DNA of 64,000 nucleotides from a virus, in the IMG/VR virus record IMGVR_UViG_3300025110_000002, positions 1-64,000 of that record; one strand, written 5' to 3'. Of this stretch, positions 1 through 64,000 are shown piece after piece (within the stretch, counting starts at the first letter, position 1; each line of letters begins with the position of its first letter). The translations under genes were made by a program, and so were the position numbers. The notes beneath the pieces were generated by a model, which had not been told where the DNA came from, made no database searches, and saw only the letters and a list, made by a program, of their open reading frames with translations.

Positions 1-3000
1 ACTTGAGTATTTGGCAAAGCAGTAATATCAATTTTTTTAGAATATATAAGTTTATCAAGTACTACTATTTTTGTTGGTATTATATTAACTGCGTAGTCTA
101 ATACACTATTTATATTATTAATAAATACACTTTCTTGTATTTCATATATAGTAGAAGAAATTTTATTTAATTCTAGCTCAATACTGGTGTTAGTTATTAC
201 AAAACTGGTATCTTCTAAAAAATATCCCGCAGCTGCGGTTATAGTTCTTTTATTTATAATTTTTTCAGTACCTAAATTTCCAGACACAGTATAGCTACCT
301 GATTTTTGCCCTGTATAATCAAAATTATCTCCTGCTATAGAATAAGCTCCTTTAACTTGTGTAGGTATTTTTGTAATTTTTCCAATAACATCATATGCAA
401 ATGATTGATTAGTTGTTGGTTGTGTTATATTAAGATCTAAAGCAGCAAGCACTTCATTGTTTTTTGATTGGACAAATGAAAAATTATTACCAACAAAATC
501 ATTGCTATTTATAGTAAATCCTGCAGGGGCAAATATTTTAAATTCAATATAAGATATTTTTTCACCCGGAGCCTGCGTCTTAGTTATAGTGGTTGCTGTT
601 AAAGTATTAGGATTTAAATTTAAATCAAATGTTGCTGTTGTATTTGAAACTACACCTAATTGAGAAACATATGAACTAGCCCCCTTAGCGACTGATTTTC
701 CAATACCTTGTGTTGAAAAATTCTTTTGATCTAACAGAGAAGATGTTTTTGCTTCTTGTGTTAAATTTGCAAAATATTTATTTTCTTTAACAATAAAAGA
801 TGTTTCTATCCCTGATACCTGATCCGTTTTTATTGTTTTTGCTACCCAATTTTTAGTACCTTCATAGCCAAGAGTTTTAAACTTTTTTATTACAGAAGGT
901 TGATCATTTACTGTAAACTCAACAAAAGAGCTAAATTGTGTATCGTAAAAATTATTTCTTTTAACATTGGAACTACCGTGTTTCCAAATATCCCCATTAT
1001 TATATGAATAATAAGTACTATTTAAGGATAGCGCATTTTCTGGTATATAAGATTTTCTTGTAACCCAACCATTAACATTTTCATTAAAGCATACTGTGTC
1101 TAGCCCATCAAAAGTAATGTTGTATATATTTTCTTCATTATCATATGATGCACTTTTAATAACATTATTTTTTAACCTGTCATCAAAAAAAGCATTCATA
1201 TTATTTGAAGAAATAGTTGTAATACCATCTTTAGATAATCTAAGTATAACACCTCTTTTAGGATCTGCATTGTATGCTCTAAATCCATAAAAAGCAAATG
1301 ATTCTGGAACTTGTGATATACCATATTCTCCCGTAAATGGAATAATATTACCTATAACTCGATTAGAAGCCACTAAATTAGAAGAGCCATCTGCATTATA
1401 TAAAATGTCTTTATCAGCTAATGCTCTAACTATTTTATCTTCACAATATATAACTAAATCATTATCTCTAGCAAATAATTTTTGTATACTACCATAAGAA
1501 GGAAGTAAATCTTTTGTAATGGGGTTAGCCGCATTAAATTGATTAGATTGATTAAAACCTGATCTTGAATTTATTATACCCGACCAAATAATTCCATTAA
1601 ATTTATGCTCTTCTTTAAATTGTTGAGCAAGCGGAGCTGATGCTCTAACACCAATGTCAACAAAAGTTGCATTAAAGTCATCTCTTATTCTATTAGATTC
1701 TACACCGTTTCCAAAACATATTGCGTTATACCATTCTAGTTCATGGAGTTGATTGTGTTCTTCTATAGGGAAAGCATTTTGGGTTTCAAAATATATATCT
1801 AAGTCTGTTTTACTTTCTAATGGTTCAGTTTCAAATATTGCAGGCTCTTTTATAATAATTTTTTCATTATCTAATTTTTGTAATATTTCCATTAAAGGTT
1901 CTGCCCCAGTTGTGTTTTGGTCCCTAGTACATACCCTTTTTGTCAATTCCAGGAACTCCCCATCTTCATCAATAAATCGAATAGAAATACACTTTATAGT
2001 TCTTTTTCTAGTACCGCCTTGCTTTTGATCTTTTTTATCGTGAAATCTAATAGCCCCTATTTCATATACGGTTTCATGATGATCAGAGCCGTCTGAATTT
2101 TTAAATCTTACAAAATCCCCAAGTTTAATTTGTCTAGTTATTTGATCAAATGCTCCATCATTTCTATGTGTAGATTGTTCTAAGGTAATATTATATTCTA
2201 AGCCCGCAAACTTAGTATATTTCCCTGAAGATGCTGCTGACCCATTTGTAGTGGATCCACCATCTGAAACAACAAAATCGTTAGGGGGATTTGTAAGTGC
2301 TTTATTTTTATACCTTGCAGAATTTTTGTAATTATTATCGTTTCTATATCTATCATATTCTCTAGGATAAATACCATTTAGCATTATAGCTTCTTTAGCT
2401 AAATAAGATACACCGCCAATTGATTGAGTTTTTATTGAATCTGTTAAAGTTGCGTTGGTTTTTAATTTTATAAAAAATCTCCCATCGAATTCTTTATCTC
2501 CGGCCGCTGTATATTCTTCTAATATTGATAATCCAATACCACTTGGATTTGCTTTATCGCCAGAGGTTGTACCTAAATTATTAGGAGAAGCTTTTTGCCA
2601 AATAATTTCAACATCTTCTCCAAAAGGTTCAACTACAGTAATTTTTATTTCATTAGAACCAGCAGGATGTTGTTGTAAACTTTTAATTTCATAAATTTCA
2701 GATTCTTTATCACCAAAAGTAAATCTAAAAAACCGACCAGGCTTAAGTTCTTTAGCATCAGCTAATGGAACACCTTCCCATATATTACTTCCTTGTCCAC
2801 CATTTCCTCCTTTTATTTGTATTTGGTTATAATCTACAGCAGGAGCACCACCTCTAGCGCCAGTTTGATCTTTCGCTAAAATTTCATTTCCACCACCACT
2901 ACCTGAATAATCATCTGTAAAAACTAAATCTCCTATAGAATATACTTCTTTTTTTCTATTTGTAATAAATCCAGGGGGTTCACTAAAAATATCAATTATT

Positions 3001-5078
3001 TTATATCTATTATCAGCTTGTAATACAGCTTCATTTTCTCCATGCTGCTTTTTTAATATCAAATAATGTTCATTTGTGACTTTGTTTCTATCACTTGATG
3101 GGACTGAAATGTATGTAAATCCATTTTCTAAATCTTGATAAAATCTATCAGCAGCAATATTGTAGTATTCCCCAGATGTATCTTTAATATAATACTTAAA
3201 ATATTTTGCCCACGCAGGGGGTTGATTTTTTAATGTTATATTAAATTTACTTTGATTAATTGCATTTTTCTTTTCTATTTTAATACTACTATTTTCTCCT
3301 GTTAATACTGGGGTATGTCTATTATATTCATCTATATAGACAACGCCAATTTGATAATTCCTATCTGATTTAATTGTTCTTTTAAAATCATCTGTTCTTT
3401 CTGCAAGCCCTATTTCAAAATCTGGTTTGCTATACACGTCATAACTTTGGTAATAATTACCATATATTATTCTATTAGCTGTTACTTCTTGTGATTTAGC
3501 TCTTTTAGGGATATTATCCCATGCTCTAAGCAATTGATCATTAGGAATTATAGAGTGTATACGTTCTTTTTCAATAGTAATTTCGTTTGTTAAATCAAAA
3601 TCTATTTTTTTCTTTGTATCATATACATATATATTATTATTTTTTGTTTCCTTAAATAATATATCTATTTCTTCAATATCATCCCCCCCAACATCAAAAG
3701 ATTTAAGTACAATTTGTTGGGTTTTATTTATCATACCATGGTTAAAAGCTTCTTTCCCGTCATATTTAAAGTCTGAAGGAATAAAAACTGGTATTGAAAA
3801 CGGGGATATTGTAGAATACTCCCCATTTTTATATTTCCATCTATAAGCAAATCTTGGAAAATTTAATTCGTATAATGCTTTTTTCTGTGCTAACTCTATA
3901 TCAAAAAGAAAAGAAGCATCTGTAGTGTCTTCTGCAATAGTATCAATCCTTAATTCAATTCTATTGTTAATAGCAGGATCATCACTTATACTTAATACAC
4001 TTGCTTGTATTTGTATTTCTGTGTCTTCGGAAGCTATATCAACTGAGTCGCCTACTTTCCAAACTGGATTTTGAGGTAAACTTTCAATTTTAATTATATC
4101 ACCACTTTTTTTATTAAATAAATTTAAAGACTTTTGTATTAAAATAAGCCCTCCACCTGAAGTAGAATCAAAAATATCAACTGCAGGAGCATTCATTGGA
4201 GCTTTTTTAGCTACAGAAATATCATCCTCATTAAAGTCTCTTGTTTGTATTTGTATAATTCCCGATGCATTTTTTATTTTATATTCTATTTTAGTGTCAG
4301 ACCCAGGGTTGTTTAAAGAATATTTTTTAAATTTTGGTATATAAATACGCCTAGGAGGATTTATATTATCCGTCCAAAACAGCATATCATCTATAATATT
4401 TATACCTGTTATTTTATTTTGTTTTGAAAAGTTTAAAACGCCACCTGACGAGTAAGTAACACTTGGCGAAATATTTCCTAATTTTGGAAAATCATAAATA
4501 ATATTTTTAAATACCATTTCATCATTTTCTTTTCTTAAAACAGTATTTTTAGGAATAGAAATATTAACGTATGGGTCAGAAAGAGTTATATCAACATTAT
4601 TATTAATTAATACCTCCTCATCATTTACAATTGGTAAATTATTAACACCTAAAATTTGTATTAAATTTGCTTCATTATAATTTTTAATCACTAATTCGGA
4701 ATCAACATTACCGCTAAGAACTATTTGATCTAAAGTTGTTATTACACTATTTTTAGCATCATGTATTACAATACTTACAGCTTCTGTTTTTTCATCATAT
4801 TCATAAATACAATCTGCTGTATCAGAAGAAACAAACCAATATATTTTATTTTTTAAAGGATAGGCAATACTACCTATTGTAACAGCATTATCAGTACTAG
4901 AAAATAAAGTAGATAATCTTTCATTACCTAATAAATTTTCAATAGCCCCTACATCAGACGCCTCAGATGATGCTATTTTGATGTTTAAAGCATCAATATA
5001 TTCACCATTTGGTACAAGCCTATCATCGAGGTCTTTATTCATTCTCCCCGATGTAAAAGTACGCTTAAGTTCCGCCAT
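1..5078 (-). CDS. Muzzle / tail-stabilization-type giant protein (3' end cut by window edge)
   Basis: One reading frame stays open from the ATG at 5076-5078 to the window edge, giving at least 1692 residues; the C-terminus is missing. The N-terminus (residues 1-50) carries the pattern GRMNKDLDDRLVPNGEY followed by SDVGAIENLLGN. I recognise this as the conserved start of the phage stabilization/muzzle proteins of crAss-like and related marine podoviruses. The rest is rich in beta-type repeats with many YxxxxxGxI segments, as expected for a propeller-like tail-tip protein. Its ATG overlaps the stop of the preceding ring protein, so it is the next gene in the late connector module. In crAss-like virions this protein caps the short tail. 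The family call is from memory of conserved N-termini, so I am fairly but not fully sure. Confidence 0.75.
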   Translation of the reverse strand, partial: MAELKRTFTSGRMNKDLDDRLVPNGEYIDALNIKIASSEASDVGAIENLLGNERLSTLFSSTDNAVTIGSIAYPLKNKIYWFVSSDTADCIYEYDEKTEAVSIVIHDAKNSVITTLDQIVLSGNVDSELVIKNYNEANLIQILGVNNLPIVNDEEVLINNNVDITLSDPYVNISIPKNTVLRKENDEMVFKNIIYDFPKLGNISPSVTYSSGGVLNFSKQNKITGINIIDDMLFWTDNINPPRRIYIPKFKKYSLNNPGSDTKIEYKIKNASGIIQIQTRDFNEDDISVAKKAPMNAPAVDIFDSTSGGGLILIQKSLNLFNKKSGDIIKIESLPQNPVWKVGDSVDIASEDTEIQIQASVLSISDDPAINNRIELRIDTIAEDTTDASFLFDIELAQKKALYELNFPRFAYRWKYKNGEYSTISPFSIPVFIPSDFKYDGKEAFNHGMINKTQQIVLKSFDVGGDDIEEIDILFKETKNNNIYVYDTKKKIDFDLTNEITIEKERIHSIIPNDQLLRAWDNIPKRAKSQEVTANRIIYGNYYQSYDVYSKPDFEIGLAERTDDFKRTIKSDRNYQIGVVYIDEYNRHTPVLTGENSSIKIEKKNAINQSKFNITLKNQPPAWAKYFKYYIKDTSGEYYNIAADRFYQDLENGFTYISVPSSDRNKVTNEHYLILKKQHGENEAVLQADNRYKIIDIFSEPPGFITNRKKEVYSIGDLVFTDDYSGSGGGNEILAKDQTGARGGAPAVDYNQIQIKGGNGGQGSNIWEGVPLADAKELKPGRFFRFTFGDKESEIYEIKSLQQHPAGSNEIKITVVEPFGEDVEIIWQKASPNNLGTTSGDKANPSGIGLSILEEYTAAGDKEFDGRFFIKLKTNATLTDSIKTQSIGGVSYLAKEAIMLNGIYPREYDRYRNDNNYKNSARYKNKALTNPPNDFVVSDGGSTTNGSAASSGKYTKFAGLEYNITLEQSTHRNDGAFDQITRQIKLGDFVRFKNSDGSDHHETVYEIGAIRFHDKKDQKQGGTRKRTIKCISIRFIDEDGEFLELTKRVCTRDQNTTGAEPLMEILQKLDNEKIIIKEPAIFETEPLESKTDLDIYFETQNAFPIEEHNQLHELEWYNAICFGNGVESNRIRDDFNATFVDIGVRASAPLAQQFKEEHKFNGIIWSGIINSRSGFNQSNQFNAANPITKDLLPSYGSIQKLFARDNDLVIYCEDKIVRALADKDILYNADGSSNLVASNRVIGNIIPFTGEYGISQVPESFAFYGFRAYNADPKRGVILRLSKDGITTISSNNMNAFFDDRLKNNVIKSASYDNEENIYNITFDGLDTVCFNENVNGWVTRKSYIPENALSLNSTYYSYNNGDIWKHGSSNVKRNNFYDTQFSSFVEFTVNDQPSVIKKFKTLGYEGTKNWVAKTIKTDQVSGIETSFIVKENKYFANLTQEAKTSSLLDQKNFSTQGIGKSVAKGASSYVSQLGVVSNTTATFDLNLNPNTLTATTITKTQAPGEKISYIEFKIFAPAGFTINSNDFVGNNFSFVQSKNNEVLAALDLNITQPTTNQSFAYDVIGKITKIPTQVKGAYSIAGDNFDYTGQKSGSYTVSGNLGTEKIINKRTITAAAGYFLEDTSFVITNTSIELELNKISSTIYEIQESVFINNINSVLDYAVNIIPTKIVVLDKLIYSKKIDITALPNTQ

Positions 5079-5971
5079 TAGTGTTTAATTTGTTTTGATT
5101 TGCCCCTCATTGTTTGAGTGAGGTCTTCCATATTAATATTAGCTAGTCGTAGTTTTGCAGATCGCATTGTAGCTTTCCTTTCTCTTTTAAGTCTATTTAT
5201 TTGATATTCAGGTATATTTGATTTAGCTGACATAATAGCCAAAGCTATTGATTTATACATTGCTTCTTCCGCAAATTTATGTATTTTCATATCATCATCT
5301 ACATTAAGTCCGTCTGAAACATATTTTATAATTATTATTTTACTTTTTACGCCACTGCTAAACGATATAACACCTCTTGGCTGATCAATAATAAATGTAT
5401 CATTTTTATTAGCATCTTGAGGATTAATTCCATAGCGCTTGCCAAAATCTACATTATAACCATAACCTTCTTCTAAATAGTTTACGTCAGAAGCGTCTGG
5501 TGTGTTTGTTGAATTATCCCTTTGATTTTTAAATCTTTTAGCCGCTTCAGATTCTTTACCTATCAATACATTACCGGCATCATCATATAAATAATTATAA
5601 TCTTTATCTTGTAAATAAGGAACAGGTGCAGTGGTATTGTTATTAGGTTTTAAAGGTCTTTCTAAACCATTATCATCTAAACAAGTTATTCTCACGTAGC
5701 TAACAAAATCATGTGGTAGCGGTATTGATAAAGAAGGAGGAATTTCTACTTCAATTGATTTTACATTATCTATAGTATCATAGCTTAATTCCTGTAGTGT
5801 ACGTTGCGCATGATATGCAACTTCAGTTCTTTTAACAGATTTAATTATTTTATCATCACCTACATAAGAAACTAAAAAATTACTTATAATATCATCAACT
5901 GTAACAAACTGATAATAACCTTGATTCTTACTATTGTAGTAGTCTTTTGGAGTGTATTGTGCTAAGGCCAT
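5078..5971 (-). CDS. Head-tail connector / ring protein (crAss-like type)
   Basis: This 297-residue protein lies between a smaller ring-type protein and the muzzle, with no intergenic space on the muzzle side. It starts MALAQYTPKDYY and has an alpha/beta region (about 25-110) with a conserved-looking AYHAQRTLQELSYDT helix and an IPLPHDFVSYVRI strand. A variable middle with polar loops follows, then a helical C-terminus (about 225-297) rich in Lys and Arg. Position, size and style fit the ring/adaptor proteins that connect portal and tail in crAss-like podoviruses, functionally like the tail tubular proteins of T7. No catalytic motif is visible. The function is inferred mainly from synteny. 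Confidence 0.65.
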   Translation of the reverse strand: MALAQYTPKDYYNSKNQGYYQFVTVDDIISNFLVSYVGDDKIIKSVKRTEVAYHAQRTLQELSYDTIDNVKSIEVEIPPSLSIPLPHDFVSYVRITCLDDNGLERPLKPNNNTTAPVPYLQDKDYNYLYDDAGNVLIGKESEAAKRFKNQRDNSTNTPDASDVNYLEEGYGYNVDFGKRYGINPQDANKNDTFIIDQPRGVISFSSGVKSKIIIIKYVSDGLNVDDDMKIHKFAEEAMYKSIALAIMSAKSNIPEYQINRLKRERKATMRSAKLRLANINMEDLTQTMRGKSKQIKH

Positions 5972-5974
5972 TTA

Positions 5975-6655
5975 TTATGATTTTTCTTTTTGTACTTTTA
6001 AATTATCTTTTTGTTCTGCTACTTGACTTACTTCAGGCTGTTTTATAATTATTCCAGCATAACTTAGTATTTTATATACTACGGTGGTTTCATCAGATTC
6101 ATGAAGTTCAAAATCAGTTGAAGATGAAGAGTCAAATTTTGCTACATTACTTATGTCAACATAGCCCCAAACCGCTTGGGCAGGTTGTTTTATGTAAGTG
6201 CATGTTAATGAGGTAATTGTAGAAGGATAAACAGTTAGGTTATTTCCATTTCTTATATATACTGGTTTTTTAACATCAGGTTTTGTTAATTTAGAAGCAT
6301 TTATATGCAAAAAATCATTTTGATCAATTGCATCTAACTCAGTAGTATTGTTATAATAAACAGTACCAAGTCGATATAAACCAGAAGGAAGTGCAAATAC
6401 GGAATTTGCTAATGAAAGAGAAGAAGTGGTTCTGAATAAATTAATTTTTTCTTTTATATTATTTACTATGTTAGCATACTCATTTGTTATTTCACCAGCA
6501 CGGTTGAACTGATTAAGATCATAAAAGTACTGCTCAAACACCTCTAATTGTGCTTGATTTGCCAAAAGATTATATTCTTGTGGTGTCATATAACCTCTAT
6601 TCTCTTTATTTAGAATGGCTTGTACTCTTTGATATACTGTATCTATACTAATCAT
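5975..6655 (-). CDS. Ring / adaptor protein of the portal-tail connector
   Basis: I place the start at the internal ATG giving MISIDTVYQRVQ, because the 15 residues upstream look like leader sequence and the segment NKENRGYMTPQEYNLLANQA then falls near residue 15. That segment, followed by QLEVFEQYFYDLNQF, is a conserved opening in marine and crAss-like podovirus connector proteins. The protein is about 226 residues, with an N-terminal helical domain and a beta-rich C-terminal half. It sits between the 257-residue protein downstream of the capsid gene and the 297-residue ring protein. It probably forms one ring of the neck. No enzymatic motif is seen. Confidence 0.65.
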   Translation of the reverse strand: MISIDTVYQRVQAILNKENRGYMTPQEYNLLANQAQLEVFEQYFYDLNQFNRAGEITNEYANIVNNIKEKINLFRTTSSLSLANSVFALPSGLYRLGTVYYNNTTELDAIDQNDFLHINASKLTKPDVKKPVYIRNGNNLTVYPSTITSLTCTYIKQPAQAVWGYVDISNVAKFDSSSSTDFELHESDETTVVYKILSYAGIIIKQPEVSQVAEQKDNLKVQKEKS

Positions 6656-6710
6656 ATCTTTATATTTATAATGAAGGGCCACACTAAGTGACCCTATCAC
6701 TATAGTTTGG

Positions 6711-7484
6711 CTATTTAATTTTCTTTTCTATTGCCTTGTAAACCTCAGAGCCTTCATCTGTTTTTAAATATGCAGCAAATGCTGAATATGGATTTTCATC
6801 AAAAGGTACTGTCATTAACTTCTTGTTATTTCCATACCAATAAAAATTTCTTTGTTCTTGGTCTAAATATATTATTGAAGCTTCAGTAGCTTTTATTGTA
6901 AAATTTCTGAGCTGTACATTATCATCATCTACTAAATTTAAAAATAACGCAGGGTCATTTTTTGCAAATACTAGTAAATCTCTTTTTATTTCTTGAGATG
7001 TCATCTTAGAAACTTTAGAACCCTGCTCCACTCTTAAAACAGCTTCTGCGTGGTCAATTTCTAATTGTTTAGCTAAGTTTAACGCCTCTATTTCCATTTC
7101 AATATCTGCAAGTTCATCTGTTGCTTCAGCAACTGTATCTACCTCGTAGTAAGTGTTATTGCGTTGAGGATGATATATTGATAATAATTTTTGCAAACAT
7201 TGATCAGCTTTTGGCACAAATAATGTACCATTTTTAAATACTATATGCTGTAACGTACTTCTACCTTTTTGTTCATCAACAAATGGCGATTTTTGATTAA
7301 TAGCATATCTTAGTTCCCTTGAATATCCAGCTTCTTCATCAAACCACATTAAAGGAGTTCTCCCGTGATGTCTAGATGCTAAAGTAAATGTTAAAGGTTC
7401 TTTATTGCCTGTTAGTACATAAGTTCTATCCTTTAGTTCCCATGATGGTTTAACCGGCACAGATTTTTTCTTTGTTGTTGTCAT
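6711..7484 (-). CDS. Virion structural protein downstream of the capsid gene (unknown)
   Basis: I chose the ATG giving MTTTKKKSVPVKPSW. An upstream ATG would add a hydrophobic 14-residue leader that overlaps the capsid-gene hairpin. The 257-residue product has a beta-like N-terminal part (about 15-90) containing SRHHGRTPLMWFDEEAGYSR, then a coiled-coil helix (about 120-165) and a mixed C-terminus. It is the first gene after the major capsid gene and precedes the two ring proteins, so it may be a head-completion, auxiliary capsid or tail-hub protein. I do not recognise a named family. Confidence 0.55.
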   Translation of the reverse strand: MTTTKKKSVPVKPSWELKDRTYVLTGNKEPLTFTLASRHHGRTPLMWFDEEAGYSRELRYAINQKSPFVDEQKGRSTLQHIVFKNGTLFVPKADQCLQKLLSIYHPQRNNTYYEVDTVAEATDELADIEMEIEALNLAKQLEIDHAEAVLRVEQGSKVSKMTSQEIKRDLLVFAKNDPALFLNLVDDDNVQLRNFTIKATEASIIYLDQEQRNFYWYGNNKKLMTVPFDENPYSAFAAYLKTDEGSEVYKAIEKKIK

Positions 7485-7519
7485 GATATAATATAATATA
7501 ATTAATAAATGTAAAGGCC

Positions 7520-7544
7520 GGAGCACCCTTATATAGAGTGCCCC
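7520..7544 (-). terminator. Hairpin directly downstream of the major capsid gene
   Basis: On the minus strand GGGGCACTC and GGGTGCTCC can form a 9-bp stem (two G-U pairs) around the loop TATATAA, 17 bases after the capsid stop. Only a short interrupted T stretch (CCTTTACATTT) follows. It could be a weak or partial terminator, or an RNA end that stabilises the abundant capsid mRNA and lowers expression of the genes beyond. Confidence 0.55.
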
Positions 7545-7561
7545 AATCTTTACTTTGAATA

Positions 7562-9034
7562 TTAAGCCTGCTGAGCAGCAGTTTTAAATAATACGAAGTT
7601 ATTAGCTCCTTGAACACACAAACATCTTTCTGATAAGAAGTGTACATTCATTTCGTCAACATCAGATGTATAAACTCCACCTACAGATCCAGTGATCCAA
7701 GATTTCATTTTTCTATCATCAGCTTCTGAAGCTCTATATCTTACGTGCAAGAAAGGTCTCTTGATATTTTTGCCAAGTGATTGATCATACACTGTGGAAG
7801 TTCCAGCAGGTACAAGTATTCCATCAACATTGCCACCAAGTCCTCTTGTTGTAGCATCATTTAAATATTTCCAGTCAGTCTTATAAAAATCATAAGAACC
7901 TCTTCGGAAACCACTGAACCCAAGATTAAGTGCCATATCTTCACTATTATTAAATACTCCATAAGAAGTACCACCATTATAGTGAGCATTTACAGCACCT
8001 AGCATATCGTCAAATGTAAGAGCAGTAGCCCTATTAAGGAAAAGCATATTTTCTTCAATAGCACCTTGCTTATCTAGATTTTTAAGTATTTCATCAAAAT
8101 CTTGTAATGCAGATCTTGAATTACCATCAGAGTTATCTAATGCATCTTCGCCTGAATTAAAGTTTTGATAAATATTACCTCTTGATTCAACAGCAGCAAA
8201 TAAACCTTCAGTTCCTTTATATCCATCGCCAATAGCGCCAGATCCAGAAGCAGCAAGTTCACCTTCTACCATAGCCATTTCAAGGTAATCCTCGAATCTA
8301 AGTCTTGTTTCATGCTCTGATTTTAAATACCATAGATAACCAGAAGCTCCGTTTTCTGTAGTAACCTCAACCCATCCAATTTGCGCAGTATCAGAACCAG
8401 AGATATTATATTTATCTTTGATAATAATAGGCGAGTTAGAGAATTTTTGGAAACCAGCATCAACAGAACCGTCCATTCCTGCAGTACCTTTCTTAAATTC
8501 AGAACCATATACAAATACCTTAACAGTTACACCAGTACCTGAAGTAAGTCCAGCATTAGTAAGTGTTGATCCACCGTAAGCTTTAACAGTAAATGTGTTA
8601 GTAGCTACTGCAGAAACAACCCCTTTAACTACTTTATCAGCAGTCCAAACAGCAGTCCCACTAGGGTATGTTCCAGCTTCAATAATAGCAACTGTTTGTC
8701 CAACTCTTACTGCGTGACCGTTTTCAGTAATCACACCTGTAGTTGTATTAGCAGAAGCTGCACTGTAGGCAATATGTAATCTTCCTTGTTCTGACCAAAT
8801 AATTTGATCTGAAGCGGAAGGAATTTCAGCACCAACCATACGAAGGAAAGAAGCTACAGATCTATTTCCATATCTTTCTACTTCTTTTTCGTATACGTCA
8901 GGTAAAAATTGTTGTGTAAACGTCCCTCCACCAGAAGAGTCGTCAAATGTTAGGTAGTTAGTACCAAACAATGTTTTAGTTGGGGTAGGCGTTAATCCCG
9001 CGGGAAACGATCCACCCGTTTTAAATAATCCCAT
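7562..9034 (-). CDS. Major capsid protein
   Basis: This 490-residue protein lies between an acidic scaffold-like gene and the connector genes, the usual place for the shell protein. It opens MGLFKTGGSFPAGLTPTPTK. It has an E-rich helical segment YEKEVERYGNRSVASFL (about 48-65) of the kind found before the spine helix in HK97-fold capsids, and ends with HFLSERCLCVQGANNFVLF, which resembles the C-termini of crAss-like capsid proteins. A Gly/Thr-rich beta insertion (about 95-180) may be a surface or insertion domain. Codons here are cleaner and slightly richer in G+C than in neighbours, consistent with high expression. A hairpin follows the stop. Confidence 0.85.
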   Translation of the reverse strand: MGLFKTGGSFPAGLTPTPTKTLFGTNYLTFDDSSGGGTFTQQFLPDVYEKEVERYGNRSVASFLRMVGAEIPSASDQIIWSEQGRLHIAYSAASANTTTGVITENGHAVRVGQTVAIIEAGTYPSGTAVWTADKVVKGVVSAVATNTFTVKAYGGSTLTNAGLTSGTGVTVKVFVYGSEFKKGTAGMDGSVDAGFQKFSNSPIIIKDKYNISGSDTAQIGWVEVTTENGASGYLWYLKSEHETRLRFEDYLEMAMVEGELAASGSGAIGDGYKGTEGLFAAVESRGNIYQNFNSGEDALDNSDGNSRSALQDFDEILKNLDKQGAIEENMLFLNRATALTFDDMLGAVNAHYNGGTSYGVFNNSEDMALNLGFSGFRRGSYDFYKTDWKYLNDATTRGLGGNVDGILVPAGTSTVYDQSLGKNIKRPFLHVRYRASEADDRKMKSWITGSVGGVYTSDVDEMNVHFLSERCLCVQGANNFVLFKTAAQQA

Positions 9035-9051
9035 TTTTTTTAAGTTTTAAG

Positions 9052-10320
9052 TTATTTTCTGATTTTAATTCTTAAACGTTCAAAATCATCTCCACTTACT
9101 GCTTTAACCTGCATTCCACTATTAGTAGTTACATTTTCATGTGTACCTCTAGGGTTCATATCTATGTTTTTAGATTTCGCCATGCTTTCTTTAACTGCAT
9201 CGGCTTTACCTTGTTCATAAAAATGATTAGCAACGGCATCGGCATTCATAGCTGTAAATAATGCTTTGTGATAACCTCCAGCATCTTTCATATTATTTTT
9301 ATTGTCAACAAATTTGCTAACTAATGAATTGATGTCAGATTGCTTTTCTTTTACATTATTTACATCTTTTACTTTAAATCTATATCTGTTATCGCCTACT
9401 TTATATTCAAAACCTTTGAAATCACGGGAAAACAAATCATTTGTTTTTTGTTCAAATATAGATCGCTGTTGTTTCGATGTTTCTTGCGTTTGTTTATAAT
9501 TGTCGAAAAACTTAACCGCCTCTTGTTGATCCGGAGATAGATTAGAACTTAACTTAAGTTCATCATAATATTTACTCTTTCTACTATTAAGATTTGATTT
9601 AGCCTCGGCAATTGATTCTTTTAAAGCAAGTTTTTTTCTTTTAATATCTCTTTCTTCATCACTTTCTTCGTCATAAGAAAAAGAATCTTCAATTAAAAAA
9701 CTTATTTCGTCTTCTGATAAATGCGGTTTTGTTTGGCGATAATGCTCTTTTAATACTTGCATATCTTCCATACCCGCATAATCTTTATTAAGATTTACAT
9801 AATCTTCAAGAGTCCCACCAGTTTCTTTCATAAAATCAACTAATTTATTGATATTTTCTGGTAACTCATTGGGTTCTTGTATATTATTTACGTCTTCTGT
9901 TTCCTCTTTAAGTTTATTAGGAATATCTTTTATTTTTTCAGATAATGATTCTGCTGAATCAGTTTCTTCTTTTTCAGTTACTAATTCAAGTACCTCTTCC
10001 TCCTCAGCCGCATTTTCTTCTTTTTCCGAAGTTTGTTCAACCACCACTTCTGTTTCTTGTTCGGGCTCTTTAACGGCCTCCACAATTTTTTCTTCAGAAA
10101 CTTCTTCTACTTTTTCTTCTGTAGAAGCTTTAGTTTCTTCTTCTTTAAATTTACGTAAATCTAATTTTAAAGTCCCGTCTTCGTCTGTTGGCGTTTTATA
10201 CGGAGCTTCTTCTTTTTTCTCTTCTTTTGAAACTGGTGCTTTTTCTTTGGTTTCCTTTGTTTCTTTTTCTACAGGTTCAACCTTTTCTTTTTGCACAGCC
10301 TCTTTTTCTTTTTTTGCCAT
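9052..10320 (-). CDS. Acidic scaffold-like protein
   Basis: The 422-residue product has a very acidic Lys/Glu-rich N-terminal half (about 1-160), then predicted helices and coiled coil (about 170-330) and a charged C-terminus ending RLRIKIRK. Position between portal and capsid genes and the composition fit a capsid-assembly scaffolding protein. No protease domain is visible in it. Sequence repeats of EEK/EKE in the N-terminus create long false reading frames on the opposite strand. Confidence 0.65.
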   Translation of the reverse strand: MAKKEKEAVQKEKVEPVEKETKETKEKAPVSKEEKKEEAPYKTPTDEDGTLKLDLRKFKEEETKASTEEKVEEVSEEKIVEAVKEPEQETEVVVEQTSEKEENAAEEEEVLELVTEKEETDSAESLSEKIKDIPNKLKEETEDVNNIQEPNELPENINKLVDFMKETGGTLEDYVNLNKDYAGMEDMQVLKEHYRQTKPHLSEDEISFLIEDSFSYDEESDEERDIKRKKLALKESIAEAKSNLNSRKSKYYDELKLSSNLSPDQQEAVKFFDNYKQTQETSKQQRSIFEQKTNDLFSRDFKGFEYKVGDNRYRFKVKDVNNVKEKQSDINSLVSKFVDNKNNMKDAGGYHKALFTAMNADAVANHFYEQGKADAVKESMAKSKNIDMNPRGTHENVTTNSGMQVKAVSGDDFERLRIKIRK

Positions 10321-10350
10321 GATAAAATATTATATAATTATTAAAAATTT

Positions 10351-12774
10351 TTAGCGGGGATCAAATTGTTCTAAGTTAAACCCACTCCCCATGGTATCAT
10401 TACCGGCGGATTCAAACTCTTGCTCTCCTGTTTTGTCTTTTCTTTGTTCTATTAATTTAGATTGCTGACTAGCTTGTATTCTAGTTCTTTCGTCTTTTCT
10501 GTCCTCTTTAAACGTTTCTTTATTTTTAAAAACATTAGCTTCTTTATCTTTTAAAGCTATATTTAAATCAAATTCAAATCGCATTAATTCTTTTTTATAT
10601 TCTTTTTCTTGCGATAGCTTTTTCATTTCAAGGTCAGCCTCTATTTGAGCTAATTGTCCTTTTTGCGTTATAATTGCTTGATTTTTTTGAATTTCGGCTT
10701 GCGCTGCGGCTTGAGTTGTTTGAGTATTAGCATCAGCTTGAGCTTTAATATTTTCTTGCTGTCTTTTTTGATCTGAATCTAATTTTTTTCTTCTTCTAAC
10801 CTTTAAAAGCTGATTAGCTAATTTTATATTTTTAATTTCTCTTACATCAATAGCATCTTCTAAATATATTTGATCTTTTGCTAAAGCTTGCTGAATGTTA
10901 TTTTCTAATTTTTGTTTTTCTTCTTCATCAGGAGCAAGTTCTATAAATATTCCAAAATCATGCAAATGCATATTTCTTATATCATCTAAAGTCGCAACAT
11001 TGAATCTTCCAATGCTTGATATAAAAGCCTCCCTTGTTGGAGAAAATTCTAAAACATCTGATATTCTTAAACTAATAGCTTCTGCCGCTTTAGCCACAAG
11101 ATACAGACTAGATTGTAATATATGTCTTGTAGCTGTATTTGAATTTGCAGCTGCAAGTTTTTGTACACCAACTAAAGAATTTGGATCCGGCATACTACCG
11201 TCTCTTGCCTCATTAAGCCCGGTCACGTCTCTAATCATTTGTAAATAATAATTATAAGTATTAATAAGAGAACTTATTTTATTATTACCACCGTTAGAAG
11301 TTAATTCTTGTATAGGAACTTTTCCAGGATTCATATCCCCCTCTTGTGTCATTGATCTACCTATAACAGAACCTGTTTGAAAAAACATATTTAATGCCTC
11401 TTGCGGATTATAATTAGTTCCATTACCTAAATCAATTTCAGCTAACCCGTCAGCGTCTAAATAAACCCCATCAGGTATCATTCTTGCTAATACTTGTTGT
11501 AGTTTTAAATGAGTAAGTTGAATCATATCAGCAAAACCAGTTATTCTACTAACAAGAGATTCAATACGCCCTTTGTATATACGAGGGGCCACTATATTAT
11601 AATTCATCATAACTTTTGAAGTATCACCCTTAGGACGAATCATATTTTTAGCAACTTCCCATTTTAATAATTTTTTTGTACCTAATACAAATGCTCCGTC
11701 ATAAACAGTTTCTACAGATCTAGCTTCTTTAGTAAATAGTATTGTTTCTTCAGCAGGAGGATTAAATTGATCGTTTTTAGCAATTGCCTTATCAGCCCCT
11801 GTAGCAGTTTGTTTTATTTTATATACTTCGTTATTATATGTTTTATAATTAAAATATAAAATTTGAATAGTATTTGCATCTAAAACTGAGTCTTCGTTTA
11901 CATATCTATTATGTGAGGCTGCTGTTTGAACACCTTGTTTTGTTAATTCTGCTAAATCTTCATCAGATAATTCAGGGAATTGTAATTTTAATTCATTTAT
12001 TGTAACGGATTTAATTTCTCCTATATAATATACATCATCAAAATAAGGGGAATGAGTATAAGAATAAACTAAATTTGCAGGATCTACATAATCCAATTTA
12101 ATTCCTTCCGAATTTGTAAACTCGTTTTTAATGGCTCCAATACCAATAACAGCTAAATCATAATTAACTCTTTTTTGGATTAAATTATAATTATTAGAAT
12201 TAAATATAGAATTTATTGCTTGCTCTTCAGCAATTTCAATAGACTGTTTATATTCAAGTTGCATATGTAATGATAATTCATCTTTATTTTCAGGTAAACT
12301 ATCTTTATCATTATTATATACATTTATACCTAATTGTTGCTGAATTTGATCTGATACTTCTTTGGTTTTCATATCAGCTTCAATTGATTCAACATAATCA
12401 GTTCGCTCTTTTATTGATGCTGGGTCTTGAGAGAATGCTTTTATATCATATAATCTGTCAGACATACCATTAACAACAATATCAACAAATTTAGGTATTA
12501 TTGGAACAGGTTTCCAATCTAAATTAAGGTATGACAAATCACCATTTATAGATAATTCATCTTTATACTTTTTTACAGATTGTTCTCCTCTTGCATACAA
12601 TCTAAGTCTATGATACTCATCTCTATTAGAATAAAATCTAGTTGCACCGCTGTCTCTTTTAAACCATTCATGCTCTATAGCACGAGCAACTTTTAAACCG
12701 TACTCTAGGCTAGCCTTTTCAATATCAGACGCTATTTGACTAGGAAATGAACTTTTTAGTAATGTTTCTGCCAT
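10351..12774 (-). CDS. Portal protein
   Basis: The 807-residue protein follows the large terminase gene with one base between them and precedes the scaffold and capsid genes. The N-terminal half has portal-type features: YHRLRLYARGEQSVKKYK (about 52-70), WKPVPIIPKFVDIVVNGMSD (about 87-106), and a central region about NYNIVAPRIYKGRIESLVSR. The C-terminal 180 residues are a long charged helix/coiled coil (AQADANTQTTQAAAQAEIQK and neighbours), as in crAss-like portals with extended barrels. It would form the dodecameric DNA gate of the capsid. The call rests on synteny, length and these patterns. Confidence 0.85.
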   Translation of the reverse strand: MAETLLKSSFPSQIASDIEKASLEYGLKVARAIEHEWFKRDSGATRFYSNRDEYHRLRLYARGEQSVKKYKDELSINGDLSYLNLDWKPVPIIPKFVDIVVNGMSDRLYDIKAFSQDPASIKERTDYVESIEADMKTKEVSDQIQQQLGINVYNNDKDSLPENKDELSLHMQLEYKQSIEIAEEQAINSIFNSNNYNLIQKRVNYDLAVIGIGAIKNEFTNSEGIKLDYVDPANLVYSYTHSPYFDDVYYIGEIKSVTINELKLQFPELSDEDLAELTKQGVQTAASHNRYVNEDSVLDANTIQILYFNYKTYNNEVYKIKQTATGADKAIAKNDQFNPPAEETILFTKEARSVETVYDGAFVLGTKKLLKWEVAKNMIRPKGDTSKVMMNYNIVAPRIYKGRIESLVSRITGFADMIQLTHLKLQQVLARMIPDGVYLDADGLAEIDLGNGTNYNPQEALNMFFQTGSVIGRSMTQEGDMNPGKVPIQELTSNGGNNKISSLINTYNYYLQMIRDVTGLNEARDGSMPDPNSLVGVQKLAAANSNTATRHILQSSLYLVAKAAEAISLRISDVLEFSPTREAFISSIGRFNVATLDDIRNMHLHDFGIFIELAPDEEEKQKLENNIQQALAKDQIYLEDAIDVREIKNIKLANQLLKVRRRKKLDSDQKRQQENIKAQADANTQTTQAAAQAEIQKNQAIITQKGQLAQIEADLEMKKLSQEKEYKKELMRFEFDLNIALKDKEANVFKNKETFKEDRKDERTRIQASQQSKLIEQRKDKTGEQEFESAGNDTMGSGFNLEQFDPR

Positions 12775-12775
12775 G

Positions 12776-14989
12776 CTATTGTATTATTTGCGAATGCATT
12801 CCTTTATTATTAAATCTTGAAAATTTTAAATCTAAACTTTGTTTTTCATATTTAGGTTTTGGATGATATAAATGTCTGTTACAAGCCATAATTGCCAACC
12901 CTGAACTTATAGTGGCATCAAATTTTGTTCTTTTATTTATATCAAATCTTGCCCAATCATTGAGTGTTTTATTAAAATATATATTACCGAATCCCTCTTC
13001 TGTTATTCCTACATGCTTTTGTATATATGTTTCTATAGCAGCCGCATGAGCTTGTTTAATATCTTCTGAAGAATTTGGTATTCCCCCAATTTCTTTTTCA
13101 GCGACAGATAATTTATTCCATATTTTATCTGGTCTGTTCATTGCGTAACCTCTGTAACCCCTTCTTTTTAAATAATATAAAAGTCGCGGTTTATTATTTT
13201 CAGCTAATATTGGCATTCCATAATATGCTAATGCTAATAAAACATCTTCAAAAAACATTTCAGCTGTTTGAGGTCTAGCTATATACTCTAAAAAAAATGT
13301 GTTTGCGGGAGCGTCTTCCATACTAAATTTTGTTAGCCCGTGTAAAGATCCTTTAGATCCCACCCCATCTGTTGTACCTGATATATCATAAGAGTCACAT
13401 CCAAAAGCGCCAATATGATCATTACCAGGATATTTTATTCCATTTTTTATTATAGTATTATTTTCTAAATTTTTTGGTGGAGTCCAAGAAACTAAAAATC
13501 TTCCACTTTTGTTTGGTGAAAACATAACTTTAGTATCCTTTATTCCATTTTCCCACATAAAAGATCCTCTTGTAATAAAACCTTTTCTTTCTAAATCTTC
13601 ATTATAATCTATTTGTTCGTATATTTTACTTAAATTAAATATACTATTTTTTGCTTCATCTCTAAAAGCATGCTCTTCAGTCCTTGGAAATTGTCTATAA
13701 TATTCATTTAACCCGTCTGAATCATTTTTTAATCCATCTACTTCATTTTGCCAAAAATCTATAACGCCTGTTTCAATTTGTAACCCGTCAACTCCTTCTT
13801 TGGGTTTTTCCGGCGTAATAAAAACAGGGTGTCCATAAGAATCAATGTATCCTTCGTAGTTCCATTCCATAGGTATGAACAAACTATATAATCCTGAATT
13901 AGTTTGTCCATTACGATTTCTTTTTGTGACATCTGAATCATTATATAATTTTTTAAAATTATCTCCTCCTTTATCTAATGAATTAGAAGTAGACCCCATT
14001 AAACATTTACCAATTATTCTACTCCCTAACCTTAACGTTGTTTTCGTGACCCTCCAGTTGTTGAGGATATTATCGGGCCTCTCCCATTTCCCTGATTCGT
14101 CGTGCGCAAGGAGTTGTAACTTCTCTCCATCGTAGGAGTTGTCCCCGGTATTCTTCCAATCGATGGTTGTATCCAACCCCTGTAATTCCTCTTTTGTGGA
14201 TCCACTATTTTCCAATTTCTTTCTGGTAAGCTTCGAGGCAGGGACTCTATATGCGAGTTCGGTCTTGGGTCGGTCCATACCGTCCTGGATCGGTTTGAAA
14301 AAGAAGGGATAGTTAACTGATATTGGTACCACCTTGTCAGTAAACATTTTTTTCGCATCAGCTCCAGTTTTAGATAATATTCCATATCGTGAATCTGAGG
14401 ATATAGTGGCCTGGTGTACCAATTCTGAGGATGCCATGAATGAAAATCCCGATCTACGATTCTTAAGGTAGCACATTCCGTAACACCTATTATCGGCCAT
14501 ACATGCTTCCCAAAAGATGAAGAAAAGTCTGTTTGCTTCTCGAAAGTCTGGCTGCCCAACATCAATCTTGGTCCACTGCAAGTACATATAATGAGAACCA
14601 GTAAGATAAGTAGGAATACCTTTATTGTAAAACCAAAACCCTTCTTCCCGTTTTTTAAATTCATCATTGATATAATCATACCATTTATTTTTAAAAGTAT
14701 CTGGATAACCTTCCCAATCAAAAATAGTCCTTATTCTACTTAATTCTTTTGGGTATTCTCTAGGCACCCATCTATTGTTATTATTTTCAATATTTTTAGG
14801 GACCGATGGTAAAGCTACTATAAGATTTTGTATTTCTAAAATTTCTCCAATCGTACCGTCTTTACTTATAACAATTACATCGTACTCTTTGTTATATCCA
14901 TACTCCCATTTTTTATATCTATTTAATCTTTTTATTATATTAGATTTTATAGGAGTGACACTTTTTACTAATGTTTGTTCATACATCAC
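12776..14989 (-). CDS. terL: Terminase large subunit (TerL)
   Basis: This 737-residue packaging motor has an ATPase domain with a Walker A-like YLKNRRSGFSF at about residue 175 and a Walker B-like LLAHDESGKW at about 293-302. A C-terminal RNase H-fold nuclease domain begins near FGCDSYDISGTTDG (about 530), whose first Asp is the expected metal ligand. It overlaps the upstream small gene by four bases and abuts the portal gene. Bases about 14035-14580 have visibly different codon choice and near 50% G+C (29 and 30 G+C in the two 60-base lines 14041-14160), against about 28% in flanking lines of the same gene. That patch covers the region between the Walker motifs. Two adjacent ATGs make the exact start uncertain by one residue. 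Confidence 0.9.
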   Translation of the reverse strand: MMYEQTLVKSVTPIKSNIIKRLNRYKKWEYGYNKEYDVIVISKDGTIGEILEIQNLIVALPSVPKNIENNNNRWVPREYPKELSRIRTIFDWEGYPDTFKNKWYDYINDEFKKREEGFWFYNKGIPTYLTGSHYMYLQWTKIDVGQPDFREANRLFFIFWEACMADNRCYGMCYLKNRRSGFSFMASSELVHQATISSDSRYGILSKTGADAKKMFTDKVVPISVNYPFFFKPIQDGMDRPKTELAYRVPASKLTRKKLENSGSTKEELQGLDTTIDWKNTGDNSYDGEKLQLLAHDESGKWERPDNILNNWRVTKTTLRLGSRIIGKCLMGSTSNSLDKGGDNFKKLYNDSDVTKRNRNGQTNSGLYSLFIPMEWNYEGYIDSYGHPVFITPEKPKEGVDGLQIETGVIDFWQNEVDGLKNDSDGLNEYYRQFPRTEEHAFRDEAKNSIFNLSKIYEQIDYNEDLERKGFITRGSFMWENGIKDTKVMFSPNKSGRFLVSWTPPKNLENNTIIKNGIKYPGNDHIGAFGCDSYDISGTTDGVGSKGSLHGLTKFSMEDAPANTFFLEYIARPQTAEMFFEDVLLALAYYGMPILAENNKPRLLYYLKRRGYRGYAMNRPDKIWNKLSVAEKEIGGIPNSSEDIKQAHAAAIETYIQKHVGITEEGFGNIYFNKTLNDWARFDINKRTKFDATISSGLAIMACNRHLYHPKPKYEKQSLDLKFSRFNNKGMHSQIIQ

Positions 14990-15261
14990 CTAGATCTTTT
15001 TTCCGCAAATCCTCCGAAGGATTGCTGCTGTTTTGTAGGTTTATCCTCCATGATGTTTTTTTCATTCTCAATTCGAGATAAAATCTCGAAAGCATCAAAT
15101 ATAGCCAATTTTTTTGTTGCTGCAGCATTTTTTAATCTATCTGCAGCAAGATCTTCATCAGGATCTGCTGTTATAATTTGTTCTTCAGCAACTCTTATTA
15201 ATTCCTTAACCGCTTTATAGCCAGCTTGGATTATATTCGACTTCAGTTCCTTTTCTTTCAT
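14986..15261 (-). CDS. Small protein upstream of TerL, candidate small terminase subunit
   Basis: The 91-residue product is almost all helix, with LAADRLKNAAATKKLAIFDA (about 39-58) followed by a Glu/Arg-rich helix. It directly precedes and overlaps the large terminase gene, so a TerS or packaging-accessory role is the natural guess. Its 5' part overlaps the preceding 197-codon gene by 47 bases, a long overlap for this genome. No recognisable helix-turn-helix is certain, so the function is inferred from position. Confidence 0.55.
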   Translation of the reverse strand: MKEKELKSNIIQAGYKAVKELIRVAEEQIITADPDEDLAADRLKNAAATKKLAIFDAFEILSRIENEKNIMEDKPTKQQQSFGGFAEKRSR

Positions 15262-15808
15262 ATTTAATTGATATTGAATTTATAGGTACACGATACAGTC
15301 TTTCTTTATCAATTATGAATTCATATTCACTATTTGGAGTAAATCCAACTATATCTTTATTTTTTAAATTAAAAGCTTTTAAATCGCGCCCTAAGTACTT
15401 TAAAACGCCAATTAAAGGCTTTTCTTTAGCATCTGATAATAAACTATCATTTTTTAAAGGCTTTACAAAACAATAACCGTTAGGCGTGTGCCATTTTCCA
15501 TTTCTTTTATATAAAAAAATTTGATCTATATAAACAAAAAAATTATTATTATCAAAATAATTACTGCTATCTTTTGCTTGTCCCCTAACATTATAAAATC
15601 TTCTAAATGTATTGTGGTGGACTATTACTATATCACCTTTTTTTAAAAGTGAATTATTTATAGGTGTTTCAGTAATAATTCCTTGTCTATTAATAAATTT
15701 ATGATTTTCAATAGTTGTATTTAATATTAATTCTTTTTCACCCACTTTTTTATTATTAGTATATCGCCCATTTAAAGGGGCAACCATATAAGCATGAAGA
15801 TGTTTCAT
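15215..15808 (-). CDS. Unknown beta-rich protein in the packaging module
   Basis: The 197-residue protein is rich in strands and contains KKGDIVIVHHNTFRRFYN (about 57-74), then FVYIDQIFLYKRNGKWH and YCFVKPL. The alternation of short strands and the GDxVxVHHN pattern recall a barrel fold of the GroES-like sort, but that is only a resemblance. It lies upstream of the terminase genes and shares its start region (ATGA-type junction) with the 72-residue gene. I do not recognise a named family. Confidence 0.5.
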   Translation of the reverse strand: MKHLHAYMVAPLNGRYTNNKKVGEKELILNTTIENHKFINRQGIITETPINNSLLKKGDIVIVHHNTFRRFYNVRGQAKDSSNYFDNNNFFVYIDQIFLYKRNGKWHTPNGYCFVKPLKNDSLLSDAKEKPLIGVLKYLGRDLKAFNLKNKDIVGFTPNSEYEFIIDKERLYRVPINSISIKYERKGTEVEYNPSWL

Positions 15809-16026
15809 TAATATTCTAAATTATATTCTATTGCTATAGCCATATTTTTATTAAAAGTTTTCCAAGGTAACACTTCTTTGTTTTTTTCAATATATATATT
15901 ATAGTTTTCATCTTCTTCTAAGATTTCAACTATTTTATGCCCTCCAAAAACTTCTTGTCCAATACTATAATGCATTGCATCATTTTTATAGTCTCTACCA
16001 ATACTAATTTTTCTTATTAGTTTCAT
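15808..16026 (-). CDS. Small hypothetical protein
   Basis: A 72-residue protein with a beta pattern (HYSIGQEVFGGHKIVEILE, then YNIYIEKNKEVLPWKTF). Its start overlaps the preceding coiled-coil gene and its stop touches the next start, so it is translated as part of the same small-gene string. No function recognised. Confidence 0.5.
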   Translation of the reverse strand: MKLIRKISIGRDYKNDAMHYSIGQEVFGGHKIVEILEEDENYNIYIEKNKEVLPWKTFNKNMAIAIEYNLEY

Positions 16027-16255
16027 TGTTTTTTATTTTAGTATATTTTCCTGATTTAAAATCAATATCAATATCACCATATGTTTCTTTTAACTCCGCT
16101 TTAAATTCATTTAATTTTTGTCCAATAATATCGTATTGATGCAATAAAATATGTTTTTGAGTTTCAAGTTTACCTATTTGACTTTCTATTGTTTGAATTG
16201 TAGTTACTAAATTTTGTAGTTTACTCAATTCTTCTGTTTTAATTTGATTTTTCAT
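16004..16255 (-). CDS. Small coiled-coil protein
   Basis: The 83-residue protein is an almost continuous amphipathic helix (KLQNLVTTIQTIESQIGKLE, then QKHILLHQYDIIGQKLNEF) with a short beta tail DIDIDFKSGKYTKI. This prefoldin-like helix-plus-tail plan recurs in small proteins next to packaging genes of marine Bacteroidota phages. A virion-assembly or regulatory role is possible. It begins 53 bases after the giant adhesin gene. Confidence 0.6.
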   Translation of the reverse strand: MKNQIKTEELSKLQNLVTTIQTIESQIGKLETQKHILLHQYDIIGQKLNEFKAELKETYGDIDIDFKSGKYTKIKNNETNKKN

Positions 16256-16293
16256 TATATAAAATTTAAGTTATTAAAATATAGTTAATTATT

Positions 16294-16308
16294 ACGTATT
16301 TAATACGT
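16294..16308. repeat. Dyad ACGTATT-T-AATACGT after the giant adhesin gene
   Basis: Two 7-base arms, ACGTATT and AATACGT, are separated by a single T, ending at the adhesin stop codon. The centre is too tight for an RNA hairpin loop, so a protein-binding dyad or a weak structure is more likely. It sits exactly where transcription would pass from the fibre genes to the packaging genes. Confidence 0.35.
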
Positions 16309-19300
16309 TATGCAAATGCCATATATATATATTTAACACCATTTTCATTTAACATTGCATCAGCAGTATTTTGATGCGGAAATGAAAAGCTTGTGGGTGA
16401 TGTTGTAAATGTATTTAATGCACTATCGCCTTCAGCATTAGTTCTGTTTGGGTTTATAACTTTTTCGCTACCTCTTGCCGCATCAAGAATAGCCCAATGT
16501 TCATCATAAGATCCTTCAAATGCCTTAATCATTATAAATCTAGGTTGAAACCCAGTGTAAATAGTAACTCCCGCTGTTTTGCCGGTGTACTCGCCTATTT
16601 TGCTATAACCCAAGATCGATGTCCAACAGTATGCTATGTATTGTCCACCACTTGTATTTATTTCAGCATAATTTCCAATTGAAAAAACTGTTGAAGTTGG
16701 AGCTGTATCATTCCAAACATTACTAACAGTATAAGCTCGGTCATCAACGTTCATTATCAGATATTTTGTTGCGCCAAGAGAACTATGATAAACAAGCCAA
16801 TCCCCTGTGGAATCCAGTCTTTTTGTTATTATTAAGTTCGGCGCGGCTGAAAGACCGTGAGAAATTGTTGCTCCTGAAGTAGCATTTCCAGTATATTTTA
16901 CTATTGAGAAACCTGCTTTTTCATTTACTGAAACTAGACTATGTGTAAGAGCTGTAAAGAATTGTGGTCTTGTTGCATCATAATTAGCTTTTATTTGTGC
17001 ACGTGTTAATGCGCTTGTATAAGATCTAAATTGTGCAATTTCCCCTTGAAAACTTGCTACTGTACTGCCTCTAAAAGAACCAAGTGATCCACCATAAGCT
17101 GAATTATTAACTTTTGTATCTGAAAAAGTTTTACTAATAGCTAATTTACCATTTATATATATTGTTTTTGTACCACCTGAAATAGTATAAGCAACGTGAA
17201 CCCATTCGTTTTCATGTAATATTAAATTATCAGCAGGTGTTGAAAGTCCATCACCATTATTAAGACCGTTAGTGCTAGAGTTGCCCGCTCTTTCTTGATA
17301 TTGTAATGTACCATCTGGGCGTACGGCTATAGTTTCATAATATTGGTTAGCACTCATATCTCCACAATAGAAAAGAGTATCTTTATCACCACTTCCTGGA
17401 TAATCATCTACTTTAACCCAAAATTCTCTTGTCACATCTTGCGTTGCTGTTCTACCTAAACCTATAGGCAAAGTTACATAATCTCCTGTACCATCATACT
17501 TAAGACTTGTACCCCAAGAATTACTTTCATTTATGGTTGTATTGACTAAAGAACCCAAAGATAAATTATTAGATGTTTGATCTTTAATTCTATGGCTTGT
17601 TGTGTTATCTTCCTCAAATGTAACATTAGATGCAGTTCCATCGAAATTTGTTGATACATCATCAACAGCTGTTCCGCTATCACTATTAAAATTATATAAA
17701 GCAATACAATTACTGATACCAGTAGGATTTAATGTACCAGTAGTAGAGGAAGTTTCATTGTATAAAATTTTTGCTTGGTCCGCTGTAAGAACTGATGAAA
17801 ACATTCTTAAAGTATCTATACTACCGTCAAAAAATGGGCCAGATGTACTTCTAAAAGATCCTATTACAGTTGTAGAATTATTTACAGAACTCCCGGTTGT
17901 TGACATTGCTACATTTGAATCAATAGCTACACCATTTAAAAAAGTAGATAATTGTCTACCTGTTGCGTCGTAAGACCATACAACATGATACCAAACATCA
18001 GGGAGAATTGTAACATTGTTAAGACCGCTTGTACCTGCCAGGTAATAAGTACCTCCAACTTGTCTTAAAGCAAATAGTTTAAATGTGTTAGATGACACGT
18101 AACTTAAAGTAGCTCTAAAAGGTGCTTCTGATAGTGCGGTTGTAACTCCTGTTCCTGTAATATGCATATGAGAACTAACTCCAGAATCTAACCTTACCCA
18201 AGCTGAAATTGCTGTGTCTGTGTCTGTATTTGGAATTGGACTGCCTATTGCTATTAAGCTACTACTACCATTAAATACTGCAACTTTATTTGTTATACCA
18301 AAACTATTTGGATCATATGAACTAAATGAATCTACATCTATGTTATTAAGTAAACCTGTTTGTAATACATTACCTGTTGTACCAACACCTTGATATAATG
18401 TTCTTGTAGCATCATAGTTAGCTCTAATTTGTGATTGTGTTAATTCTGCTGTATATATACGCACCTGCCCAACTGCTCCTTTATAATAATATCCGTTATA
18501 AGCATCATCAGCCCAAGTTCCTATATGAAAATCATTTGGGAATGTACCCCTGTTAGTAGCGGCTGAAGAATCAATTAATATACCATCTAAATATAGACTC
18601 TTAGCGCTTGAAGTCATTGTCATAACTGCATGATGCCACTTGTTATCTCTTATATCATATCCAACTCCATAAGATCCAGATCCTTGCGATATATAAAGTA
18701 AACCTGTCGAAGGTTTTACCCCTATATCCATACCCGCATCACCATAACTACCACCAAATCCGCATATTATGCCCTCACCAGATTGGCTAGAACTACATTT
18801 AAACCAAACCTCCATGCTAACACTTTGTCCATCATCAACATCATCTTTTATTGTAGTACATTCTATAAAATCATTAGAGCCATCTAAATCAAAATAATTA
18901 CCGTTTTCTTTATCTACCCATGAAGGACTATTATTTAATGTAGCATCATTGTCATTAGATGTAAGATCATAAACAGTAGTTCCTGATCCTGAATAAGTAT
19001 TAGAATCAGCAAAGTTATAATGCAATGCTAAATTAGATGTTAATATTCCAGATGAAGTATATGTTGGTTTTTTAGTTACTTGAGTATCACCTGCTTTCCA
19101 ATTCCAAGAAATATAATTATGAGAACTATTATTAATATAGTTTTCAGACCCACTAATAGTAAATCCGTCTGCATCAAAAGAATTTATATAAGCAGAATCC
19201 CATTGAGCTGAATTACTATCACTTTGTAAAACTCTTGCCGAACTTCCATTAAATCCTCTAACACTATCAACTAAACTATGCGTTCTTGCGTCTGATAAAG

Positions 19301-22300
19301 CTTTAAACCACGTAAGTCCTGGTGAAAAATTTAACTCAATTTTTTGTTTTGCATTAGTACCAGTGTATCTAGCAATTTGAAAATGGTTTGCAGGATATTC
19401 AGTTGAACCTGTACCTTTTTCTAAAAACTTTTCTACATCCCTTAATTCTTGCCCAAAACCTTGTGAATATTTAGCTGGGTCTTCTGCAATTGCCATATAA
19501 ATATAAGTGCCACCACTAGCATTATAACTAGTATCACTGTTTACTATTTGAAAACCGTTACTTAAAAAATTAACAGCATTGTAATCTCCCTCTGTATTTG
19601 TTAAATTAGGATATAATTCTCCACTTAAAATATTAGTTTCTGATCTTTTATTATCTAATATTCTCCAGTTAGCACTTGAATCTGCTCTTTTTATCATAAG
19701 AAAAGCAGGTTTAAACCCTGTATAAACTACGGGACCAACCGATGAGCCATTGCCTCTGTACGAATATATTTTGCTATAACCATCAACATTTCTCCAACAA
19801 TAAGCCACGTATCTTAAATTATTATCATTACCAATTCCTGATGTCCCAAAAGTTAAAAGGTTTGCATCAGGAGCAGCAGAAAATCCTGTTCCAACAGAAT
19901 CTGTTTGCTGATCACCTGTATTTAAAGTTAAATAATAATCAAAATCTGTTAAGCCTTGATGAAACCAAACCATCCAAGCTGCAGGGTTTGCATCACGTTT
20001 TTTCACCATTACCATAGCAGGAGCAGCTGAAAGCCCGTGTCGAATTTTCATTCCACTTGAACCTGTTCCTTCATATTTTAAAATTGAAAATCCTGCATCA
20101 TCATTTACACTTGCTATTACGCTATTATTTGATCCTGATCCTGTTAATGTTTCTTCACTACCACTTGCCTTCCAACACCACGCTACATAATTTTCTGCAG
20201 CATTAAGTGCGGTTCCATTACCAACTTTAAATCCATCTTCTTCAAAGCCCAACAAACCATACTGGCCTGAATAATCTGTTTCAGCAGCATTTGTGTTAGG
20301 GTGTAGCCATAGATTTTCACCTCTTATAGAATCAAAAATAGCATGGTTCTCTGTATCGTCCCGATCCTTTATCCATACTAAATCCGGTTGAAATCCAACA
20401 CCTGTTATTGATTTTGTGGTACCACCATTACCATTATATAAAACCGTACTAAAATAATCACTTGGTTTTTTCTTATTTACTGGATCTACATTATTAGCGG
20501 TTGGTATATTATCACTTGAAAGTGCTAAATAACCCGAAGGTGGAGTATGTGCAAAACCTCTAGCTCCAAAATTAAAAGTAGCATTATCATGAGTGCTACT
20601 CCATTTAGAATAAAAAACAACATATTCATCAGCTGTTAAAGTAACAGCGCTACCTAAAGCACTACCATTTTTATAAATTTGTACAGCACCTGTATCTGCA
20701 TTTAAAGCAATACCCAGCACATCATTAAGAGCAAATACAGAACCTCCATTAATATTTGAAGTACCGTAATGGGGACTAGTACCACTAGAAATAATCCCAA
20801 AAGAGCCACTACCAAATACAACTATAACATTGTTATATGTACTATAGGGACTATCATCCCAATCACCTACCGCCTCTGCTTTTTGCCAACCAGCCATAAA
20901 GTAAGCAGAATTAGCTGTTGCCCCAGAAGTATTTACTGATGTTATTTTAACTTCATAATACCATTTACCACTACTAACTGCTCTAGTTCCTACACCACCT
21001 CTCCAACCACTAACAGTATGGGTTAAAGCATGTCCTCCATCAGATAATGTAACAGAAGTACTTTTAGCGTTTTCCGATAGTGTAGCATAGCTTACATTTG
21101 ATTTGTCTCCTGTATGATCTGCACCAGTAAGATTAGTACCATTTGCAATACCACCTTTGGCATTACCAGATATATCTGCTAAGCTAAGAACACCATAATG
21201 TCCTTGTGTAGCTCTAAAGTTTTGTACAACTTCTTGTGCAGTTAAAGCTTTATCATAACATCTTATTTGAGCTATATCACCTGCCCAACCATTATTACTA
21301 TACCCACTTCCATACATTCCAATAGAGGTTTCATTAACTGTTGTTTGAGAATTAACAGTATTTAAATTATATGAAGAGCCTATTTGTGAACCATTTATAT
21401 AAATAGTGGCATTATTTGTTGACGCATCGTAAACAATAGTTTGATGATACCAAGTATCAACGGCATAAGTATATAAACCAGCAGATGTACCATAAACAGA
21501 TGCATAACGCTGAGTATTATTATAATATCTTTCTAAACTTGTAGTAATTCCACTACCTGTTCCATACATATTTATAGCAATTGCCCCTCTATAGCCATTA
21601 CTCGCGGTAGAACCTACTGGGGATCTAAAACCACTTGTCCAAGTACTATCAAGTCTTAACCAACAACTCCAAGTTATATCTGTATCTGATGAATTATTAA
21701 ATATTGAATCATTAATTTTAACATAATGACTACTCCCATTAAAACTAAAACAGCCCCCATTATCAGTAGAATATGTAGCGCCTGAAACTGTTCCATTATT
21801 GCTATTTCCACTTTTATCACTCCAGGCTGTTCCACTAAAACTTGTTTCATCTGTGCCATCTGCATCCCAATCCCCTGCATCTAAATGTAATTTTAAATCA
21901 GAACCTGGTGTAATTACTGACCCTGTATCAGTATTATTTAAATTAAAATGCCAACCATTAAGACCATAAAAATATTTATGTTTTGTAGCATTATAATTTT
22001 GTAAAACATTAGCAGCTGTAAGTGCAGAAGTATAGATTTGTACCTCCCCAAATTTAGAAGTATCTGTATATCCGGTTTGATGATCCCAATCACCAATATA
22101 AAGAGTATTACTTGTATCTAACCAATTTCCTGTACCCCCGGAGCCAGTATTATTAAAATGATAGAAATCTCCTCCATTAATGTAGATTTTTGTTTTATCT
22201 GCTTCCGCACTTTGTGAGCTATCAAAAACGATTGTAACCTGCGTCCAAATGTTCATTTTAATCGCATCAGGTGCGGTTTTTCTATACCAAGTACCGCTGC

Positions 22301-23453
22301 TACCAGCACTCACTCCTATTTCTAATGAATGATCTGCGTTTCTTGACATGTTAAAATTAGGTGAACCGGTAGTGTAATTAGAAAATACTATTTTATAGCC
22401 ACCTCCCGTAGCTGCTGTTGGCATATACCAAAAACTAAGGGTGAGTGCAGTACCTGCAAATTGATTTGAAGCCCCAAGAGATATTCTACTAGCACTTCCA
22501 CCAGTAAAAGTTGCAACACCATAATTATTTTGTTTAAAAGTAACATTAGATGCTGTGCCGTTATAAGTTGTACTACTTCCTGATGTATCATTAGAATTTC
22601 CTTGAAATTGATAATCCGCAACAAGATTAGTAGTAATTAAAGTGTCAGAACTTTGTTTATTTACTGCTTTTGGTACCCATATACCGTGAACTAATTCGCC
22701 AAATTCATTAGGAAGTAGTGCACTTCCATCTACAAATATAAAATTACCATATGTAGCATCAGCACCGTAACCAGGACTAAATGCCCAATCATTAATTCTT
22801 TGATTAGTACCAAACTGAAAAGCTTGATTATCAGTTAAATTACCTACACTTTCCCAGTGCAGTGGTATGCCGTTCGCATAGGCTTTTATTTTTTCTCTAT
22901 CCATTAGAATACTACTGTCTAAAGAAATAACAAAATTATACCACCCTGCTTTATCTATAAATGTGGCTTGTGAAGTAAAGTATACTCCATCAATCCTAAT
23001 ATATAATTTATGGTTAGTACCGGAGGAATGTAAAAGTATTGCAACTAGGCTATTTGAGGAGGAAGTTCCTGATGTATATAAATACCTGTTTGAAGAAGTA
23101 GTTTTATGTATTTTAACCCAAAGGCTAAAAGTGCCTTTTGTATTTGTAAACACCGGAGCTGTAGTTAAACCAGGTTCAAGTACTTTAACACTGTTATGGT
23201 TAGATGTTATTCCATCCATGTGCAACGATTCCCCTAACCATCCTGTCTCTTCCGTGGTGGGATTTATTTGAAATAATGTTTGTCCTCTAAGTTCTGACAT
23301 AGATCTACCCGATACGGTATCACCATCACCAACAGCGGTAAATTTTACAGTATTGTTATCCCCTAAAGATACATTCGATTCGTTTGAATCTGCCTGTAAC
23401 GTTGCATTTACGTCATCATTTAAACTTATTTGACCGGAATTAGGAATTGGCAT
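16308..23453 (-). CDS. Giant mosaic tail adhesin with LamG, SPRY-like and phage-tail repeat domains
   Basis: A 2381-residue virion protein. The N-terminus MPIPNSGQISLNDDVN is typical of phage fibre attachment ends. About six concanavalin A/LamG-like domains follow. Each is marked by a W(Y/H)H...V..YD...YINGxxxG pattern, for example DTWYHQTIVYDASTNNATIY, NKWHHAVMTM, DVWYHVVWSYDATGR and NEWVHVAYTISGGTKTIYIN. They lie roughly at residues 100-255, 275-500, 520-750, 1480-1660, 1690-1860 and 1890-2100. An SPRY-like block (about 790-965, with GKWYYEVKI) and several repeats of the form GFQPDLVWIKDR...DSIRG (about 990-1450 and 2115-2381) separate them. All are glycan-binding-type beta folds, so host surface recognition is the likely job. 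It overlaps the upstream fibre gene by 14 bases. Confidence 0.85.
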   Translation of the reverse strand: MPIPNSGQISLNDDVNATLQADSNESNVSLGDNNTVKFTAVGDGDTVSGRSMSELRGQTLFQINPTTEETGWLGESLHMDGITSNHNSVKVLEPGLTTAPVFTNTKGTFSLWVKIHKTTSSNRYLYTSGTSSSNSLVAILLHSSGTNHKLYIRIDGVYFTSQATFIDKAGWYNFVISLDSSILMDREKIKAYANGIPLHWESVGNLTDNQAFQFGTNQRINDWAFSPGYGADATYGNFIFVDGSALLPNEFGELVHGIWVPKAVNKQSSDTLITTNLVADYQFQGNSNDTSGSSTTYNGTASNVTFKQNNYGVATFTGGSASRISLGASNQFAGTALTLSFWYMPTAATGGGYKIVFSNYTTGSPNFNMSRNADHSLEIGVSAGSSGTWYRKTAPDAIKMNIWTQVTIVFDSSQSAEADKTKIYINGGDFYHFNNTGSGGTGNWLDTSNTLYIGDWDHQTGYTDTSKFGEVQIYTSALTAANVLQNYNATKHKYFYGLNGWHFNLNNTDTGSVITPGSDLKLHLDAGDWDADGTDETSFSGTAWSDKSGNSNNGTVSGATYSTDNGGCFSFNGSSHYVKINDSIFNNSSDTDITWSCWLRLDSTWTSGFRSPVGSTASNGYRGAIAINMYGTGSGITTSLERYYNNTQRYASVYGTSAGLYTYAVDTWYHQTIVYDASTNNATIYINGSQIGSSYNLNTVNSQTTVNETSIGMYGSGYSNNGWAGDIAQIRCYDKALTAQEVVQNFRATQGHYGVLSLADISGNAKGGIANGTNLTGADHTGDKSNVSYATLSENAKSTSVTLSDGGHALTHTVSGWRGGVGTRAVSSGKWYYEVKITSVNTSGATANSAYFMAGWQKAEAVGDWDDSPYSTYNNVIVVFGSGSFGIISSGTSPHYGTSNINGGSVFALNDVLGIALNADTGAVQIYKNGSALGSAVTLTADEYVVFYSKWSSTHDNATFNFGARGFAHTPPSGYLALSSDNIPTANNVDPVNKKKPSDYFSTVLYNGNGGTTKSITGVGFQPDLVWIKDRDDTENHAIFDSIRGENLWLHPNTNAAETDYSGQYGLLGFEEDGFKVGNGTALNAAENYVAWCWKASGSEETLTGSGSNNSVIASVNDDAGFSILKYEGTGSSGMKIRHGLSAAPAMVMVKKRDANPAAWMVWFHQGLTDFDYYLTLNTGDQQTDSVGTGFSAAPDANLLTFGTSGIGNDNNLRYVAYCWRNVDGYSKIYSYRGNGSSVGPVVYTGFKPAFLMIKRADSSANWRILDNKRSETNILSGELYPNLTNTEGDYNAVNFLSNGFQIVNSDTSYNASGGTYIYMAIAEDPAKYSQGFGQELRDVEKFLEKGTGSTEYPANHFQIARYTGTNAKQKIELNFSPGLTWFKALSDARTHSLVDSVRGFNGSSARVLQSDSNSAQWDSAYINSFDADGFTISGSENYINNSSHNYISWNWKAGDTQVTKKPTYTSSGILTSNLALHYNFADSNTYSGSGTTVYDLTSNDNDATLNNSPSWVDKENGNYFDLDGSNDFIECTTIKDDVDDGQSVSMEVWFKCSSSQSGEGIICGFGGSYGDAGMDIGVKPSTGLLYISQGSGSYGVGYDIRDNKWHHAVMTMTSSAKSLYLDGILIDSSAATNRGTFPNDFHIGTWADDAYNGYYYKGAVGQVRIYTAELTQSQIRANYDATRTLYQGVGTTGNVLQTGLLNNIDVDSFSSYDPNSFGITNKVAVFNGSSSLIAIGSPIPNTDTDTAISAWVRLDSGVSSHMHITGTGVTTALSEAPFRATLSYVSSNTFKLFALRQVGGTYYLAGTSGLNNVTILPDVWYHVVWSYDATGRQLSTFLNGVAIDSNVAMSTTGSSVNNSTTVIGSFRSTSGPFFDGSIDTLRMFSSVLTADQAKILYNETSSTTGTLNPTGISNCIALYNFNSDSGTAVDDVSTNFDGTASNVTFEEDNTTSHRIKDQTSNNLSLGSLVNTTINESNSWGTSLKYDGTGDYVTLPIGLGRTATQDVTREFWVKVDDYPGSGDKDTLFYCGDMSANQYYETIAVRPDGTLQYQERAGNSSTNGLNNGDGLSTPADNLILHENEWVHVAYTISGGTKTIYINGKLAISKTFSDTKVNNSAYGGSLGSFRGSTVASFQGEIAQFRSYTSALTRAQIKANYDATRPQFFTALTHSLVSVNEKAGFSIVKYTGNATSGATISHGLSAAPNLIITKRLDSTGDWLVYHSSLGATKYLIMNVDDRAYTVSNVWNDTAPTSTVFSIGNYAEINTSGGQYIAYCWTSILGYSKIGEYTGKTAGVTIYTGFQPRFIMIKAFEGSYDEHWAILDAARGSEKVINPNRTNAEGDSALNTFTTSPTSFSFPHQNTADAMLNENGVKYIYMAFA

Positions 23454-26400
23454 CTTTCATCTGTTTTTCAAGGTTATTAACTTTTTGTGTAAGTTCTTTT
23501 ACAGCTTCAATTAAAACTGCATTTAACTTTTCATAATCCACTGTCTTAACTTTTTTACCACCTAATAATTCTTTTTCATAAACTATATGTGGTATTACTT
23601 CTTCTACTTCTTGTGCTACAACACCTAAATCGTGTTTCCCTTTTCTACTTCCATCATTCCAATCATATTCAACACCTCTTAACTTATTAACTGTTTCAAG
23701 TGCATTTGGTATTGTTTCTATGTTGTCTTTAAGAGAAACATCTGAAACCCCTGTTGAAAATGCTACTACATCGCCGTCAACTAATAAATCTTTATTTGTA
23801 GAATCAATTTCCATTACAACTGTAGCACTACTACTACCAAACGCCCACTGATGTTTAGTTGATGTAGATGCATAATAGTTATTACTATCATAACCTATTT
23901 GTTGTATATCAGCCCTACAATCGGCATCCACATCTAATGTATTTGAAGTAAGAGTTAATCCCTTACCAGCTATAATATTTGTGGCTGTAATAAAGTTAGC
24001 TTTAGTAATTGTTTTGTGAGCGCTTGCTGTAGCATCATAGAATAATATTTCATCTGCGTCGGCTATAGTTGTTTCAACAGTTAAATCATTTATTGCAAGG
24101 CCAATATTACCAGTTTCTGTAATTGTACCACTTAAACCCGTAGAAGTACCAACAGATCTAACACCAGCACCTACATATATAGTACCGCCCATACCTGAAT
24201 GAGAAGAACAGTAATAATACAATGTCTTAGGTGTATCTTGTTCAACTGTAATTTCTGTAACTCCTGATACAGAAGTGTCTACACCTGTAGCATAAGCACT
24301 TCCAGAATTATGTGTTCCATCACTTGTAGTGGAAAATCTAAAAGGGTGACCAGTAGGGTGTGTAAATCTATATTTAAATCCAGGCATTAAAGTTACATCA
24401 GCTTGTTGCGTGCCGTCTATAAAATATTTATTAGAACCACCTACGTTTTGAACTGTAACTGCTATATCATTTCTAAAATATTTAAGTGATATTTCGTCTG
24501 CTGCTTTTCTTGATTCAGTTGCACTATTTTGTAATATAAATTCTGTTGTTCCAGATATATCAGCAGTCATATCGGTTAATTCAGAAAAATCTAAAGCAAA
24601 TGTTATTGTTTCATTTGAACTTTGATCTGTTGTAAATGCATCACCACCTGATAATCCAGTACCTGCTGTAAGTGTTATTGTGGCATTATTTGCTGCTGAA
24701 GGTATTGTAGGGGTGCCTGTAAAGTTTCCATAAGCTAAATAATATGAACCTTCTTGACCATCTAAAGTATCAGAGTCAATACCGTTACCCGTACCCTCAT
24801 CTGCTGTTGTAAGTATTTTTACTTCTGCTCCAGCTAAACCAGCATACCATCTGTCTTGTGATTCATTCCATATCAGTGATGCATCATCGCCAGTACTTCC
24901 TCTTTCCACATGAATACCCCCATCTGTTCCAGTTGAAGCATTTTTATTAAGTAATATAATATTATCATTAATAGTAACTGTTTCTGTATTTACACTGGTT
25001 GTAGTACCACTAACTGTTAAATCACCTGTTACAGTCAAATTACCTGATGTAGTTATAGTAACATCCGTAGCATCACCTATCGTTAAACTTTCTGTTATTT
25101 GTGGTAACCTAGCTGTCAAGTTAGCAACATTAACATCAACATCTGAATTAGTTGTAAAGCTAAGATTACTTTGTAAATACGATTGAAGAACACTAACAGC
25201 CATTTTCTTAACAACCCCATCATCACTTATTGCAAATTCATCACTACTAGCTAAACCAGATGTTAATGCTGCTTGACCTGAAATAATATCATCACTTAAC
25301 ATTGCATGATGAACCGTACCAGCACCTATAGTTGTAGTAATATTCGTTGTGCCACTACCGGATACATCACCTGAGAGTGTAATGCTCTGATTACCAGTTA
25401 TATAGTTTAATCCTGTTACAAAAGTATGTATTTGGTCTGCAGTAGCTAAATTAGTGCCTCCATCGGCTATAGCACCTGTATTTATAGCGGTTGATGTGAT
25501 ACCTGTTACATGTCCGTTACTATCTACGGTTAAATCTTGAATATATGTAAGACCTGAATTATCAGCCGAAGATGCTGCAGAAATATTTGGATGAGCTGAA
25601 GCTAATGTAAAGTTAGGATATGTACCCGTAATAGTCATATTACCTCCATTACTAAATGCAACTGTTTGATCGTATTTATTGGTACTGCCTTGTGCTATAT
25701 TATCAGTTGTTATAGTTGCATTTTCAAATACACCTGTACTGCTATTATATTTTAACAATTGATTATTAGAAGCACTTGAAACAGTAACATCTGATAAATC
25801 ACTAAGTTGTGCAGCAGCAGCAGCGCCCCCCAAAGCTATAGCAGAAACACTTCTATGTATTCCACCTGTTAAAAATTTTGCTTCAGTTGCAGACGATAAG
25901 TTTGTAGCATTACCTCTTACTATAAGAGCACCTAAATAGATAGCCTGATCTGTTGTATTACTTGACTCTGTAAAACTTTCAAGCTGATATTGTTCTTCTG
26001 CTACAGAAAGAGATATATATTCTTCTTTACCATAATAAGCAACAATAGTATTTATTTCATTTGGAAAATAATATAATCTTTGTACAGAAAATTTAGTTGC
26101 TGTCATAGAGGCAAGTGTTCCTGAACTGTCATCATATTTAGTAGGATCAATAGCTGTATAACCAGCACCATCATTTGTATCTAGTGTATGTCCTGTAGAA
26201 CTATCTGCATAATATCTATGTATAACTGCGTCTGTTTTTGCAGCATCTGAAACAAGAGATGGATTATTAGGATCTGAAGCGTAGTTTCTACCAAATGCCC
26301 ATGCAACCCCCGCTGCTCTATTAAGTTTTAAATTAGATCCATTTGCAGTAACTTTATGACCAGATTTTTTCATCGGCCCAAAAATTCTTGAAAATTCTTG

Positions 26401-28314
26401 TAATTGAGGAATTGCTCCATATGCAGTTACAGGGAATGTTTTTACAAAATCTATAGTTCCGCTTGTATGAATTATTGATCCTATAATAATATTATGCGCT
26501 ATTAACGCGTCTGTAAATGGAGTTGTTTGTTGGTTAACACTTCCTGCTGAATCTATATATACCCAAGTATTTAACTGCTTATCGCTACCGCTATTTAAAC
26601 CGGAGCATGTAAATGTTTGTTGAGACCAAGCTACGTGTTTTATTTCTGGGTGTGGTTCCCCTGAGCCTCCCTCTTTATTTAAATCATTAACTATACCAGT
26701 CCCCGCTGCAATTGTAACTTGGGTGTTATTAGCTTTAGTAAGTGCACCACCACTTGTAATACCAGACGGAATATTTTCAGTAACATCATCTATAGATAAT
26801 TCTTTATCATCATATCTAAAATGTAACACATTAGTAGAATCTTTAGCTTTTAAAAATATTGCGTTATCATTGGATGTTGTGCTAGCTGAATTAAAAGTTA
26901 ATACATTATCTACTGTCATATTATCAGCAGAAGCATCTGCTGTAACAGTTAAATTATTAGCAACATTTAAGTTATTACTTATAGTTACATCATTTGGTAA
27001 TCCAATTGTCCATGTTCTGTTTGTGGTTAAATTTTGCGCCGAAGTAGGTGACGTTTCTATTTCATTTGTAGTACCCGAAATAGTTAGTGTAGTATTTTGA
27101 TCAAGTATTGTTGGTTTGTTTTTTATAAAAGCATCATCATTTGTGTCTGATTCATTCCAATCAACTTGTACGTTTTGCTCTGCATTAGCGGCTATATTTG
27201 TAAGTTTTGTTCTTTCAGCTCCAGTAATTATAGCTCCTGATCCAGCACTTGTTACGTCAGCAAGATCTGTAACATCGTGATTACTAAGTACCGTTAAATC
27301 TGTTGGTTTATTTTGTATAAATGCATCTGAACTGTTGCTGCTTTCATTCCAGTTAGCTTGAACGTTAACCTCGGCACTTGCCGCAATACCGTTTAATTTT
27401 GCTAATAATGTATCTGTAAAATCATTTGCAGATAATCCTTTACCAGATACTGTAGCAACTTTACCATCTAATGCCGTTTGTAAACCAGCTATGTTAGATA
27501 TAGCTAAATTGTCTAGTGTTGATTTATTTGCTTCAATAAAATCAACAACTTCTTGTAAAGAGTCTAAATCTACATTATCTGATGTTAATAAAGTATTTAT
27601 TGTATCAATTAATGCTTTTAATGTTTTGCCTTGTTCTGCAGACAATGGTTTTCCAGTTCCACCAGTTGTTAGATCATTTACAATATCTGTATATAATATT
27701 CTATCATTAATAGTTGCAACAGAGATCCTTTCTGCGTCGGTTATAATAGCACCTGAGCCGGCTGAAGTTACATCGTTTAACTCAGTTACAGAAAAAGAAT
27801 TTAAATTTTTAAGGTTATTACCTAAAGTTGAAATATAATATTCTGAATCTTTTATTAGTTTTCCACTTGCATCTTGATTTGAAACGCTCAATACTTTATA
27901 AGTTCCAGATGTTGAATCAGTAACAGAGTTAACTCTATATATACCAAAATTATTAGTATCTCCTTTTTTTGTTATTCTAACATCATATCCAGCAAGTACA
28001 TCTATGTAATTTGATACATCACTGTTTTGTAAATTTTTATCACTTAAGTATATAGTTTGTATGTCTGAAAAATTAGTAGAGGAATAACTTCCGGTACCTG
28101 TTGTAATAATACCAAATTGATCTCTGTCTACATTATAATCTAATGCTTTAAATACAATACCATCAAATTGCTTAATAAAGTTTTCGCTATTAGCAAGATC
28201 TAATAAACTTTGTACTGAAAAGTTTTTTGTTATGTTATCGCCAGAATTGGACCCGATAACTTTGTCGTTAAGATTTAGATCAACGTCTTGATCGTATGTA
28301 AATATTCTTGCCAT
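23440..28314 (-). CDS. Tail fibre with C-terminal S74 intramolecular chaperone (long paralogue)
   Basis: A 1624-residue fibre. The N-terminus MARIFTYDQDVDLNLNDKV, then NITKNFSVQSLLD, matches the other S74 fibre in this window (32688-34916), so both probably attach to the same virion site. The middle is long, beta-rich and repetitive (SGSGAIITDAERTKLTNIAA-type repeats near residues 190-380). A region near 1330-1430 reads like a cupredoxin-type segment (YYCSSHSGMGGTIYVG). The end is a peptidase S74 chaperone: Ser1524 and Lys1529 in SDVSLKDNI have the family's Ser-x4-Lys spacing, followed by GVEYDWNDGSRKGKHDLGVV and an end coiled coil. Self-cleavage should release about the last 100 residues after trimer folding. 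Confidence 0.9.
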   Translation of the reverse strand: MARIFTYDQDVDLNLNDKVIGSNSGDNITKNFSVQSLLDLANSENFIKQFDGIVFKALDYNVDRDQFGIITTGTGSYSSTNFSDIQTIYLSDKNLQNSDVSNYIDVLAGYDVRITKKGDTNNFGIYRVNSVTDSTSGTYKVLSVSNQDASGKLIKDSEYYISTLGNNLKNLNSFSVTELNDVTSAGSGAIITDAERISVATINDRILYTDIVNDLTTGGTGKPLSAEQGKTLKALIDTINTLLTSDNVDLDSLQEVVDFIEANKSTLDNLAISNIAGLQTALDGKVATVSGKGLSANDFTDTLLAKLNGIAASAEVNVQANWNESSNSSDAFIQNKPTDLTVLSNHDVTDLADVTSAGSGAIITGAERTKLTNIAANAEQNVQVDWNESDTNDDAFIKNKPTILDQNTTLTISGTTNEIETSPTSAQNLTTNRTWTIGLPNDVTISNNLNVANNLTVTADASADNMTVDNVLTFNSASTTSNDNAIFLKAKDSTNVLHFRYDDKELSIDDVTENIPSGITSGGALTKANNTQVTIAAGTGIVNDLNKEGGSGEPHPEIKHVAWSQQTFTCSGLNSGSDKQLNTWVYIDSAGSVNQQTTPFTDALIAHNIIIGSIIHTSGTIDFVKTFPVTAYGAIPQLQEFSRIFGPMKKSGHKVTANGSNLKLNRAAGVAWAFGRNYASDPNNPSLVSDAAKTDAVIHRYYADSSTGHTLDTNDGAGYTAIDPTKYDDSSGTLASMTATKFSVQRLYYFPNEINTIVAYYGKEEYISLSVAEEQYQLESFTESSNTTDQAIYLGALIVRGNATNLSSATEAKFLTGGIHRSVSAIALGGAAAAAQLSDLSDVTVSSASNNQLLKYNSSTGVFENATITTDNIAQGSTNKYDQTVAFSNGGNMTITGTYPNFTLASAHPNISAASSADNSGLTYIQDLTVDSNGHVTGITSTAINTGAIADGGTNLATADQIHTFVTGLNYITGNQSITLSGDVSGSGTTNITTTIGAGTVHHAMLSDDIISGQAALTSGLASSDEFAISDDGVVKKMAVSVLQSYLQSNLSFTTNSDVDVNVANLTARLPQITESLTIGDATDVTITTSGNLTVTGDLTVSGTTTSVNTETVTINDNIILLNKNASTGTDGGIHVERGSTGDDASLIWNESQDRWYAGLAGAEVKILTTADEGTGNGIDSDTLDGQEGSYYLAYGNFTGTPTIPSAANNATITLTAGTGLSGGDAFTTDQSSNETITFALDFSELTDMTADISGTTEFILQNSATESRKAADEISLKYFRNDIAVTVQNVGGSNKYFIDGTQQADVTLMPGFKYRFTHPTGHPFRFSTTSDGTHNSGSAYATGVDTSVSGVTEITVEQDTPKTLYYYCSSHSGMGGTIYVGAGVRSVGTSTGLSGTITETGNIGLAINDLTVETTIADADEILFYDATASAHKTITKANFITATNIIAGKGLTLTSNTLDVDADCRADIQQIGYDSNNYYASTSTKHQWAFGSSSATVVMEIDSTNKDLLVDGDVVAFSTGVSDVSLKDNIETIPNALETVNKLRGVEYDWNDGSRKGKHDLGVVAQEVEEVIPHIVYEKELLGGKKVKTVDYEKLNAVLIEAVKELTQKVNNLEKQMKDANS

Positions 28315-28316
28315 TT

Positions 28317-28733
28317 TTATTTATGTTTATTATTTCCAAATACTTTTTCCACACCTCTCGAACCGAAATAGCCTCCGATTACAATAGTGAGAAGGCCAGT
28401 AATTGAATCAAGTGGATAGCCCATATACCAGCCAGCCACATAACTTATTGTTAAAAATACGAGTACTAGAGGCCGAACATTTGAAGCAAGCCAACTTCCT
28501 GATCTGGCATCCGCCACCCAACGTTTTGTTGTGCCATCTATTTCAGCTCTTTCTATTTCTAATTTTTTAAGAGCTATAGCTTTATCGCCCTCGGACATAT
28601 CACTACCACCAATTATTGCTTTTATAACAGAGCCCACTGGAGTGTCACCAGCAATTGCTCCAACAACATTAGGAATTTTATTTAATAAAAATTTTCCAAC
28701 CCCGGTGTCTTTAAATTTTTTTTTATTGCTCAT
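28317..28733 (-). CDS. Holin (3TM type)
   Basis: The 138-residue protein has an amphipathic N-terminal region, the signature WVADARSGSWLASNVRPLVL (about 71-90), and then hydrophobic segments (about 87-105 and 110-128) before a Lys-rich tail. The ARSxSWLAxNVRP pattern is typical of the 3TM holin family found in gene transfer agents and marine phages. It would open the inner membrane to release the M15 endolysin encoded about 0.5 kb away in the same operon. It starts right after the 44-residue basic gene. Confidence 0.8.
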   Translation of the reverse strand: MSNKKKFKDTGVGKFLLNKIPNVVGAIAGDTPVGSVIKAIIGGSDMSEGDKAIALKKLEIERAEIDGTTKRWVADARSGSWLASNVRPLVLVFLTISYVAGWYMGYPLDSITGLLTIVIGGYFGSRGVEKVFGNNKHK

Positions 28734-28739
28734 TTAATT

Positions 28740-28874
28740 TTATTTTTTTCTTTTTACGCAGTTATTAACCATTTTGGTTTTACCGCTTTTAGTTTTTCTA
28801 CCACTAGGTGATTTTTTTTTGCCTTTAGCTACGTAACCTTTCCAACAAGATGCAGCTTTTTTTCTTTTAGCCAT
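28740..28874 (-). CDS. Small basic Lys-rich protein
   Basis: A 44-codon gene whose product starts MAKRKKAASCWKGYVAKGKK and ends CVKRKK, with two Cys and about 40% Lys/Arg. It lies between the holin and the 106-residue basic gene, with short spacers on both sides. Similar short basic proteins sit among late genes of marine phages, and DNA or RNA contact is plausible. Function unknown. Confidence 0.6.
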   Translation of the reverse strand: MAKRKKAASCWKGYVAKGKKKSPSGRKTKSGKTKMVNNCVKRKK

Positions 28875-28885
28875 ATTTTATAATA

Positions 28886-29206
28886 TTAACAGTTCCACCT
28901 TCTTCTAGCAGCTTTACCTCTTTCCCCGGTCCAGCCTCTAGATCTAGCACAAAATGATTTTCTTCTATTAGCAGCTTTACTACCTGGCTTTAATTTACTA
29001 GGAGGTGTTGTTACTGCTGTTTTTAATTTAGAACCAGGATTGTCAGCTTTATATTTATTTACACCTTTTTGTGACATACCACCACCTGCAGCCGCACCTG
29101 TTCCTGTTGGATTAGCTTTATTATAATATCCTAAAGATTTTTTCTTTGACGGTGCTGGGGGTTTTTTCATTAAAGGTGAAACCCTTTTAGTTATTGGTTT
29201 ATACAT
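28886..29206 (-). CDS. Basic late protein with RKSFCAR motif
   Basis: The 106-residue product is strongly basic. Near the N-terminus is RVSPLMKKPPAPSKKK (about 8-23), then a Gly-rich stretch GTGAAAGGGMSQKG, and the C-terminus has RRKSFCARSRGW followed by GERGKAARRRWNC. The KSFCAR pattern recurs in small basic proteins of many marine phages; I infer a virion or DNA-condensing role. Its first codons overlap the endolysin stop. The Pro-Leu-Met-Lys patch resembles a motif in the basic proteins at 34916-36387. Confidence 0.6.
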   Translation of the reverse strand: MYKPITKRVSPLMKKPPAPSKKKSLGYYNKANPTGTGAAAGGGMSQKGVNKYKADNPGSKLKTAVTTPPSKLKPGSKAANRRKSFCARSRGWTGERGKAARRRWNC

Positions 29207-29669
29207 TTGTAATATCTTTATATATTGTTTTGCCTTTTTCTTTTATAGCTTTTAATATTCTTTTACGCCCTTTTCCACCACTTACATAACTAACATGCAC
29301 CCAAGAAGGGTTCACATCATCTCCAAATTCCCATATAAGCTGATCAAAAGGTAAATTTTCTTTTATATAATTAAAGTAATCAGCATTTGTATATTTGTTG
29401 CTATACACGTCGTCTATATCAATTGCTTCCCCTTTACAATGTTGTGAGTTTTTTGACCCTCCGATTTTTGTATTTAATTTAGGTGAACGATAAAATGAGG
29501 ATATGTAAATAGGTTCCCCTACAAATTTTCTTAAAGGCTCAAAAATATTATTAGCCGTTTCCTGCATCTTTGCTAAAATAGCACCATCTGGAAAATTATC
29601 AATCCCTAATCGTTCTGCTGTATTTGATTTAGTAGCCTCTGTGAGACTTATATGATCTGTTAATTTCAT
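29199..29669 (-). CDS. Endolysin, peptidase M15A-like (L-Ala-D-Glu / D-Ala-D-Ala carboxypeptidase type)
   Basis: The 156-residue enzyme has the complete zinc site of peptidase family M15: His77 and Asp84 in SQHCKGEAID and His125 in PSWVHVSY, with SSFYRSPKLN (about 57-66) forming the usual preceding substrate loop. It has no signal peptide, so it needs the holin encoded downstream to reach peptidoglycan. It would cleave peptide stems of the cell wall during lysis, although an N-terminal virion role cannot be excluded. It overlaps the 43-residue Cys-rich gene by one base (TAATG). Confidence 0.88.
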   Translation of the reverse strand: MKLTDHISLTEATKSNTAERLGIDNFPDGAILAKMQETANNIFEPLRKFVGEPIYISSFYRSPKLNTKIGGSKNSQHCKGEAIDIDDVYSNKYTNADYFNYIKENLPFDQLIWEFGDDVNPSWVHVSYVSGGKGRKRILKAIKEKGKTIYKDITNV

Positions 29670-29800
29670 TAGTCATTATCACAATCACATATCTCTTTCC
29701 CAACTTTAGTAGTGCAGGATGAACATGATTTAGTTTGCTGCTTTTTTTGTGCGTGTGCTTTTGTTGTAATTGGTATTGCCGTAGGCCCTGATTTTCCCAT
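29669..29800 (-). CDS. Tiny Cys-rich protein
   Basis: The 43-residue product is MGKSGPTAIPITTKAHAQKK followed by a Cys-rich tail with CSSC and CDC. Four Cys in the last 20 residues suggest metal binding. The ATG is three bases after the zincin stop and the stop overlaps the endolysin ATG, which supports real translation. No function recognised. Confidence 0.55.
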   Translation of the reverse strand: MGKSGPTAIPITTKAHAQKKQQTKSCSSCTTKVGKEICDCDND

Positions 29801-29802
29801 AA

Positions 29803-30102
29803 CTATGCTTTTTTTATTTGTTTTTTATATGCTTCCGCCTCCCATCCGTAATGTTTGGCGCCTTCTTTCATATTTTTTCTAGAATATTTTTTTCCATTCC
29901 AATAGACATAATCTGTATCGTACCATAATCTACCGTCTTTTATTTGTTGCCTGTGTGTTTTTTCGTGAGATAACGCAATTTTTTGTTGAACAGGTGAAAG
30001 ATTTTTATTAATTACTATCCTTCCGCTATTATAAGTTTCTCCATGAATTTCTTTGGGTAATTTTTTATACTCAACTTTATTTGTTACCTTTTTCTTTTTC
30101 AT
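29803..30102 (-). CDS. Small zincin-like metallopeptidase
   Basis: The 99-residue protein has the HExxH zinc motif His46-Glu47-Lys-Thr-His50 in ALSHEKTHRQQ and a downstream acidic WEAEAY (about 87-92) that can give the third ligand, as in minimal gluzincins. It is basic at both ends and has no signal peptide. It lies in the lysis part of the late operon, four bases overlapping the winged-helix-like gene. Possible roles are maturation of a virion protein or help in lysis; neither is shown by the sequence. Confidence 0.7.
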   Translation of the reverse strand: MKKKKVTNKVEYKKLPKEIHGETYNSGRIVINKNLSPVQQKIALSHEKTHRQQIKDGRLWYDTDYVYWNGKKYSRKNMKEGAKHYGWEAEAYKKQIKKA

Positions 30103-30539
30103 CTTGTTAGATCTTTATTCATCTTATTAATAGCAGAATTATATACTTTATCTCTGTAGCTGTTGTTTTTATTAAATATACTGCGTCTAGAAAATGGCAA
30201 ATCTTCTTGTCCTAATAATACTCTATAAATCCTGCTAATTAAATATTTACATTTTGTTGAAACATTATATACAGTATATTTTATAGTAGTTCTATTTCTA
30301 TTTGTGTATACTTCAATCCACCCGTTTTTTCTTAATTTTTCCCAACGATTTTTATCCCAAGAATAAATATAGGTGCCATTGATATAATCATTACGCGTAA
30401 ATTTACCAAGACAATCAAAATGAATAAGTAATTCTAAATCACTATCAGTTAAATTATATGTTTTACAAGCCCATTTTCTAACAAGCCTGTAATATTTAAA
30501 CAGCCCTATCTTCCTAATAACAGAAGAATCAAGTTTCAT
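30099..30539 (-). CDS. Basic protein, possibly winged-helix DNA-binding
   Basis: The 146-residue product is basic and helical at the N-terminus (KYYRLVRKWACKTYNLTDSD). A segment that could be a recognition helix plus wing follows (DKNRWEKLRKNGWIEVYTNR, about 62-81, then RTTIKYTVYNVS). This helix-then-two-strand order resembles MarR-like winged helices that sit near structural genes of marine phages. It overlaps both neighbours by four bases. Late-gene regulation or virion assembly are both possible. Confidence 0.5.
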   Translation of the reverse strand: MKLDSSVIRKIGLFKYYRLVRKWACKTYNLTDSDLELLIHFDCLGKFTRNDYINGTYIYSWDKNRWEKLRKNGWIEVYTNRNRTTIKYTVYNVSTKCKYLISRIYRVLLGQEDLPFSRRSIFNKNNSYRDKVYNSAINKMNKDLTR

Positions 30540-30796
30540 AATACGGCAATAACGTCTTGTTCTTTAATTACAAAAAACAACTCATCATTAAATTCGATCC
30601 CATATCCGGCATGTTTATCATAATATATCATGTCTTTACCAGATAGCCCTTCTACTAAATTGCCTACAGATACAACAGAGGCCTTTTGGTATCTTACATC
30701 GTTTTGATGTTGCTCAGCTAAAATTAAACCGCTTTTGTTGGGTTTTGGTTTTTCTTTTAGCTTTTTAATTATTATGTATCTATTTACAGCTCTCAT
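30536..30796 (-). CDS. groES: GroES-like co-chaperonin
   Basis: I use the internal ATG (MRAVNRYIIIKKLKEKPKPN), because the longer frame would add a Cys/Arg-rich leader inside groEL. That leaves 86 residues, a little short of cellular GroES. The GroES barrel is recognisable: N-terminal RYIII strand, SGLILAEQ (about 23-30) at the mobile-loop region, KASVVSVGN, then DMIYYDKHAGYGIEF and the FFVIKEQDVIAVL end. It should cap the phage GroEL encoded immediately upstream; the genes overlap by four bases (ATGA), reversed from the usual cellular groES-groEL order. Confidence 0.8.
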   Translation of the reverse strand: MRAVNRYIIIKKLKEKPKPNKSGLILAEQHQNDVRYQKASVVSVGNLVEGLSGKDMIYYDKHAGYGIEFNDELFFVIKEQDVIAVL

Positions 30797-32343
30797 TGTT
30801 CTCTCACATTTGCGATTACACAATTAGCTGACATTATAGTTGTGGCAACTGAAGTGGCATTTTTTAAGGCTGTTTTTGTGACAAGCACTGGATCAATAAT
30901 ACCCTCCTTAACTAAATCACAAGATTTACCAGTAACTACATTTATCCCTTTACCTTCTTCGTGATATGGGCCATATTTTATACTTGCGTTTTCTAATATT
31001 GTTTTATAAGGAGATTTTATAGCTTTAAATAAAATTTCCTCCCCTATATTTGTAGCTTCAAAATTATCAGATGCGTTGTGCAGCGCAATACCAGCTCCTG
31101 GAACAATTCCTTCTTTAAGAGCTGCTTTAACAGCATATATTGCGTCTTCTACTCTATCTTTCTTTTCTTTTAATTCTACTTTACTATTGGCACCCACATA
31201 TATTATTCCTACTCCACCGGATAGCATTGCTTTCCTATCTGTTAATTTTTTTAATAAATAAGGATTTTTTTCTTCTTTAGCTCTTTTTTCAATTGCTTGT
31301 ATCCTTTCTTTAGTTGAATCATTTATAGCATTAGTTGTAATTACAGTATCTTTTTCATCAGTAACAACCTTAATTGCTTCTCCTAAAACAGATTCATCAA
31401 TCAAATCTAAATCATCACCTAATTCTTCATTAATTACTTTAGCCCCTGTAACAGCAGCTAAATCATCTAACATTTCTTTTCTTAAATTAGCAAAACCAGG
31501 AGGATCTATTACATTGGCTTTAATATTACCTTTTACTTTATTCATTATTAAAGCGGATAAAGGTTGTGCACCAACAGGTCCTATAATTAAAATAGATCTT
31601 TTATTTTTTATAGCATACTCTAAAACCGATTGAATTTTTCTTATAGTTTCAATTTCAGTATCTACAAGAAGAATTAAAGGATTTTCAAGAATAATTTTAT
31701 TTTTTTCTTTATCGGTTATAAAGTGTTGAGATTTTATACCAGAATCAAATTTTACACCATCTACAATTTCGACATAAGTTTGTTCATCGTCTGATTCCTC
31801 CATTAATACAACACCTTCATTACCTACTTTTTTATAGGCATCAGCGATTAAGTCGCCTAAAACTGTGTCGCTATTAGTAGAAATATTAGCCACATGCTTT
31901 AACATATTTCCTTTAACTTTTACAGCAACTTTATCAAGATATTTTATTACTTTTTTAGTAGCATTATTTATACCTTCTTTTATTAATCTTACATCATTAA
32001 TTTTGCTGTCCCAATATTCTTTTAATATGGAGTGTGCCAGTACGGTCGAAGTTGTCGTACCGTCACCGGCCTCTTTAACTGTTTGCTGTGCTGCCTCTTT
32101 TATGAGGGTTGCTCCAATATTTTCTGTGGCATCCATAAGGATTACGCTGTTTGCAACAGTAACTCCATCTTTTGTTACTATAGGTCTTCCAGTGCCGTCT
32201 TCATATATAACGCATTTACCGGAAGCGCCAAGCGTTGAAGAAACTGCTTTAGACAGCTTCTCCACACCGGCCATGACTTTTTGTTGTGCAAGATCACCAA
32301 AATGAAGATCTTTTACAATTTCACTAGGATTATTAAATTCCAT
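30793..32343 (-). CDS. groEL: GroEL-like chaperonin
   Basis: The 516-residue protein is a full three-domain chaperonin, a little shorter than the usual 540-550. It retains the ATP-binding GDGTTTSTVLA (about 88-98), the catalytic-Asp region KKDRVEDAIYA (about 393-403) and the second nucleotide motif EGIVPGAGIAL. It lacks the C-terminal Gly-Gly-Met tail of cellular GroEL and ends ANVREQ. It would fold virion proteins, plausibly the large fibres encoded on both sides, together with the phage co-chaperonin. Whether it makes double or single rings cannot be seen from sequence. Confidence 0.92.
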   Translation of the reverse strand: MEFNNPSEIVKDLHFGDLAQQKVMAGVEKLSKAVSSTLGASGKCVIYEDGTGRPIVTKDGVTVANSVILMDATENIGATLIKEAAQQTVKEAGDGTTTSTVLAHSILKEYWDSKINDVRLIKEGINNATKKVIKYLDKVAVKVKGNMLKHVANISTNSDTVLGDLIADAYKKVGNEGVVLMEESDDEQTYVEIVDGVKFDSGIKSQHFITDKEKNKIILENPLILLVDTEIETIRKIQSVLEYAIKNKRSILIIGPVGAQPLSALIMNKVKGNIKANVIDPPGFANLRKEMLDDLAAVTGAKVINEELGDDLDLIDESVLGEAIKVVTDEKDTVITTNAINDSTKERIQAIEKRAKEEKNPYLLKKLTDRKAMLSGGVGIIYVGANSKVELKEKKDRVEDAIYAVKAALKEGIVPGAGIALHNASDNFEATNIGEEILFKAIKSPYKTILENASIKYGPYHEEGKGINVVTGKSCDLVKEGIIDPVLVTKTALKNATSVATTIMSANCVIANVREQ

Positions 32344-32365
32344 TAGATTTGATTTTTATTATTTA

Positions 32366-32650
32366 TTATTTAAATGTTTTCACTACAATAGGTCCTTCTG
32401 ATAATTTAAGTTTTCTTTTATAGTGTTCAATTGAAGAATCGATAGCTTTTTCTGCACCATCTATTGTTTCCCTTCTGGTAACTCCATTCCAAGAATCATT
32501 ATTTTTAAATTCTGTTTGATAGTATCCATTAGGTAATTCTGTTATTCTCCAGTTGCTTTTTTCAGCATAATTTTTCCAAAGCTCTTTGGTTTCTTCGGAT
32601 AATTGTGGTTCTGAAGTCCATGTATTGGACTTGTAATAAAAATAGGTCAT
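32366..32650 (-). CDS. Hypothetical protein downstream of the short S74 fibre
   Basis: The 94-residue protein has YYKSNTWTSEPQLSEETKEL, then WRITELPNGYYQTEFKNNDSW and a C-terminal helix with GAEKAIDSSIEHYKRKL. The WRITELPNGYYQTE pattern looks like a small alpha/beta domain. It follows the fibre gene with a 37-base gap, so it may be a fibre-assembly or chaperone partner. No family recognised. Confidence 0.5.
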   Translation of the reverse strand: MTYFYYKSNTWTSEPQLSEETKELWKNYAEKSNWRITELPNGYYQTEFKNNDSWNGVTRRETIDGAEKAIDSSIEHYKRKLKLSEGPIVVKTFK

Positions 32651-32687
32651 AATTAAGGTTTTTTGGTTAAAAAAAAATTTTCTGCAT

Positions 32688-34916
32688 TTATCCCTGCAGT
32701 TGGGATTTTAGGTCATCTATTTGGGTTTGTTGTTCTTTTACTGTTTCAATCAGCAGCCCAATTATACCATTATAATCAACTGCTAAGTGTGAAGATTCGT
32801 CTTCTAAATCGTTTACTTTAGAAACGAGCGAAGGCATAACACCATCCACGTCTTGTGCTATAACACCCCCGCTTTGTTTACCGTTTCTTTTCCAATCAAA
32901 GGTAACCCCGTTTAGTTGTTTAACTTTTTCAATTGGGTTATCAATATTTTTAATATTTTCTTTTAAATTTTCGTCAGATGCTATTGTCGTTGAAAAAGCA
33001 ACAACATCTCCATCAACTTGCAAATCCCCATCAGCTTCCAGCCTCATTTCATTATTACTATTAACAAAGAAATCAATTTTAGTATTATCTGTTGGCCAAG
33101 ATGTATATGTGTTGGCTTGTCCTCCTTTTGTTATAGTTCCAAGTTGTGTATCACCCACACAATCATTAGCTAATTTAGCAGAAGTTACCGCATTTGCAGC
33201 AATTTTAGCTGTTGTAACGTTATTATCTAAAATTTTTACTGTTGTAACCGCATTGCTAGCTATTTTAGTATCAGTTATAGCAGAATTCACTATTTGAGAA
33301 GTTCCTGCAGCATTATCAGCTAAAAGTGCATTTGTAATTGCATCATCAGCTATAAGTGCAGTTGTTATTGCATCATCTGCAATCATTGCAGTTACTATAA
33401 TATCATTGACAAGATGGTTTGCATCCAGGGCCCTAAATTCTAATGCATTTCCTGCAGCGTTAACAGTTAATATTTGATGAGCACTACCTATAGAGCCAGG
33501 TGTGTCATTAAGTGCTGTAAATGTAGTAGAACCTACTTGATCAGTATCAATCCATTTTAATCCTTTGTGAGCTGTACTTCCTTGATTGTTTACATCTACC
33601 GCTAAAACTTTACCAGATGTACCTGTATTTACTGTTGTAAAATGATTGACATTGGCAACTTTAAAATCTTGAAATTGTAAAGCATTTGTTCCAGCATTTA
33701 CCGCAAGCATTTGTCCAGCTGACCCAAAAGAACTGGGAGTATCAGACATTGCTATAAAAGTACTAGCACCTGATCCTGCTGTAGTCCAAACTAATGCTCC
33801 ACTACTATTTAAAGAAAGCACTTGTCCATTTGTACCAACAGATGGCGATAATTTTGCAGCAGTTACTGCACTGTTTGAAATATTAGAAGTACCAACAGCA
33901 CTGAGTGTTGCTAGCGAGCCCGCATCTGTAATATGAGACATTACATGCGTATGATTTGCTTTAGCTACCCTCGCCGCATTTCTATCTGTGGTAGATGTTT
34001 GCAAATCTGCAAATGCAGAACTACCGAAAGTGAACGTAGGGTCTGTTCCTGAAAACCCGCCACCTAAATCAAAAGTAAGTGTATTACTATTTTGTGTAAC
34101 AGCCGATAAATAATAATTAGCTGTTGAGTTGGCGGCCCATGAGAATCCATCAGCACCATCTGAAACTAAAGCATGTCCTGAAGTGGGTGAATTTGAAATT
34201 TTTAATTTTTCTTCTGTTATAGCTCCTTCAGCAACCTTAAGTGTTGTTATTGAGTCGTTAACTATTTCATTTGTATCAACTTCACTTTTCCATGCCAATG
34301 TGCCTAAAGCCGTTGTGTCTATATCGCTAATCGATAATCCCGATGCTAGTTGTGTTTTAATAGATGCAACACTTTCAAATGCAGCCGATCCAAATGTAAA
34401 AGCTTGATTTGCGGCCCCATTTACTGAAAATGTTAATACATTACCATCTCTTGTTATACCATTTAAATAAAAGTTTGTATCGGATAGGTTTGCAGCATTT
34501 ACCCATGAAAATGAACCATCCCCATCGGATTGTAATAATTGTCCTGATGTACCATTACCTGAAACATTTAAATAATATGCGGTAATATCATTTTCTGATA
34601 CAACCGCAGCGGTATTAAAAGTTTTATCTGATGCCATAAAGGCACTAGAAGCTGAAAAAGCTGCTGTACCTAGTGTTAATTCTTGATTATCTGTACCATT
34701 TACATTAAAAGTGACTACACCTGTTGTAGAATTTACTGTTATAGCACTTAAATAATAATTTGTATCTACAACACCTCCTGAAGATAAAGATATAAAGTCT
34801 ATTAAAGAGCCTACAGAAAAATTTCTTGTAACATTTGTGTTCTCAGCGTCCGATCCTATAAGAATGTCGTCCCTGGACAGCACTAAATCTCTGTCATATG
34901 TAGATATTCTAGCCAT
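32688..34916 (-). CDS. Tail fibre with C-terminal S74 intramolecular chaperone (short paralogue)
   Basis: The 742-residue fibre starts MARISTYDRDLVLSRDDILI, then VTRNFSVGSLIDF, paralogous to the 1624-residue fibre. The body is made of beta repeats (DTNxYLSxxTxxxxTxTF and ADDAITTALIADDAITNALL-type collagen-like or beta-helix turns near 500-590). The C-terminus is a peptidase S74 module: Ser647 and Lys652 in SDENLKENI with the family Ser-x4-Lys spacing, GVTFDWKRNGKQSGGVIAQD, then a final coiled coil. Auto-cleavage should remove about 95 residues. It is the first large gene of the late operon after the small basic genes. Confidence 0.9.
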   Translation of the reverse strand: MARISTYDRDLVLSRDDILIGSDAENTNVTRNFSVGSLIDFISLSSGGVVDTNYYLSAITVNSTTGVVTFNVNGTDNQELTLGTAAFSASSAFMASDKTFNTAAVVSENDITAYYLNVSGNGTSGQLLQSDGDGSFSWVNAANLSDTNFYLNGITRDGNVLTFSVNGAANQAFTFGSAAFESVASIKTQLASGLSISDIDTTALGTLAWKSEVDTNEIVNDSITTLKVAEGAITEEKLKISNSPTSGHALVSDGADGFSWAANSTANYYLSAVTQNSNTLTFDLGGGFSGTDPTFTFGSSAFADLQTSTTDRNAARVAKANHTHVMSHITDAGSLATLSAVGTSNISNSAVTAAKLSPSVGTNGQVLSLNSSGALVWTTAGSGASTFIAMSDTPSSFGSAGQMLAVNAGTNALQFQDFKVANVNHFTTVNTGTSGKVLAVDVNNQGSTAHKGLKWIDTDQVGSTTFTALNDTPGSIGSAHQILTVNAAGNALEFRALDANHLVNDIIVTAMIADDAITTALIADDAITNALLADNAAGTSQIVNSAITDTKIASNAVTTVKILDNNVTTAKIAANAVTSAKLANDCVGDTQLGTITKGGQANTYTSWPTDNTKIDFFVNSNNEMRLEADGDLQVDGDVVAFSTTIASDENLKENIKNIDNPIEKVKQLNGVTFDWKRNGKQSGGVIAQDVDGVMPSLVSKVNDLEDESSHLAVDYNGIIGLLIETVKEQQTQIDDLKSQLQG

Positions 34917-35272
34917 TATTTTTTAGTTTTAATAAGTGAAGTGACGGGTTTCATTTGAAGAGGAGTTTCCATTGAACTAATAAATTCATCGGTTTTTTGC
35001 GCATCAACATTAGCCTTTTTCTTTCTTTCTTCTTGCAAAGCTTTATATTTCCCAGACAAATCCATTTTTTCTGTAACTACTCTATCTTGGCCTTCATTAT
35101 CAAGCCCAACGCCCATTCTTATAAATTCTTTAGTTCTTTGCTTTCTATTAGCTAATTTTTCTTTTATAAGAGCTTTAGCCTCTGGGGAATCGTCACCAAG
35201 TTTACGTCTAGCTTTTCGCGCAAGTCTAGCGTCTTGACGTTCTATTTGAGTTTTCCTTTCTTTTTTTGCCAT
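34916..35272 (-). CDS. Basic coiled-coil late protein with C-terminal PLQMKPVTS motif
   Basis: The 118-residue protein begins MAKKERKTQIERQDARLARK, is mostly helical and Lys/Arg-rich, and ends with TPLQMKPVTSLIKTKK (about 103-118). The same type of ending (PLKMRPITS) occurs in the neighbouring 184-residue protein, and a related start (PFKMTPKS) in the 103-residue one. This suggests a shared binding or packaging signal. The stop overlaps the fibre start. Likely an internal or DNA-associated virion protein; not proven. Confidence 0.6.
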   Translation of the reverse strand: MAKKERKTQIERQDARLARKARRKLGDDSPEAKALIKEKLANRKQRTKEFIRMGVGLDNEGQDRVVTEKMDLSGKYKALQEERKKKANVDAQKTDEFISSMETPLQMKPVTSLIKTKK

Positions 35273-35279
35273 GAGTATT

Positions 35280-35834
35280 TTATCTTCTGACCCTTGAAGT
35301 AATGGGTCTCATTTTTAAAGGTGCAGTTTCTTTTTCCTTAAGTTTTGGAGCTGTACCCTCTGCGCTGGGCTTCCCAGCTGTAGTTTTTTCTCTAGGTTTA
35401 ACTCTTTCAAGACCCGACAGATCAGCTTTTGGTTTAGCTGAAGTTAATCTTTTTTTCTTAATTTCTGAAACAGAACCTTCTACTACGACTTTAGAGCCGT
35501 CTTTTAATGTTCTTTTCATGGTTCTTCCATCTGGGCCTGTTTTAGTCCCTGCAATTGTAGAGCCATACATAGCACCTTCGCCACCGGTACCTTTCATTTT
35601 AACATAGGTTTTTGTTCCTATTCTTCCAGCCCCTTCTCTCTTTGCCATTGTGCTTTGTTTTCTAGCTTCATCAAAATCTTTATTTTCTAATGATTTTTTT
35701 AGTTTTGCTGCTCTTGAAGCACTCCTGCCTTTTTCAACAGTTTTTGTAGTAATAACATTTTTACCACCTCTTTTTCTTTTTTTTTCTTTTGTACTGGTGT
35801 CTAGTACAACATCCCCGTATTTATTTTTTGGCAT
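35280..35834 (-). CDS. Basic late protein with C-terminal PLKMRPITS motif
   Basis: The 184-residue protein is rich in Lys, Arg, Gly and Thr and looks mostly unstructured. A short helix (RAAKLKKSLENKDFDEARKQ, about 41-60) and a Gly-rich beta patch (GTGGEGAMYGSTIAGTKTG) are visible. It ends APLKMRPITSRVRR (171-184). A seven-base gap separates it from the 118-residue gene with the same kind of ending. Nucleoprotein-like or scaffold-tethered roles are conceivable. No enzyme motif. Confidence 0.55.
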   Translation of the reverse strand: MPKNKYGDVVLDTSTKEKKRKRGGKNVITTKTVEKGRSASRAAKLKKSLENKDFDEARKQSTMAKREGAGRIGTKTYVKMKGTGGEGAMYGSTIAGTKTGPDGRTMKRTLKDGSKVVVEGSVSEIKKKRLTSAKPKADLSGLERVKPREKTTAGKPSAEGTAPKLKEKETAPLKMRPITSRVRR

Positions 35835-35836
35835 GA

Positions 35837-36076
35837 TTATGTATTTTTTGTGTTATTAATGGATTTTGTTGCGCTTCTGTTTGTTTTTACACTAACAAAC
35901 CGGTTTCTATTGTGATCATAGTCCATGCCGTCTAAATTTTTACCGGCTTTAAGGGCTTTTCGTCGCAACTTTTGATTTTCTGCTTTCATTGCTCGACGCC
36001 GCGGAGTCATCGCGGTCTTTTTATCTCGCAGTGCTTTACGGCGTTTTGCATATATTGAAAGAGCTTGTTTAGACAT
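35837..36076 (-). CDS. Small Arg/Lys-rich protein
   Basis: The 79-residue product is a basic helix (IYAKRRKALRDKKTAMTPRR, then KAENQKLRRKALKAG) followed by DGMDYDHNRNRFVSVKTNR. The NLDGMDYDHNRNRF element resembles the conserved end of small late proteins in marine phages. It lies between two other basic genes with overlapping ATG/stop on its upstream side, so it is co-translated. DNA binding is likely from charge; nothing more can be said. Confidence 0.55.
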   Translation of the reverse strand: MSKQALSIYAKRRKALRDKKTAMTPRRRAMKAENQKLRRKALKAGKNLDGMDYDHNRNRFVSVKTNRSATKSINNTKNT

Positions 36077-36387
36077 TAGTCCATACCTAGTTTACCTTTT
36101 ATGTACTTTTTAGCTTTATTGTAAGCTTTAGGTATTTCTACAGCTAAATCAGTGGCACCCCTTTGTTTACCAACGTTTGCTTTAATTTTTCCACCAGCAA
36201 ATTTTCTTTGTCCTGCGCTTGCTTGCATTCCAGATCCTGCTTTTCCAACAGATAGTCTGTCTCTTCTTTCAGCATCTGTTTCTTTACCTTTAGTTTCTTT
36301 CTTTTTTTGTGTAGTTTGCTTGATAGGAGAACCTTTCCAAGCCTTCATTACTCCAGATTTGGGAGTCATTTTAAATGGTGAGCTCAT
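36076..36387 (-). CDS. First gene of the late operon: basic protein with N-terminal PFKMTPKS motif
   Basis: The 103-residue protein starts MSSPFKMTPKSGVMKAWKGS, is strongly basic, and ends with a helix KAYNKAKKYIKGKLG. The SPFKMxPKS opening is common in small proteins at the head of marine phage late operons. It is the gene nearest the divergent control region (36388-36843) and probably marks the start of late transcription. Together with the next three genes it forms a run of four basic proteins. Confidence 0.6.
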   Translation of the reverse strand: MSSPFKMTPKSGVMKAWKGSPIKQTTQKKKETKGKETDAERRDRLSVGKAGSGMQASAGQRKFAGGKIKANVGKQRGATDLAVEIPKAYNKAKKYIKGKLGMD

Positions 36388-36411
36388 TGTTTTATATTTT
36401 TAAAGTTTAAC

Positions 36412-36421
36412 ATACATGTAT
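36412..36421. repeat. Perfect palindrome ATACATGTAT
   Basis: A 10-base self-complementary site about 25 bases 5' of the first late gene. Its position fits an operator for late transcription. It could also occur by chance in AT-rich DNA. Confidence 0.35.
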
Positions 36422-36614
36422 ACAGTCTATTATTACGCGTTTAATTCATTTTTTATATTTAGAGTAAAAACCTACTATATATTATATTATAGTGCAATTT
36501 TTCTAAAAAGGGACAGTTTTATGAAAATAGTGACGTTTGCCTGCTATTATTATATATATAACTACCTTTTGTCACACTGCTTCAAAAAATTTTATTAGAT
36601 ATAATGAGGTGAAA

Positions 36615-36650
36615 TGTAACGCCTAACGTATTGGGTACCAGCCCGTTACA
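36615..36650. repeat. Inverted repeat TGTAACG...CGTTACA
   Basis: Perfect 7-base arms (36615-36621 and 36644-36650) flank a 22-base core that contains the palindrome GGTACC. The core is the richest in G+C of the control region. It may be an operator, a cruciform at an origin, or an RNA hairpin. Confidence 0.5.
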
Positions 36651-36693
36651 GAAAACCCTTTTTCCGAACCCACCCCCCTAAGTTACTGATTGT

Positions 36694-36703
36694 CAACTAG
36701 TTG
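36694..36703. repeat. Perfect palindrome CAACTAGTTG
   Basis: A 10-base self-complementary site located 26 bases upstream of the first ATACGA-n8-GGATAATA element. The place fits a repressor or activator operator for the early promoter. Confidence 0.4.
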
Positions 36704-36728
36704 GTTTTACCTTTTCCGTACTTGTTTT

Positions 36729-36762
36729 GTACACACTAAATACGAAACTAATCGGATAATAT
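36729..36762 (+). promoter_or_regulatory. Class A element, copy 1
   Basis: Reads GTACACACTAAATACGA, then 8 bases, then GGATAATAT. The first G and the first G of GGATAATA are 25 bases apart, as in all five copies. No gene starts between this copy and copy 2, so they form a tandem pair at the head of the early operon. Promoter-like. Confidence 0.6.
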
Positions 36763-36794
36763 AAATAAAAAACCTCCCGTTCGTTTTAGCTTTT

Positions 36795-36805
36795 GTGTAT
36801 AGCAA
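36795..36805 (-). promoter_or_regulatory. Class B element (GCTATACAC), inverted copy
   Basis: The minus strand reads TTGCTATACAC followed by AAAAGC. It is the only copy in the control region and points toward the late operon. It lies two bases from class A copy 2. Confidence 0.5.
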
Positions 36806-36807
36806 AT

Positions 36808-36841
36808 GTACACACCAAATACGAATCCTTTCGGATAATAA
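36808..36841 (+). promoter_or_regulatory. Class A element, copy 2
   Basis: Reads GTACACACCAAATACGA, 8 bases, GGATAATAA, with the ATG of the first early gene three bases later (36844). If GGATAATA is a -10-like box, the transcript would be almost leaderless. Confidence 0.6.
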
Positions 36842-36843
36842 AT

Positions 36844-37011
36844 ATGAATGATAAAAATATAATTATGTATAATATAAATAAACACACAATAAAAAATATA
36901 ATAAGTCAAGAGTTATTAATGTTACATTCTAAAGATTTTAATTATCACGGTACGAAAACTCAAATAAAAAACATGAAAGATATTTATGAATATATTTTAT
37001 GTACACACTAA
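36844..37011 (+). CDS. First early small protein (unknown)
   Basis: A 55-residue protein, MNDKNIIMYNINKHTIKNII and onward, helical and basic. I start at the ATG just after class A copy 2; a longer TTG frame would run through the repeat itself. Its last codons (Cys-Thr-His-stop) are formed by class A copy 3, so the regulatory element overlaps the gene end. No function recognised. Confidence 0.5.
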   Translation: MNDKNIIMYNINKHTIKNIISQELLMLHSKDFNYHGTKTQIKNMKDIYEYILCTH

Positions 37012-37034
37012 ATACGAGTTGATTTGGATAATAT
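37001..37034 (+). promoter_or_regulatory. Class A element, copy 3
   Basis: Reads GTACACACTAAATACGA, 8 bases, GGATAATAT. It contains the stop codon of the preceding gene (37009-37011) and lies 25 bases before the next plausible ATG (37059). Confidence 0.6.
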
Positions 37035-37058
37035 ATATGAACTTAAAATAATAATACT

Positions 37059-37199
37059 ATGACTATTAAAATTTATGACCAAGACACTAATAATTATATA
37101 GATGAAATATATCTAACTAATATTAATAATAAAAAAGAGATAGAACAAAATATAGAAGAATACTATAATTTAAATAAAATATATTATTCAATAGTTTAA
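37059..37199 (+). CDS. Tiny early protein (unknown)
   Basis: A 46-residue acidic protein, MTIKIYDQDTNNYIDEIYLT then a Glu/Asn-rich helix ending IYYSIV. It follows class A copy 3. The opening strand-turn-strand pattern looks like a folded domain. Function unknown. Confidence 0.5.
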   Translation: MTIKIYDQDTNNYIDEIYLTNINNKKEIEQNIEEYYNLNKIYYSIV

Positions 37200-37255
37200 G
37201 ACCTCGACCAATACCTAACTAATAAAATATAATAATAAACAAAATACATACTTTT

Positions 37256-37432
37256 ATGGATATTAAATTAATAAGAAGAATAGAAAGACAAAATAAAAAC
37301 ACAAATAAGAAAATGACAATGTATAGTCTTGGACAAAAGAGTGTTACACGAATAAGTTTTAGTAAAAATGCCTTATGGAATTATTTAGATTATACTAAAG
37401 AATATTATGCACATACAAGATTACATACCTAA
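37256..37432 (+). CDS. Tiny basic early protein (unknown)
   Basis: A 58-residue protein, MDIKLIRRIERQNKNTNKKM, then ALWNYLDYTKEYYAHTRLHT. The stop lies inside class A copy 4, repeating the arrangement seen at copies 3 and 5. The C-terminal aromatic helix may be a protein contact. Function unknown. Confidence 0.5.
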   Translation: MDIKLIRRIERQNKNTNKKMTMYSLGQKSVTRISFSKNALWNYLDYTKEYYAHTRLHT

Positions 37433-37454
37433 TACGACTAAAATTGGATAATAT
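37421..37454 (+). promoter_or_regulatory. Class A element, copy 4
   Basis: Reads TTACATACCTAATACGA, 8 bases, GGATAATAT. It is the most diverged copy but keeps the 25-base spacing. It contains the stop codon of the preceding gene, and a gene starts 23 bases after it. Confidence 0.55.
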
Positions 37455-37477
37455 AATTGAATATAAATAATAATAAA

Positions 37478-37609
37478 ATGACAAAACTACATAAAATAAT
37501 AAACAGTTACAAAAATAATAATATGAACAAAATTAGATTAAGTTATAATTTAAAGAACTATTATAATTTAACTGAAGAAGAAAGACTAACTATAGTAAAA
37601 AATATTTAA
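37478..37609 (+). CDS. Tiny early protein (unknown)
   Basis: A 43-residue Asn/Lys-rich protein, MTKLHKIINSYKNNNMNKIR, ending LTEEERLTIVKNI. It is placed between class A copy 4 and the next gene, whose ATG starts one base after its stop. Function unknown. Confidence 0.45.
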   Translation: MTKLHKIINSYKNNNMNKIRLSYNLKNYYNLTEEERLTIVKNI

Positions 37610-37610
37610 A

Positions 37611-37820
37611 ATGACCAATAGAGAAATAATTAGAAAAAATTTAATGTTAACAAACAATATTATGGGCAAAAGATTTAGAATAGAATTAGGAATATTTCTA
37701 CACGAATATTCAAAGAATTTATGGGACTGTGATGGTTTTGATTTATTACCTGAACAGAATAAAGAATGGATACGAAATAGTGTCTTAAACGAAATGGATA
37801 AACAATTAAGATTAAAATAA
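37611..37820 (+). CDS. Small early protein (unknown)
   Basis: A 69-residue helical protein, with MGKRFRIELGIFLHEYSKNL (about 18-37) and WDCDGFDLLPEQNKEWIRN. The two-helix plan with a conserved-looking WxCDGFDLLPxxNKEWI suggests a real folded protein. It is flanked by short spacers in a run of small genes. Function unknown. Confidence 0.55.
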   Translation: MTNREIIRKNLMLTNNIMGKRFRIELGIFLHEYSKNLWDCDGFDLLPEQNKEWIRNSVLNEMDKQLRLK

Positions 37821-37826
37821 TATAAA

Positions 37827-38024
37827 ATGAGCAACGCATATAATATAGGCAGAATTTTAGGACTAGTAAGAACTTTAGAAACAGACTTACATTTAATAGA
37901 AAACCTTTGTATAAATGAAGAATCTATGGAATATAGAGAAAAGACTGGAAAAAGATTAGTTAAAGAAGCTAATGAAAGACTAAGTGAAATATATAAAATC
38001 GCGGACGAATTAGAATTAATTTAA
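37827..38024 (+). CDS. Small helical early protein (unknown)
   Basis: A 65-residue protein of two or three amphipathic helices (YNIGRILGLVRTLETDLHLI, then REKTGKRLVKEANERLSEIY). It ends immediately before a class B element. Function unknown; protein-protein contacts, as in anti-host factors, are possible. Confidence 0.55.
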   Translation: MSNAYNIGRILGLVRTLETDLHLIENLCINEESMEYREKTGKRLVKEANERLSEIYKIADELELI

Positions 38025-38035
38025 ATGCTATACAC
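38025..38035 (+). promoter_or_regulatory. Class B element (GCTATACAC)
   Basis: Reads ATGCTATACACA followed by ATGG and then AAAAT. It lies between a stop codon and the likely start at 38037, and could also be read as four extra N-terminal codons (Met-Leu-Tyr-Thr). Confidence 0.45.
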
Positions 38036-38036
38036 A

Positions 38037-38342
38037 ATGGAAAATAATAATAAATATGAGGGGTGGACAAATTATGCCACATGGAGAATAAACCTAGAAT
38101 TATTAGGAGATTATGATTGGGCTAATGAAGTTTTAGAAAGTGATAATGAAAGCTGGAGACCAGATGTTGACTATTTAAAAGATTTAGTTGAAAACTGGGT
38201 TTTTGAGAATCATACAGGAAGTTTAGGCTTGGTTGAAGATTATGCGAGAGCTTTTGTTGATCAAGTAAATTACTATGAAATATTAGAACATATTTTAGAA
38301 GATATAGACAATGAATTAAAAGCAAGAGGAGATGAAAGTTGA
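38037..38342 (+). CDS. Conserved small phage protein (WTNYATWR family)
   Basis: The product (101 residues from ATG 38037; 105 if the class B element is read as coding from 38025) has the signature YEGWTNYATWRINLELLGD near its start. I recognise this as a widespread small phage-protein family of unknown function. It continues with WVFENHTGSLGLVEDYARAF and an acidic helical end. It is strongly acidic, unlike its basic neighbours. The stop overlaps the next gene. Function is not known; acidic DNA-mimic roles are conceivable but unsupported. Confidence 0.7.
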   Translation: MENNNKYEGWTNYATWRINLELLGDYDWANEVLESDNESWRPDVDYLKDLVENWVFENHTGSLGLVEDYARAFVDQVNYYEILEHILEDIDNELKARGDES

Positions 38343-38571
38343 TAATAATAATTATGCAGGTGGAAAAACTGTAAAAGAAATGGAAGAACAACTAAAAAGA
38401 TGTTTGGACTTTGAAGAAAAATATGGAAAATCTATAAGAACCACTTCTTGGATCAAATGGTGCACGAGTGAAAAATATAGAAAAAGATCTCAGGATTTTA
38501 ATCAATCAATTGCCAGAACAATGAGGAGTATGAATCCTGTTAAACTATATAATATAATAAATAACAAATAA
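38332..38571 (+). CDS. Small basic early protein (unknown)
   Basis: A 79-residue protein with a helix TVKEMEEQLKRCLDFEEKYG (about 13-32), then SIRTTSWIKWCTSEKYRKRS and a basic end. It overlaps the acidic gene upstream by 11 bases. Function unknown. Confidence 0.5.
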   Translation: MKVDNNNYAGGKTVKEMEEQLKRCLDFEEKYGKSIRTTSWIKWCTSEKYRKRSQDFNQSIARTMRSMNPVKLYNIINNK

Positions 38572-38582
38572 AATTAAATAAA

Positions 38583-38939
38583 ATGGAAAAAACTAAACAA
38601 AGATTAAGAGACACTTATCCTCAAGTAGAAAAATTAGAGGATTATTTAAATATAGAAATTACCGACAATGACTGGACAAATAAAGACTTAGAAATCACTG
38701 AATGGAATACAGCTGATGGATATGAAATATATGTAATGAGTGAAGACTCTTCACAATTAAATTGGGAAAATGATGTTTATTATTATAAACCTGACACGGA
38801 AACAGTACTGGAACGTATTGAACAAGCAAGTTTAGATTTTGGTGAAGGTGCTAGAATTTTAATATATGATATTGAAGAGCATTTACCTGAAGACGAAGTT
38901 GAAGATTGGATAAATAGTAAAACAGAAGAAGATGAGTAA
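38583..38939 (+). CDS. Acidic early protein (unknown)
   Basis: A 118-residue very acidic protein (many Asp/Glu, ending SKTEEDE) with a beta pattern in the middle (DGYEIYVMSEDSSQLNWEND, then VYYYKPDTETVLERI). The fold could be alpha/beta. Eight bases of overlap join it to the next gene. DNA mimicry is an unproven option, given the charge. Confidence 0.55.
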   Translation: MEKTKQRLRDTYPQVEKLEDYLNIEITDNDWTNKDLEITEWNTADGYEIYVMSEDSSQLNWENDVYYYKPDTETVLERIEQASLDFGEGARILIYDIEEHLPEDEVEDWINSKTEEDE

Positions 38940-39108
38940 AACAAAAGAACTTAGAGTTTTAATTGATAAAATTAAACTACAAACTAAAACAGAATTAGAT
39001 AGAATTGTTCACTGGGAAGTTACAGACTGGTCAGAAGATAAAGAAAGTTATATAAAAAAAATTATCTCTGAAGAATTATTCCATGAATATAATAAAGAAA
39101 ATAAATAA
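38932..39108 (+). CDS. Tiny helical protein (unknown)
   Basis: A 58-residue protein, MSKTKELRVLIDKIKLQTKT, then WEVTDWSEDKESYIKKIIS. The ATG overlaps the stop of the acidic gene (ATGAGTAA), typical of coupled translation. Function unknown. Confidence 0.5.
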   Translation: MSKTKELRVLIDKIKLQTKTELDRIVHWEVTDWSEDKESYIKKIISEELFHEYNKENK

Positions 39109-39109
39109 T

Positions 39110-39253
39110 ATGAAAATGCTATACACACACAGAAAATATTCAAATTGCTGTGACGCTTGGCCTTTAAGTGAGGTTGACGAATACAACACGGGGAGATGTT
39201 CTGCGTGTTTAGAAGGAGCAGTGTTTATTGATGAACACATCAAATACGAATAA
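39110..39253 (+). CDS. Tiny zinc-ribbon-like protein
   Basis: The 47-residue product has four Cys in SNCCDAWPLSEVDEYNTGRC and CSAC, the layout of a small zinc knuckle. The CCDA...GxCSxC pattern recurs in short proteins of many tailed phages. A class B element lies in its first codons, and its stop codon lies inside class A copy 5. Likely a nucleic-acid or protein-binding accessory factor. Confidence 0.6.
   Translation: MKMLYTHRKYSNCCDAWPLSEVDEYNTGRCSACLEGAVFIDEHIKYE
39116..39126 (+). promoter_or_regulatory. Class B element (GCTATACAC), inside a gene start
   Basis: Reads ATGCTATACACA and falls on codons 3-6 of the zinc-ribbon-like gene. The overlap with coding sequence leaves open whether it acts as a site here. 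Confidence 0.4.
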
Positions 39254-39266
39254 AACTGGATAATAT
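39233..39266 (+). promoter_or_regulatory. Class A element, copy 5
   Basis: Reads GAACACATCAAATACGA, 8 bases, GGATAATAT, and ends seven bases before the ATG of the next gene (39274). The stop of the zinc-ribbon gene is inside it. The 25-base spacing is kept. Confidence 0.6.
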
Positions 39267-39273
39267 AATTGAA

Positions 39274-39543
39274 ATGAAAACATTTGATAGATATAAAATA
39301 AATTTAAAACAAGTAGGTAACGACATATATTCATATGATACTCACGTTGCTGAAATAATTGGGGATTACCTTTACAAACTTAAATGGAATGTAGGAAGTA
39401 TGACATCAAGCCCAACTACAAGCAAGCATATTAATTATGCAGCAAATGAGCTTGGTTTAACAGTAATTGAAAACGGCCAATGGAAAGATGAATACTGGCC
39501 AACTTTAAGTTCTGACGAAAAATTAAAATTTAGAATAAAATAA
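39274..39543 (+). CDS. Small conserved early protein (unknown)
   Basis: An 89-residue protein with strands DIYSYDTHVAEIIGDYLYKL (about 18-37), then TSSPTTSKHINYAANELGL. The beta-start plus TSKHINYxANELG element occurs in small phage proteins of unknown role. It is the first gene after class A copy 5, so that element may drive the next run of genes including the DnaA-like one. Confidence 0.6.
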   Translation: MKTFDRYKINLKQVGNDIYSYDTHVAEIIGDYLYKLKWNVGSMTSSPTTSKHINYAANELGLTVIENGQWKDEYWPTLSSDEKLKFRIK

Positions 39544-39548
39544 ATAAT

Positions 39549-39692
39549 ATGAACAAAAAACAATTGCCAGATAATTGGTGGGATCTAGGTATCAACCCAA
39601 TTGTAGGATATAAATTACCAAAAGTAAGTTTTAAAAAACAACATAAAAGAAATAAATGGGAATATCCTCCTGAAGAAGATATAAAACTATGA
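39549..39692 (+). CDS. Tiny protein (unknown)
   Basis: A 47-residue protein, MNKKQLPDNWWDLGINPIVG, then a basic stretch and WEYPPEED. Its stop overlaps the next ATG (ATGA). Trp/Pro-rich and likely unstructured. Function unknown. Confidence 0.45.
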   Translation: MNKKQLPDNWWDLGINPIVGYKLPKVSFKKQHKRNKWEYPPEEDIKL

Positions 39693-39835
39693 AAACAAAA
39701 ATACAATTTACAATTAATAATCAATTTAGAGTTATTTGGAAAAATGGAGAAATTTTTGGAGGATATAAAGACTTTAGCAGTAAAGAACTGGCTGAAAAAT
39801 TTATTAAAAAATTAAACACAGAATATGAACAGTAA
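39689..39835 (+). CDS. Tiny beta-alpha protein (unknown)
   Basis: A 48-residue protein, MKTKIQFTINNQFRVIWKNG, then GGYKDFSSKELAEKFIKKL. Two strands and one helix suggest a compact domain. It overlaps the neighbours on both sides. Function unknown. Confidence 0.5.
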   Translation: MKTKIQFTINNQFRVIWKNGEIFGGYKDFSSKELAEKFIKKLNTEYEQ

Positions 39836-40295
39836 AATAATTAAAAAAACAGTAGAAAATACTTTTAATACTAAAATAGACACACGTTCAAGAGAAAGAG
39901 ATTTAGTATATATAAGAAGTATTTATTATAAGCTTTGTAGAGATTTCACAAGGGAATCATTATACTTAATTGGAAAAAATGTTAATAGAGATCATGCTAC
40001 AGTATTACATGGCCTTAAAGTTTTTGATCATATTATTGATAATTTTTGGGAAAAAGAATTAATGGATAAATATTTAGGTATTAAAAAAAGGATACAAGGT
40101 AAAGTTAAAATAGAGGTTAAAAGTTATGACCCTGATAAATTTTATAGAGATAAATATAGAATTAAATTATTACAAAATATAAATATGTATCGTTTTACAA
40201 AAAATTGTATTAACATACTTGAACAAAGAGAATTTAAATATTCAAATAAGTTAAAAAAAGAACTTAATGATATAATTAATGATAATCAATACTAA
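39825..40295 (+). CDS. DnaA domain IV-like DNA-binding protein
   Basis: The 156-residue protein has, at about residues 20-70, the double-stranded-DNA binding fold of the DnaA C-terminal domain. There is an Arg-rich start DTRSRERDLVYIRSIYYKLC, a helix-turn-helix around FTRESLYLIGKNV, and the signature Arg55-Asp-His-Ala-Thr-Val60 (NRDHATVLHGLK). No AAA+ ATPase domain is present, so it is a stand-alone binder. It could recruit replication to a phage origin, compete with host DnaA, or regulate transcription. The C-terminal 85 residues are basic and unassigned. GCTATACACA elements in this region resemble DnaA boxes. Confidence 0.8.
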   Translation: MNSKIIKKTVENTFNTKIDTRSRERDLVYIRSIYYKLCRDFTRESLYLIGKNVNRDHATVLHGLKVFDHIIDNFWEKELMDKYLGIKKRIQGKVKIEVKSYDPDKFYRDKYRIKLLQNINMYRFTKNCINILEQREFKYSNKLKKELNDIINDNQY

Positions 40296-40301
40296 ATTAA
40301 A

Positions 40302-40508
40302 ATGGGAAATTTAGAACAAATAAGAAGAATAGAAGGATTAAGTAATGCAACAGAATTAATTGAATCTACATTTAAAGAAATCTATAATGATTTAATAGAA
40401 GATGGATTTGAAACAGATGAGATAATACATTATATAGAAGCTAAAGCAAACAAAACCCTTCTAAATATGCATTTAAAAGAAATAGAAGTAGAAGCAATAA
40501 TAGTTTAA
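40302..40508 (+). CDS. Small helical acidic protein (unknown)
   Basis: A 68-residue protein, LEQIRRIEGLSNATELIEST then FKEIYNDLIEDGFETDEII and a third helix. It directly follows the DnaA-like gene and its stop abuts a class B element and the structured RNA candidate. Function unknown; it may pair with the DnaA-like protein. Confidence 0.55.
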   Translation: MGNLEQIRRIEGLSNATELIESTFKEIYNDLIEDGFETDEIIHYIEAKANKTLLNMHLKEIEVEAIIV

Positions 40509-40519
40509 TTGCTATACAC
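40509..40519 (+). promoter_or_regulatory. Class B element (GCTATACAC) before the RNA region
   Basis: Reads TTGCTATACACAGGGAAAAG immediately after a stop codon. If TATACA acts as a -10-like box, the transcript would begin at or just before the AGGGAA helix of the RNA candidate. Confidence 0.5.
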
Positions 40520-40623
40520 AGGGAAAAGTCTGGAAGCCGAAAGGTAGAAAGGTGATATAAACAGATAAAAGAGTATAAGACTATCATAGAGCATCTCTAA
40601 CATTCCAGTTTCACCCGTTCCCT
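40520..40623 (+). ncRNA. Candidate structured RNA with a possible pseudoknot, upstream of the tRNA
   Basis: No gene is seen here. AGGGAA (40520-40525) is complementary to TTCCCT (40618-40623), CTGGAA (40530-40535) to TTCCAG (40603-40608), and GGTGA (40551-40555) to TCACC (40611-40615). The last two pairings cross each other, so an H-type pseudoknot inside a closing helix is possible. Between them are a small GCC-GAAA-GGT hairpin with a GNRA loop (40536-40545) and TAGAG-CAT-CTCTA (40587-40599). It could be a small RNA, or a leader or processing element for the tRNA that begins 13 bases later. I do not recognise a known RNA family. Confidence 0.45.
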
Positions 40624-40635
40624 AACTTATACAAG

Positions 40636-40707
<72 letters not shown>

Positions 40708-40722
40708 CTAAATATATAAATT

Positions 40723-40992
40723 ATGAAAAATAAATATGATATGAAATATATTGATGAAAGAATAGAAGGAATGATTATTGCTAAACTTTCTTATTATAGA
40801 TTAAGAGTTAGAGATTTAGTAAATAAACGTCATGCTGCTAATTATCCTGATTTACATTATATTTCTGTTACAGGAGCAATAAGAGACCTTAGGGTGTGGA
40901 TGCAAATGGCTAAATTAATTGAAAAAGCTTATGATGGATTTGTTCCATCAGAACCTTACGCGATTTATATGGCCAAAAAGCTTACAAATTAA
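40723..40992 (+). CDS. Small basic early protein (unknown)
   Basis: An 89-residue helical protein, GMIIAKLSYYRLRVRDLVNK then HYISVTGAIRDLRVWMQMAK and an aromatic end. It starts 15 bases after the tRNA. The Arg-rich second helix could bind nucleic acid. Function unknown. Confidence 0.55.
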   Translation: MKNKYDMKYIDERIEGMIIAKLSYYRLRVRDLVNKRHAANYPDLHYISVTGAIRDLRVWMQMAKLIEKAYDGFVPSEPYAIYMAKKLTN

Positions 40993-41019
40993 ATACAAAC
41001 AATTAAAGATAATATCAAC

Positions 41020-41220
41020 ATGAGCATAAAAGATTTAAAAGAATACGTAATAAATAAACGCAAGGCCCAACAAAAAAAATGGGAAGAAGACGTCAAAACG
41101 TATGGCGCATGCCAGCCTCTAACACTAAAAGAGTATCTTAAATATAAAGACATTATAATAGCTGGTAAAAAAAATCATAAAATAAAATTCGTGCATAACA
41201 GATTATGGAAAAGAAAATAA
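41020..41220 (+). CDS. Small basic protein (unknown)
   Basis: A 66-residue protein, IKDLKEYVINKRKAQQKKWE then TYGACQPLTLKEYLKYKDII and a Lys/Arg-rich end. It overlaps the next gene by 16 bases. Function unknown. Confidence 0.5.
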   Translation: MSIKDLKEYVINKRKAQQKKWEEDVKTYGACQPLTLKEYLKYKDIIIAGKKNHKIKFVHNRLWKRK

Positions 41221-41393
41221 AACCTGAAGAACTTGCTTCTACTATGTGGGATTTTGTGCACGATATAAATTGTGGCTATTACGACGGTGGTAATCCTCTT
41301 GACAAGGATTTAATGGCTATTAATGAAATAATTGAAGCTGCCGAAGAGATTATTACAAATAAAGAACATATAATTAAAGATATAATTAAATGA
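41205..41393 (+). CDS. Small acidic protein (unknown)
   Basis: A 62-residue protein, EELASTMWDFVHDINCGYYD then a helix KDLMAINEIIEAAEEIITNK. It overlaps both neighbours. Mostly helical. Function unknown. Confidence 0.5.
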   Translation: MEKKIKPEELASTMWDFVHDINCGYYDGGNPLDKDLMAINEIIEAAEEIITNKEHIIKDIIK

Positions 41394-41659
41394 CAAACGC
41401 GGAAATAGATAAGTTGGCTGATGCAATATTAAATAAATTAGTAGAGCATTGGAAAAAGGAAGAGAATCAACAACACCATTATGTAGTAACTGATGAATTT
41501 GGAAATTCTAGAAATGTAACTGAATATGAATATTTACAATATGAATTACATAAATTAGAACAACTAGAAAAAAGGTATGCTAAAAATGAGGAATTTGAAA
41601 AAGCAAATATAATAAAGAATAAAATAAATAGACTAGTAAATAAAATTAAAAAATTATGA
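41390..41659 (+). CDS. Small protein with UVR-like coiled coil
   Basis: An 89-residue protein. The C-terminal half, LHKLEQLEKRYAKNEEFEKA then NIIKNKINRLVNKI, resembles the UVR helical hairpin that links UvrB and UvrC (pattern LExxMxxxxxxxxFExAxxxRDxIxxL), although Arg-Asp is replaced by Lys-Asn. The N-terminal part contains HHYVVTDEFGNSRNVTEYEY. It may bind a Clp- or Uvr-type host protein; that is only an inference from the hairpin. Confidence 0.5.
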   Translation: MTNAEIDKLADAILNKLVEHWKKEENQQHHYVVTDEFGNSRNVTEYEYLQYELHKLEQLEKRYAKNEEFEKANIIKNKINRLVNKIKKL

Positions 41660-41874
41660 CAAATTTAATCACGGAAAAATTAAAAGTAGATTCAAGGGCC
41701 ATAAAATATATGGTATATAACTACGACCTTAGCACATTAAAGGTTAAGTTTAATTATGGTGGGGAATATACATATTTTAAAGTATCAACAGATGAATTTA
41801 TATCTATGAAATATGCCCCCTCTATTGGAAAACACTTTAATGAAAAAGTAAAAGCTAAATATCAATTTATATAA
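41656..41874 (+). CDS. KTSC-domain protein
   Basis: The 72-residue protein is a whole KTSC domain: VDSRAIKYMVYNYDLSTLKV, KFNYGGEYTYFKVSTDEFIS, then SIGKHFNEKVKAKYQF. The order of VDSxxI, YD...L.V.F..G..Y.Y..V and the final S.G.xFN..V+..Y pattern is the family signature. KTSC domains are found alone in phages or fused to lysyl-tRNA synthetase-like and other proteins; the biochemical role is not established. It is translationally coupled to both neighbours. Confidence 0.75.
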   Translation: MTNLITEKLKVDSRAIKYMVYNYDLSTLKVKFNYGGEYTYFKVSTDEFISMKYAPSIGKHFNEKVKAKYQFI

Positions 41875-42119
41875 TGGGTAGTTTTTTACTAGGAATTGTA
41901 ATGATGCTAAGTGGATGGATAGTAGCTATATTTGAAGAACAATTTGGCAAATATAGTATGGCTATTCTATTACCAATAATGTTTATTATAGATAGCGCAG
42001 TTATATTTTTTTATTGGAGTATAGGGCTAGATAAGTTGACAATAGGATCCGGTGTAATTATAGGAACGTTATTAAAACTTATTATATTTGCTTTATATAA
42101 CAAATACAACGACGTATAA
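41874..42119 (+). CDS. Small membrane protein
   Basis: An 81-residue protein with three predicted transmembrane helices (SFLLGIVMMLSGWIVAIF, MAILLPIMFIIDSAVIFFYW, and IIGTLLKLIIFALY). It sits among cytoplasmic early genes, overlaps the KTSC gene by one base and is not near the lysis genes. Membrane-based superinfection exclusion is a common role for such early phage proteins, but there is no direct evidence. Confidence 0.6.
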   Translation: MGSFLLGIVMMLSGWIVAIFEEQFGKYSMAILLPIMFIIDSAVIFFYWSIGLDKLTIGSGVIIGTLLKLIIFALYNKYNDV

Positions 42120-42124
42120 ATTAA

Positions 42125-42135
42125 TTGCTATACAC
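42125..42135 (+). promoter_or_regulatory. Class B element (GCTATACAC)
   Basis: Reads TTGCTATACACGG followed by TTGAAAAC. It lies between the membrane-protein stop and the C2H2 mini-gene, with the same following GAAAA as other copies. Confidence 0.45.
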
Positions 42136-42137
42136 GG

Positions 42138-42269
42138 TTGAAAACTAATAAAAGAAATACGATAAAATGCAGTCAATGCAATATGCAATTCCCAGGTGGT
42201 TTTGAGTACAGAATTCATTGGGAAAAAATGCATTTAAAAGAAGCTATTAAAAATAAAGATAAAAAATAA
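42138..42269 (+). CDS. Mini zinc-finger protein (C2H2 type)
   Basis: A 43-residue product with a classical C2H2 finger: Cys11 and Cys14 in KCSQCNMQF, and His27 and His32 in RIHWEKMH, spacing C-x2-C-x12-H-x4-H. No ATG precedes the finger in frame; the likely start is the TTG at 42138. A host DNA-binding or anti-host role is possible. The short length and rare start lower my confidence. Confidence 0.5.
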   Translation: MKTNKRNTIKCSQCNMQFPGGFEYRIHWEKMHLKEAIKNKDKK

Positions 42270-42284
42270 TATAACATATTGGTT

Positions 42285-42407
42285 ATGAGCAGATTAAAAT
42301 TATATAGACACTTTTTAATTACTAATTACAGTAACATAAAAACAAAAATAGATGATTTTCGAAAAGCTAAAAACAAGAAAAACAAAACACGTAGAGATAG
42401 TAGGTGA
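42285..42407 (+). CDS. Possible tiny basic protein
   Basis: A 40-codon frame, MSRLKLYRHFLITNYSNIKT and onward, overlapping the next gene by 56 bases. The overlap is longer than elsewhere and the end is low-complexity Lys/Arg, so it may not be a real gene. Confidence 0.25.
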   Translation: MSRLKLYRHFLITNYSNIKTKIDDFRKAKNKKNKTRRDSR

Positions 42408-42561
42408 CCATATATATTCTTTACACTCAAAATTAATGAGAGAAGTATTAGATTTATATGGCCTGAAAGGGCATGATCTTACTATTAAAGCAAAAGAAAT
42501 GCAGTGTAAAGTTACAAGAATAAAAAAGTATAAAAAATATTTAGATCTTGTAAGACTGTGA
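42352..42561 (+). CDS. Small protein (unknown)
   Basis: A 69-residue protein with VEIVGDHIYSLHSKLMREVL (about 14-33), then GHDLTIKAKEMQCKVTRIKK. The alternating strand and helix with a basic end looks folded. It is followed by the helix-turn-helix regulator gene 35 bases later. Function unknown. Confidence 0.5.
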   Translation: MIFEKLKTRKTKHVEIVGDHIYSLHSKLMREVLDLYGLKGHDLTIKAKEMQCKVTRIKKYKKYLDLVRL

Positions 42562-42595
42562 CGATAGTAAATTAATATAATATAATAGCAGGCTA

Positions 42596-43213
42596 ATGTC
42601 ATATAGAAATTTAGCATATTTAAACAGCCGTCGACTAATTTATAGACGAGGACCCTTAACTGACACCCCATCTGAAAAATTTATTTGGGGTGACTTTTAT
42701 AAGGATGGAACTTATCAATGTTATGAGTTGTTTAAAAGTAAAGCCAAAATAACATCGTATAAATCATTTAAATGGCATATCTTAGTGCTGTGGTATTTAA
42801 ATGCTAATATGAATTTGAAAGAAATTACTGAATTAGCTATGTTTCTTGCAAATAAAGAAAATGGGTTTGTAAGCATAACTTTATCTCCCACAACAATACA
42901 ATACATTGTAAATGAGGTTGATAAAATAGATCTTGAAAGGCCACCTAAAAATAAATTAAGAAAAATAATTTTTAAAGATCGATCAGGATTAGATAAATTA
43001 GAAAAATTAAGAATTGTAGGAAAATTAATTGGTAAAAAGAAGAAAGCAGAGCCCAATGATATATATGAAGCTATGATGTATATTAACCATGCTGAACAAA
43101 AAATTACTATCAATTCAATAGCTAAAGTATTAAGTGTATCAACTAGAACAATATATAGGAATATAACTAAGGAAATTAGAGAAGAAAAAATATTGTTAAA
43201 TGAAGAAATATAA
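42596..43213 (+). CDS. Helix-turn-helix protein next to the sigma factor
   Basis: The 205-residue protein ends in a helix-turn-helix, TINSIAKVLSVSTRTIYRNI (about 176-195), of the type used to bind DNA or pair with sigma factors. The N-terminal region has KAKITSYKSFKWHILVLWYL and NMNLKEITELAMFLANKENG, possibly a second helix-turn-helix with GFVSITLSPTTIQYIVNEVD. It overlaps the sigma-factor gene by 14 bases, so the two are co-translated. A transcriptional activator, repressor or anti-sigma partner is the best guess. Confidence 0.6.
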   Translation: MSYRNLAYLNSRRLIYRRGPLTDTPSEKFIWGDFYKDGTYQCYELFKSKAKITSYKSFKWHILVLWYLNANMNLKEITELAMFLANKENGFVSITLSPTTIQYIVNEVDKIDLERPPKNKLRKIIFKDRSGLDKLEKLRIVGKLIGKKKKAEPNDIYEAMMYINHAEQKITINSIAKVLSVSTRTIYRNITKEIREEKILLNEEI

Positions 43214-43943
43214 TATACAAAACTATATAAGACTAAAAAACGAATTATATGTTTATGAAAATTCCTCTAAAAAACAAAATGAAAGAGAGATACTAATTAT
43301 ATCAAATATAAAAATGGTAGAAAATATAGCAAGAAAATTTTCAACATCACAGCAAGCTTCCGGCGTTTTAGATATTACAGATCTAATACAAGAGGGAAGT
43401 ATAGGATTAATACAAGCTGTTGATAAAATTGATTGGGAAAGAATAGACACATCTGATGACCCAAAAAGATCACTTAATAGTTTTTTAAGTAAAAGAATTA
43501 AAGGGGCTATACGGCGCGCTATAGATATAAATAGAGGTAATATACGTATACCTGAACATAAATTAAATGATATAAGAAAAAATTCAGCTAAAGAACAAGC
43601 AATGGTGCAAGCATTTTTTAATAGTATTTTTTTAAGTATTGATAATCCTTCACCAGATACTAGTATGGTATATGAAATACCAGATAAAGCAAAAGAGTAT
43701 AATTTAGATATTTTAAATAAATATTTATTATCTATAATGGAAACACATCTAAATATAAAAGAATATGATGTGTTAAGAATGAGCTATGGTTTAGACTGTG
43801 ATAAAATGACCGCTAAAGAAATAGCCGCTAAATTAAATGTAAAAGGGATAGCCTCTTATGTAAGAATATCCCAAATAAAAAGAGAGGCAATAAATAAATT
43901 AATAGAAACCGTAGATCCAGCGCAAGTAGCTGATTTACTTTAA
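43200..43943 (+). CDS. RNA polymerase sigma-70 family factor
   Basis: The 247-residue protein has the core-binding and -10-recognition region 2 (about 30-110), with VENIARKF, DITDLIQEGSIGLIQAVDKI (about 58-77) and FLSKRIKGAIRRAID. A region-3 hallmark follows (RIPEH, about 116-120), then a region-4 helix-turn-helix (about 185-240, with KMTAKEIAAKLNVKGIASYV). A complete group-like sigma in a phage implies that the host RNA polymerase is redirected, since no phage RNA polymerase is visible here. It likely turns on a later class of phage promoters. Confidence 0.88.
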   Translation: MKKYNIQNYIRLKNELYVYENSSKKQNEREILIISNIKMVENIARKFSTSQQASGVLDITDLIQEGSIGLIQAVDKIDWERIDTSDDPKRSLNSFLSKRIKGAIRRAIDINRGNIRIPEHKLNDIRKNSAKEQAMVQAFFNSIFLSIDNPSPDTSMVYEIPDKAKEYNLDILNKYLLSIMETHLNIKEYDVLRMSYGLDCDKMTAKEIAAKLNVKGIASYVRISQIKREAINKLIETVDPAQVADLL

Positions 43944-43973
43944 CTTTAATCATTAACACGTAATATATATAAT

Positions 43974-44552
43974 ATGACAATCCACGAAAAATTAAGTTTA
44001 ATTCAAAAAGAATTTAAGGCGAAAAAATCGCGTTATAATTCATTCGGCAAATATAACTTCAGATCAGCCGAAGACATTCTCGAAGCATTAAAACCCGTAA
44101 ATGAAAAACACGGAGTTTATTTTACAGTAACTGAAGAGTTAATTGAAAATACACCTATGCCTATTATCAGAAGTATTGCAACTATTTTTGATAATGAAGG
44201 GGCTAATTTTATATCTGCAGCTGCAATTGTAGGGGTTGATTTAAATCAAAAGGGTATGCAAGCACCTCAACAGTTTGGTAGTGCGTCGAGCTATGCAAAG
44301 AAATATGCACTTGGCAATTTATTACTAATTGACGACACGGCAGATGCGGATGCAACTAATGACCATGGGAGATTTTTTAAAAGAGAAACATTAAAACCAG
44401 ACAATACTACTTCTAAAAATACAAAACCGCTTATAGATATGAATAATATAGATCAAGCTAAAAAGTATTTATCAAATGGAGGGAAGTTAAAAACATTAGA
44501 AAATAAATATACAATAACTAAAGAAGTAAGAGAATCATTAATTAATGGATAA
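43974..44552 (+). CDS. ERF-family single-strand annealing protein
   Basis: The 192-residue protein matches the ERF recombinase family: MTIHEKLSLIQKEFKAKKSR, SFGKYNFRSAEDILEALKPV (about 23-42), and the hallmark SASSYAKKYALGNLLLIDD (about 103-121) followed by ADADATND. It would anneal complementary ssDNA in recombination-dependent replication. The exonuclease gene overlaps it by eight bases and the SSB-like gene follows, forming a recombination module. Confidence 0.88.
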   Translation: MTIHEKLSLIQKEFKAKKSRYNSFGKYNFRSAEDILEALKPVNEKHGVYFTVTEELIENTPMPIIRSIATIFDNEGANFISAAAIVGVDLNQKGMQAPQQFGSASSYAKKYALGNLLLIDDTADADATNDHGRFFKRETLKPDNTTSKNTKPLIDMNNIDQAKKYLSNGGKLKTLENKYTITKEVRESLING

Positions 44553-45276
44553 TAAAGAAATTATTGATAAGCTTAAAATAGATGAACATTATTACGGAAA
44601 ATTTGGAAATCAATATTTAAGCAATTCAGATATTTCCGTATTATTAGCCAATCCTCTTGACTTTAAGCAGCCTTCAGAAAATTCAACGAACTTTTTAATC
44701 GGTGGTTATTTTCATACAGCAATACTTGAACCAGATAAACTGAAAAAGTATAAAGTAATTGAGAGTACAACTAGAAACACAAAGAAGTATAAGGAAATTT
44801 CTGGGGGAGAGCTATGCTTATTACAGCGAGAAGTTGATATGATTGAAATAATGCGAGACAAGTTATTTGAAAATAGAATTTGTAGAGATTTAATAGAACA
44901 AAAAAATAACGAATATGAAAAACCGGGTATTATCGAATTAGAAGGTAATATGTGGAAAGGTAAAGGAGATATTATTAATCACAATGAAAAATTAATAGTT
45001 GATCTGAAAACAACAAGCAATGTTTTAAAATTTAAAGCCAGTGCTTATCGATATAATTATGATAGCCAAGCTTATATTTATAAACATATATTTGGATATG
45101 ACTTTTTATTTATAGTAATAGATAAAACTACGCACCAAATAGGTTTGTTTGATTGTTCTGAAAGCTTTTATGCTTCAGGCAAAGACAAGGTGAAAAAAGC
45201 TACAGACGTTTATGAATTATTTTATAAGACTGAAGGTTTTGATCCTAAGCAATATTTTATAACTAAAACACTTTAA
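44545..45276 (+). CDS. PD-(D/E)XK exonuclease (RecE/VIII-like)
   Basis: The 243-residue protein has a RecB-type nuclease fold: YLSNSDISVLLANP (about 24-37), His57 in GGYFHTAILEP, Asp142 in KGKGDIIN, Asp153 and Lys155 in LIVDLKTTS, and YNYDSQAYIYK (about 170-180) as motif IV. It should process DNA ends 5'-3' to make ssDNA for the ERF protein encoded just upstream. Length agrees with this nuclease family. Confidence 0.85.
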   Translation: MDNKEIIDKLKIDEHYYGKFGNQYLSNSDISVLLANPLDFKQPSENSTNFLIGGYFHTAILEPDKLKKYKVIESTTRNTKKYKEISGGELCLLQREVDMIEIMRDKLFENRICRDLIEQKNNEYEKPGIIELEGNMWKGKGDIINHNEKLIVDLKTTSNVLKFKASAYRYNYDSQAYIYKHIFGYDFLFIVIDKTTHQIGLFDCSESFYASGKDKVKKATDVYELFYKTEGFDPKQYFITKTL

Positions 45277-45292
45277 TTTAAATTTTAATATT

Positions 45293-45460
45293 ATGGCACG
45301 AACAAAAAAAAGAACTTGCAGTGTAACAGGTATTACTACTAATGAAAGAAATTTTTATAGTAATCAACCACATGTTAAAGCTGTAGACAATTTAAGACGC
45401 GCAACCGGAGCTAATAAAGCTCAACTGACTAGAATGTTTAATCAATTATCAACATATTAA
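45293..45460 (+). CDS. Tiny basic protein in the recombination module
   Basis: A 55-residue protein, MARTKKRTCSVTGITTNERN then QPHVKAVDNLRRATGANKAQ. It lies between the exonuclease and SSB-like genes, behind the A/T leader TTAATATTATG. A single CSVTG turn and a basic helix suggest nucleic-acid binding. No family recognised. Confidence 0.5.
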   Translation: MARTKKRTCSVTGITTNERNFYSNQPHVKAVDNLRRATGANKAQLTRMFNQLSTY

Positions 45461-45462
45461 TT

Positions 45463-45783
45463 ATGGCAAGCATAATAGCAACGAGTATCGACCTTACCAA
45501 GATACCAAAAGAAAAAATAATAACTGGTAAGAAAGGTAAATATTTACCTATAACTGTTACAATAAATGATGAACTAGATCAATTTAACAATAATGGGCCT
45601 GTAATTGTTCAACAAACAAAAGAGGAACGTGATGCTAAAACTGAAAAAGTTTATTTAGGGAATGTAAAAGTAGTATGGACTAACGGCAATAATGTTGATG
45701 TAGCCCCAAGGGAAGATCAACCCCAGCAATCAAACGCTGCGCCAGTAGAACCAGTAATTAAAGACGACGATTTACCATTTTAA
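45463..45783 (+). CDS. Single-stranded DNA-binding-like protein
   Basis: A 106-residue protein with an OB-type start (GKKGKYLPITVTINDELDQF), then KVYLGNVKVVWTNG and an acidic C-terminal tail ending DDDLPF. That tail matches the SSB peptide that contacts replication and repair partners. Its place between nuclease and primase-helicase genes supports an SSB role. It is shorter than cellular SSB. Confidence 0.75.
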   Translation: MASIIATSIDLTKIPKEKIITGKKGKYLPITVTINDELDQFNNNGPVIVQQTKEERDAKTEKVYLGNVKVVWTNGNNVDVAPREDQPQQSNAAPVEPVIKDDDLPF

Positions 45784-45791
45784 AAACAACT

Positions 45792-47501
45792 ATGAACACT
45801 ACGGAGATCAATGGATTTTTGATTGATACATTCAATCAATATGATCTGCCAGAAGGGAAAAAAGAGGGCACTTGTCCTCTTTGTTCTTCTAGTAGAAGAC
45901 CTGAAAATAAGAAAAAGAAGTGTGCTTCTTATGATTGGGAACGGGGTCTCGGTACTTGTCATAATTGTAATCAAACTTTTCAACTTCACTCTTATCAAAG
46001 AAAGGGTGATAAAGATAAAGTATATCTATTGCCTGAAGTACATTATAATCCCGTTAGTACTAAGGTTCAGAAATGGTTTAAAAGTCGCGGTATATCTCAG
46101 CAGACCCTTGATGCTTTAAAAGTTTCTGAGGGTCTGGAGTATATGCCACAAACGAACAAAAAAGAAAATGCTATACATTTCAATTATTATACGGGTGGAG
46201 AATTAGTAAACATAAAATATAGAGATGGTAGGAAAAATTTTAAATTATATAAAGGAGCAGAAAAGATATTTTATAATATTGATAATACCGTAGGACATAA
46301 AGACTGTATTATTGTAGAAGGAGAAATGGATGCTTTATCTTTTTATGAAGTTGGAGTGCCTAATGTTATATCTGTACCTAATGGGGCTACATTAAATTCT
46401 AATAACCTAGATTATTTAGATAATTGTATTGATTATTTTTCAGATAAAGAAAAAATTATTATTGCAGTTGATCAAGATGAACCAGGTCAAGCTCTACAAC
46501 AAGAGTTAATTAGAAGATTAGGAGCTGAAATTTGTTATGTAGCTTCTTTTGAAGATTGTAAAGACGCAAATGAATATTTATTAAAATATGGATCTGAAAG
46601 ATTATCAAAGTGTATTGAACAAGCAAAACCGGTACCACTCGAAAATGTTACAACATTTAAAGAAATTGAGTCTGAAATTACTGACTTTGTTAAACATGGC
46701 TTTAAAAAAGGTTATCAAGTTGGTTTATCAAATTTTGATGAAATTTTTTCAACTTACACCGGACAGTTTATTACTGTTACTGGCATACCTTCTTCTGGGA
46801 AGTCTGATTTTGTGGATCAAATGGTTGTCGGATATAATGTAAATTATAAATGGAAAACAGCTTTTGCATCACCCGAAAATGCACCTACATATTTACATGC
46901 ACATAAATTAATGCGAAAAGTATGGCAAGGAATGCCAACACCAGGAGATATTGGCAGTAAAAAATGGCAAGAAGTGGCAGACCATGTAAATGATAATTTC
47001 TTTTTTATTGATATGGAAAGGTATACTTTAGAATCAGTATTAAGAAAAGGAGCTGAGCTTGTTAAGCGTAAAGGAATTAAATGTTTGGTTATTGACCCAT
47101 TTAATAAAATAAGAGATATAGATTCTAAATTAGAAGATGTAAATAGATACACAATGGAATACCTTACTAAAATTGAAATATTTGCTAAAAAATATGATGT
47201 TTTAGTTATAATAGTGGCTCATCCTACAAAAATGTATAGAGATGGTAATGGAAAAATAGAAGAGCCTAATATGTATAATATAAAAGGGGGAGGAGAATGG
47301 TATGATGCTTCTTATCATGGGCTTTTAGTTCATAGAGATTATGAAAATAAAACAGTAAAGGCTAAAGTATTAAAAGTTAAATTTCAAAACTTAGGAGAAA
47401 ATGGGGCTGAGGCTCATTTTAAGTGGGATCCAATGTCTGGCTGTTTTATTCCTCAAGAAAATTTTAATACAAAAAATGAGTTAATGCCCTGGGAAAATTA
47501 A
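45792..47501 (+). CDS. Primase-helicase (T7 gp4-like)
   Basis: This 569-residue fusion has a zinc ribbon (Cys28, Cys31, Cys56, Cys59), a TOPRIM domain (IIVEGEMDALSFYEVG, about 173-188, then AVDQDEPGQAL) and a DnaB-family helicase core. The helicase core has Walker A TGIPSSGKSDF (about 327-337), Walker B CLVIDPFNKI (about 433-442), and VIIVAHPTKMYRDG (about 474-487). It makes primers and unwinds the fork, as in T7. It is the only recognisable replisome engine in the window; no DNA polymerase gene is seen next to it. Confidence 0.93.
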   Translation: MNTTEINGFLIDTFNQYDLPEGKKEGTCPLCSSSRRPENKKKKCASYDWERGLGTCHNCNQTFQLHSYQRKGDKDKVYLLPEVHYNPVSTKVQKWFKSRGISQQTLDALKVSEGLEYMPQTNKKENAIHFNYYTGGELVNIKYRDGRKNFKLYKGAEKIFYNIDNTVGHKDCIIVEGEMDALSFYEVGVPNVISVPNGATLNSNNLDYLDNCIDYFSDKEKIIIAVDQDEPGQALQQELIRRLGAEICYVASFEDCKDANEYLLKYGSERLSKCIEQAKPVPLENVTTFKEIESEITDFVKHGFKKGYQVGLSNFDEIFSTYTGQFITVTGIPSSGKSDFVDQMVVGYNVNYKWKTAFASPENAPTYLHAHKLMRKVWQGMPTPGDIGSKKWQEVADHVNDNFFFIDMERYTLESVLRKGAELVKRKGIKCLVIDPFNKIRDIDSKLEDVNRYTMEYLTKIEIFAKKYDVLVIIVAHPTKMYRDGNGKIEEPNMYNIKGGGEWYDASYHGLLVHRDYENKTVKAKVLKVKFQNLGENGAEAHFKWDPMSGCFIPQENFNTKNELMPWEN

Positions 47502-47505
47502 TATT

Positions 47506-47802
47506 ATGAAATCATTATATGCAAAAAAAAGAACTAATTATAAAGGATTATCAAGTACAAAATGGTTCCCAACAAAAGAATATGATAAATGGAATTCATA
47601 TTGTGTAGACAATAATATAAGAATTTTTCCAATTCCTACAACTAAAGGTATGTATCCTGAAGAATGGAAAATTGGTATTTGTTTAGGGCCTTATAAAAAA
47701 GGCGAAAAACCTCATATATCTCCTAATGTTTATACGGTAGATAATATTTATGAAGAAATGGCTAAAATGAAAAAATATTATTATGATAAATATAGAAAAT
47801 GA
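47506..47802 (+). CDS. Hypothetical protein between primase-helicase and ThyA
   Basis: A 98-residue protein, SSTKWFPTKEYDKWNSYCVD then YPEEWKIGICLGPYKKGEKP. It ends with a helix overlapping the first 20 bases of thyA. The TKGMYPEEWKIGIC pattern suggests a small alpha/beta domain. Function unknown. Confidence 0.5.
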   Translation: MKSLYAKKRTNYKGLSSTKWFPTKEYDKWNSYCVDNNIRIFPIPTTKGMYPEEWKIGICLGPYKKGEKPHISPNVYTVDNIYEEMAKMKKYYYDKYRK

Positions 47803-48598
47803 ATACTTGCAATTAATGGCAGGGGTTCTTTATGGGGGTAAAGAAAAAGAAGACAGAACAGGAACCGGCACAAGATCAGTGTTTGGCAGAATGATAAGAC
47901 ACGATATGAAATGTGGGTTTCCAATATTAACAACAAAAAAAATATATTTTGAAAAAGCACTTGCAGAAATTTTATGGATTATTAACGGAAGAACCGATCT
48001 TAAGTATCTCCATGACAACAATATTAAGTATTGGGATTATGATTATAAAAGATCTAAACGCACAGATGGAACTCTGGGTAAAATATACGGCCATCAGTGG
48101 CGTAATTTTAATTCTGTTGATCAGTTTAAGGAGGTCATTAATGAAATTAAAAATAATCCAAATTCGCGGAGACTTATGGTTTCGGCTTGGAATCCTTTTG
48201 ACATGGGTGATATGGTTTTGCCTCCCTGTCATTATGGCTTTCAAATTTATATAAACAAAGGTAAGATGAGTTTAATGTGGCAACAAAGATCTGCTGATAT
48301 ATTCTTAGGATTACCTTACGATATAACCATGTACGGCTTACTACTAGAAATGTTGTGTGCTGGACTTGGTTACGTTCCGGACCAATTGATAGGCAGTTTG
48401 GGCGATTGTCATTTATATAACAATCATTTAGATCAAGCTAAACTTCAATTAGGAAGAACACCCTATATCCTACCTAAAATAAAAATAAAAAAGGGTATTG
48501 ATATAAAAAATGGTGCATTATTTGTACCAACTAAAACTATGATTAATTTAATTAAATACAAACACTATGAAACAATTAAAGCTAACCTTTCTTATTAG
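47783..48598 (+). CDS. thyA: Thymidylate synthase (ThyA type)
   Basis: The 271-residue enzyme converts dUMP to dTMP with methylene-tetrahydrofolate. Key features are DRTGTGTRSVFG (about 24-35) for the phosphate loop, WIINGRTDLKYL, RRLMVSAWNPFD (about 129-140), and the catalytic Cys149 in LPPCHYGFQ. LPYDITMYG and DCHLYNNHLDQ also match. Length matches the family. It overlaps the next (secreted) gene by 32 bases. Parts of the gene (for example 48181-48240 with 27 G+C of 60) are richer in G+C than its flanks. Confidence 0.95.
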   Translation: MINIENEYLQLMAGVLYGGKEKEDRTGTGTRSVFGRMIRHDMKCGFPILTTKKIYFEKALAEILWIINGRTDLKYLHDNNIKYWDYDYKRSKRTDGTLGKIYGHQWRNFNSVDQFKEVINEIKNNPNSRRLMVSAWNPFDMGDMVLPPCHYGFQIYINKGKMSLMWQQRSADIFLGLPYDITMYGLLLEMLCAGLGYVPDQLIGSLGDCHLYNNHLDQAKLQLGRTPYILPKIKIKKGIDIKNGALFVPTKTMINLIKYKHYETIKANLSY

Positions 48599-49001
48599 TG
48601 TATTTGCTATTTTTATGGCCAATGCTCAATGGCTTTCGTTTTCAAAAAACAAAGCTGTAAAATATCAAAACGCTGTAAGAAGTTATTATGAATTAAATCT
48701 ACTATCTTTGGATAGAGAATTAAGCAGATCTGCTCAATTATGGGCAGAAGAAATGGCGGAAACAGATGATTTTTTATTTTCACCCTATGAATTTGGTGAA
48801 ACTATATATAGATTAAATAAAAAAGAATTTTTTGAGCCAAAAAACAGTTATTTAGATGCTGCTGTAGCATGGATTCAGGCTTACGAAGAACCTGAATATT
48901 ATCAAACTTTATGTGTAGATTGTGCTTTTGTAGGATACGGAAAAGCAGAAAACGAATCCTATATTTATATAGTAGCAAAATACGATAAATTATATAAATA
49001 A
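48567..49001 (+). CDS. Secreted CAP-domain (SCP/PR-1-like) protein
   Basis: The 144-residue product begins with a signal peptide (MKQLKLTFLISVFAIFMANA, cut before Gln-Trp). The mature part resembles a CAP domain: YELNLLSLDRELSRSAQLWA (about 42-61), EEMAETDDFL, GETIYRL, AAVAWIQAYEEPEYYQ and FVGYGKAENESYIYIVAKYD. One Cys pair (LCVDCAF) is kept. It would act in the periplasm or at the cell surface. Such a protein is surprising among nucleotide-synthesis genes; superinfection exclusion or envelope remodelling are possible. Confidence 0.7.
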   Translation: MKQLKLTFLISVFAIFMANAQWLSFSKNKAVKYQNAVRSYYELNLLSLDRELSRSAQLWAEEMAETDDFLFSPYEFGETIYRLNKKEFFEPKNSYLDAAVAWIQAYEEPEYYQTLCVDCAFVGYGKAENESYIYIVAKYDKLYK

Positions 49002-49004
49002 AAA

Positions 49005-49760
49005 ATGTATTATATTTATCACATCCCGGGTAAAAAAATAGGTGTCACACGTGATTTAAATAAGCGTGTGACAAATGCCCAGGGCTATAAACCCGGAGAA
49101 TATGAGGTTTTAGATGCATCAACAGATATTGATTATATATCTAATAAAGAATTAGCCCTTCAAAGAAGGTTTGGTTATAAAGTTGATTTAAGGCCTTATA
49201 AAGAATTAGGAAAATCAAATTATATGAAAACACATACGTCTTCAGAAGCTACTACAACATTTAAAATTCCTTTAAATGAAATAAACGCAAAATTTTTAAC
49301 AGATTTAGTTATTGAAACAAATTTAGGAACGTTTAAATTAGATGCTAAAGATAAAATTGAATGGATACTAAGTAATATTCACCCTAGCCAATATGGCCCA
49401 GAAACCTGTTATATATATAATAAGGCTATGGCAGAAGAAGGTGCATTTCAGAAATACATAAAAGATGTAAGTTTTGAAGAAATAAGAGAATGGGCTGCTT
49501 CTAGAAATATAACTTCAAAGGGAGATAGTAAAACTCAATTTGCAAAACTTGTAGAAGAGATTGGTGAACTTGCACAAGGTTTATTAAAAAATAATAAAGC
49601 AGAAACAAAAGATGCTATAGGGGATATTATAGTTGTATTAACCAATCTTTCTACTTTAGAGGGTTTTAAAATTGAAGATTGTATGAATCATGCTTATAAT
49701 GAAATCCAAAATAGAACAGGAAAAATAATAAATGGTACATTTGTAAAAGACACATTATGA
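49005..49760 (+). CDS. Fusion of GIY-YIG-like domain and MazG-like pyrophosphohydrolase
   Basis: The 251-residue protein starts with a GIY-YIG-type element YYIYHIPGKKIGVTRDLNKR (about 2-21), then KELALQRRFGYKVD (about 49-62). It ends with a MazG-type helical domain: FAKLVEEIGELAQGLLKNN (about 180-198) and TKDAIGDIIVVLTNLST, with the EExxE...D..GD metal pattern. A middle segment with KFLTDLVIETNLGTFKLDAK joins them. The MazG half may clean non-canonical dNTPs or alter ppGpp levels; the first half may nick DNA. The active-site Tyr and Arg of the GIY-YIG part seem present but the domain is short. Confidence 0.65.
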   Translation: MYYIYHIPGKKIGVTRDLNKRVTNAQGYKPGEYEVLDASTDIDYISNKELALQRRFGYKVDLRPYKELGKSNYMKTHTSSEATTTFKIPLNEINAKFLTDLVIETNLGTFKLDAKDKIEWILSNIHPSQYGPETCYIYNKAMAEEGAFQKYIKDVSFEEIREWAASRNITSKGDSKTQFAKLVEEIGELAQGLLKNNKAETKDAIGDIIVVLTNLSTLEGFKIEDCMNHAYNEIQNRTGKIINGTFVKDTL

Positions 49761-49987
49761 TAAGAGATCAAATAATAAAACAAGTAATAAATAAAATTAA
49801 ATCAAGATCTGACGTTGGATTTAAAAAATATGGTGTTACTTTGCATCAAGATGATCAGCCTTTAGATGTATGGTTACAACATATACAAGAAGAATTAATG
49901 GACGCTGTAAATTATCTTGAAAAAGCAAGAGCTGTTTTGCGTGAAGAAATAGAGGAGTGCTATATTAGAGATGCGAAGAAAGATTAG
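49757..49987 (+). CDS. Small MazG-like / dNTP-pyrophosphohydrolase-type protein
   Basis: A 76-residue protein with RSDVGFKKYGVTLHQDDQPL (about 17-36), then WLQHIQEELMDAVNYLEKA (about 39-57). This G..KYG.tL...D...WL.H..EEl.DA..Yl pattern recurs in small phage proteins near dNTP genes and carries the EExxDA metal pattern of the all-alpha NTP pyrophosphohydrolases. It overlaps its neighbours (ATGA). Confidence 0.65.
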   Translation: MIRDQIIKQVINKIKSRSDVGFKKYGVTLHQDDQPLDVWLQHIQEELMDAVNYLEKARAVLREEIEECYIRDAKKD

Positions 49988-50420
49988 AAGAAAAAAGGGA
50001 CCTGTTCAAGCAAAAAAAATAACTTATAATAATATTAATTTTGCTTCAGGATTAGAGAAATATATGTATGTTTCTTTAAGAAAAAATAAAATCAAAGCCA
50101 AATATGAGGGGGAAACTTTTGTGCTTATAAATGGTTTTCATTTTGCTAACGATTCCTATGAAAGACAATCTAATGGTAAAGGGAGCTTTTCTAATAGAGG
50201 CGCTAAAAGAATATTACCTATAAAATACACACCAGATTTTATAGGAGATAATTTTATAATAGAAACAAAAGGAAGGGCTAATGAATCTTTTCCAATAAGA
50301 TGGAAGTTGTTTAAAAAACTAGTTTCTGAACAATTTCCAGAGTATGTTCTATTTAAACCCCAAAATCAAAAAGAATGCGACAAGGTAATAGAAATAATAA
50401 AGGAGATGCGAAAGCGTTAG
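49971..50420 (+). CDS. Endonuclease I-like Holliday-junction resolvase (T7 gp3 type)
   Basis: The 149-residue protein shows the T7 endonuclease I catalytic set: Glu29 in ASGLEKYMY, Asp89 in YTPDFIG, Glu98 and Lys100 in IIETKGR. The D-to-E spacing of 9 and E-x-K match the gp3 pattern (10 and 2 in T7). It would resolve recombination junctions and debranch DNA before packaging. The gene overlaps the upstream MazG-like gene and the next small one. Confidence 0.8.
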   Translation: MRRKIRRKKGPVQAKKITYNNINFASGLEKYMYVSLRKNKIKAKYEGETFVLINGFHFANDSYERQSNGKGSFSNRGAKRILPIKYTPDFIGDNFIIETKGRANESFPIRWKLFKKLVSEQFPEYVLFKPQNQKECDKVIEIIKEMRKR

Positions 50421-50548
50421 CCAGAAAAAAATACGCAGAAAGGCAAATAAACCATTGGATTAAATGGTCTATGGAAAGCAGAGGTTATATTAAATATAAA
50501 GAATTAGTTGAAATTCAAAACCGCTATAAAATAAAATGCTATGGCTAA
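50375..50548 (+). CDS. Small basic protein overlapping the endonuclease gene
   Basis: A 57-residue protein, MRQGNRNNKGDAKALARKKY then AERQINHWIKWSMESRGYIK. It starts inside the 3' end of the endonuclease gene in another frame and ends over the start of the next gene. Its composition (basic helix plus YIKYKELVEIQNRYKIK) looks like a real small protein. Function unknown. Confidence 0.5.
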   Translation: MRQGNRNNKGDAKALARKKYAERQINHWIKWSMESRGYIKYKELVEIQNRYKIKCYG

Positions 50549-50678
50549 GAAAATTATTGGACACAATTATAATAAAAAACATAAAATAAAACGAAAAGGA
50601 GTTCATGCAAAAAGTAAAACAAGTAAACTTAAAACTAGTAAACTATATCGCAAACCCTACAAATCACAAGGAAGATGA
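50541..50678 (+). CDS. Tiny Lys-rich conserved phage protein
   Basis: A 45-residue, very basic product containing KRKGVHAKSKTSKLKTSKLY (about 18-37) and ending PYKSQGR. I recognise this GVHAKxKTSKxKxSKxYxKxYxGQG type as a short protein conserved in many phages, near RNR or nucleotide genes. It may bind nucleic acid. No function has been shown to my knowledge. Confidence 0.6.
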   Translation: MAKKIIGHNYNKKHKIKRKGVHAKSKTSKLKTSKLYRKPYKSQGR

Positions 50679-50833
50679 TACCACGAATGATACCCGATAA
50701 TTGGGAAATTACTTTAGGCCTTTATCCTGGAATATTAATAGGAGTAAGGTCTTATATAGAACAAACTTATGTGCAACATGTAATATATTTACCTTTTGTG
50801 GATATATGTATTGAAATAGATAAAGAAAATTAA
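50675..50833 (+). CDS. Tiny hydrophobic beta protein
   Basis: A 52-residue protein, MIPRMIPDNWEITLGLYPGI then VRSYIEQTYVQHVIYLPFVD. It overlaps the Lys-rich gene (ATGA) and ends one base before the RNR beta gene. The strand-rich pattern suggests a small barrel or a protein partner. Function unknown. Confidence 0.5.
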   Translation: MIPRMIPDNWEITLGLYPGILIGVRSYIEQTYVQHVIYLPFVDICIEIDKEN

Positions 50834-50834
50834 T

Positions 50835-51803
50835 ATGGGCTTATTTGATGAAAGAATACCGTATAAACCTTTTGAATATCCTGAATATTATTCAGAAGGG
50901 TGGTTAAAACAAGCACAAGCTTTTTGGCTTCATACAGAAATTCCAATGTCTGGAGACGTCAAAGACTGGAATGAAAAGCTGACTAAAGCAGAAAAAAACT
51001 TAGTTGGTAATATTTTATTAGGATTCGCACAAACAGAGTGTGCGGTGTCGGATTATTGGACACAAAAAGTAGTGTCGTGGTTTCCTAAACACGAAATTCA
51101 ACAAATGGCTATGATGTTTGGATCACAGGAAACAATACATGCAGTAGCCTATTCATATTTAAACGAAACCCTTGGATTGGAAAATTTTGAAGCGTTCCTT
51201 CAAGACAGGGCAACAATGGAGCGCTTCGATAACTTAATCACTTATAATGGAAAAAACCCTATTGGAATTGCTAAAAGTCTTGCAATATTTAGTGCATTCG
51301 CAGAAGGAGTTAGCTTGTATTCTGCTTTCGCTGTTCTTTATAGCTTTCAATTACGTAATCTCCTTAAGGGAGTGGGGCAACAAATGAAATGGAGTGTAAG
51401 AGATGAATCTTTACATTCAAAAATGGGTTGCCAGCTATTTAGACATATGTGTGAAGAAATACCTAATTTAAAAGAGCAGTGTTATGACGAAGTCTTTGAG
51501 GCAGCTAAAACCATGCTTAAAGCAGAAGAAAAATATATCGATAAAATGTTTGAACTGGGAGACATCGAAAACCTTAAGTCCAACGACCTCAAAAATTTTA
51601 TTAGAAAAAGACTTAATGAAAAAATCGTTGAACTTGGTTACAGCAACAAACGGCGATACTTTGAATTTGATAAAGAATCAGCAGGTTCCCTTGATTGGTT
51701 TTACCACCTTACAGGAGGTCATACCCATACTGATTTTTTTGCTATTCGCCCAACTGATTATTCAAAGGCTAATGAAGGTGAAGATTTTGAAGATATTTGG
51801 TAA
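50835..51803 (+). CDS. nrdB: Ribonucleotide reductase class I beta subunit
   Basis: The 322-residue protein has the diferric-tyrosyl site: Glu68 in AQTECAVSDYW (where E. coli has Asp84), Glu99 and His102 in SQETIHAVAY, the radical Tyr106, Glu157 in FAEGVSLYSAF, and Glu191 and His194 in RDESLHSKMG. The C-terminus ends AEDFEDIW-like residues (EGEDFEDIW) that dock on alpha. It generates the radical for dNTP synthesis with the alpha subunit encoded 0.8 kb downstream. All expected metal-ligand positions are filled. Confidence 0.93.
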   Translation: MGLFDERIPYKPFEYPEYYSEGWLKQAQAFWLHTEIPMSGDVKDWNEKLTKAEKNLVGNILLGFAQTECAVSDYWTQKVVSWFPKHEIQQMAMMFGSQETIHAVAYSYLNETLGLENFEAFLQDRATMERFDNLITYNGKNPIGIAKSLAIFSAFAEGVSLYSAFAVLYSFQLRNLLKGVGQQMKWSVRDESLHSKMGCQLFRHMCEEIPNLKEQCYDEVFEAAKTMLKAEEKYIDKMFELGDIENLKSNDLKNFIRKRLNEKIVELGYSNKRRYFEFDKESAGSLDWFYHLTGGHTHTDFFAIRPTDYSKANEGEDFEDIW

Positions 51804-51805
51804 TT

Positions 51806-51982
51806 ATGAAAAAACTATACAACAAATTTTTAGAAAAAATAAGTAAAAATAAATTTAGACAGTGGAAATTAAAACAACCTTTATGGATACAACTTTTAAT
51901 TGAAATACCTATTTTTATATTTATATTTTGGCTATTAAATTTAATATTTAATCCTTTTGGATACAGAATAACCCCTTGGTGA
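51806..51982 (+). CDS. Small single-helix membrane protein
   Basis: A 58-residue protein with a Lys-rich start, then WIQLLIEIPIFIFIFWLLNL as one transmembrane helix, and a short NPFGYRITPW tail. It starts two bases after nrdB. Function unknown. Confidence 0.5.
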   Translation: MKKLYNKFLEKISKNKFRQWKLKQPLWIQLLIEIPIFIFIFWLLNLIFNPFGYRITPW

Positions 51983-52368
51983 TGGTTAAAGTATTTAAAA
52001 GTAAAAATGAAAATATTAGAACTTGTAATATTTGTAAAAAAAAGAAAAAAAGTTCTAAATTTAAACATGACTATAAAAAAACTTGTATAAGGTGTGAATT
52101 TAGATGGAAAAGAAGTTTTTTAAGGTTATTAATCCATGATAGAAGACTATCTGCTAAAGAAAGATTAGCTAATAGACTGGGATATATGGGCACAGCATTT
52201 ATAATGATGTCACCATATTTATTAAATTATGGAAATATAGGGGCTATAACATACGTTATTGGAGGTATTGTTTGTATACCACAAGTATGGGTAGCTAAAC
52301 AATGGAATTTAGTTGCAGTTAATATTAATGTAAGTATAGGCTATTTAATTTATTTAATTTATATATAA
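51982..52368 (+). CDS. Zinc-ribbon membrane protein
   Basis: A 128-residue protein. The N-terminal zinc ribbon has TCNICKKKK (about 14-22) and TCIRCEFRW (about 34-42), a C-x2-C...C-x2-C layout. The C-terminal half holds two or three hydrophobic helices (GYMGTAFIMMSPYLLNYG, AITYVIGGIVCIPQVWV and ISIGYLIYL-like). It resembles phage integral membrane proteins with a cytoplasmic metal-binding head. The ATG used here overlaps the previous stop (TGATG). Function unknown. Confidence 0.55.
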   Translation: MVKVFKSKNENIRTCNICKKKKKSSKFKHDYKKTCIRCEFRWKRSFLRLLIHDRRLSAKERLANRLGYMGTAFIMMSPYLLNYGNIGAITYVIGGIVCIPQVWVAKQWNLVAVNINVSIGYLIYLIYI

Positions 52369-52372
52369 AAAA

Positions 52373-52594
52373 ATGAAAGAAAGCAAATTGATTGAAATGT
52401 GGAATAGAATTGAAGTTTTAGGAAGCAATGTTCAACAAATAATTCAAGAATTGCATAATTTAAAAGATTTATCTATAGGTACTATGCAATTAATAAAAAA
52501 TTTTTCTGAATATGATAAAGCTGTAGAAAAATTAAAAAAAGATTTAAAAGAAAAAACCGAAAAAGAAAAAAAAGAAAAAGAAAATGTGGAATAA
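52373..52594 (+). CDS. Small coiled-coil protein
   Basis: A 73-residue helical protein with heptads LIEMWNRIEVLGSNVQQIIQ and an extremely Lys/Glu-rich tail KEKTEKEKKEKENVE. It overlaps the nrdA start by 11 bases. Function unknown. Confidence 0.5.
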   Translation: MKESKLIEMWNRIEVLGSNVQQIIQELHNLKDLSIGTMQLIKNFSEYDKAVEKLKKDLKEKTEKEKKEKENVE

Positions 52595-54326
52595 CAACTG
52601 GATAAAAGGTAAAGATTATCCATCTTGGGGTGATACCGACGTATATAAAAAAACAATATCTGGTGGTTATTTAATTAATGGAGAATCACCTCGTGATGCT
52701 TATATGCGTGTTGCAAAAACTGTAGCAAAGCGTTTATATAAGCCAGAACTAGCTGAAAAGTTTTTTGAATACATATGGAAGGGTTGGTTGTGTTTAGCCT
52801 CACCAGTGCTCTCTAATACAGGTTCTGACAGAGGTTTACCTATTAGTTGTTTTGGAATTGATGTTGCAGATAGTATACAGGATATAGGTAATAAAAATTT
52901 AGAAATGATGTTACTTGCAAAACACGGTGGGGGTGTGGGTATCGGAGTTAATATGATTCGTCCTGCCGGAGCTAAAATTACAGGTAATGGAACTTCAGAC
53001 GGTGTTGTCCCTTTTTGCAAAATTTACGACTCAACTATATTGGCGACCAATCAGGGTTCCGTTAGAAGAGGAGCTGCAAGCGTTAATATCAATATTGAAC
53101 ACAATGATTTCCTCGAATGGTTGGAAATTAGAGAGCCTAAAGGAGATGTCAATAGACAATCTCTTAACTTGCACCAGTGTGTTGTCATTGGTGATAAGTT
53201 TATGCGAAGACTTGAACAAGGAGATCCAGAAGCTAGGAAAAAATGGGGGAAAGTACTCCAAAAACGCAAAGCAACTGGAGAACCATATATCCTCTTTAAA
53301 GGAAATACAAATAAAGCTAATCCAGAAGCATATAAGAAAAATAGCTTAAAAGTACATATGACTAATATATGTAGTGAAATTATATTACACACAGATGAGT
53401 CGCATAGTTTTGTATGTTGTTTATCATCTGTTAATTTAGACAAATACGACGAATGGAAAAATACAAATTTAATTTACGACGCGACATGGTTTTTGGACGG
53501 TGTGCTAGAAGAATTTATTCAGCGGGCAAAGAATATGAAAGGATTCGAGAACTCTGTACGCAGTGCGGAGAAAGGGAGGGCGCTTGGGCTTGGTGTCCTT
53601 GGGTGGCACAGCCTGCTTCAGAAAAATGGTATAGCATTCGAGGGATTATTAGCACAATTCAAAACGCGAGAAATATTCTCAAAACTAAAATTAGAAACAG
53701 AAAGAGCTTCTAGAGCTTTAGCTGAAATATATGGGGAACCTTTATGGTGTGTAGGTACTGGATTTAGAAATACACATTTACGTGCAATAGCCCCAACTGT
53801 ATCTAATAGTAAATTAGCAGGTAATGTTTCCCCTGGTATTGAACCTTGGGCCGCTAATGTTTTTACAGAACAATCTGCTAAAGGTACTTTTATTAGAAAA
53901 AATAATGAACTTAAAAAAATACTTAGAAGATTAGGTATTGATAATAAAGAAACTTGGGATAAAATTTTAGAAGATGGAGGATCTGTTCAAGGACTCAAAA
54001 AGCTTGATGGATGGTTTTATGATGAAAGAGGAAGATTAAACCAAGAAGGAGGTGAATCGGTAAAAGATGTTTTTAAGACTTTTAAAGAAATAAATCAACT
54101 TGAGCTTGCTAGACAAGCGGGTATTCGCCAAGATTATATAGATCAGTCTGTTTCACTGAATTTGGCATTTCCAGCAGAGGCTACGCCCCGATGGATAAAT
54201 CAAGTTCATGTAGAAGCATGGAAACGCGGAATTAAAACTTTATATTATATGAGGACTGAATCCGTATTGAGGGGAGATATAGCAGCAGCAGCTATGGATC
54301 CTAATTGTTTAAGCTGCGATGGATAA
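52584..54326 (+). CDS. nrdA: Ribonucleotide reductase class I alpha subunit (compact)
   Basis: The 580-residue catalytic subunit lacks an N-terminal ATP cone, which suggests loss of the overall activity switch. Active-site parts are kept: Cys89 in LPISCFG, Asn261, Cys263 and Glu265 in TNICSEI, Cys279 in VCCLSSVNL, and a C-terminal swivel pair Cys575/Cys578 in NCLSCDG. AKHGGGVGIGVNMIRP and GLGVLGWHSLL fit the barrel. Bases about 53445-53660 (residues about 287-359) are unusually rich in G+C (31 and 32 of 60 in the lines at 53521 and 53581), with different codon choice from the rest. Confidence 0.95.
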   Translation: MWNNNWIKGKDYPSWGDTDVYKKTISGGYLINGESPRDAYMRVAKTVAKRLYKPELAEKFFEYIWKGWLCLASPVLSNTGSDRGLPISCFGIDVADSIQDIGNKNLEMMLLAKHGGGVGIGVNMIRPAGAKITGNGTSDGVVPFCKIYDSTILATNQGSVRRGAASVNINIEHNDFLEWLEIREPKGDVNRQSLNLHQCVVIGDKFMRRLEQGDPEARKKWGKVLQKRKATGEPYILFKGNTNKANPEAYKKNSLKVHMTNICSEIILHTDESHSFVCCLSSVNLDKYDEWKNTNLIYDATWFLDGVLEEFIQRAKNMKGFENSVRSAEKGRALGLGVLGWHSLLQKNGIAFEGLLAQFKTREIFSKLKLETERASRALAEIYGEPLWCVGTGFRNTHLRAIAPTVSNSKLAGNVSPGIEPWAANVFTEQSAKGTFIRKNNELKKILRRLGIDNKETWDKILEDGGSVQGLKKLDGWFYDERGRLNQEGGESVKDVFKTFKEINQLELARQAGIRQDYIDQSVSLNLAFPAEATPRWINQVHVEAWKRGIKTLYYMRTESVLRGDIAAAAMDPNCLSCDG

Positions 54327-54340
54327 CTTAAATTAATATT

Positions 54341-54574
54341 ATGTCACAGAAATTTACTTTTGCGGATGCAAAAAAGAAAATCAAAGAGTTGGAGTCTCAA
54401 TTAAAAACTGCCAATAAAAAAATGGCAACTTTTGCTGGAGATTTAATTTTGGATACAAAAGATAATGTATTTACACAAAAAGAACTCAAGAAAATTCGAT
54501 TTCTAGAAATGTGGGCAATTGTTGGCCCAATAGCTGGAATAATAATAGGTGTTATAATTAGCCTATTCGTTTAA
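54341..54574 (+). CDS. Small coiled-coil membrane protein at the end of the early operon
   Basis: A 77-residue protein: a helix KKKIKELESQLKTANKKMAT (about 11-30), then a C-terminal transmembrane helix WAIVGPIAGIIIGVIISLF (about 58-76). The tail-anchored coiled coil is a topology seen in holin accessory and superinfection-exclusion proteins. It ends just before the bidirectional terminator. The leader reads TTAATATTATG. Confidence 0.6.
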   Translation: MSQKFTFADAKKKIKELESQLKTANKKMATFAGDLILDTKDNVFTQKELKKIRFLEMWAIVGPIAGIIIGVIISLFV

Positions 54575-54618
54575 AAAAAAAGATAGGGTAGCTATTTATT
54601 TAGTTACCCTTTTTTTTA
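54573..54618. terminator. Bidirectional terminator between the early operon and the second late block
   Basis: A 7-bp stem GGGTAGC/GTTACCC (54586-54592 and 54603-54609; one G-U pair) with a 10-base loop is flanked by an A-run at 54573-54581 and a T-run at 54610-54617. It can therefore stop transcripts from both sides. The T-run overlaps the stop codon of the leftward secreted gene. Confidence 0.85.
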
Positions 54619-54960
54619 TTTAATAATTTTTTTTATTACTTTTATTATTTCGTCTTCAGAAACTTTCAATTTAAAAGAAAGATCAGCGGTCCATTGGTAT
54701 CTCATCTTGCCGTTTATTTTTAAAATTAATATAGGTAACGGTTTTCCTGCAAAACTTTTTTGAAATATAGGTCCTTGATTTTCTAAAGTAGCGTGATCTA
54801 TTATAATTTTATGTGCTAAATAACTATTTGGCAATTCACTTCTTTTTATATCATTTTTTAAATTCCATTTAGAATTTATTTGCAGTAGTTGGATACTTTC
54901 AACTTGGGAATAAATACCATGTGTAAATAGTAGTAGTATTAGAATAAATAAATTTTTCAT
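54616..54960 (-). CDS. Secreted small protein, possibly thioredoxin-fold without cysteines
   Basis: The 114-residue protein has a signal peptide MKNLFILILLLFTHGIYSQ (about 1-19) with the SQ end typical of Bacteroidota exports. The mature region (KIIIDHATLENQGPIFQKSF, then KPLPILILKINGKMRYQW) has a beta-alpha-beta run with PxxLxLxxNGK, reminiscent of the cis-proline side of a thioredoxin fold, but no CxxC is present. It is the last gene of the second leftward block. Its role is unknown; envelope modification at lysis is one possibility. Confidence 0.55.
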   Translation of the reverse strand: MKNLFILILLLFTHGIYSQVESIQLLQINSKWNLKNDIKRSELPNSYLAHKIIIDHATLENQGPIFQKSFAGKPLPILILKINGKMRYQWTADLSFKLKVSEDEIIKVIKKIIK

Positions 54961-54964
54961 CTTA

Positions 54965-55243
54965 TTATTTTTTGATTATTTCATATAATTTTTCGTCTAT
55001 TTTATCGAGTTTTTCTGAATTTTCCTGCACTTTTTCTTCCGTATTCATAATAGACTTACGAACTAATTCATCTTTCAAATCATATTCTGTTCTCGAAACT
55101 GGAGGTTCGGGTAAAAGTTTTGCTTCTTCTATCTCTTCCTGTAAAGTATAATACATGCCTATTAAAGTAGCTAAAGCTATTCCAATACCAATCATTGTTT
55201 TAATACTTACTTGAAATTTAGTGTCTTCACTAAGTTCTGCCAT
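54965..55243 (-). CDS. Membrane-anchored coiled-coil protein
   Basis: A 92-residue protein with one transmembrane helix (IKTMIGIGIALATLIGMYYT, about 14-33) and an acidic coiled coil to the end (EEKVQENSEKLDKIDEKLYE). The N-in membrane plus coiled-coil shape is like spanins or holin accessories. It shares its start with the stop of the 138-residue membrane gene. Confidence 0.6.
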   Translation of the reverse strand: MAELSEDTKFQVSIKTMIGIGIALATLIGMYYTLQEEIEEAKLLPEPPVSRTEYDLKDELVRKSIMNTEEKVQENSEKLDKIDEKLYEIIKK

Positions 55244-55659
55244 TATATATCTTTTAGTTTGTTGTTTGCATAATTTTTATCATCATAATCCATTGCAGAT
55301 TTTAACATAAATTGATCAATTAAATCAATTTGATTTTTTAACATTTTTTCCTGCAAATTAATAATGAGTTTTTCGTATTCGTCTTTTGATTTATTTAAAA
55401 GCTCAATTTGATTCTCTTTTTTATCTAATGCTGTTTTTAAAGCTGTAATATCATCTGGTTTTGTTCCAGTGATACTCGAAATTATAATAGGAATAGATGC
55501 TGCAATAGTACCTATTAACATCATAACAACTTCTTTATTGCTGTCTAAAACAGGAAATTGTAACAATGTTATAATAATTCCTACGACAAAAAGGAAAATA
55601 AATAATGATCCGCTATAATGGCGAATTTCTTTTGCTACGCCGTTTGAGGGAAGTGCCAT
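55243..55659 (-). CDS. Two-helix membrane protein, holin-like candidate
   Basis: A 138-residue protein with two hydrophobic helices (LFIFLFVVGIIITLLQFPV, about 19-37, and VVMMLIGTIAASIPIIISSI, about 44-63), then a charged coiled coil (ALKTALDKKENQIELLNKSK onward). Two close transmembrane helices with a charged tail fit a holin class. A separate 3TM holin is encoded beside the endolysin, so this may be a second holin, a pinholin or an antiholin. Virion membrane-channel roles are also possible, since giant cargo genes precede it. Confidence 0.55.
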   Translation of the reverse strand: MALPSNGVAKEIRHYSGSLFIFLFVVGIIITLLQFPVLDSNKEVVMMLIGTIAASIPIIISSITGTKPDDITALKTALDKKENQIELLNKSKDEYEKLIINLQEKMLKNQIDLIDQFMLKSAMDYDDKNYANNKLKDI

Positions 55660-55683
55660 AAGTTATGTTTTTAAAGTTTATAA

Positions 55684-58600
55684 TTAATATTTTTTAATTA
55701 TTCGATCTACTTTTCTTAAAAGTTTATCTATATCGGGAGCCGCTTTTGGCTCTTTTATATTTAAGTCCCATTCGCTATATCCTAAAGCTAGAAAAATTGA
55801 TTGCCATAGTTCTGTTTCGGGTTTCATAGCAGTATTTAAATGATCCATTTTTAATATTACTCTATCAAGAGGTAAATTGGTGCCAGCAGATACAATTTGT
55901 CCAAAAGCTAAAAATCCTGGATTTTCTAAACTAAATCCTTCTGTATATACTTTTTCTTTGCTTTGTTTATAAGTAAAAGTTCTACTAGCAGCTAATAATT
56001 TTCTTAATTTTGAATCTATAGGAGGAGAAAGTGAAACAGACTTTAACGCAACTCTAGTATAGTCTGATCTTTTTGCTTTAGACTGTCTAATTCCTTCTAA
56101 TACCATATTTTTTATAACTGTTGCAACAGCCCCATATACCCCTGTACCCCTAACAAAACTATCAATACTACCGTTAAGTAATTTAGAATACCTTCTTTTT
56201 TCATCATCTTCTGTTGTATCATCAAACATCAATGCAAATAATGCAGATTGTAACGAGTTAAATATAATATTCTGTATTACGCTATAATATACAATTTTAC
56301 TAATATTTGCCTTCCAATCTCCGCGTTTATTAATTAAATCTAAAAATGCTTTTTTAGTTAATCTAGTATACTGCATAGGGGTGTTAGCGAAGGCTAATAT
56401 AAGGCGCCCTAAACTACCAGCTTGTTGCATTGAAATACGGTCTGGACGTGCAGACTGTTGTGTCTCTTCAGCAATTTCCATAAAGTCTGTAAAAGCTTTT
56501 TCTTGTGCTTCTTTTTGAGACATACCTTGTTTTACATAAGTATCTATCCTATTTCTATAAAATGATGCACCACCAGAAGCAATTGCAAATGAATCCGCAA
56601 TTTGTGTAGGTGTAAAACCAAATTGAAGTATTGCACTCAACATTGCTCTTACTTTATTTTTTGATGTTTTAGCCGAGTTAGCAATTTCATCTGCATTGAC
56701 ATCTATTTGTAATCCAGAACGTCTTTGTTTTAAAAAGTCTGAATTAAATAAAAATGTAAAGTCTTTTACAAATTGTGGGAAATTAGCTAATGCCATTCCA
56801 GCTTTTAATGGATTATTATCACTCCAATTTATAAAGTTCACAGCTGATATAGTCTGTAATAAAGCTGATCTAGTATTAAAGAACATAATTGTTCCTACAG
56901 AATCATTAGTCCAATCTAAAAATATTTTTTCATTTTGACTAGCACTTGATCTTCTATTCCTACCAGTTTTCATCCTAGTAATAATATCTTCTAACGCTAC
57001 AACATATCCATTACCATATAAAGCTCTTAATTTATCTTTATTTTGATCACTAAATACTGTGTCTATATTTTCTTTCCATTCTTCTAAAAATTCTGCTCTT
57101 CTTACATCATTTACATAACCAACAAGATCTGTTGTTATATCTCCACTATTCCAATTTTCAGTAGGTGATGGATAACCTTCAGGATTTAAAACCATTAATC
57201 TTTCTGCAAAAGCTTTTAATAAAGGATCATTTCTAACAATTTTTAAATTTTCATTTATTTCTTTTTTAAGGATACCTTCTATTTCCATGCCTTGTTTAGT
57301 CCACATGTATATTCTTATAGAGTCTTGGTTTGTAAACCCAGATTCATTTACTTTGGTTAATCCTATAGGAACATCTTTTGATGCCTCTTTTTTAAGAAGC
57401 GACCACTCCCTAAGCGAATTTTCTTTTTCTCTTTGCCAAGCTTGTATACCTTTAGAGAAAGGTCTTATTAAGTTATCTTCGTACCACTGTCTTTGTTGGT
57501 CCCCTACTTTTCCTTTCCCAAGTGTTACATATAATAATCCTAAAAAGTCTTCTGCAGAATATGGAACAAAAAATTTGTTTCTTCCTTTAGATTGGCCTAC
57601 AAGTTTAGCTTTAACAGGAGAAAACTTTTGATACCAAGGTGTACCAGTAGTACCTTGTATTAATTCGTTAAATTGTCTACTTAATCCTTTTGACGCTTTA
57701 GAAGTAAGTTTTTCTTTTAATATTTCTGCATCAATTTTATTTTCTATATTAAATCTAGAAGGCTTTACTTTTTTTGGGTCAAAAACAGACATTTCATTTC
57801 TAAGAGCAGTATATATTAAATTGTTTTCTCTATTCTTACTAGTCCCACTCCCACTCGATTTTAAATAAAAATCCATTTTCAATTCAATATCAAATCTATC
57901 AGCCTTTTCAATATTTAAAATATTTCGACCTATAAAATAAGTTCCATAGCCATCTCCGATATGTATATAAAAATTATCTTTATTATTATAATGATTTTCA
58001 AGGCTTATAACAGTAATTTTTATACCTTTCCCAAACGCTTTTTTATAAAATTCTTGTTTTTCTAACTCTTCTAAAGTTTCTCTTTTTATAGTTCCTTTTA
58101 ATGGAAATTGAGTTTGTGGCCCTTTAAAATCTGGATTAATTTTTTCTTCCATTTCATTAATAAAATTCAATGCTTCACGAACAGCTGGCATGTTCCTTTC
58201 AAAAAAAGCTTCAAATAATCCAACATTTGGCAAATCTTTTCTATCAACTATTTTTTTGTTACGTATAAAGTCTATTCTAGGGTCTTTAAGATCTGTGCCA
58301 GAAAAATAAACCCGAGAACTACCACCCCCCATTCTAGCTGTTATACTTTTTTTAGCTTCTAAATAAAGAGGTTTTTCTTTCCCTTCTTGTTTAAATTGTA
58401 AATCTGGACTGTTATTATCATATCCAGCACCTCCGCCTAATACAGGTAACCCGTATTCTCGCATTTGTTTCCCGAGCACTTCTTCAAAAATTAATCCACC
58501 AAAAGTTTCTCCTTTAATAATACCATCTTCCCATAATTTAATAGTAAAATCTTTTACAAAATCAAGCTGATCTTCAGCGAATCCTTTAGGTTTATAGTTA

Positions 58601-61600
58601 TTAAAACGATCAGAAATTATTTCGTCTTCTTTTAATATTTTTGCAAATTCAAAAGCGATATTTGAAAATTCTGATGAGGTTAATCCTTTCGATGCTTTAG
58701 ATCTATATCCTCTGTCTATTTTTCTTGCAATTTCCTGTATATAAGATTCTGCAACGCCGATACCCGATAATTCTTGAATTTCTCTAAATCTATTCATGAT
58801 AGATTCATTTTTCAAAATTTCATTGGTAGCATCAAACGCAAGTTCAACTCCTATCTCTTCTGTAAGTGCTATTTTACGGTTTCCTAATGCAGATTTTTTA
58901 TATGCAGTTTTATCTGTAAAATATTCAACCCATTCTTTTTCACTAATTTTTCTTTTCTTAAATAAAGGTTTACCTTGCCCTAAAGTTTTTACATCTCTTC
59001 CTTTTTCAACGGGCAATTTTTCTCTCATTTGAACACCATCTTTATCAAGTAAAGGTTCTTTAAAAGCTTGAAATCTTTTATTAATAGTAGACAATGGTAA
59101 ATTGTCATATATAGCTTCAAAATTTTCAGTTAAAAAATTTTCATAGCCACCAGTATCATTAATAAACTTTACTATTTCGGGTTTTAACTTTGTTCTAAAA
59201 GTTTTAGTTAAAGCCGCATTGAAAGCTTTAACACTTATATTAGGTAATTTTGTACCAAAAGCCAATTCTACAGCCTCCAAAACTTTATCTGATAACTCAG
59301 GATCAACACCTAATTTACTAGCTAAATCATCTTTTTTAATTTCTACTGTTTTTTCTTCTAATTCAAATGCACTTTCTGTAGCTGTGTCTGGTGTTCCTTT
59401 AAGAGTATCAACATCTAACATAAACTCTTTACCTAATAATTTTTGAGCTTGTTCAATAGCTCTTCTTCCTAAATATTTATTTATATAACCAGCCAGCGGA
59501 GCTCCTTGTGCTTTTGCTTTAGTATAATCCATTATTAATCCTAACAAACCTCTTTCGTCAAAAGTAATTGCATCTTTTAATTCATTAAAATCAAAATTTG
59601 GTGTGTTTTTATAATTATTTGTAATCTTATTTAAAATTGGATCAAATAATTCTATAATTTCCATTGCCCCTTCAGCTCCTTTTTCATTATATATATCTGT
59701 AACCTTTTGGGAATCTACTTCTCTTTTACTTGCTTTGGATATTATCCCATCTATTGCCTGAGATTCATTTAAAATTTCATCACTAATTTCAATACCTTCT
59801 TGCATTGCTTTTATAACAGCTCCACTTGTTTTCCCCTTTCTTACAGCATGACTATAATCTTTTATAAAATTAAAAACATCAGCTCCGTCTTCAAATCTAA
59901 TTTTTTTCCACCCTATATCTTGTAAAATTCTTCTTAAAATATCACCTAGTTTAGCTAAAAACCCTTCATTAGGTTTTTTTATAAGAGGATTATTATATAT
60001 ATCTGAAATAGCATTAAATAATTCTTCTGCTCTTGCTTGTTCAGTATAATTAGGGTCATTTTGATATTGTGTAAGAATTTGATTTAAAATAGACCCTTCT
60101 TTAAATAAATCTGGATCTATTTTCATTAAATGATCTTTTAACAAAGTAGATAATTCAACAACCGCTGTAGTTTTTCCGTTGTATAATGTTTTATATAAAC
60201 CATTATGCAATATTTCATGGCCCGCTACAGTAACATTCCCTGTTTGTCCAGCTACTTCCATATTCATTACCATAACCGCACTGCCATCTGCTTTAGGATC
60301 AGATACCCTACCTGAATCGGTTTCTTGAGCATCTTTAATTCCAAATTTTTTGGCTGTTTCAACAAAATCTTTACTATTCTTTACTTCTATAATTTTTAAT
60401 TTTTGATTTAAAGCACCTGCAAATCTTCTGCCTTTAAGAACTTGATCTGTAAGTTCAGCTGTAACATAAATTTTTAATTTTTCTTGTCTAATTTCTTCTA
60501 ATCTAGCTTCATTTCTTTTAGCAAAGGTTTTATCAACATTTTTATTTTCATTAATTATTTTAGATTCTTCTATTAATAAATTAATTAATTTTTGTTTAGC
60601 TCCACCAACAACCGAAGGAGGGACTTTCATATTAGCATTATCAACATCACTTATAGTGGACAGTTGTTTTTCACCTTGTTCTTTGGTAATTTCACCTTTA
60701 ATTACTGAAGCTTTTATATTTTTCTTTAAGTCTTTTAATATATATGATTGAGAATTAACATCGCCAAAAGATGCAACTCTATTAGCTAAAGCTGTTGTTT
60801 CTTTTATAGTATAAGAAGCAGCCTTAACACTAAAAGGTAAAAATCCACCAACTATACCTCCCTGTGCTCCAGCTTGTTTTATTTCATCTAAATCAATATA
60901 TTTTCCTGAATCTCCAATAGAAAATCCTTTAGATATTTGAGAAGTTAAAGTTTGAAAACTTTCTGTTAAATATTCAACCATATAACCCCTAGCCACAGCT
61001 TTACTAGACCCTTTTAATCCTCCTTGTTTTACAAATCTTCTAATACCATCTTTTACAATAGATCTAATAAGTGCTTTACCGGGTTTTGTTATCATTGTTC
61101 CTACAATTGTAGTCGCCCCTGTAAATTCTAAAGCAGATTGTATTGTGGCAGACGCCGCAGCAATTCCGCCATCTCCTTCCCCAGCTTCTAAATAATTTAA
61201 AAACCCTTCTTCTGAAAACTCTTCTCCGTTAGCTTCCATTTTTGCGATAATGGTATCAAAATATGCATTACCGTATTCTTGCGCAAAAATACCAGTACCG
61301 AAAGTAAGTACAGCTATAGGAAGCTGGATTGCTTGTTCTCCAACTAATAAAGCTAAATCTCCCCAACTCTCCGGCATTAATCCATCTAGTTTTGCTTTTT
61401 GAAAAGCTTTTAAATCTTGTTCTATTTCTTTTAAATTAAGATATTTATTTAAAATTTTTTCTTTTTGTTTTATTATTTGAATTTTTGCTTGTTTTACAGT
61501 AACTGGCCTAGGTGGTCTTGTATCATAAGTTTGAGTACCAGGTGTGCTAGACAATGTATACGCTACTTCGGCATCATCTTTATCTTTAATTGAATCATTT

Positions 61601-62487
61601 AGTCTTTTAAGTTCGCTTGCATCAAATGAAATGTCAGTTCTTCTTAAAGAGGCATTTACTTGTTTAAATCCTTTTTGCATGGCTTCCCATAGTTTGGAAT
61701 CATCAGTTAAACCAAGTTCAGATCTTTTTGCATCAACCCATTGTTGTCGTTGTATTTCTGATAATCTGTTAAATTTATTATCATAAGATTTAATTATAGC
61801 ATCTTTAAAAGCGTCTATTCTTTTATTATATGTTCTATTGTTAGAAACAGTATCTAAATACAATTTTGTTGCGTAATTATTTAATTTAATATTAGCAGCA
61901 TTTATTTGATCAATATCAGTTAAATCTGTATTTTCTTTAAGTTTATTTTTAAAATTTTCAATTTTAGGCTCCAAAACCTTTTGAACATCTTTTAATAAAT
62001 GATTTTGAAGATAACGATCCCCTTTAATCATAGATAGTAAAGAACTATTTAAAGATTCACTTATATCTTGTGTTTCTTTAAACACAGAAAAATCTAAAGT
62101 ATTTACGAGTTTATCAGCGTAGTTAAGAGCACTTTCTTCGTCCATCTGAGGGGCATAAGGGTCTATACCCGCATCAGTTAACATTTTTAAGCGTAGCTCG
62201 CTGTTTTTATCTTTTGTAGACAGATAAGTTTGGAATTGTTCTTCATATTTTGGAGGAGTGAATACCAAGGTGCCATTTCCCGAATTGGAAGCCATATCGG
62301 GCGCTTGTTTCCCTCCCGCAGCCGCACCCTGAGCATTGGGGTTTATCTTTACTGGTCCTTCATACAATACAGCATCTGGATGATCTAAAAGAAATTGAGA
62401 TTTGCTTTTAGGTCCAACATTATATTTTTTACCATCAGGATCAATATAAATTTCATTTTTTACTTTTTGGTCCAATGTTGCTTCCAT
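55684..62487 (-). CDS. Giant virion-internal polyvalent protein with protease-like and nuclease-like motifs
   Basis: A 2267-residue protein. Visible parts in order: N-terminal helical region; a Gly-rich hydrophobic stretch (about 385-560); a zincin motif His757-Glu758-Ile-Leu-His761 in VAGHEILHNGLY with an acidic helix ARAEELFNAISDIYNN about 65 residues later; and a PD-(D/E)XK-like nuclease core, Asp1362 in NSPDLQF, then Glu1377-Ala-Lys1379 in YLEAKKS, with FEEVLGKQMREYG before it. A C-terminal alpha-rich domain (about 1900-2160) has QQSARPDRISMQQAG and a hydrophobic tail. This multi-enzyme layout fits 'polyvalent' proteins injected with the DNA. The equivalent position in crAss-like phages holds cargo proteins; no RNA-polymerase DFDGD-type motif is visible. 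Confidence 0.75.
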   Translation of the reverse strand: MEATLDQKVKNEIYIDPDGKKYNVGPKSKSQFLLDHPDAVLYEGPVKINPNAQGAAAGGKQAPDMASNSGNGTLVFTPPKYEEQFQTYLSTKDKNSELRLKMLTDAGIDPYAPQMDEESALNYADKLVNTLDFSVFKETQDISESLNSSLLSMIKGDRYLQNHLLKDVQKVLEPKIENFKNKLKENTDLTDIDQINAANIKLNNYATKLYLDTVSNNRTYNKRIDAFKDAIIKSYDNKFNRLSEIQRQQWVDAKRSELGLTDDSKLWEAMQKGFKQVNASLRRTDISFDASELKRLNDSIKDKDDAEVAYTLSSTPGTQTYDTRPPRPVTVKQAKIQIIKQKEKILNKYLNLKEIEQDLKAFQKAKLDGLMPESWGDLALLVGEQAIQLPIAVLTFGTGIFAQEYGNAYFDTIIAKMEANGEEFSEEGFLNYLEAGEGDGGIAAASATIQSALEFTGATTIVGTMITKPGKALIRSIVKDGIRRFVKQGGLKGSSKAVARGYMVEYLTESFQTLTSQISKGFSIGDSGKYIDLDEIKQAGAQGGIVGGFLPFSVKAASYTIKETTALANRVASFGDVNSQSYILKDLKKNIKASVIKGEITKEQGEKQLSTISDVDNANMKVPPSVVGGAKQKLINLLIEESKIINENKNVDKTFAKRNEARLEEIRQEKLKIYVTAELTDQVLKGRRFAGALNQKLKIIEVKNSKDFVETAKKFGIKDAQETDSGRVSDPKADGSAVMVMNMEVAGQTGNVTVAGHEILHNGLYKTLYNGKTTAVVELSTLLKDHLMKIDPDLFKEGSILNQILTQYQNDPNYTEQARAEELFNAISDIYNNPLIKKPNEGFLAKLGDILRRILQDIGWKKIRFEDGADVFNFIKDYSHAVRKGKTSGAVIKAMQEGIEISDEILNESQAIDGIISKASKREVDSQKVTDIYNEKGAEGAMEIIELFDPILNKITNNYKNTPNFDFNELKDAITFDERGLLGLIMDYTKAKAQGAPLAGYINKYLGRRAIEQAQKLLGKEFMLDVDTLKGTPDTATESAFELEEKTVEIKKDDLASKLGVDPELSDKVLEAVELAFGTKLPNISVKAFNAALTKTFRTKLKPEIVKFINDTGGYENFLTENFEAIYDNLPLSTINKRFQAFKEPLLDKDGVQMREKLPVEKGRDVKTLGQGKPLFKKRKISEKEWVEYFTDKTAYKKSALGNRKIALTEEIGVELAFDATNEILKNESIMNRFREIQELSGIGVAESYIQEIARKIDRGYRSKASKGLTSSEFSNIAFEFAKILKEDEIISDRFNNYKPKGFAEDQLDFVKDFTIKLWEDGIIKGETFGGLIFEEVLGKQMREYGLPVLGGGAGYDNNSPDLQFKQEGKEKPLYLEAKKSITARMGGGSSRVYFSGTDLKDPRIDFIRNKKIVDRKDLPNVGLFEAFFERNMPAVREALNFINEMEEKINPDFKGPQTQFPLKGTIKRETLEELEKQEFYKKAFGKGIKITVISLENHYNNKDNFYIHIGDGYGTYFIGRNILNIEKADRFDIELKMDFYLKSSGSGTSKNRENNLIYTALRNEMSVFDPKKVKPSRFNIENKIDAEILKEKLTSKASKGLSRQFNELIQGTTGTPWYQKFSPVKAKLVGQSKGRNKFFVPYSAEDFLGLLYVTLGKGKVGDQQRQWYEDNLIRPFSKGIQAWQREKENSLREWSLLKKEASKDVPIGLTKVNESGFTNQDSIRIYMWTKQGMEIEGILKKEINENLKIVRNDPLLKAFAERLMVLNPEGYPSPTENWNSGDITTDLVGYVNDVRRAEFLEEWKENIDTVFSDQNKDKLRALYGNGYVVALEDIITRMKTGRNRRSSASQNEKIFLDWTNDSVGTIMFFNTRSALLQTISAVNFINWSDNNPLKAGMALANFPQFVKDFTFLFNSDFLKQRRSGLQIDVNADEIANSAKTSKNKVRAMLSAILQFGFTPTQIADSFAIASGGASFYRNRIDTYVKQGMSQKEAQEKAFTDFMEIAEETQQSARPDRISMQQAGSLGRLILAFANTPMQYTRLTKKAFLDLINKRGDWKANISKIVYYSVIQNIIFNSLQSALFALMFDDTTEDDEKRRYSKLLNGSIDSFVRGTGVYGAVATVIKNMVLEGIRQSKAKRSDYTRVALKSVSLSPPIDSKLRKLLAASRTFTYKQSKEKVYTEGFSLENPGFLAFGQIVSAGTNLPLDRVILKMDHLNTAMKPETELWQSIFLALGYSEWDLNIKEPKAAPDIDKLLRKVDRIIKKY

Positions 62488-62498
62488 TTATATAAATT

Positions 62499-64000
62499 TT
62501 AAATACTGTAATCTTCATTTACTTCACCATCTTCGTCTTTGACTATATTGTTTAAGATACTTTGCATTTCGCTATTATCAAGACGCATAGTTGATCTTTG
62601 CTTTAAGTTATAAACATTTAGTAATGCATCTACATCATATATAGGATAATCGTCTATAAAGAATAAAGGGTCAGATGGGAATCTTTTTCTATATGCCTCT
62701 TCTGCTTGTTTTTGATTCATATTTAAATCTTTCATAAAAGCTTTTGTTATTAAAGATTTTTTAAGTGATGTAGTTTGAAATTTTGAAGTAGAAAAAATAG
62801 GTTGTTTTCGTATTGCCTCTATAACATTATTCATAGCTTCTTCTTGCCTATCTATACGATCTTCTTCTTTAATTATTTCTCCAGCTGCATTAACTATTTC
62901 CCCGGCTTCGTTTTTATACTCTTTTTCTGTGTTTGCTAAAGCAGATTGCAAAGAGCTGTGGAAATTTTGCATTAATTCTATAGCGTCTTCTTTAACCTGA
63001 GCCCTATCTGAATCGGTTTGAGTTGGAGGAGTAACCTTTCTTTGATAAAATCCTTCATAATGTTCTTTAGCACTTTTTCTTATGTTTTCATGAACAAATT
63101 CTTTCAATGTTTCCAATATAAGAATATCGCCGTCTCCATCTTCTTCATCAACAATACTGCCATCTTGAAGATCCCCAATTAAATATTGTTTAAATTCTAG
63201 AGAACTTAATTCATCACCTTCTTCAGATGCTAATTTTTGTAACAAAATTCCTGCTTCATCTCCTTTTAAATATCCTAAATGATCAACTGCAAGGGTAGCA
63301 TATTGTGTATCTGTTAGCTTTAATGCTTCTATTCCTTTTTGAACTTCAAAATCTAATCCTTTACTGCTATCCCCTTTAAGAGCTAATTTTTTAGCAGATT
63401 CATTTATTGATTTTAATAAATCTAAATATACTTTATGATCTTGTTCTATTAATCCAAAAGCATTAGGTAAATCTTTTATATCAATAGCAATTTGTTCTTC
63501 TTCCCCTTCTACTCCAGACATGTTAATATTAAATATAGCTTGGTTTTCAAATAATTCAAATTCACCTGCCATACGCATTTTATTTAGTTTTATAGATTTT
63601 GCATCATTTAAATTACTAAGCATATCGCTTTGCTCTAAAAAATCTTCTCCACTGGCTTTATATTGGTCGGCCCAATATTTTAATTCAGCAATTTTTTCTT
63701 TTTCTTCATTAACCAACATTGTTTTTTGTATATCAGATATTTCATCGCTCATTGCTATATTATAAACATTCATTTTAATAGCCGCAGCTTTTTCTGTTAA
63801 ATATCTCATGCCTTGTGGTGGGACTCCTTTAAAATCAGGATTTTGATACTGACTAATAAGTTTAGATGCAAAAGCTTCTCTTTCTTTCATAGCTTTAGCA
63901 TAAGCTTGTCCCTCAAGAGCTCTTTGTTTTTTATATTCAAGAACTTTTTGGTCCATTGTATCTATTGCAGGTTGCACTGCCCCTGCTAAATCTAAGGGTC
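62499..64000 (-). CDS. Virion-internal / cargo-like protein (5' end cut by window edge)
   Basis: The frame stays open to the right window edge, so only the last 500 or so residues are seen. A GTG at 63977 could serve as start but nothing marks it as one. The visible part is almost entirely helical and acidic: KEREAFASKLISQYQNPDFK, then FLEQSDMLSNLNDAKSIKLN, later EDRIDRQEEAMNNVIEAIRK. It precedes the giant polyvalent protein by 12 bases and probably belongs to the same ejected-protein module. No enzyme motif is seen. Confidence 0.65.
   Translation of the reverse strand, partial: PLDLAGAVQPAIDTMDQKVLEYKKQRALEGQAYAKAMKEREAFASKLISQYQNPDFKGVPPQGMRYLTEKAAAIKMNVYNIAMSDEISDIQKTMLVNEEKEKIAELKYWADQYKASGEDFLEQSDMLSNLNDAKSIKLNKMRMAGEFELFENQAIFNINMSGVEGEEEQIAIDIKDLPNAFGLIEQDHKVYLDLLKSINESAKKLALKGDSSKGLDFEVQKGIEALKLTDTQYATLAVDHLGYLKGDEAGILLQKLASEEGDELSSLEFKQYLIGDLQDGSIVDEEDGDGDILILETLKEFVHENIRKSAKEHYEGFYQRKVTPPTQTDSDRAQVKEDAIELMQNFHSSLQSALANTEKEYKNEAGEIVNAAGEIIKEEDRIDRQEEAMNNVIEAIRKQPIFSTSKFQTTSLKKSLITKAFMKDLNMNQKQAEEAYRKRFPSDPLFFIDDYPIYDVDALLNVYNLKQRSTMRLDNSEMQSILNNIVKDEDGEVNEDYSI

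What the first reader, a model, noticed from the sequence alone, without database searches (positions are those of the whole stretch)
36729..39266. Five-copy promoter-like element with invariant 25-base spacing
The element (G)(T/A)ACA(C/T)A(C/T)(C/T)(A/T)AATACGA-n8-GGATAATA occurs at 36729, 36808, 37001, 37421 and 39233. In every copy the first base and the first G of GGATAATA are 25 bases apart and the n8 spacer is variable in sequence but fixed in length. All copies face the early genes, and copies 3-5 contain the stop codon of the upstream gene. This is seen directly. It does not match the usual Bacteroidota promoter (TTTG at -33, TAnnTTTG at -7). I infer a dedicated phage early promoter, or a site for a phage factor.
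Basis: partly seen in the sequence, partly recalled or inferred. Interest (0 to 1): 0.75.

Follow-up and report, generated by a model that had tools for sequence, protein, structure and literature searches.

The report
Phage promoter read by phage sigma
A fixed-length 33-base DNA element, repeated in front of small genes in a large group of marine viruses that probably infect Flavobacteria-like bacteria, is a promoter whose start point can be placed to the base from sequence comparison alone, and it is most likely switched on by a sigma factor that the viruses carry themselves.

Summary
In detail: five exact copies lie at the stated coordinates with fixed spacing. A sixth, diverged copy is at 40982-41014. 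The element recurs, nearly always on one strand, in more than 100 IMG/VR stretches, mostly from phages of about 65 kb. The refined consensus is tTACAAAcTAAATACGA-n8-NGATAATA, with the spacer fixed in 235 of 238 cases.

The sixth base after GATAATA is 99% purine. An ATG there is followed by an open frame in 36 of 37 cases; an ATG two bases earlier in 13 of 110, which is background. This places the transcription start at that base, GATAAT at -12..-7, and the upstream block at -38..-22.

Phages with the element carry a phage sigma factor (window 43200-43943) and an overlapping helix-turn-helix gene wherever enough sequence is present, with one exception (G015). Eighteen relatives without these genes lack the element. 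No phage RNA polymerase was found.

Best explanation: a promoter for host RNA polymerase carrying the phage sigma, perhaps with the HTH protein on the upstream block. The promoter is well supported; its reader is inferred. New variant of a known kind.

The parts
36729..36761 (+). Copy 1 of the promoter; predicted start of transcription 36767 (A); runs into copy 2
   Evidence: exact core match; start register from 336 relatives' sites
36808..36840 (+). Copy 2; predicted start 36846 (G); leader 19 bases to ATG 36865 of a 48-aa frame
37001..37033 (+). Copy 3; predicted start 37039 (G); leader 20 bases to ATG 37059 (46 aa); holds the upstream stop TAA 37009-37011
37421..37453 (+). Copy 4; predicted start 37459 (G); leader 19 bases to ATG 37478 (43 aa); holds the upstream stop TAA 37430-37432
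39233..39265 (+). Copy 5; predicted start 39271 (G); leader 3 bases to ATG 39274 (89 aa); holds the upstream stop TAA 39251-39253
40982..41014 (+). Copy 6, diverged (TTACAAATTAAATACAA-n8-AGATAATA); predicted start 41020 is the A of the ATG of ORF 41020-41220 (leaderless); holds the upstream stop TAA 40990-40992
   Evidence: profile score 25.2 against at most 16.4 in random sequence
42596..43213 (+). Helix-turn-helix protein, 205 aa, overlapping the start of the sigma gene; candidate reader of the upstream block
   Evidence: HTH_11 in 24 of 35 homologues; found in all 9 further element-bearing genomes compared, not in MW202828; confident model without a significant known fold
43200..43943 (+). 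Phage sigma factor of the sigma-70 family, 247 aa, regions 2 and 4; proposed reader of GATAAT
   Evidence: Sigma70_r2 and r4 in Pfam; profile match to SigA/RpoD of solved structures

Best explanation
The element is a promoter. GATAAT sits at -12..-7, the conserved block TTACAAAcTAAATACGA at -38..-22, and transcription starts at a purine six bases after GATAATA, giving leaderless messages or A-rich leaders of about 20 bases. It is most likely used by the host's core RNA polymerase carrying the phage-encoded sigma factor (43200-43943). Sigma region 2 would read GATAAT; the upstream block would be read by sigma region 4 or, perhaps more likely, by the HTH protein encoded just before sigma. Shown from sequence: orientation, spacing, start register, and linkage to the sigma/HTH genes.
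For: 212 distinct sites give one consensus. 42 contigs: nearly all copies on one strand, reversed control almost nil. Base +1 is purine in 99% of 336 sites; ATG at +1 open in 36/37, ATG at -2 open in 13/110 = background. Spacer invariant in 235/238. Of 80 loci found by the sigma protein alone, 72 hold the element (388 sites on sigma's strand, 1 on the other); the 8 others lack upstream sequence or score just under threshold. 18 TerL relatives of the MW202828 type have neither gene nor element. Sigma aligns with SigA/RpoD; its residues at the -12-reading positions are changed (sigma-70 Q437, T440 to G, R), which fits G at -12. In three phages the element lies directly before sigma itself, start within two bases of its ATG. 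Relatives without sigma are enriched for host-type promoter boxes (70 against 38 +/- 5), sigma phages are not (73 against 82 +/- 8).
Against: No expression or binding data. Co-occurrence is confounded by descent: the same genomes share other genes absent from MW202828 (ERF, primase, a 2267-aa virion-like protein). No host-type first promoter that would make the first sigma was detected upstream of copy 1. The most invariant block (-28..-22) is not where sigma region 4 usually binds, so sigma alone may not explain it. G015 has one copy and no sigma.
Confidence: 0.72

Rival explanations
1. A promoter read by host RNA polymerase with a host sigma, helped by a phage activator (such as the HTH protein) on the upstream block, as T4 MotA does. 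The phage sigma would then serve other, late genes.
For: The upstream block is centred at -30, like the MotA box (PMC2988021). A weak, different box (GTGTAAYWAT) recurs before some late-arm genes and could be sigma's target. It would explain expression before sigma is made.
Against: The host sigmaA box of Flavobacteria is TAnnTTTG (PMC9723704), unlike GATAAT. Seven genomes carrying single sites showed no set of further sites that would suggest a host regulon.
Confidence: 0.13
2. A promoter of a phage-encoded RNA polymerase, T7-like, N4-like or crAss-like, injected with or made from the phage genome.
For: Copy 4 (TAATACGACTAAAATTGG) resembles the T7 promoter TAATACGACTCACTATAGGG (T7 sequence from memory). 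The virion has a crAss muzzle domain, and crAss-like phages carry a virion polymerase.
Against: No T7-like polymerase in 21 genomes while T7 itself rings at 1e-109. No DFDxD site in a plausible protein. The large 2267-aa family matches no polymerase. The start lies after GATAATA, not at GG.
Confidence: 0.07
3. Not a promoter: an operator, replication site or RNA-level element.
For: Multi-copy, short, clustered near the divergent start of the two gene arms.
Against: No RNA structure above shuffled controls; no Rfam match except a tRNA. Strict orientation, a purine at one base and true start codons beginning exactly there fit a transcription start best.
Confidence: 0.04

Closest known systems
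Promoters of phiEco32 and phage 7-11 read by phage sigma factors (phi32_gp36, SaPh711_gp47; PMC8948821)
   Same: Phage-encoded sigma redirects the host polymerase to a short phage-specific consensus; start 6-9 bases from it; phiEco32 also has an accessory protein (gp79)
   Different: Consensus unrelated (tAATGTAtA; GTAAtg-16-aCTA); those promoters drive middle or late genes; no long block at -38..-22; host E. coli/Salmonella
T4 middle promoters (MotA box plus sigma-70 -10 element; PMC2988021)
   Same: A -10 box at -12..-7 plus a phage-factor block centred at -30 that takes the place of a -35 box
   Different: Block sequence and length differ (17 bases against about 10); -10 box here does not suit the host sigmaA; phage brings its own sigma; spacing here is rigid, 12 +/- 1 in T4
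Flavobacterial sigmaA promoters (TAnnTTTG; PMC9723704)
   Same: A-rich leaders of about 20-24 bases and some leaderless messages
   Different: Different -10 region and no TTTG-type upstream box
T7 class promoters (own knowledge)
   Same: Shared letters AATACGA in the recognition part
   Different: No T7-like polymerase gene; start site elsewhere; 8 variable bases; GATAATA box

Membership tests
Promoter of a phage-sigma holoenzyme (phiEco32/7-11 kind) | Phage genome encodes a sigma-70 family factor | tested here: met
Promoter of a phage-sigma holoenzyme (phiEco32/7-11 kind) | Start of transcription 6-9 bases from the conserved box | tested here: met
   By comparative inference only: 99% purine and start-codon boundary six bases after GATAATA; not measured
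Promoter of a phage-sigma holoenzyme (phiEco32/7-11 kind) | Holoenzyme with the phage sigma initiates at the element | not testable with these tools
   Needs in vitro transcription
Promoter of a phage-sigma holoenzyme (phiEco32/7-11 kind) | Element and sigma occur together | tested here: met
   one exception G015 (single copy); confounded by descent
T4-type middle promoter | MotA box sequence TGCTT at -30 | tested here: not met
   Block is TTACAAAcTAAATACGA
T4-type middle promoter | MotA homologue | tested here: not met
   Nearest candidate matches only HTH families in Pfam; no significant fold match
Flavobacterial sigmaA promoter | TAnnTTTG at -12..-5 | tested here: not met
   Consensus GATAATA-taaaTR at these positions (consensus from PMC9723704)
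T7-like polymerase promoter | Phage-encoded single-subunit RNA polymerase | tested here: not met
   PF00940 absent in 21 records; T7 control positive
Crassvirales virion-polymerase promoter | Virion RNA polymerase with DFDxD motif | tested here: inconclusive
   Motif scan only, no profile of the enzyme was run; the few DxDxD hits lie in tail-like or other proteins

The most novel reading that the evidence does not exclude
A two-protein promoter code private to this marine phage group: the phage sigma reads GATAAT while its co-encoded HTH partner reads a rigidly spaced block at -38..-22. It would replace host-type promoters in the small-gene arm and be partly self-amplifying, because some sigma genes carry the promoter themselves.
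Probability: 0.4. Interest if true: 0.75.

Novelty: new variant of a known kind. Interest (0 to 1): 0.62.

Why it matters
To my knowledge few promoters of Bacteroidota phages have been mapped. Here a promoter class with predicted start bases is defined for a large uncultivated marine group and can be tested in one RNA experiment. It ties the class to a sigma/HTH gene pair, gives start codons for many tiny unknown genes, and could supply an orthogonal promoter-sigma pair for Flavobacteria.

Tried and rejected
Virion or T7-like polymerase. RNA structure or known RNA family. Covariation of element positions with sigma or HTH residues gave only clade-level signals; sigma region 4 recognition residues vary in L297, L304, L308, L320 and L321 while the upstream block stays, which weakly favours the HTH protein as its reader. 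A host-type first promoter upstream of copy 1 is not enriched. A late-arm motif search gave only a weak GTGTAAYWAT. Fold search with the HTH model gave no significant match. No paper found in the held library describes the element.

Full report
Observation. The five copies are real, exact and evenly built. The first-order Markov expectation for the 15-base core is about 8e-5 per strand in 64 kb. A sixth copy at 40982-41014 differs at two core bases; its predicted start base is the A of the ATG of ORF 41020-41220.

Where it comes from. The window is most of a 68,123-base virus record. TerL resembles those of Flavobacterium and Cellulophaga phages (about 46% for the best of them) and MW202828 (62%). 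One structural protein carries a crAss muzzle domain. The host is inferred, not known, to be a marine member of the Flavobacteriaceae: from these relatives, from A-rich leaders without Shine-Dalgarno sequences, and from a phage-like contig with four copies in a Flavobacteriaceae assembly (L412).

Spread. In 42 contigs re-scanned with one mismatch there are 1-21 copies per contig, nearly all on one strand; the reversed control pattern gives almost none. 212 distinct sites give tTACAAAcTAAATACGA-n8-GGATAATA, followed by an A-rich stretch of about 30 bases. The core letters were fixed by the search pattern; the flanking letters were not.

Start base. In 336 sites found through the sigma gene, the sixth base after GATAATA is A or G in 99%. 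ATG at that base: 37 cases, 36 with an open frame of at least 40 codons. ATG two bases earlier: 110 cases, 13 open, equal to background. The commonest other start codons lie at +19 to +25. Messages therefore most likely start exactly there, and roughly a tenth would be leaderless. F. psychrophilum has a median leader of 24 bp and 5.5% leaderless messages (PMC9723704). In this register GATAAT is -12..-7 and the upstream block -38..-22. TACGA to GATAATA is 9 bases in 235 of 238.

Reader. The ten full element-bearing contigs compared share a sigma-70 family gene and an overlapping HTH gene. Selecting contigs by sigma finds the element in 72 of 80, 388 sites against 1 on the other strand; of the other eight, six hold little sequence upstream of sigma and two score 19, just under the threshold of 20. 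Selecting by the element finds sigma in 34 of 42; seven of the other eight carry the element near the contig end where sigma would lie, and G015, with a single copy, is the exception. Among 39 records chosen by TerL, 18 of the MW202828 type have neither gene nor element, several of them 54-65 kb long; G064, G065 and G068 have all three; G077, G062, G078 and G079 are cut near the relevant end. The sigma aligns with SigA/RpoD. In region 2.4 the residues aligned with sigma-70 W433, W434, Q437 and T440 are K, R, G and R (numbering from own knowledge), which fits a -10 box with G at -12. In L297, L308 and L321 the element lies directly before sigma, with the start within two bases of its ATG, suggesting feedback in those phages.

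Upstream block. It is most invariant at -28..-22, downstream of the usual sigma -35 contact, rigidly spaced, and centred at -30 like the T4 MotA box (PMC2988021). The HTH protein is the natural candidate: 24 of 35 homologues match HTH_11, its recognition helix is nearly invariant, and sigma region 4 varies in some phages while the block does not. This is inference.

Alternatives. No T7-like polymerase (T7 control positive), no DFDxD motif in a plausible protein, no polymerase similarity in the 2267-aa family. No RNA structure. The host sigmaA box differs. Sigma-less relatives are enriched about 1.8-fold for host-type boxes while sigma phages are not, as expected if the sigma clade left host promoters behind; this contrast rests on six against ten genomes.

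Open points. How sigma is first made: no enriched host-type promoter was found upstream of the first copy. Descent confounds co-occurrence. 'Early' is positional only. The target of any late promoter is unresolved.

Verdict. Promoter: about 0.93. Read by the phage sigma: about 0.75. HTH protein on the upstream block: about 0.45.

Noticed in passing
L410/L440-L441 (G085 C2:160149 and 141676), L411, L407, L406, L409: Single full matches of the element in Flavobacteriaceae or Flavobacteriales assemblies, some on chromosome-size contigs. In G085 two copies, 18.5 kb apart, head a duplicated gene for a small secreted-like protein in a region with integrase and excisionase genes; the one in L406 follows a tRNA-Asp gene. 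Could be chance in 257 Gb, or host or mobile genes tapping the phage promoter.
   Followed up: partly
L408 (Prochlorococcus single-cell assembly, 64-kb contig): A phage-like contig with one copy of the element before a gene related to window ORF 38583-38939 (37% over 60 aa); no sigma found in that assembly.
   Followed up: partly
minus arm of the relatives, e.g. upstream of orthologues of 64062-64757: A weak recurring box GTGTAAYWAT (extended -10 like) before some late-arm genes, possibly a late promoter; not enriched overall.
   Followed up: partly
sigma-less relatives MW202828, G045, G048, G049, G054, G059: About 1.8-fold enrichment of TTG-n17-20-TAnnTTTG host-type boxes, not seen in the sigma phages.
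   Followed up: partly
55684-62487: 2267-aa protein with HEILH and PD...EAK-like motifs, conserved C-terminal part in relatives, no known family: a possible injected polyvalent protein.
   Followed up: partly
1-5078: Protein with a crAss muzzle C-terminal domain in a phage where no crAss-type virion polymerase was found.
   Followed up: partly
G018, 55767-56520: Sigma gene appears broken by frame changes or stops in a contig with 11 element copies; decay or assembly error.
   Followed up: no
upstream of the first copy in G003, L285, L289, L290, L300, L319: Repeats of the type TATGACAT-n-TGACATA before the first promoter, possibly an origin or operator.
   Followed up: no
40636-40707: tRNA gene between the small genes.
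   Followed up: no
48567-49001: CAP-domain (secreted cysteine-rich family) protein in the phage plus arm.
   Followed up: no
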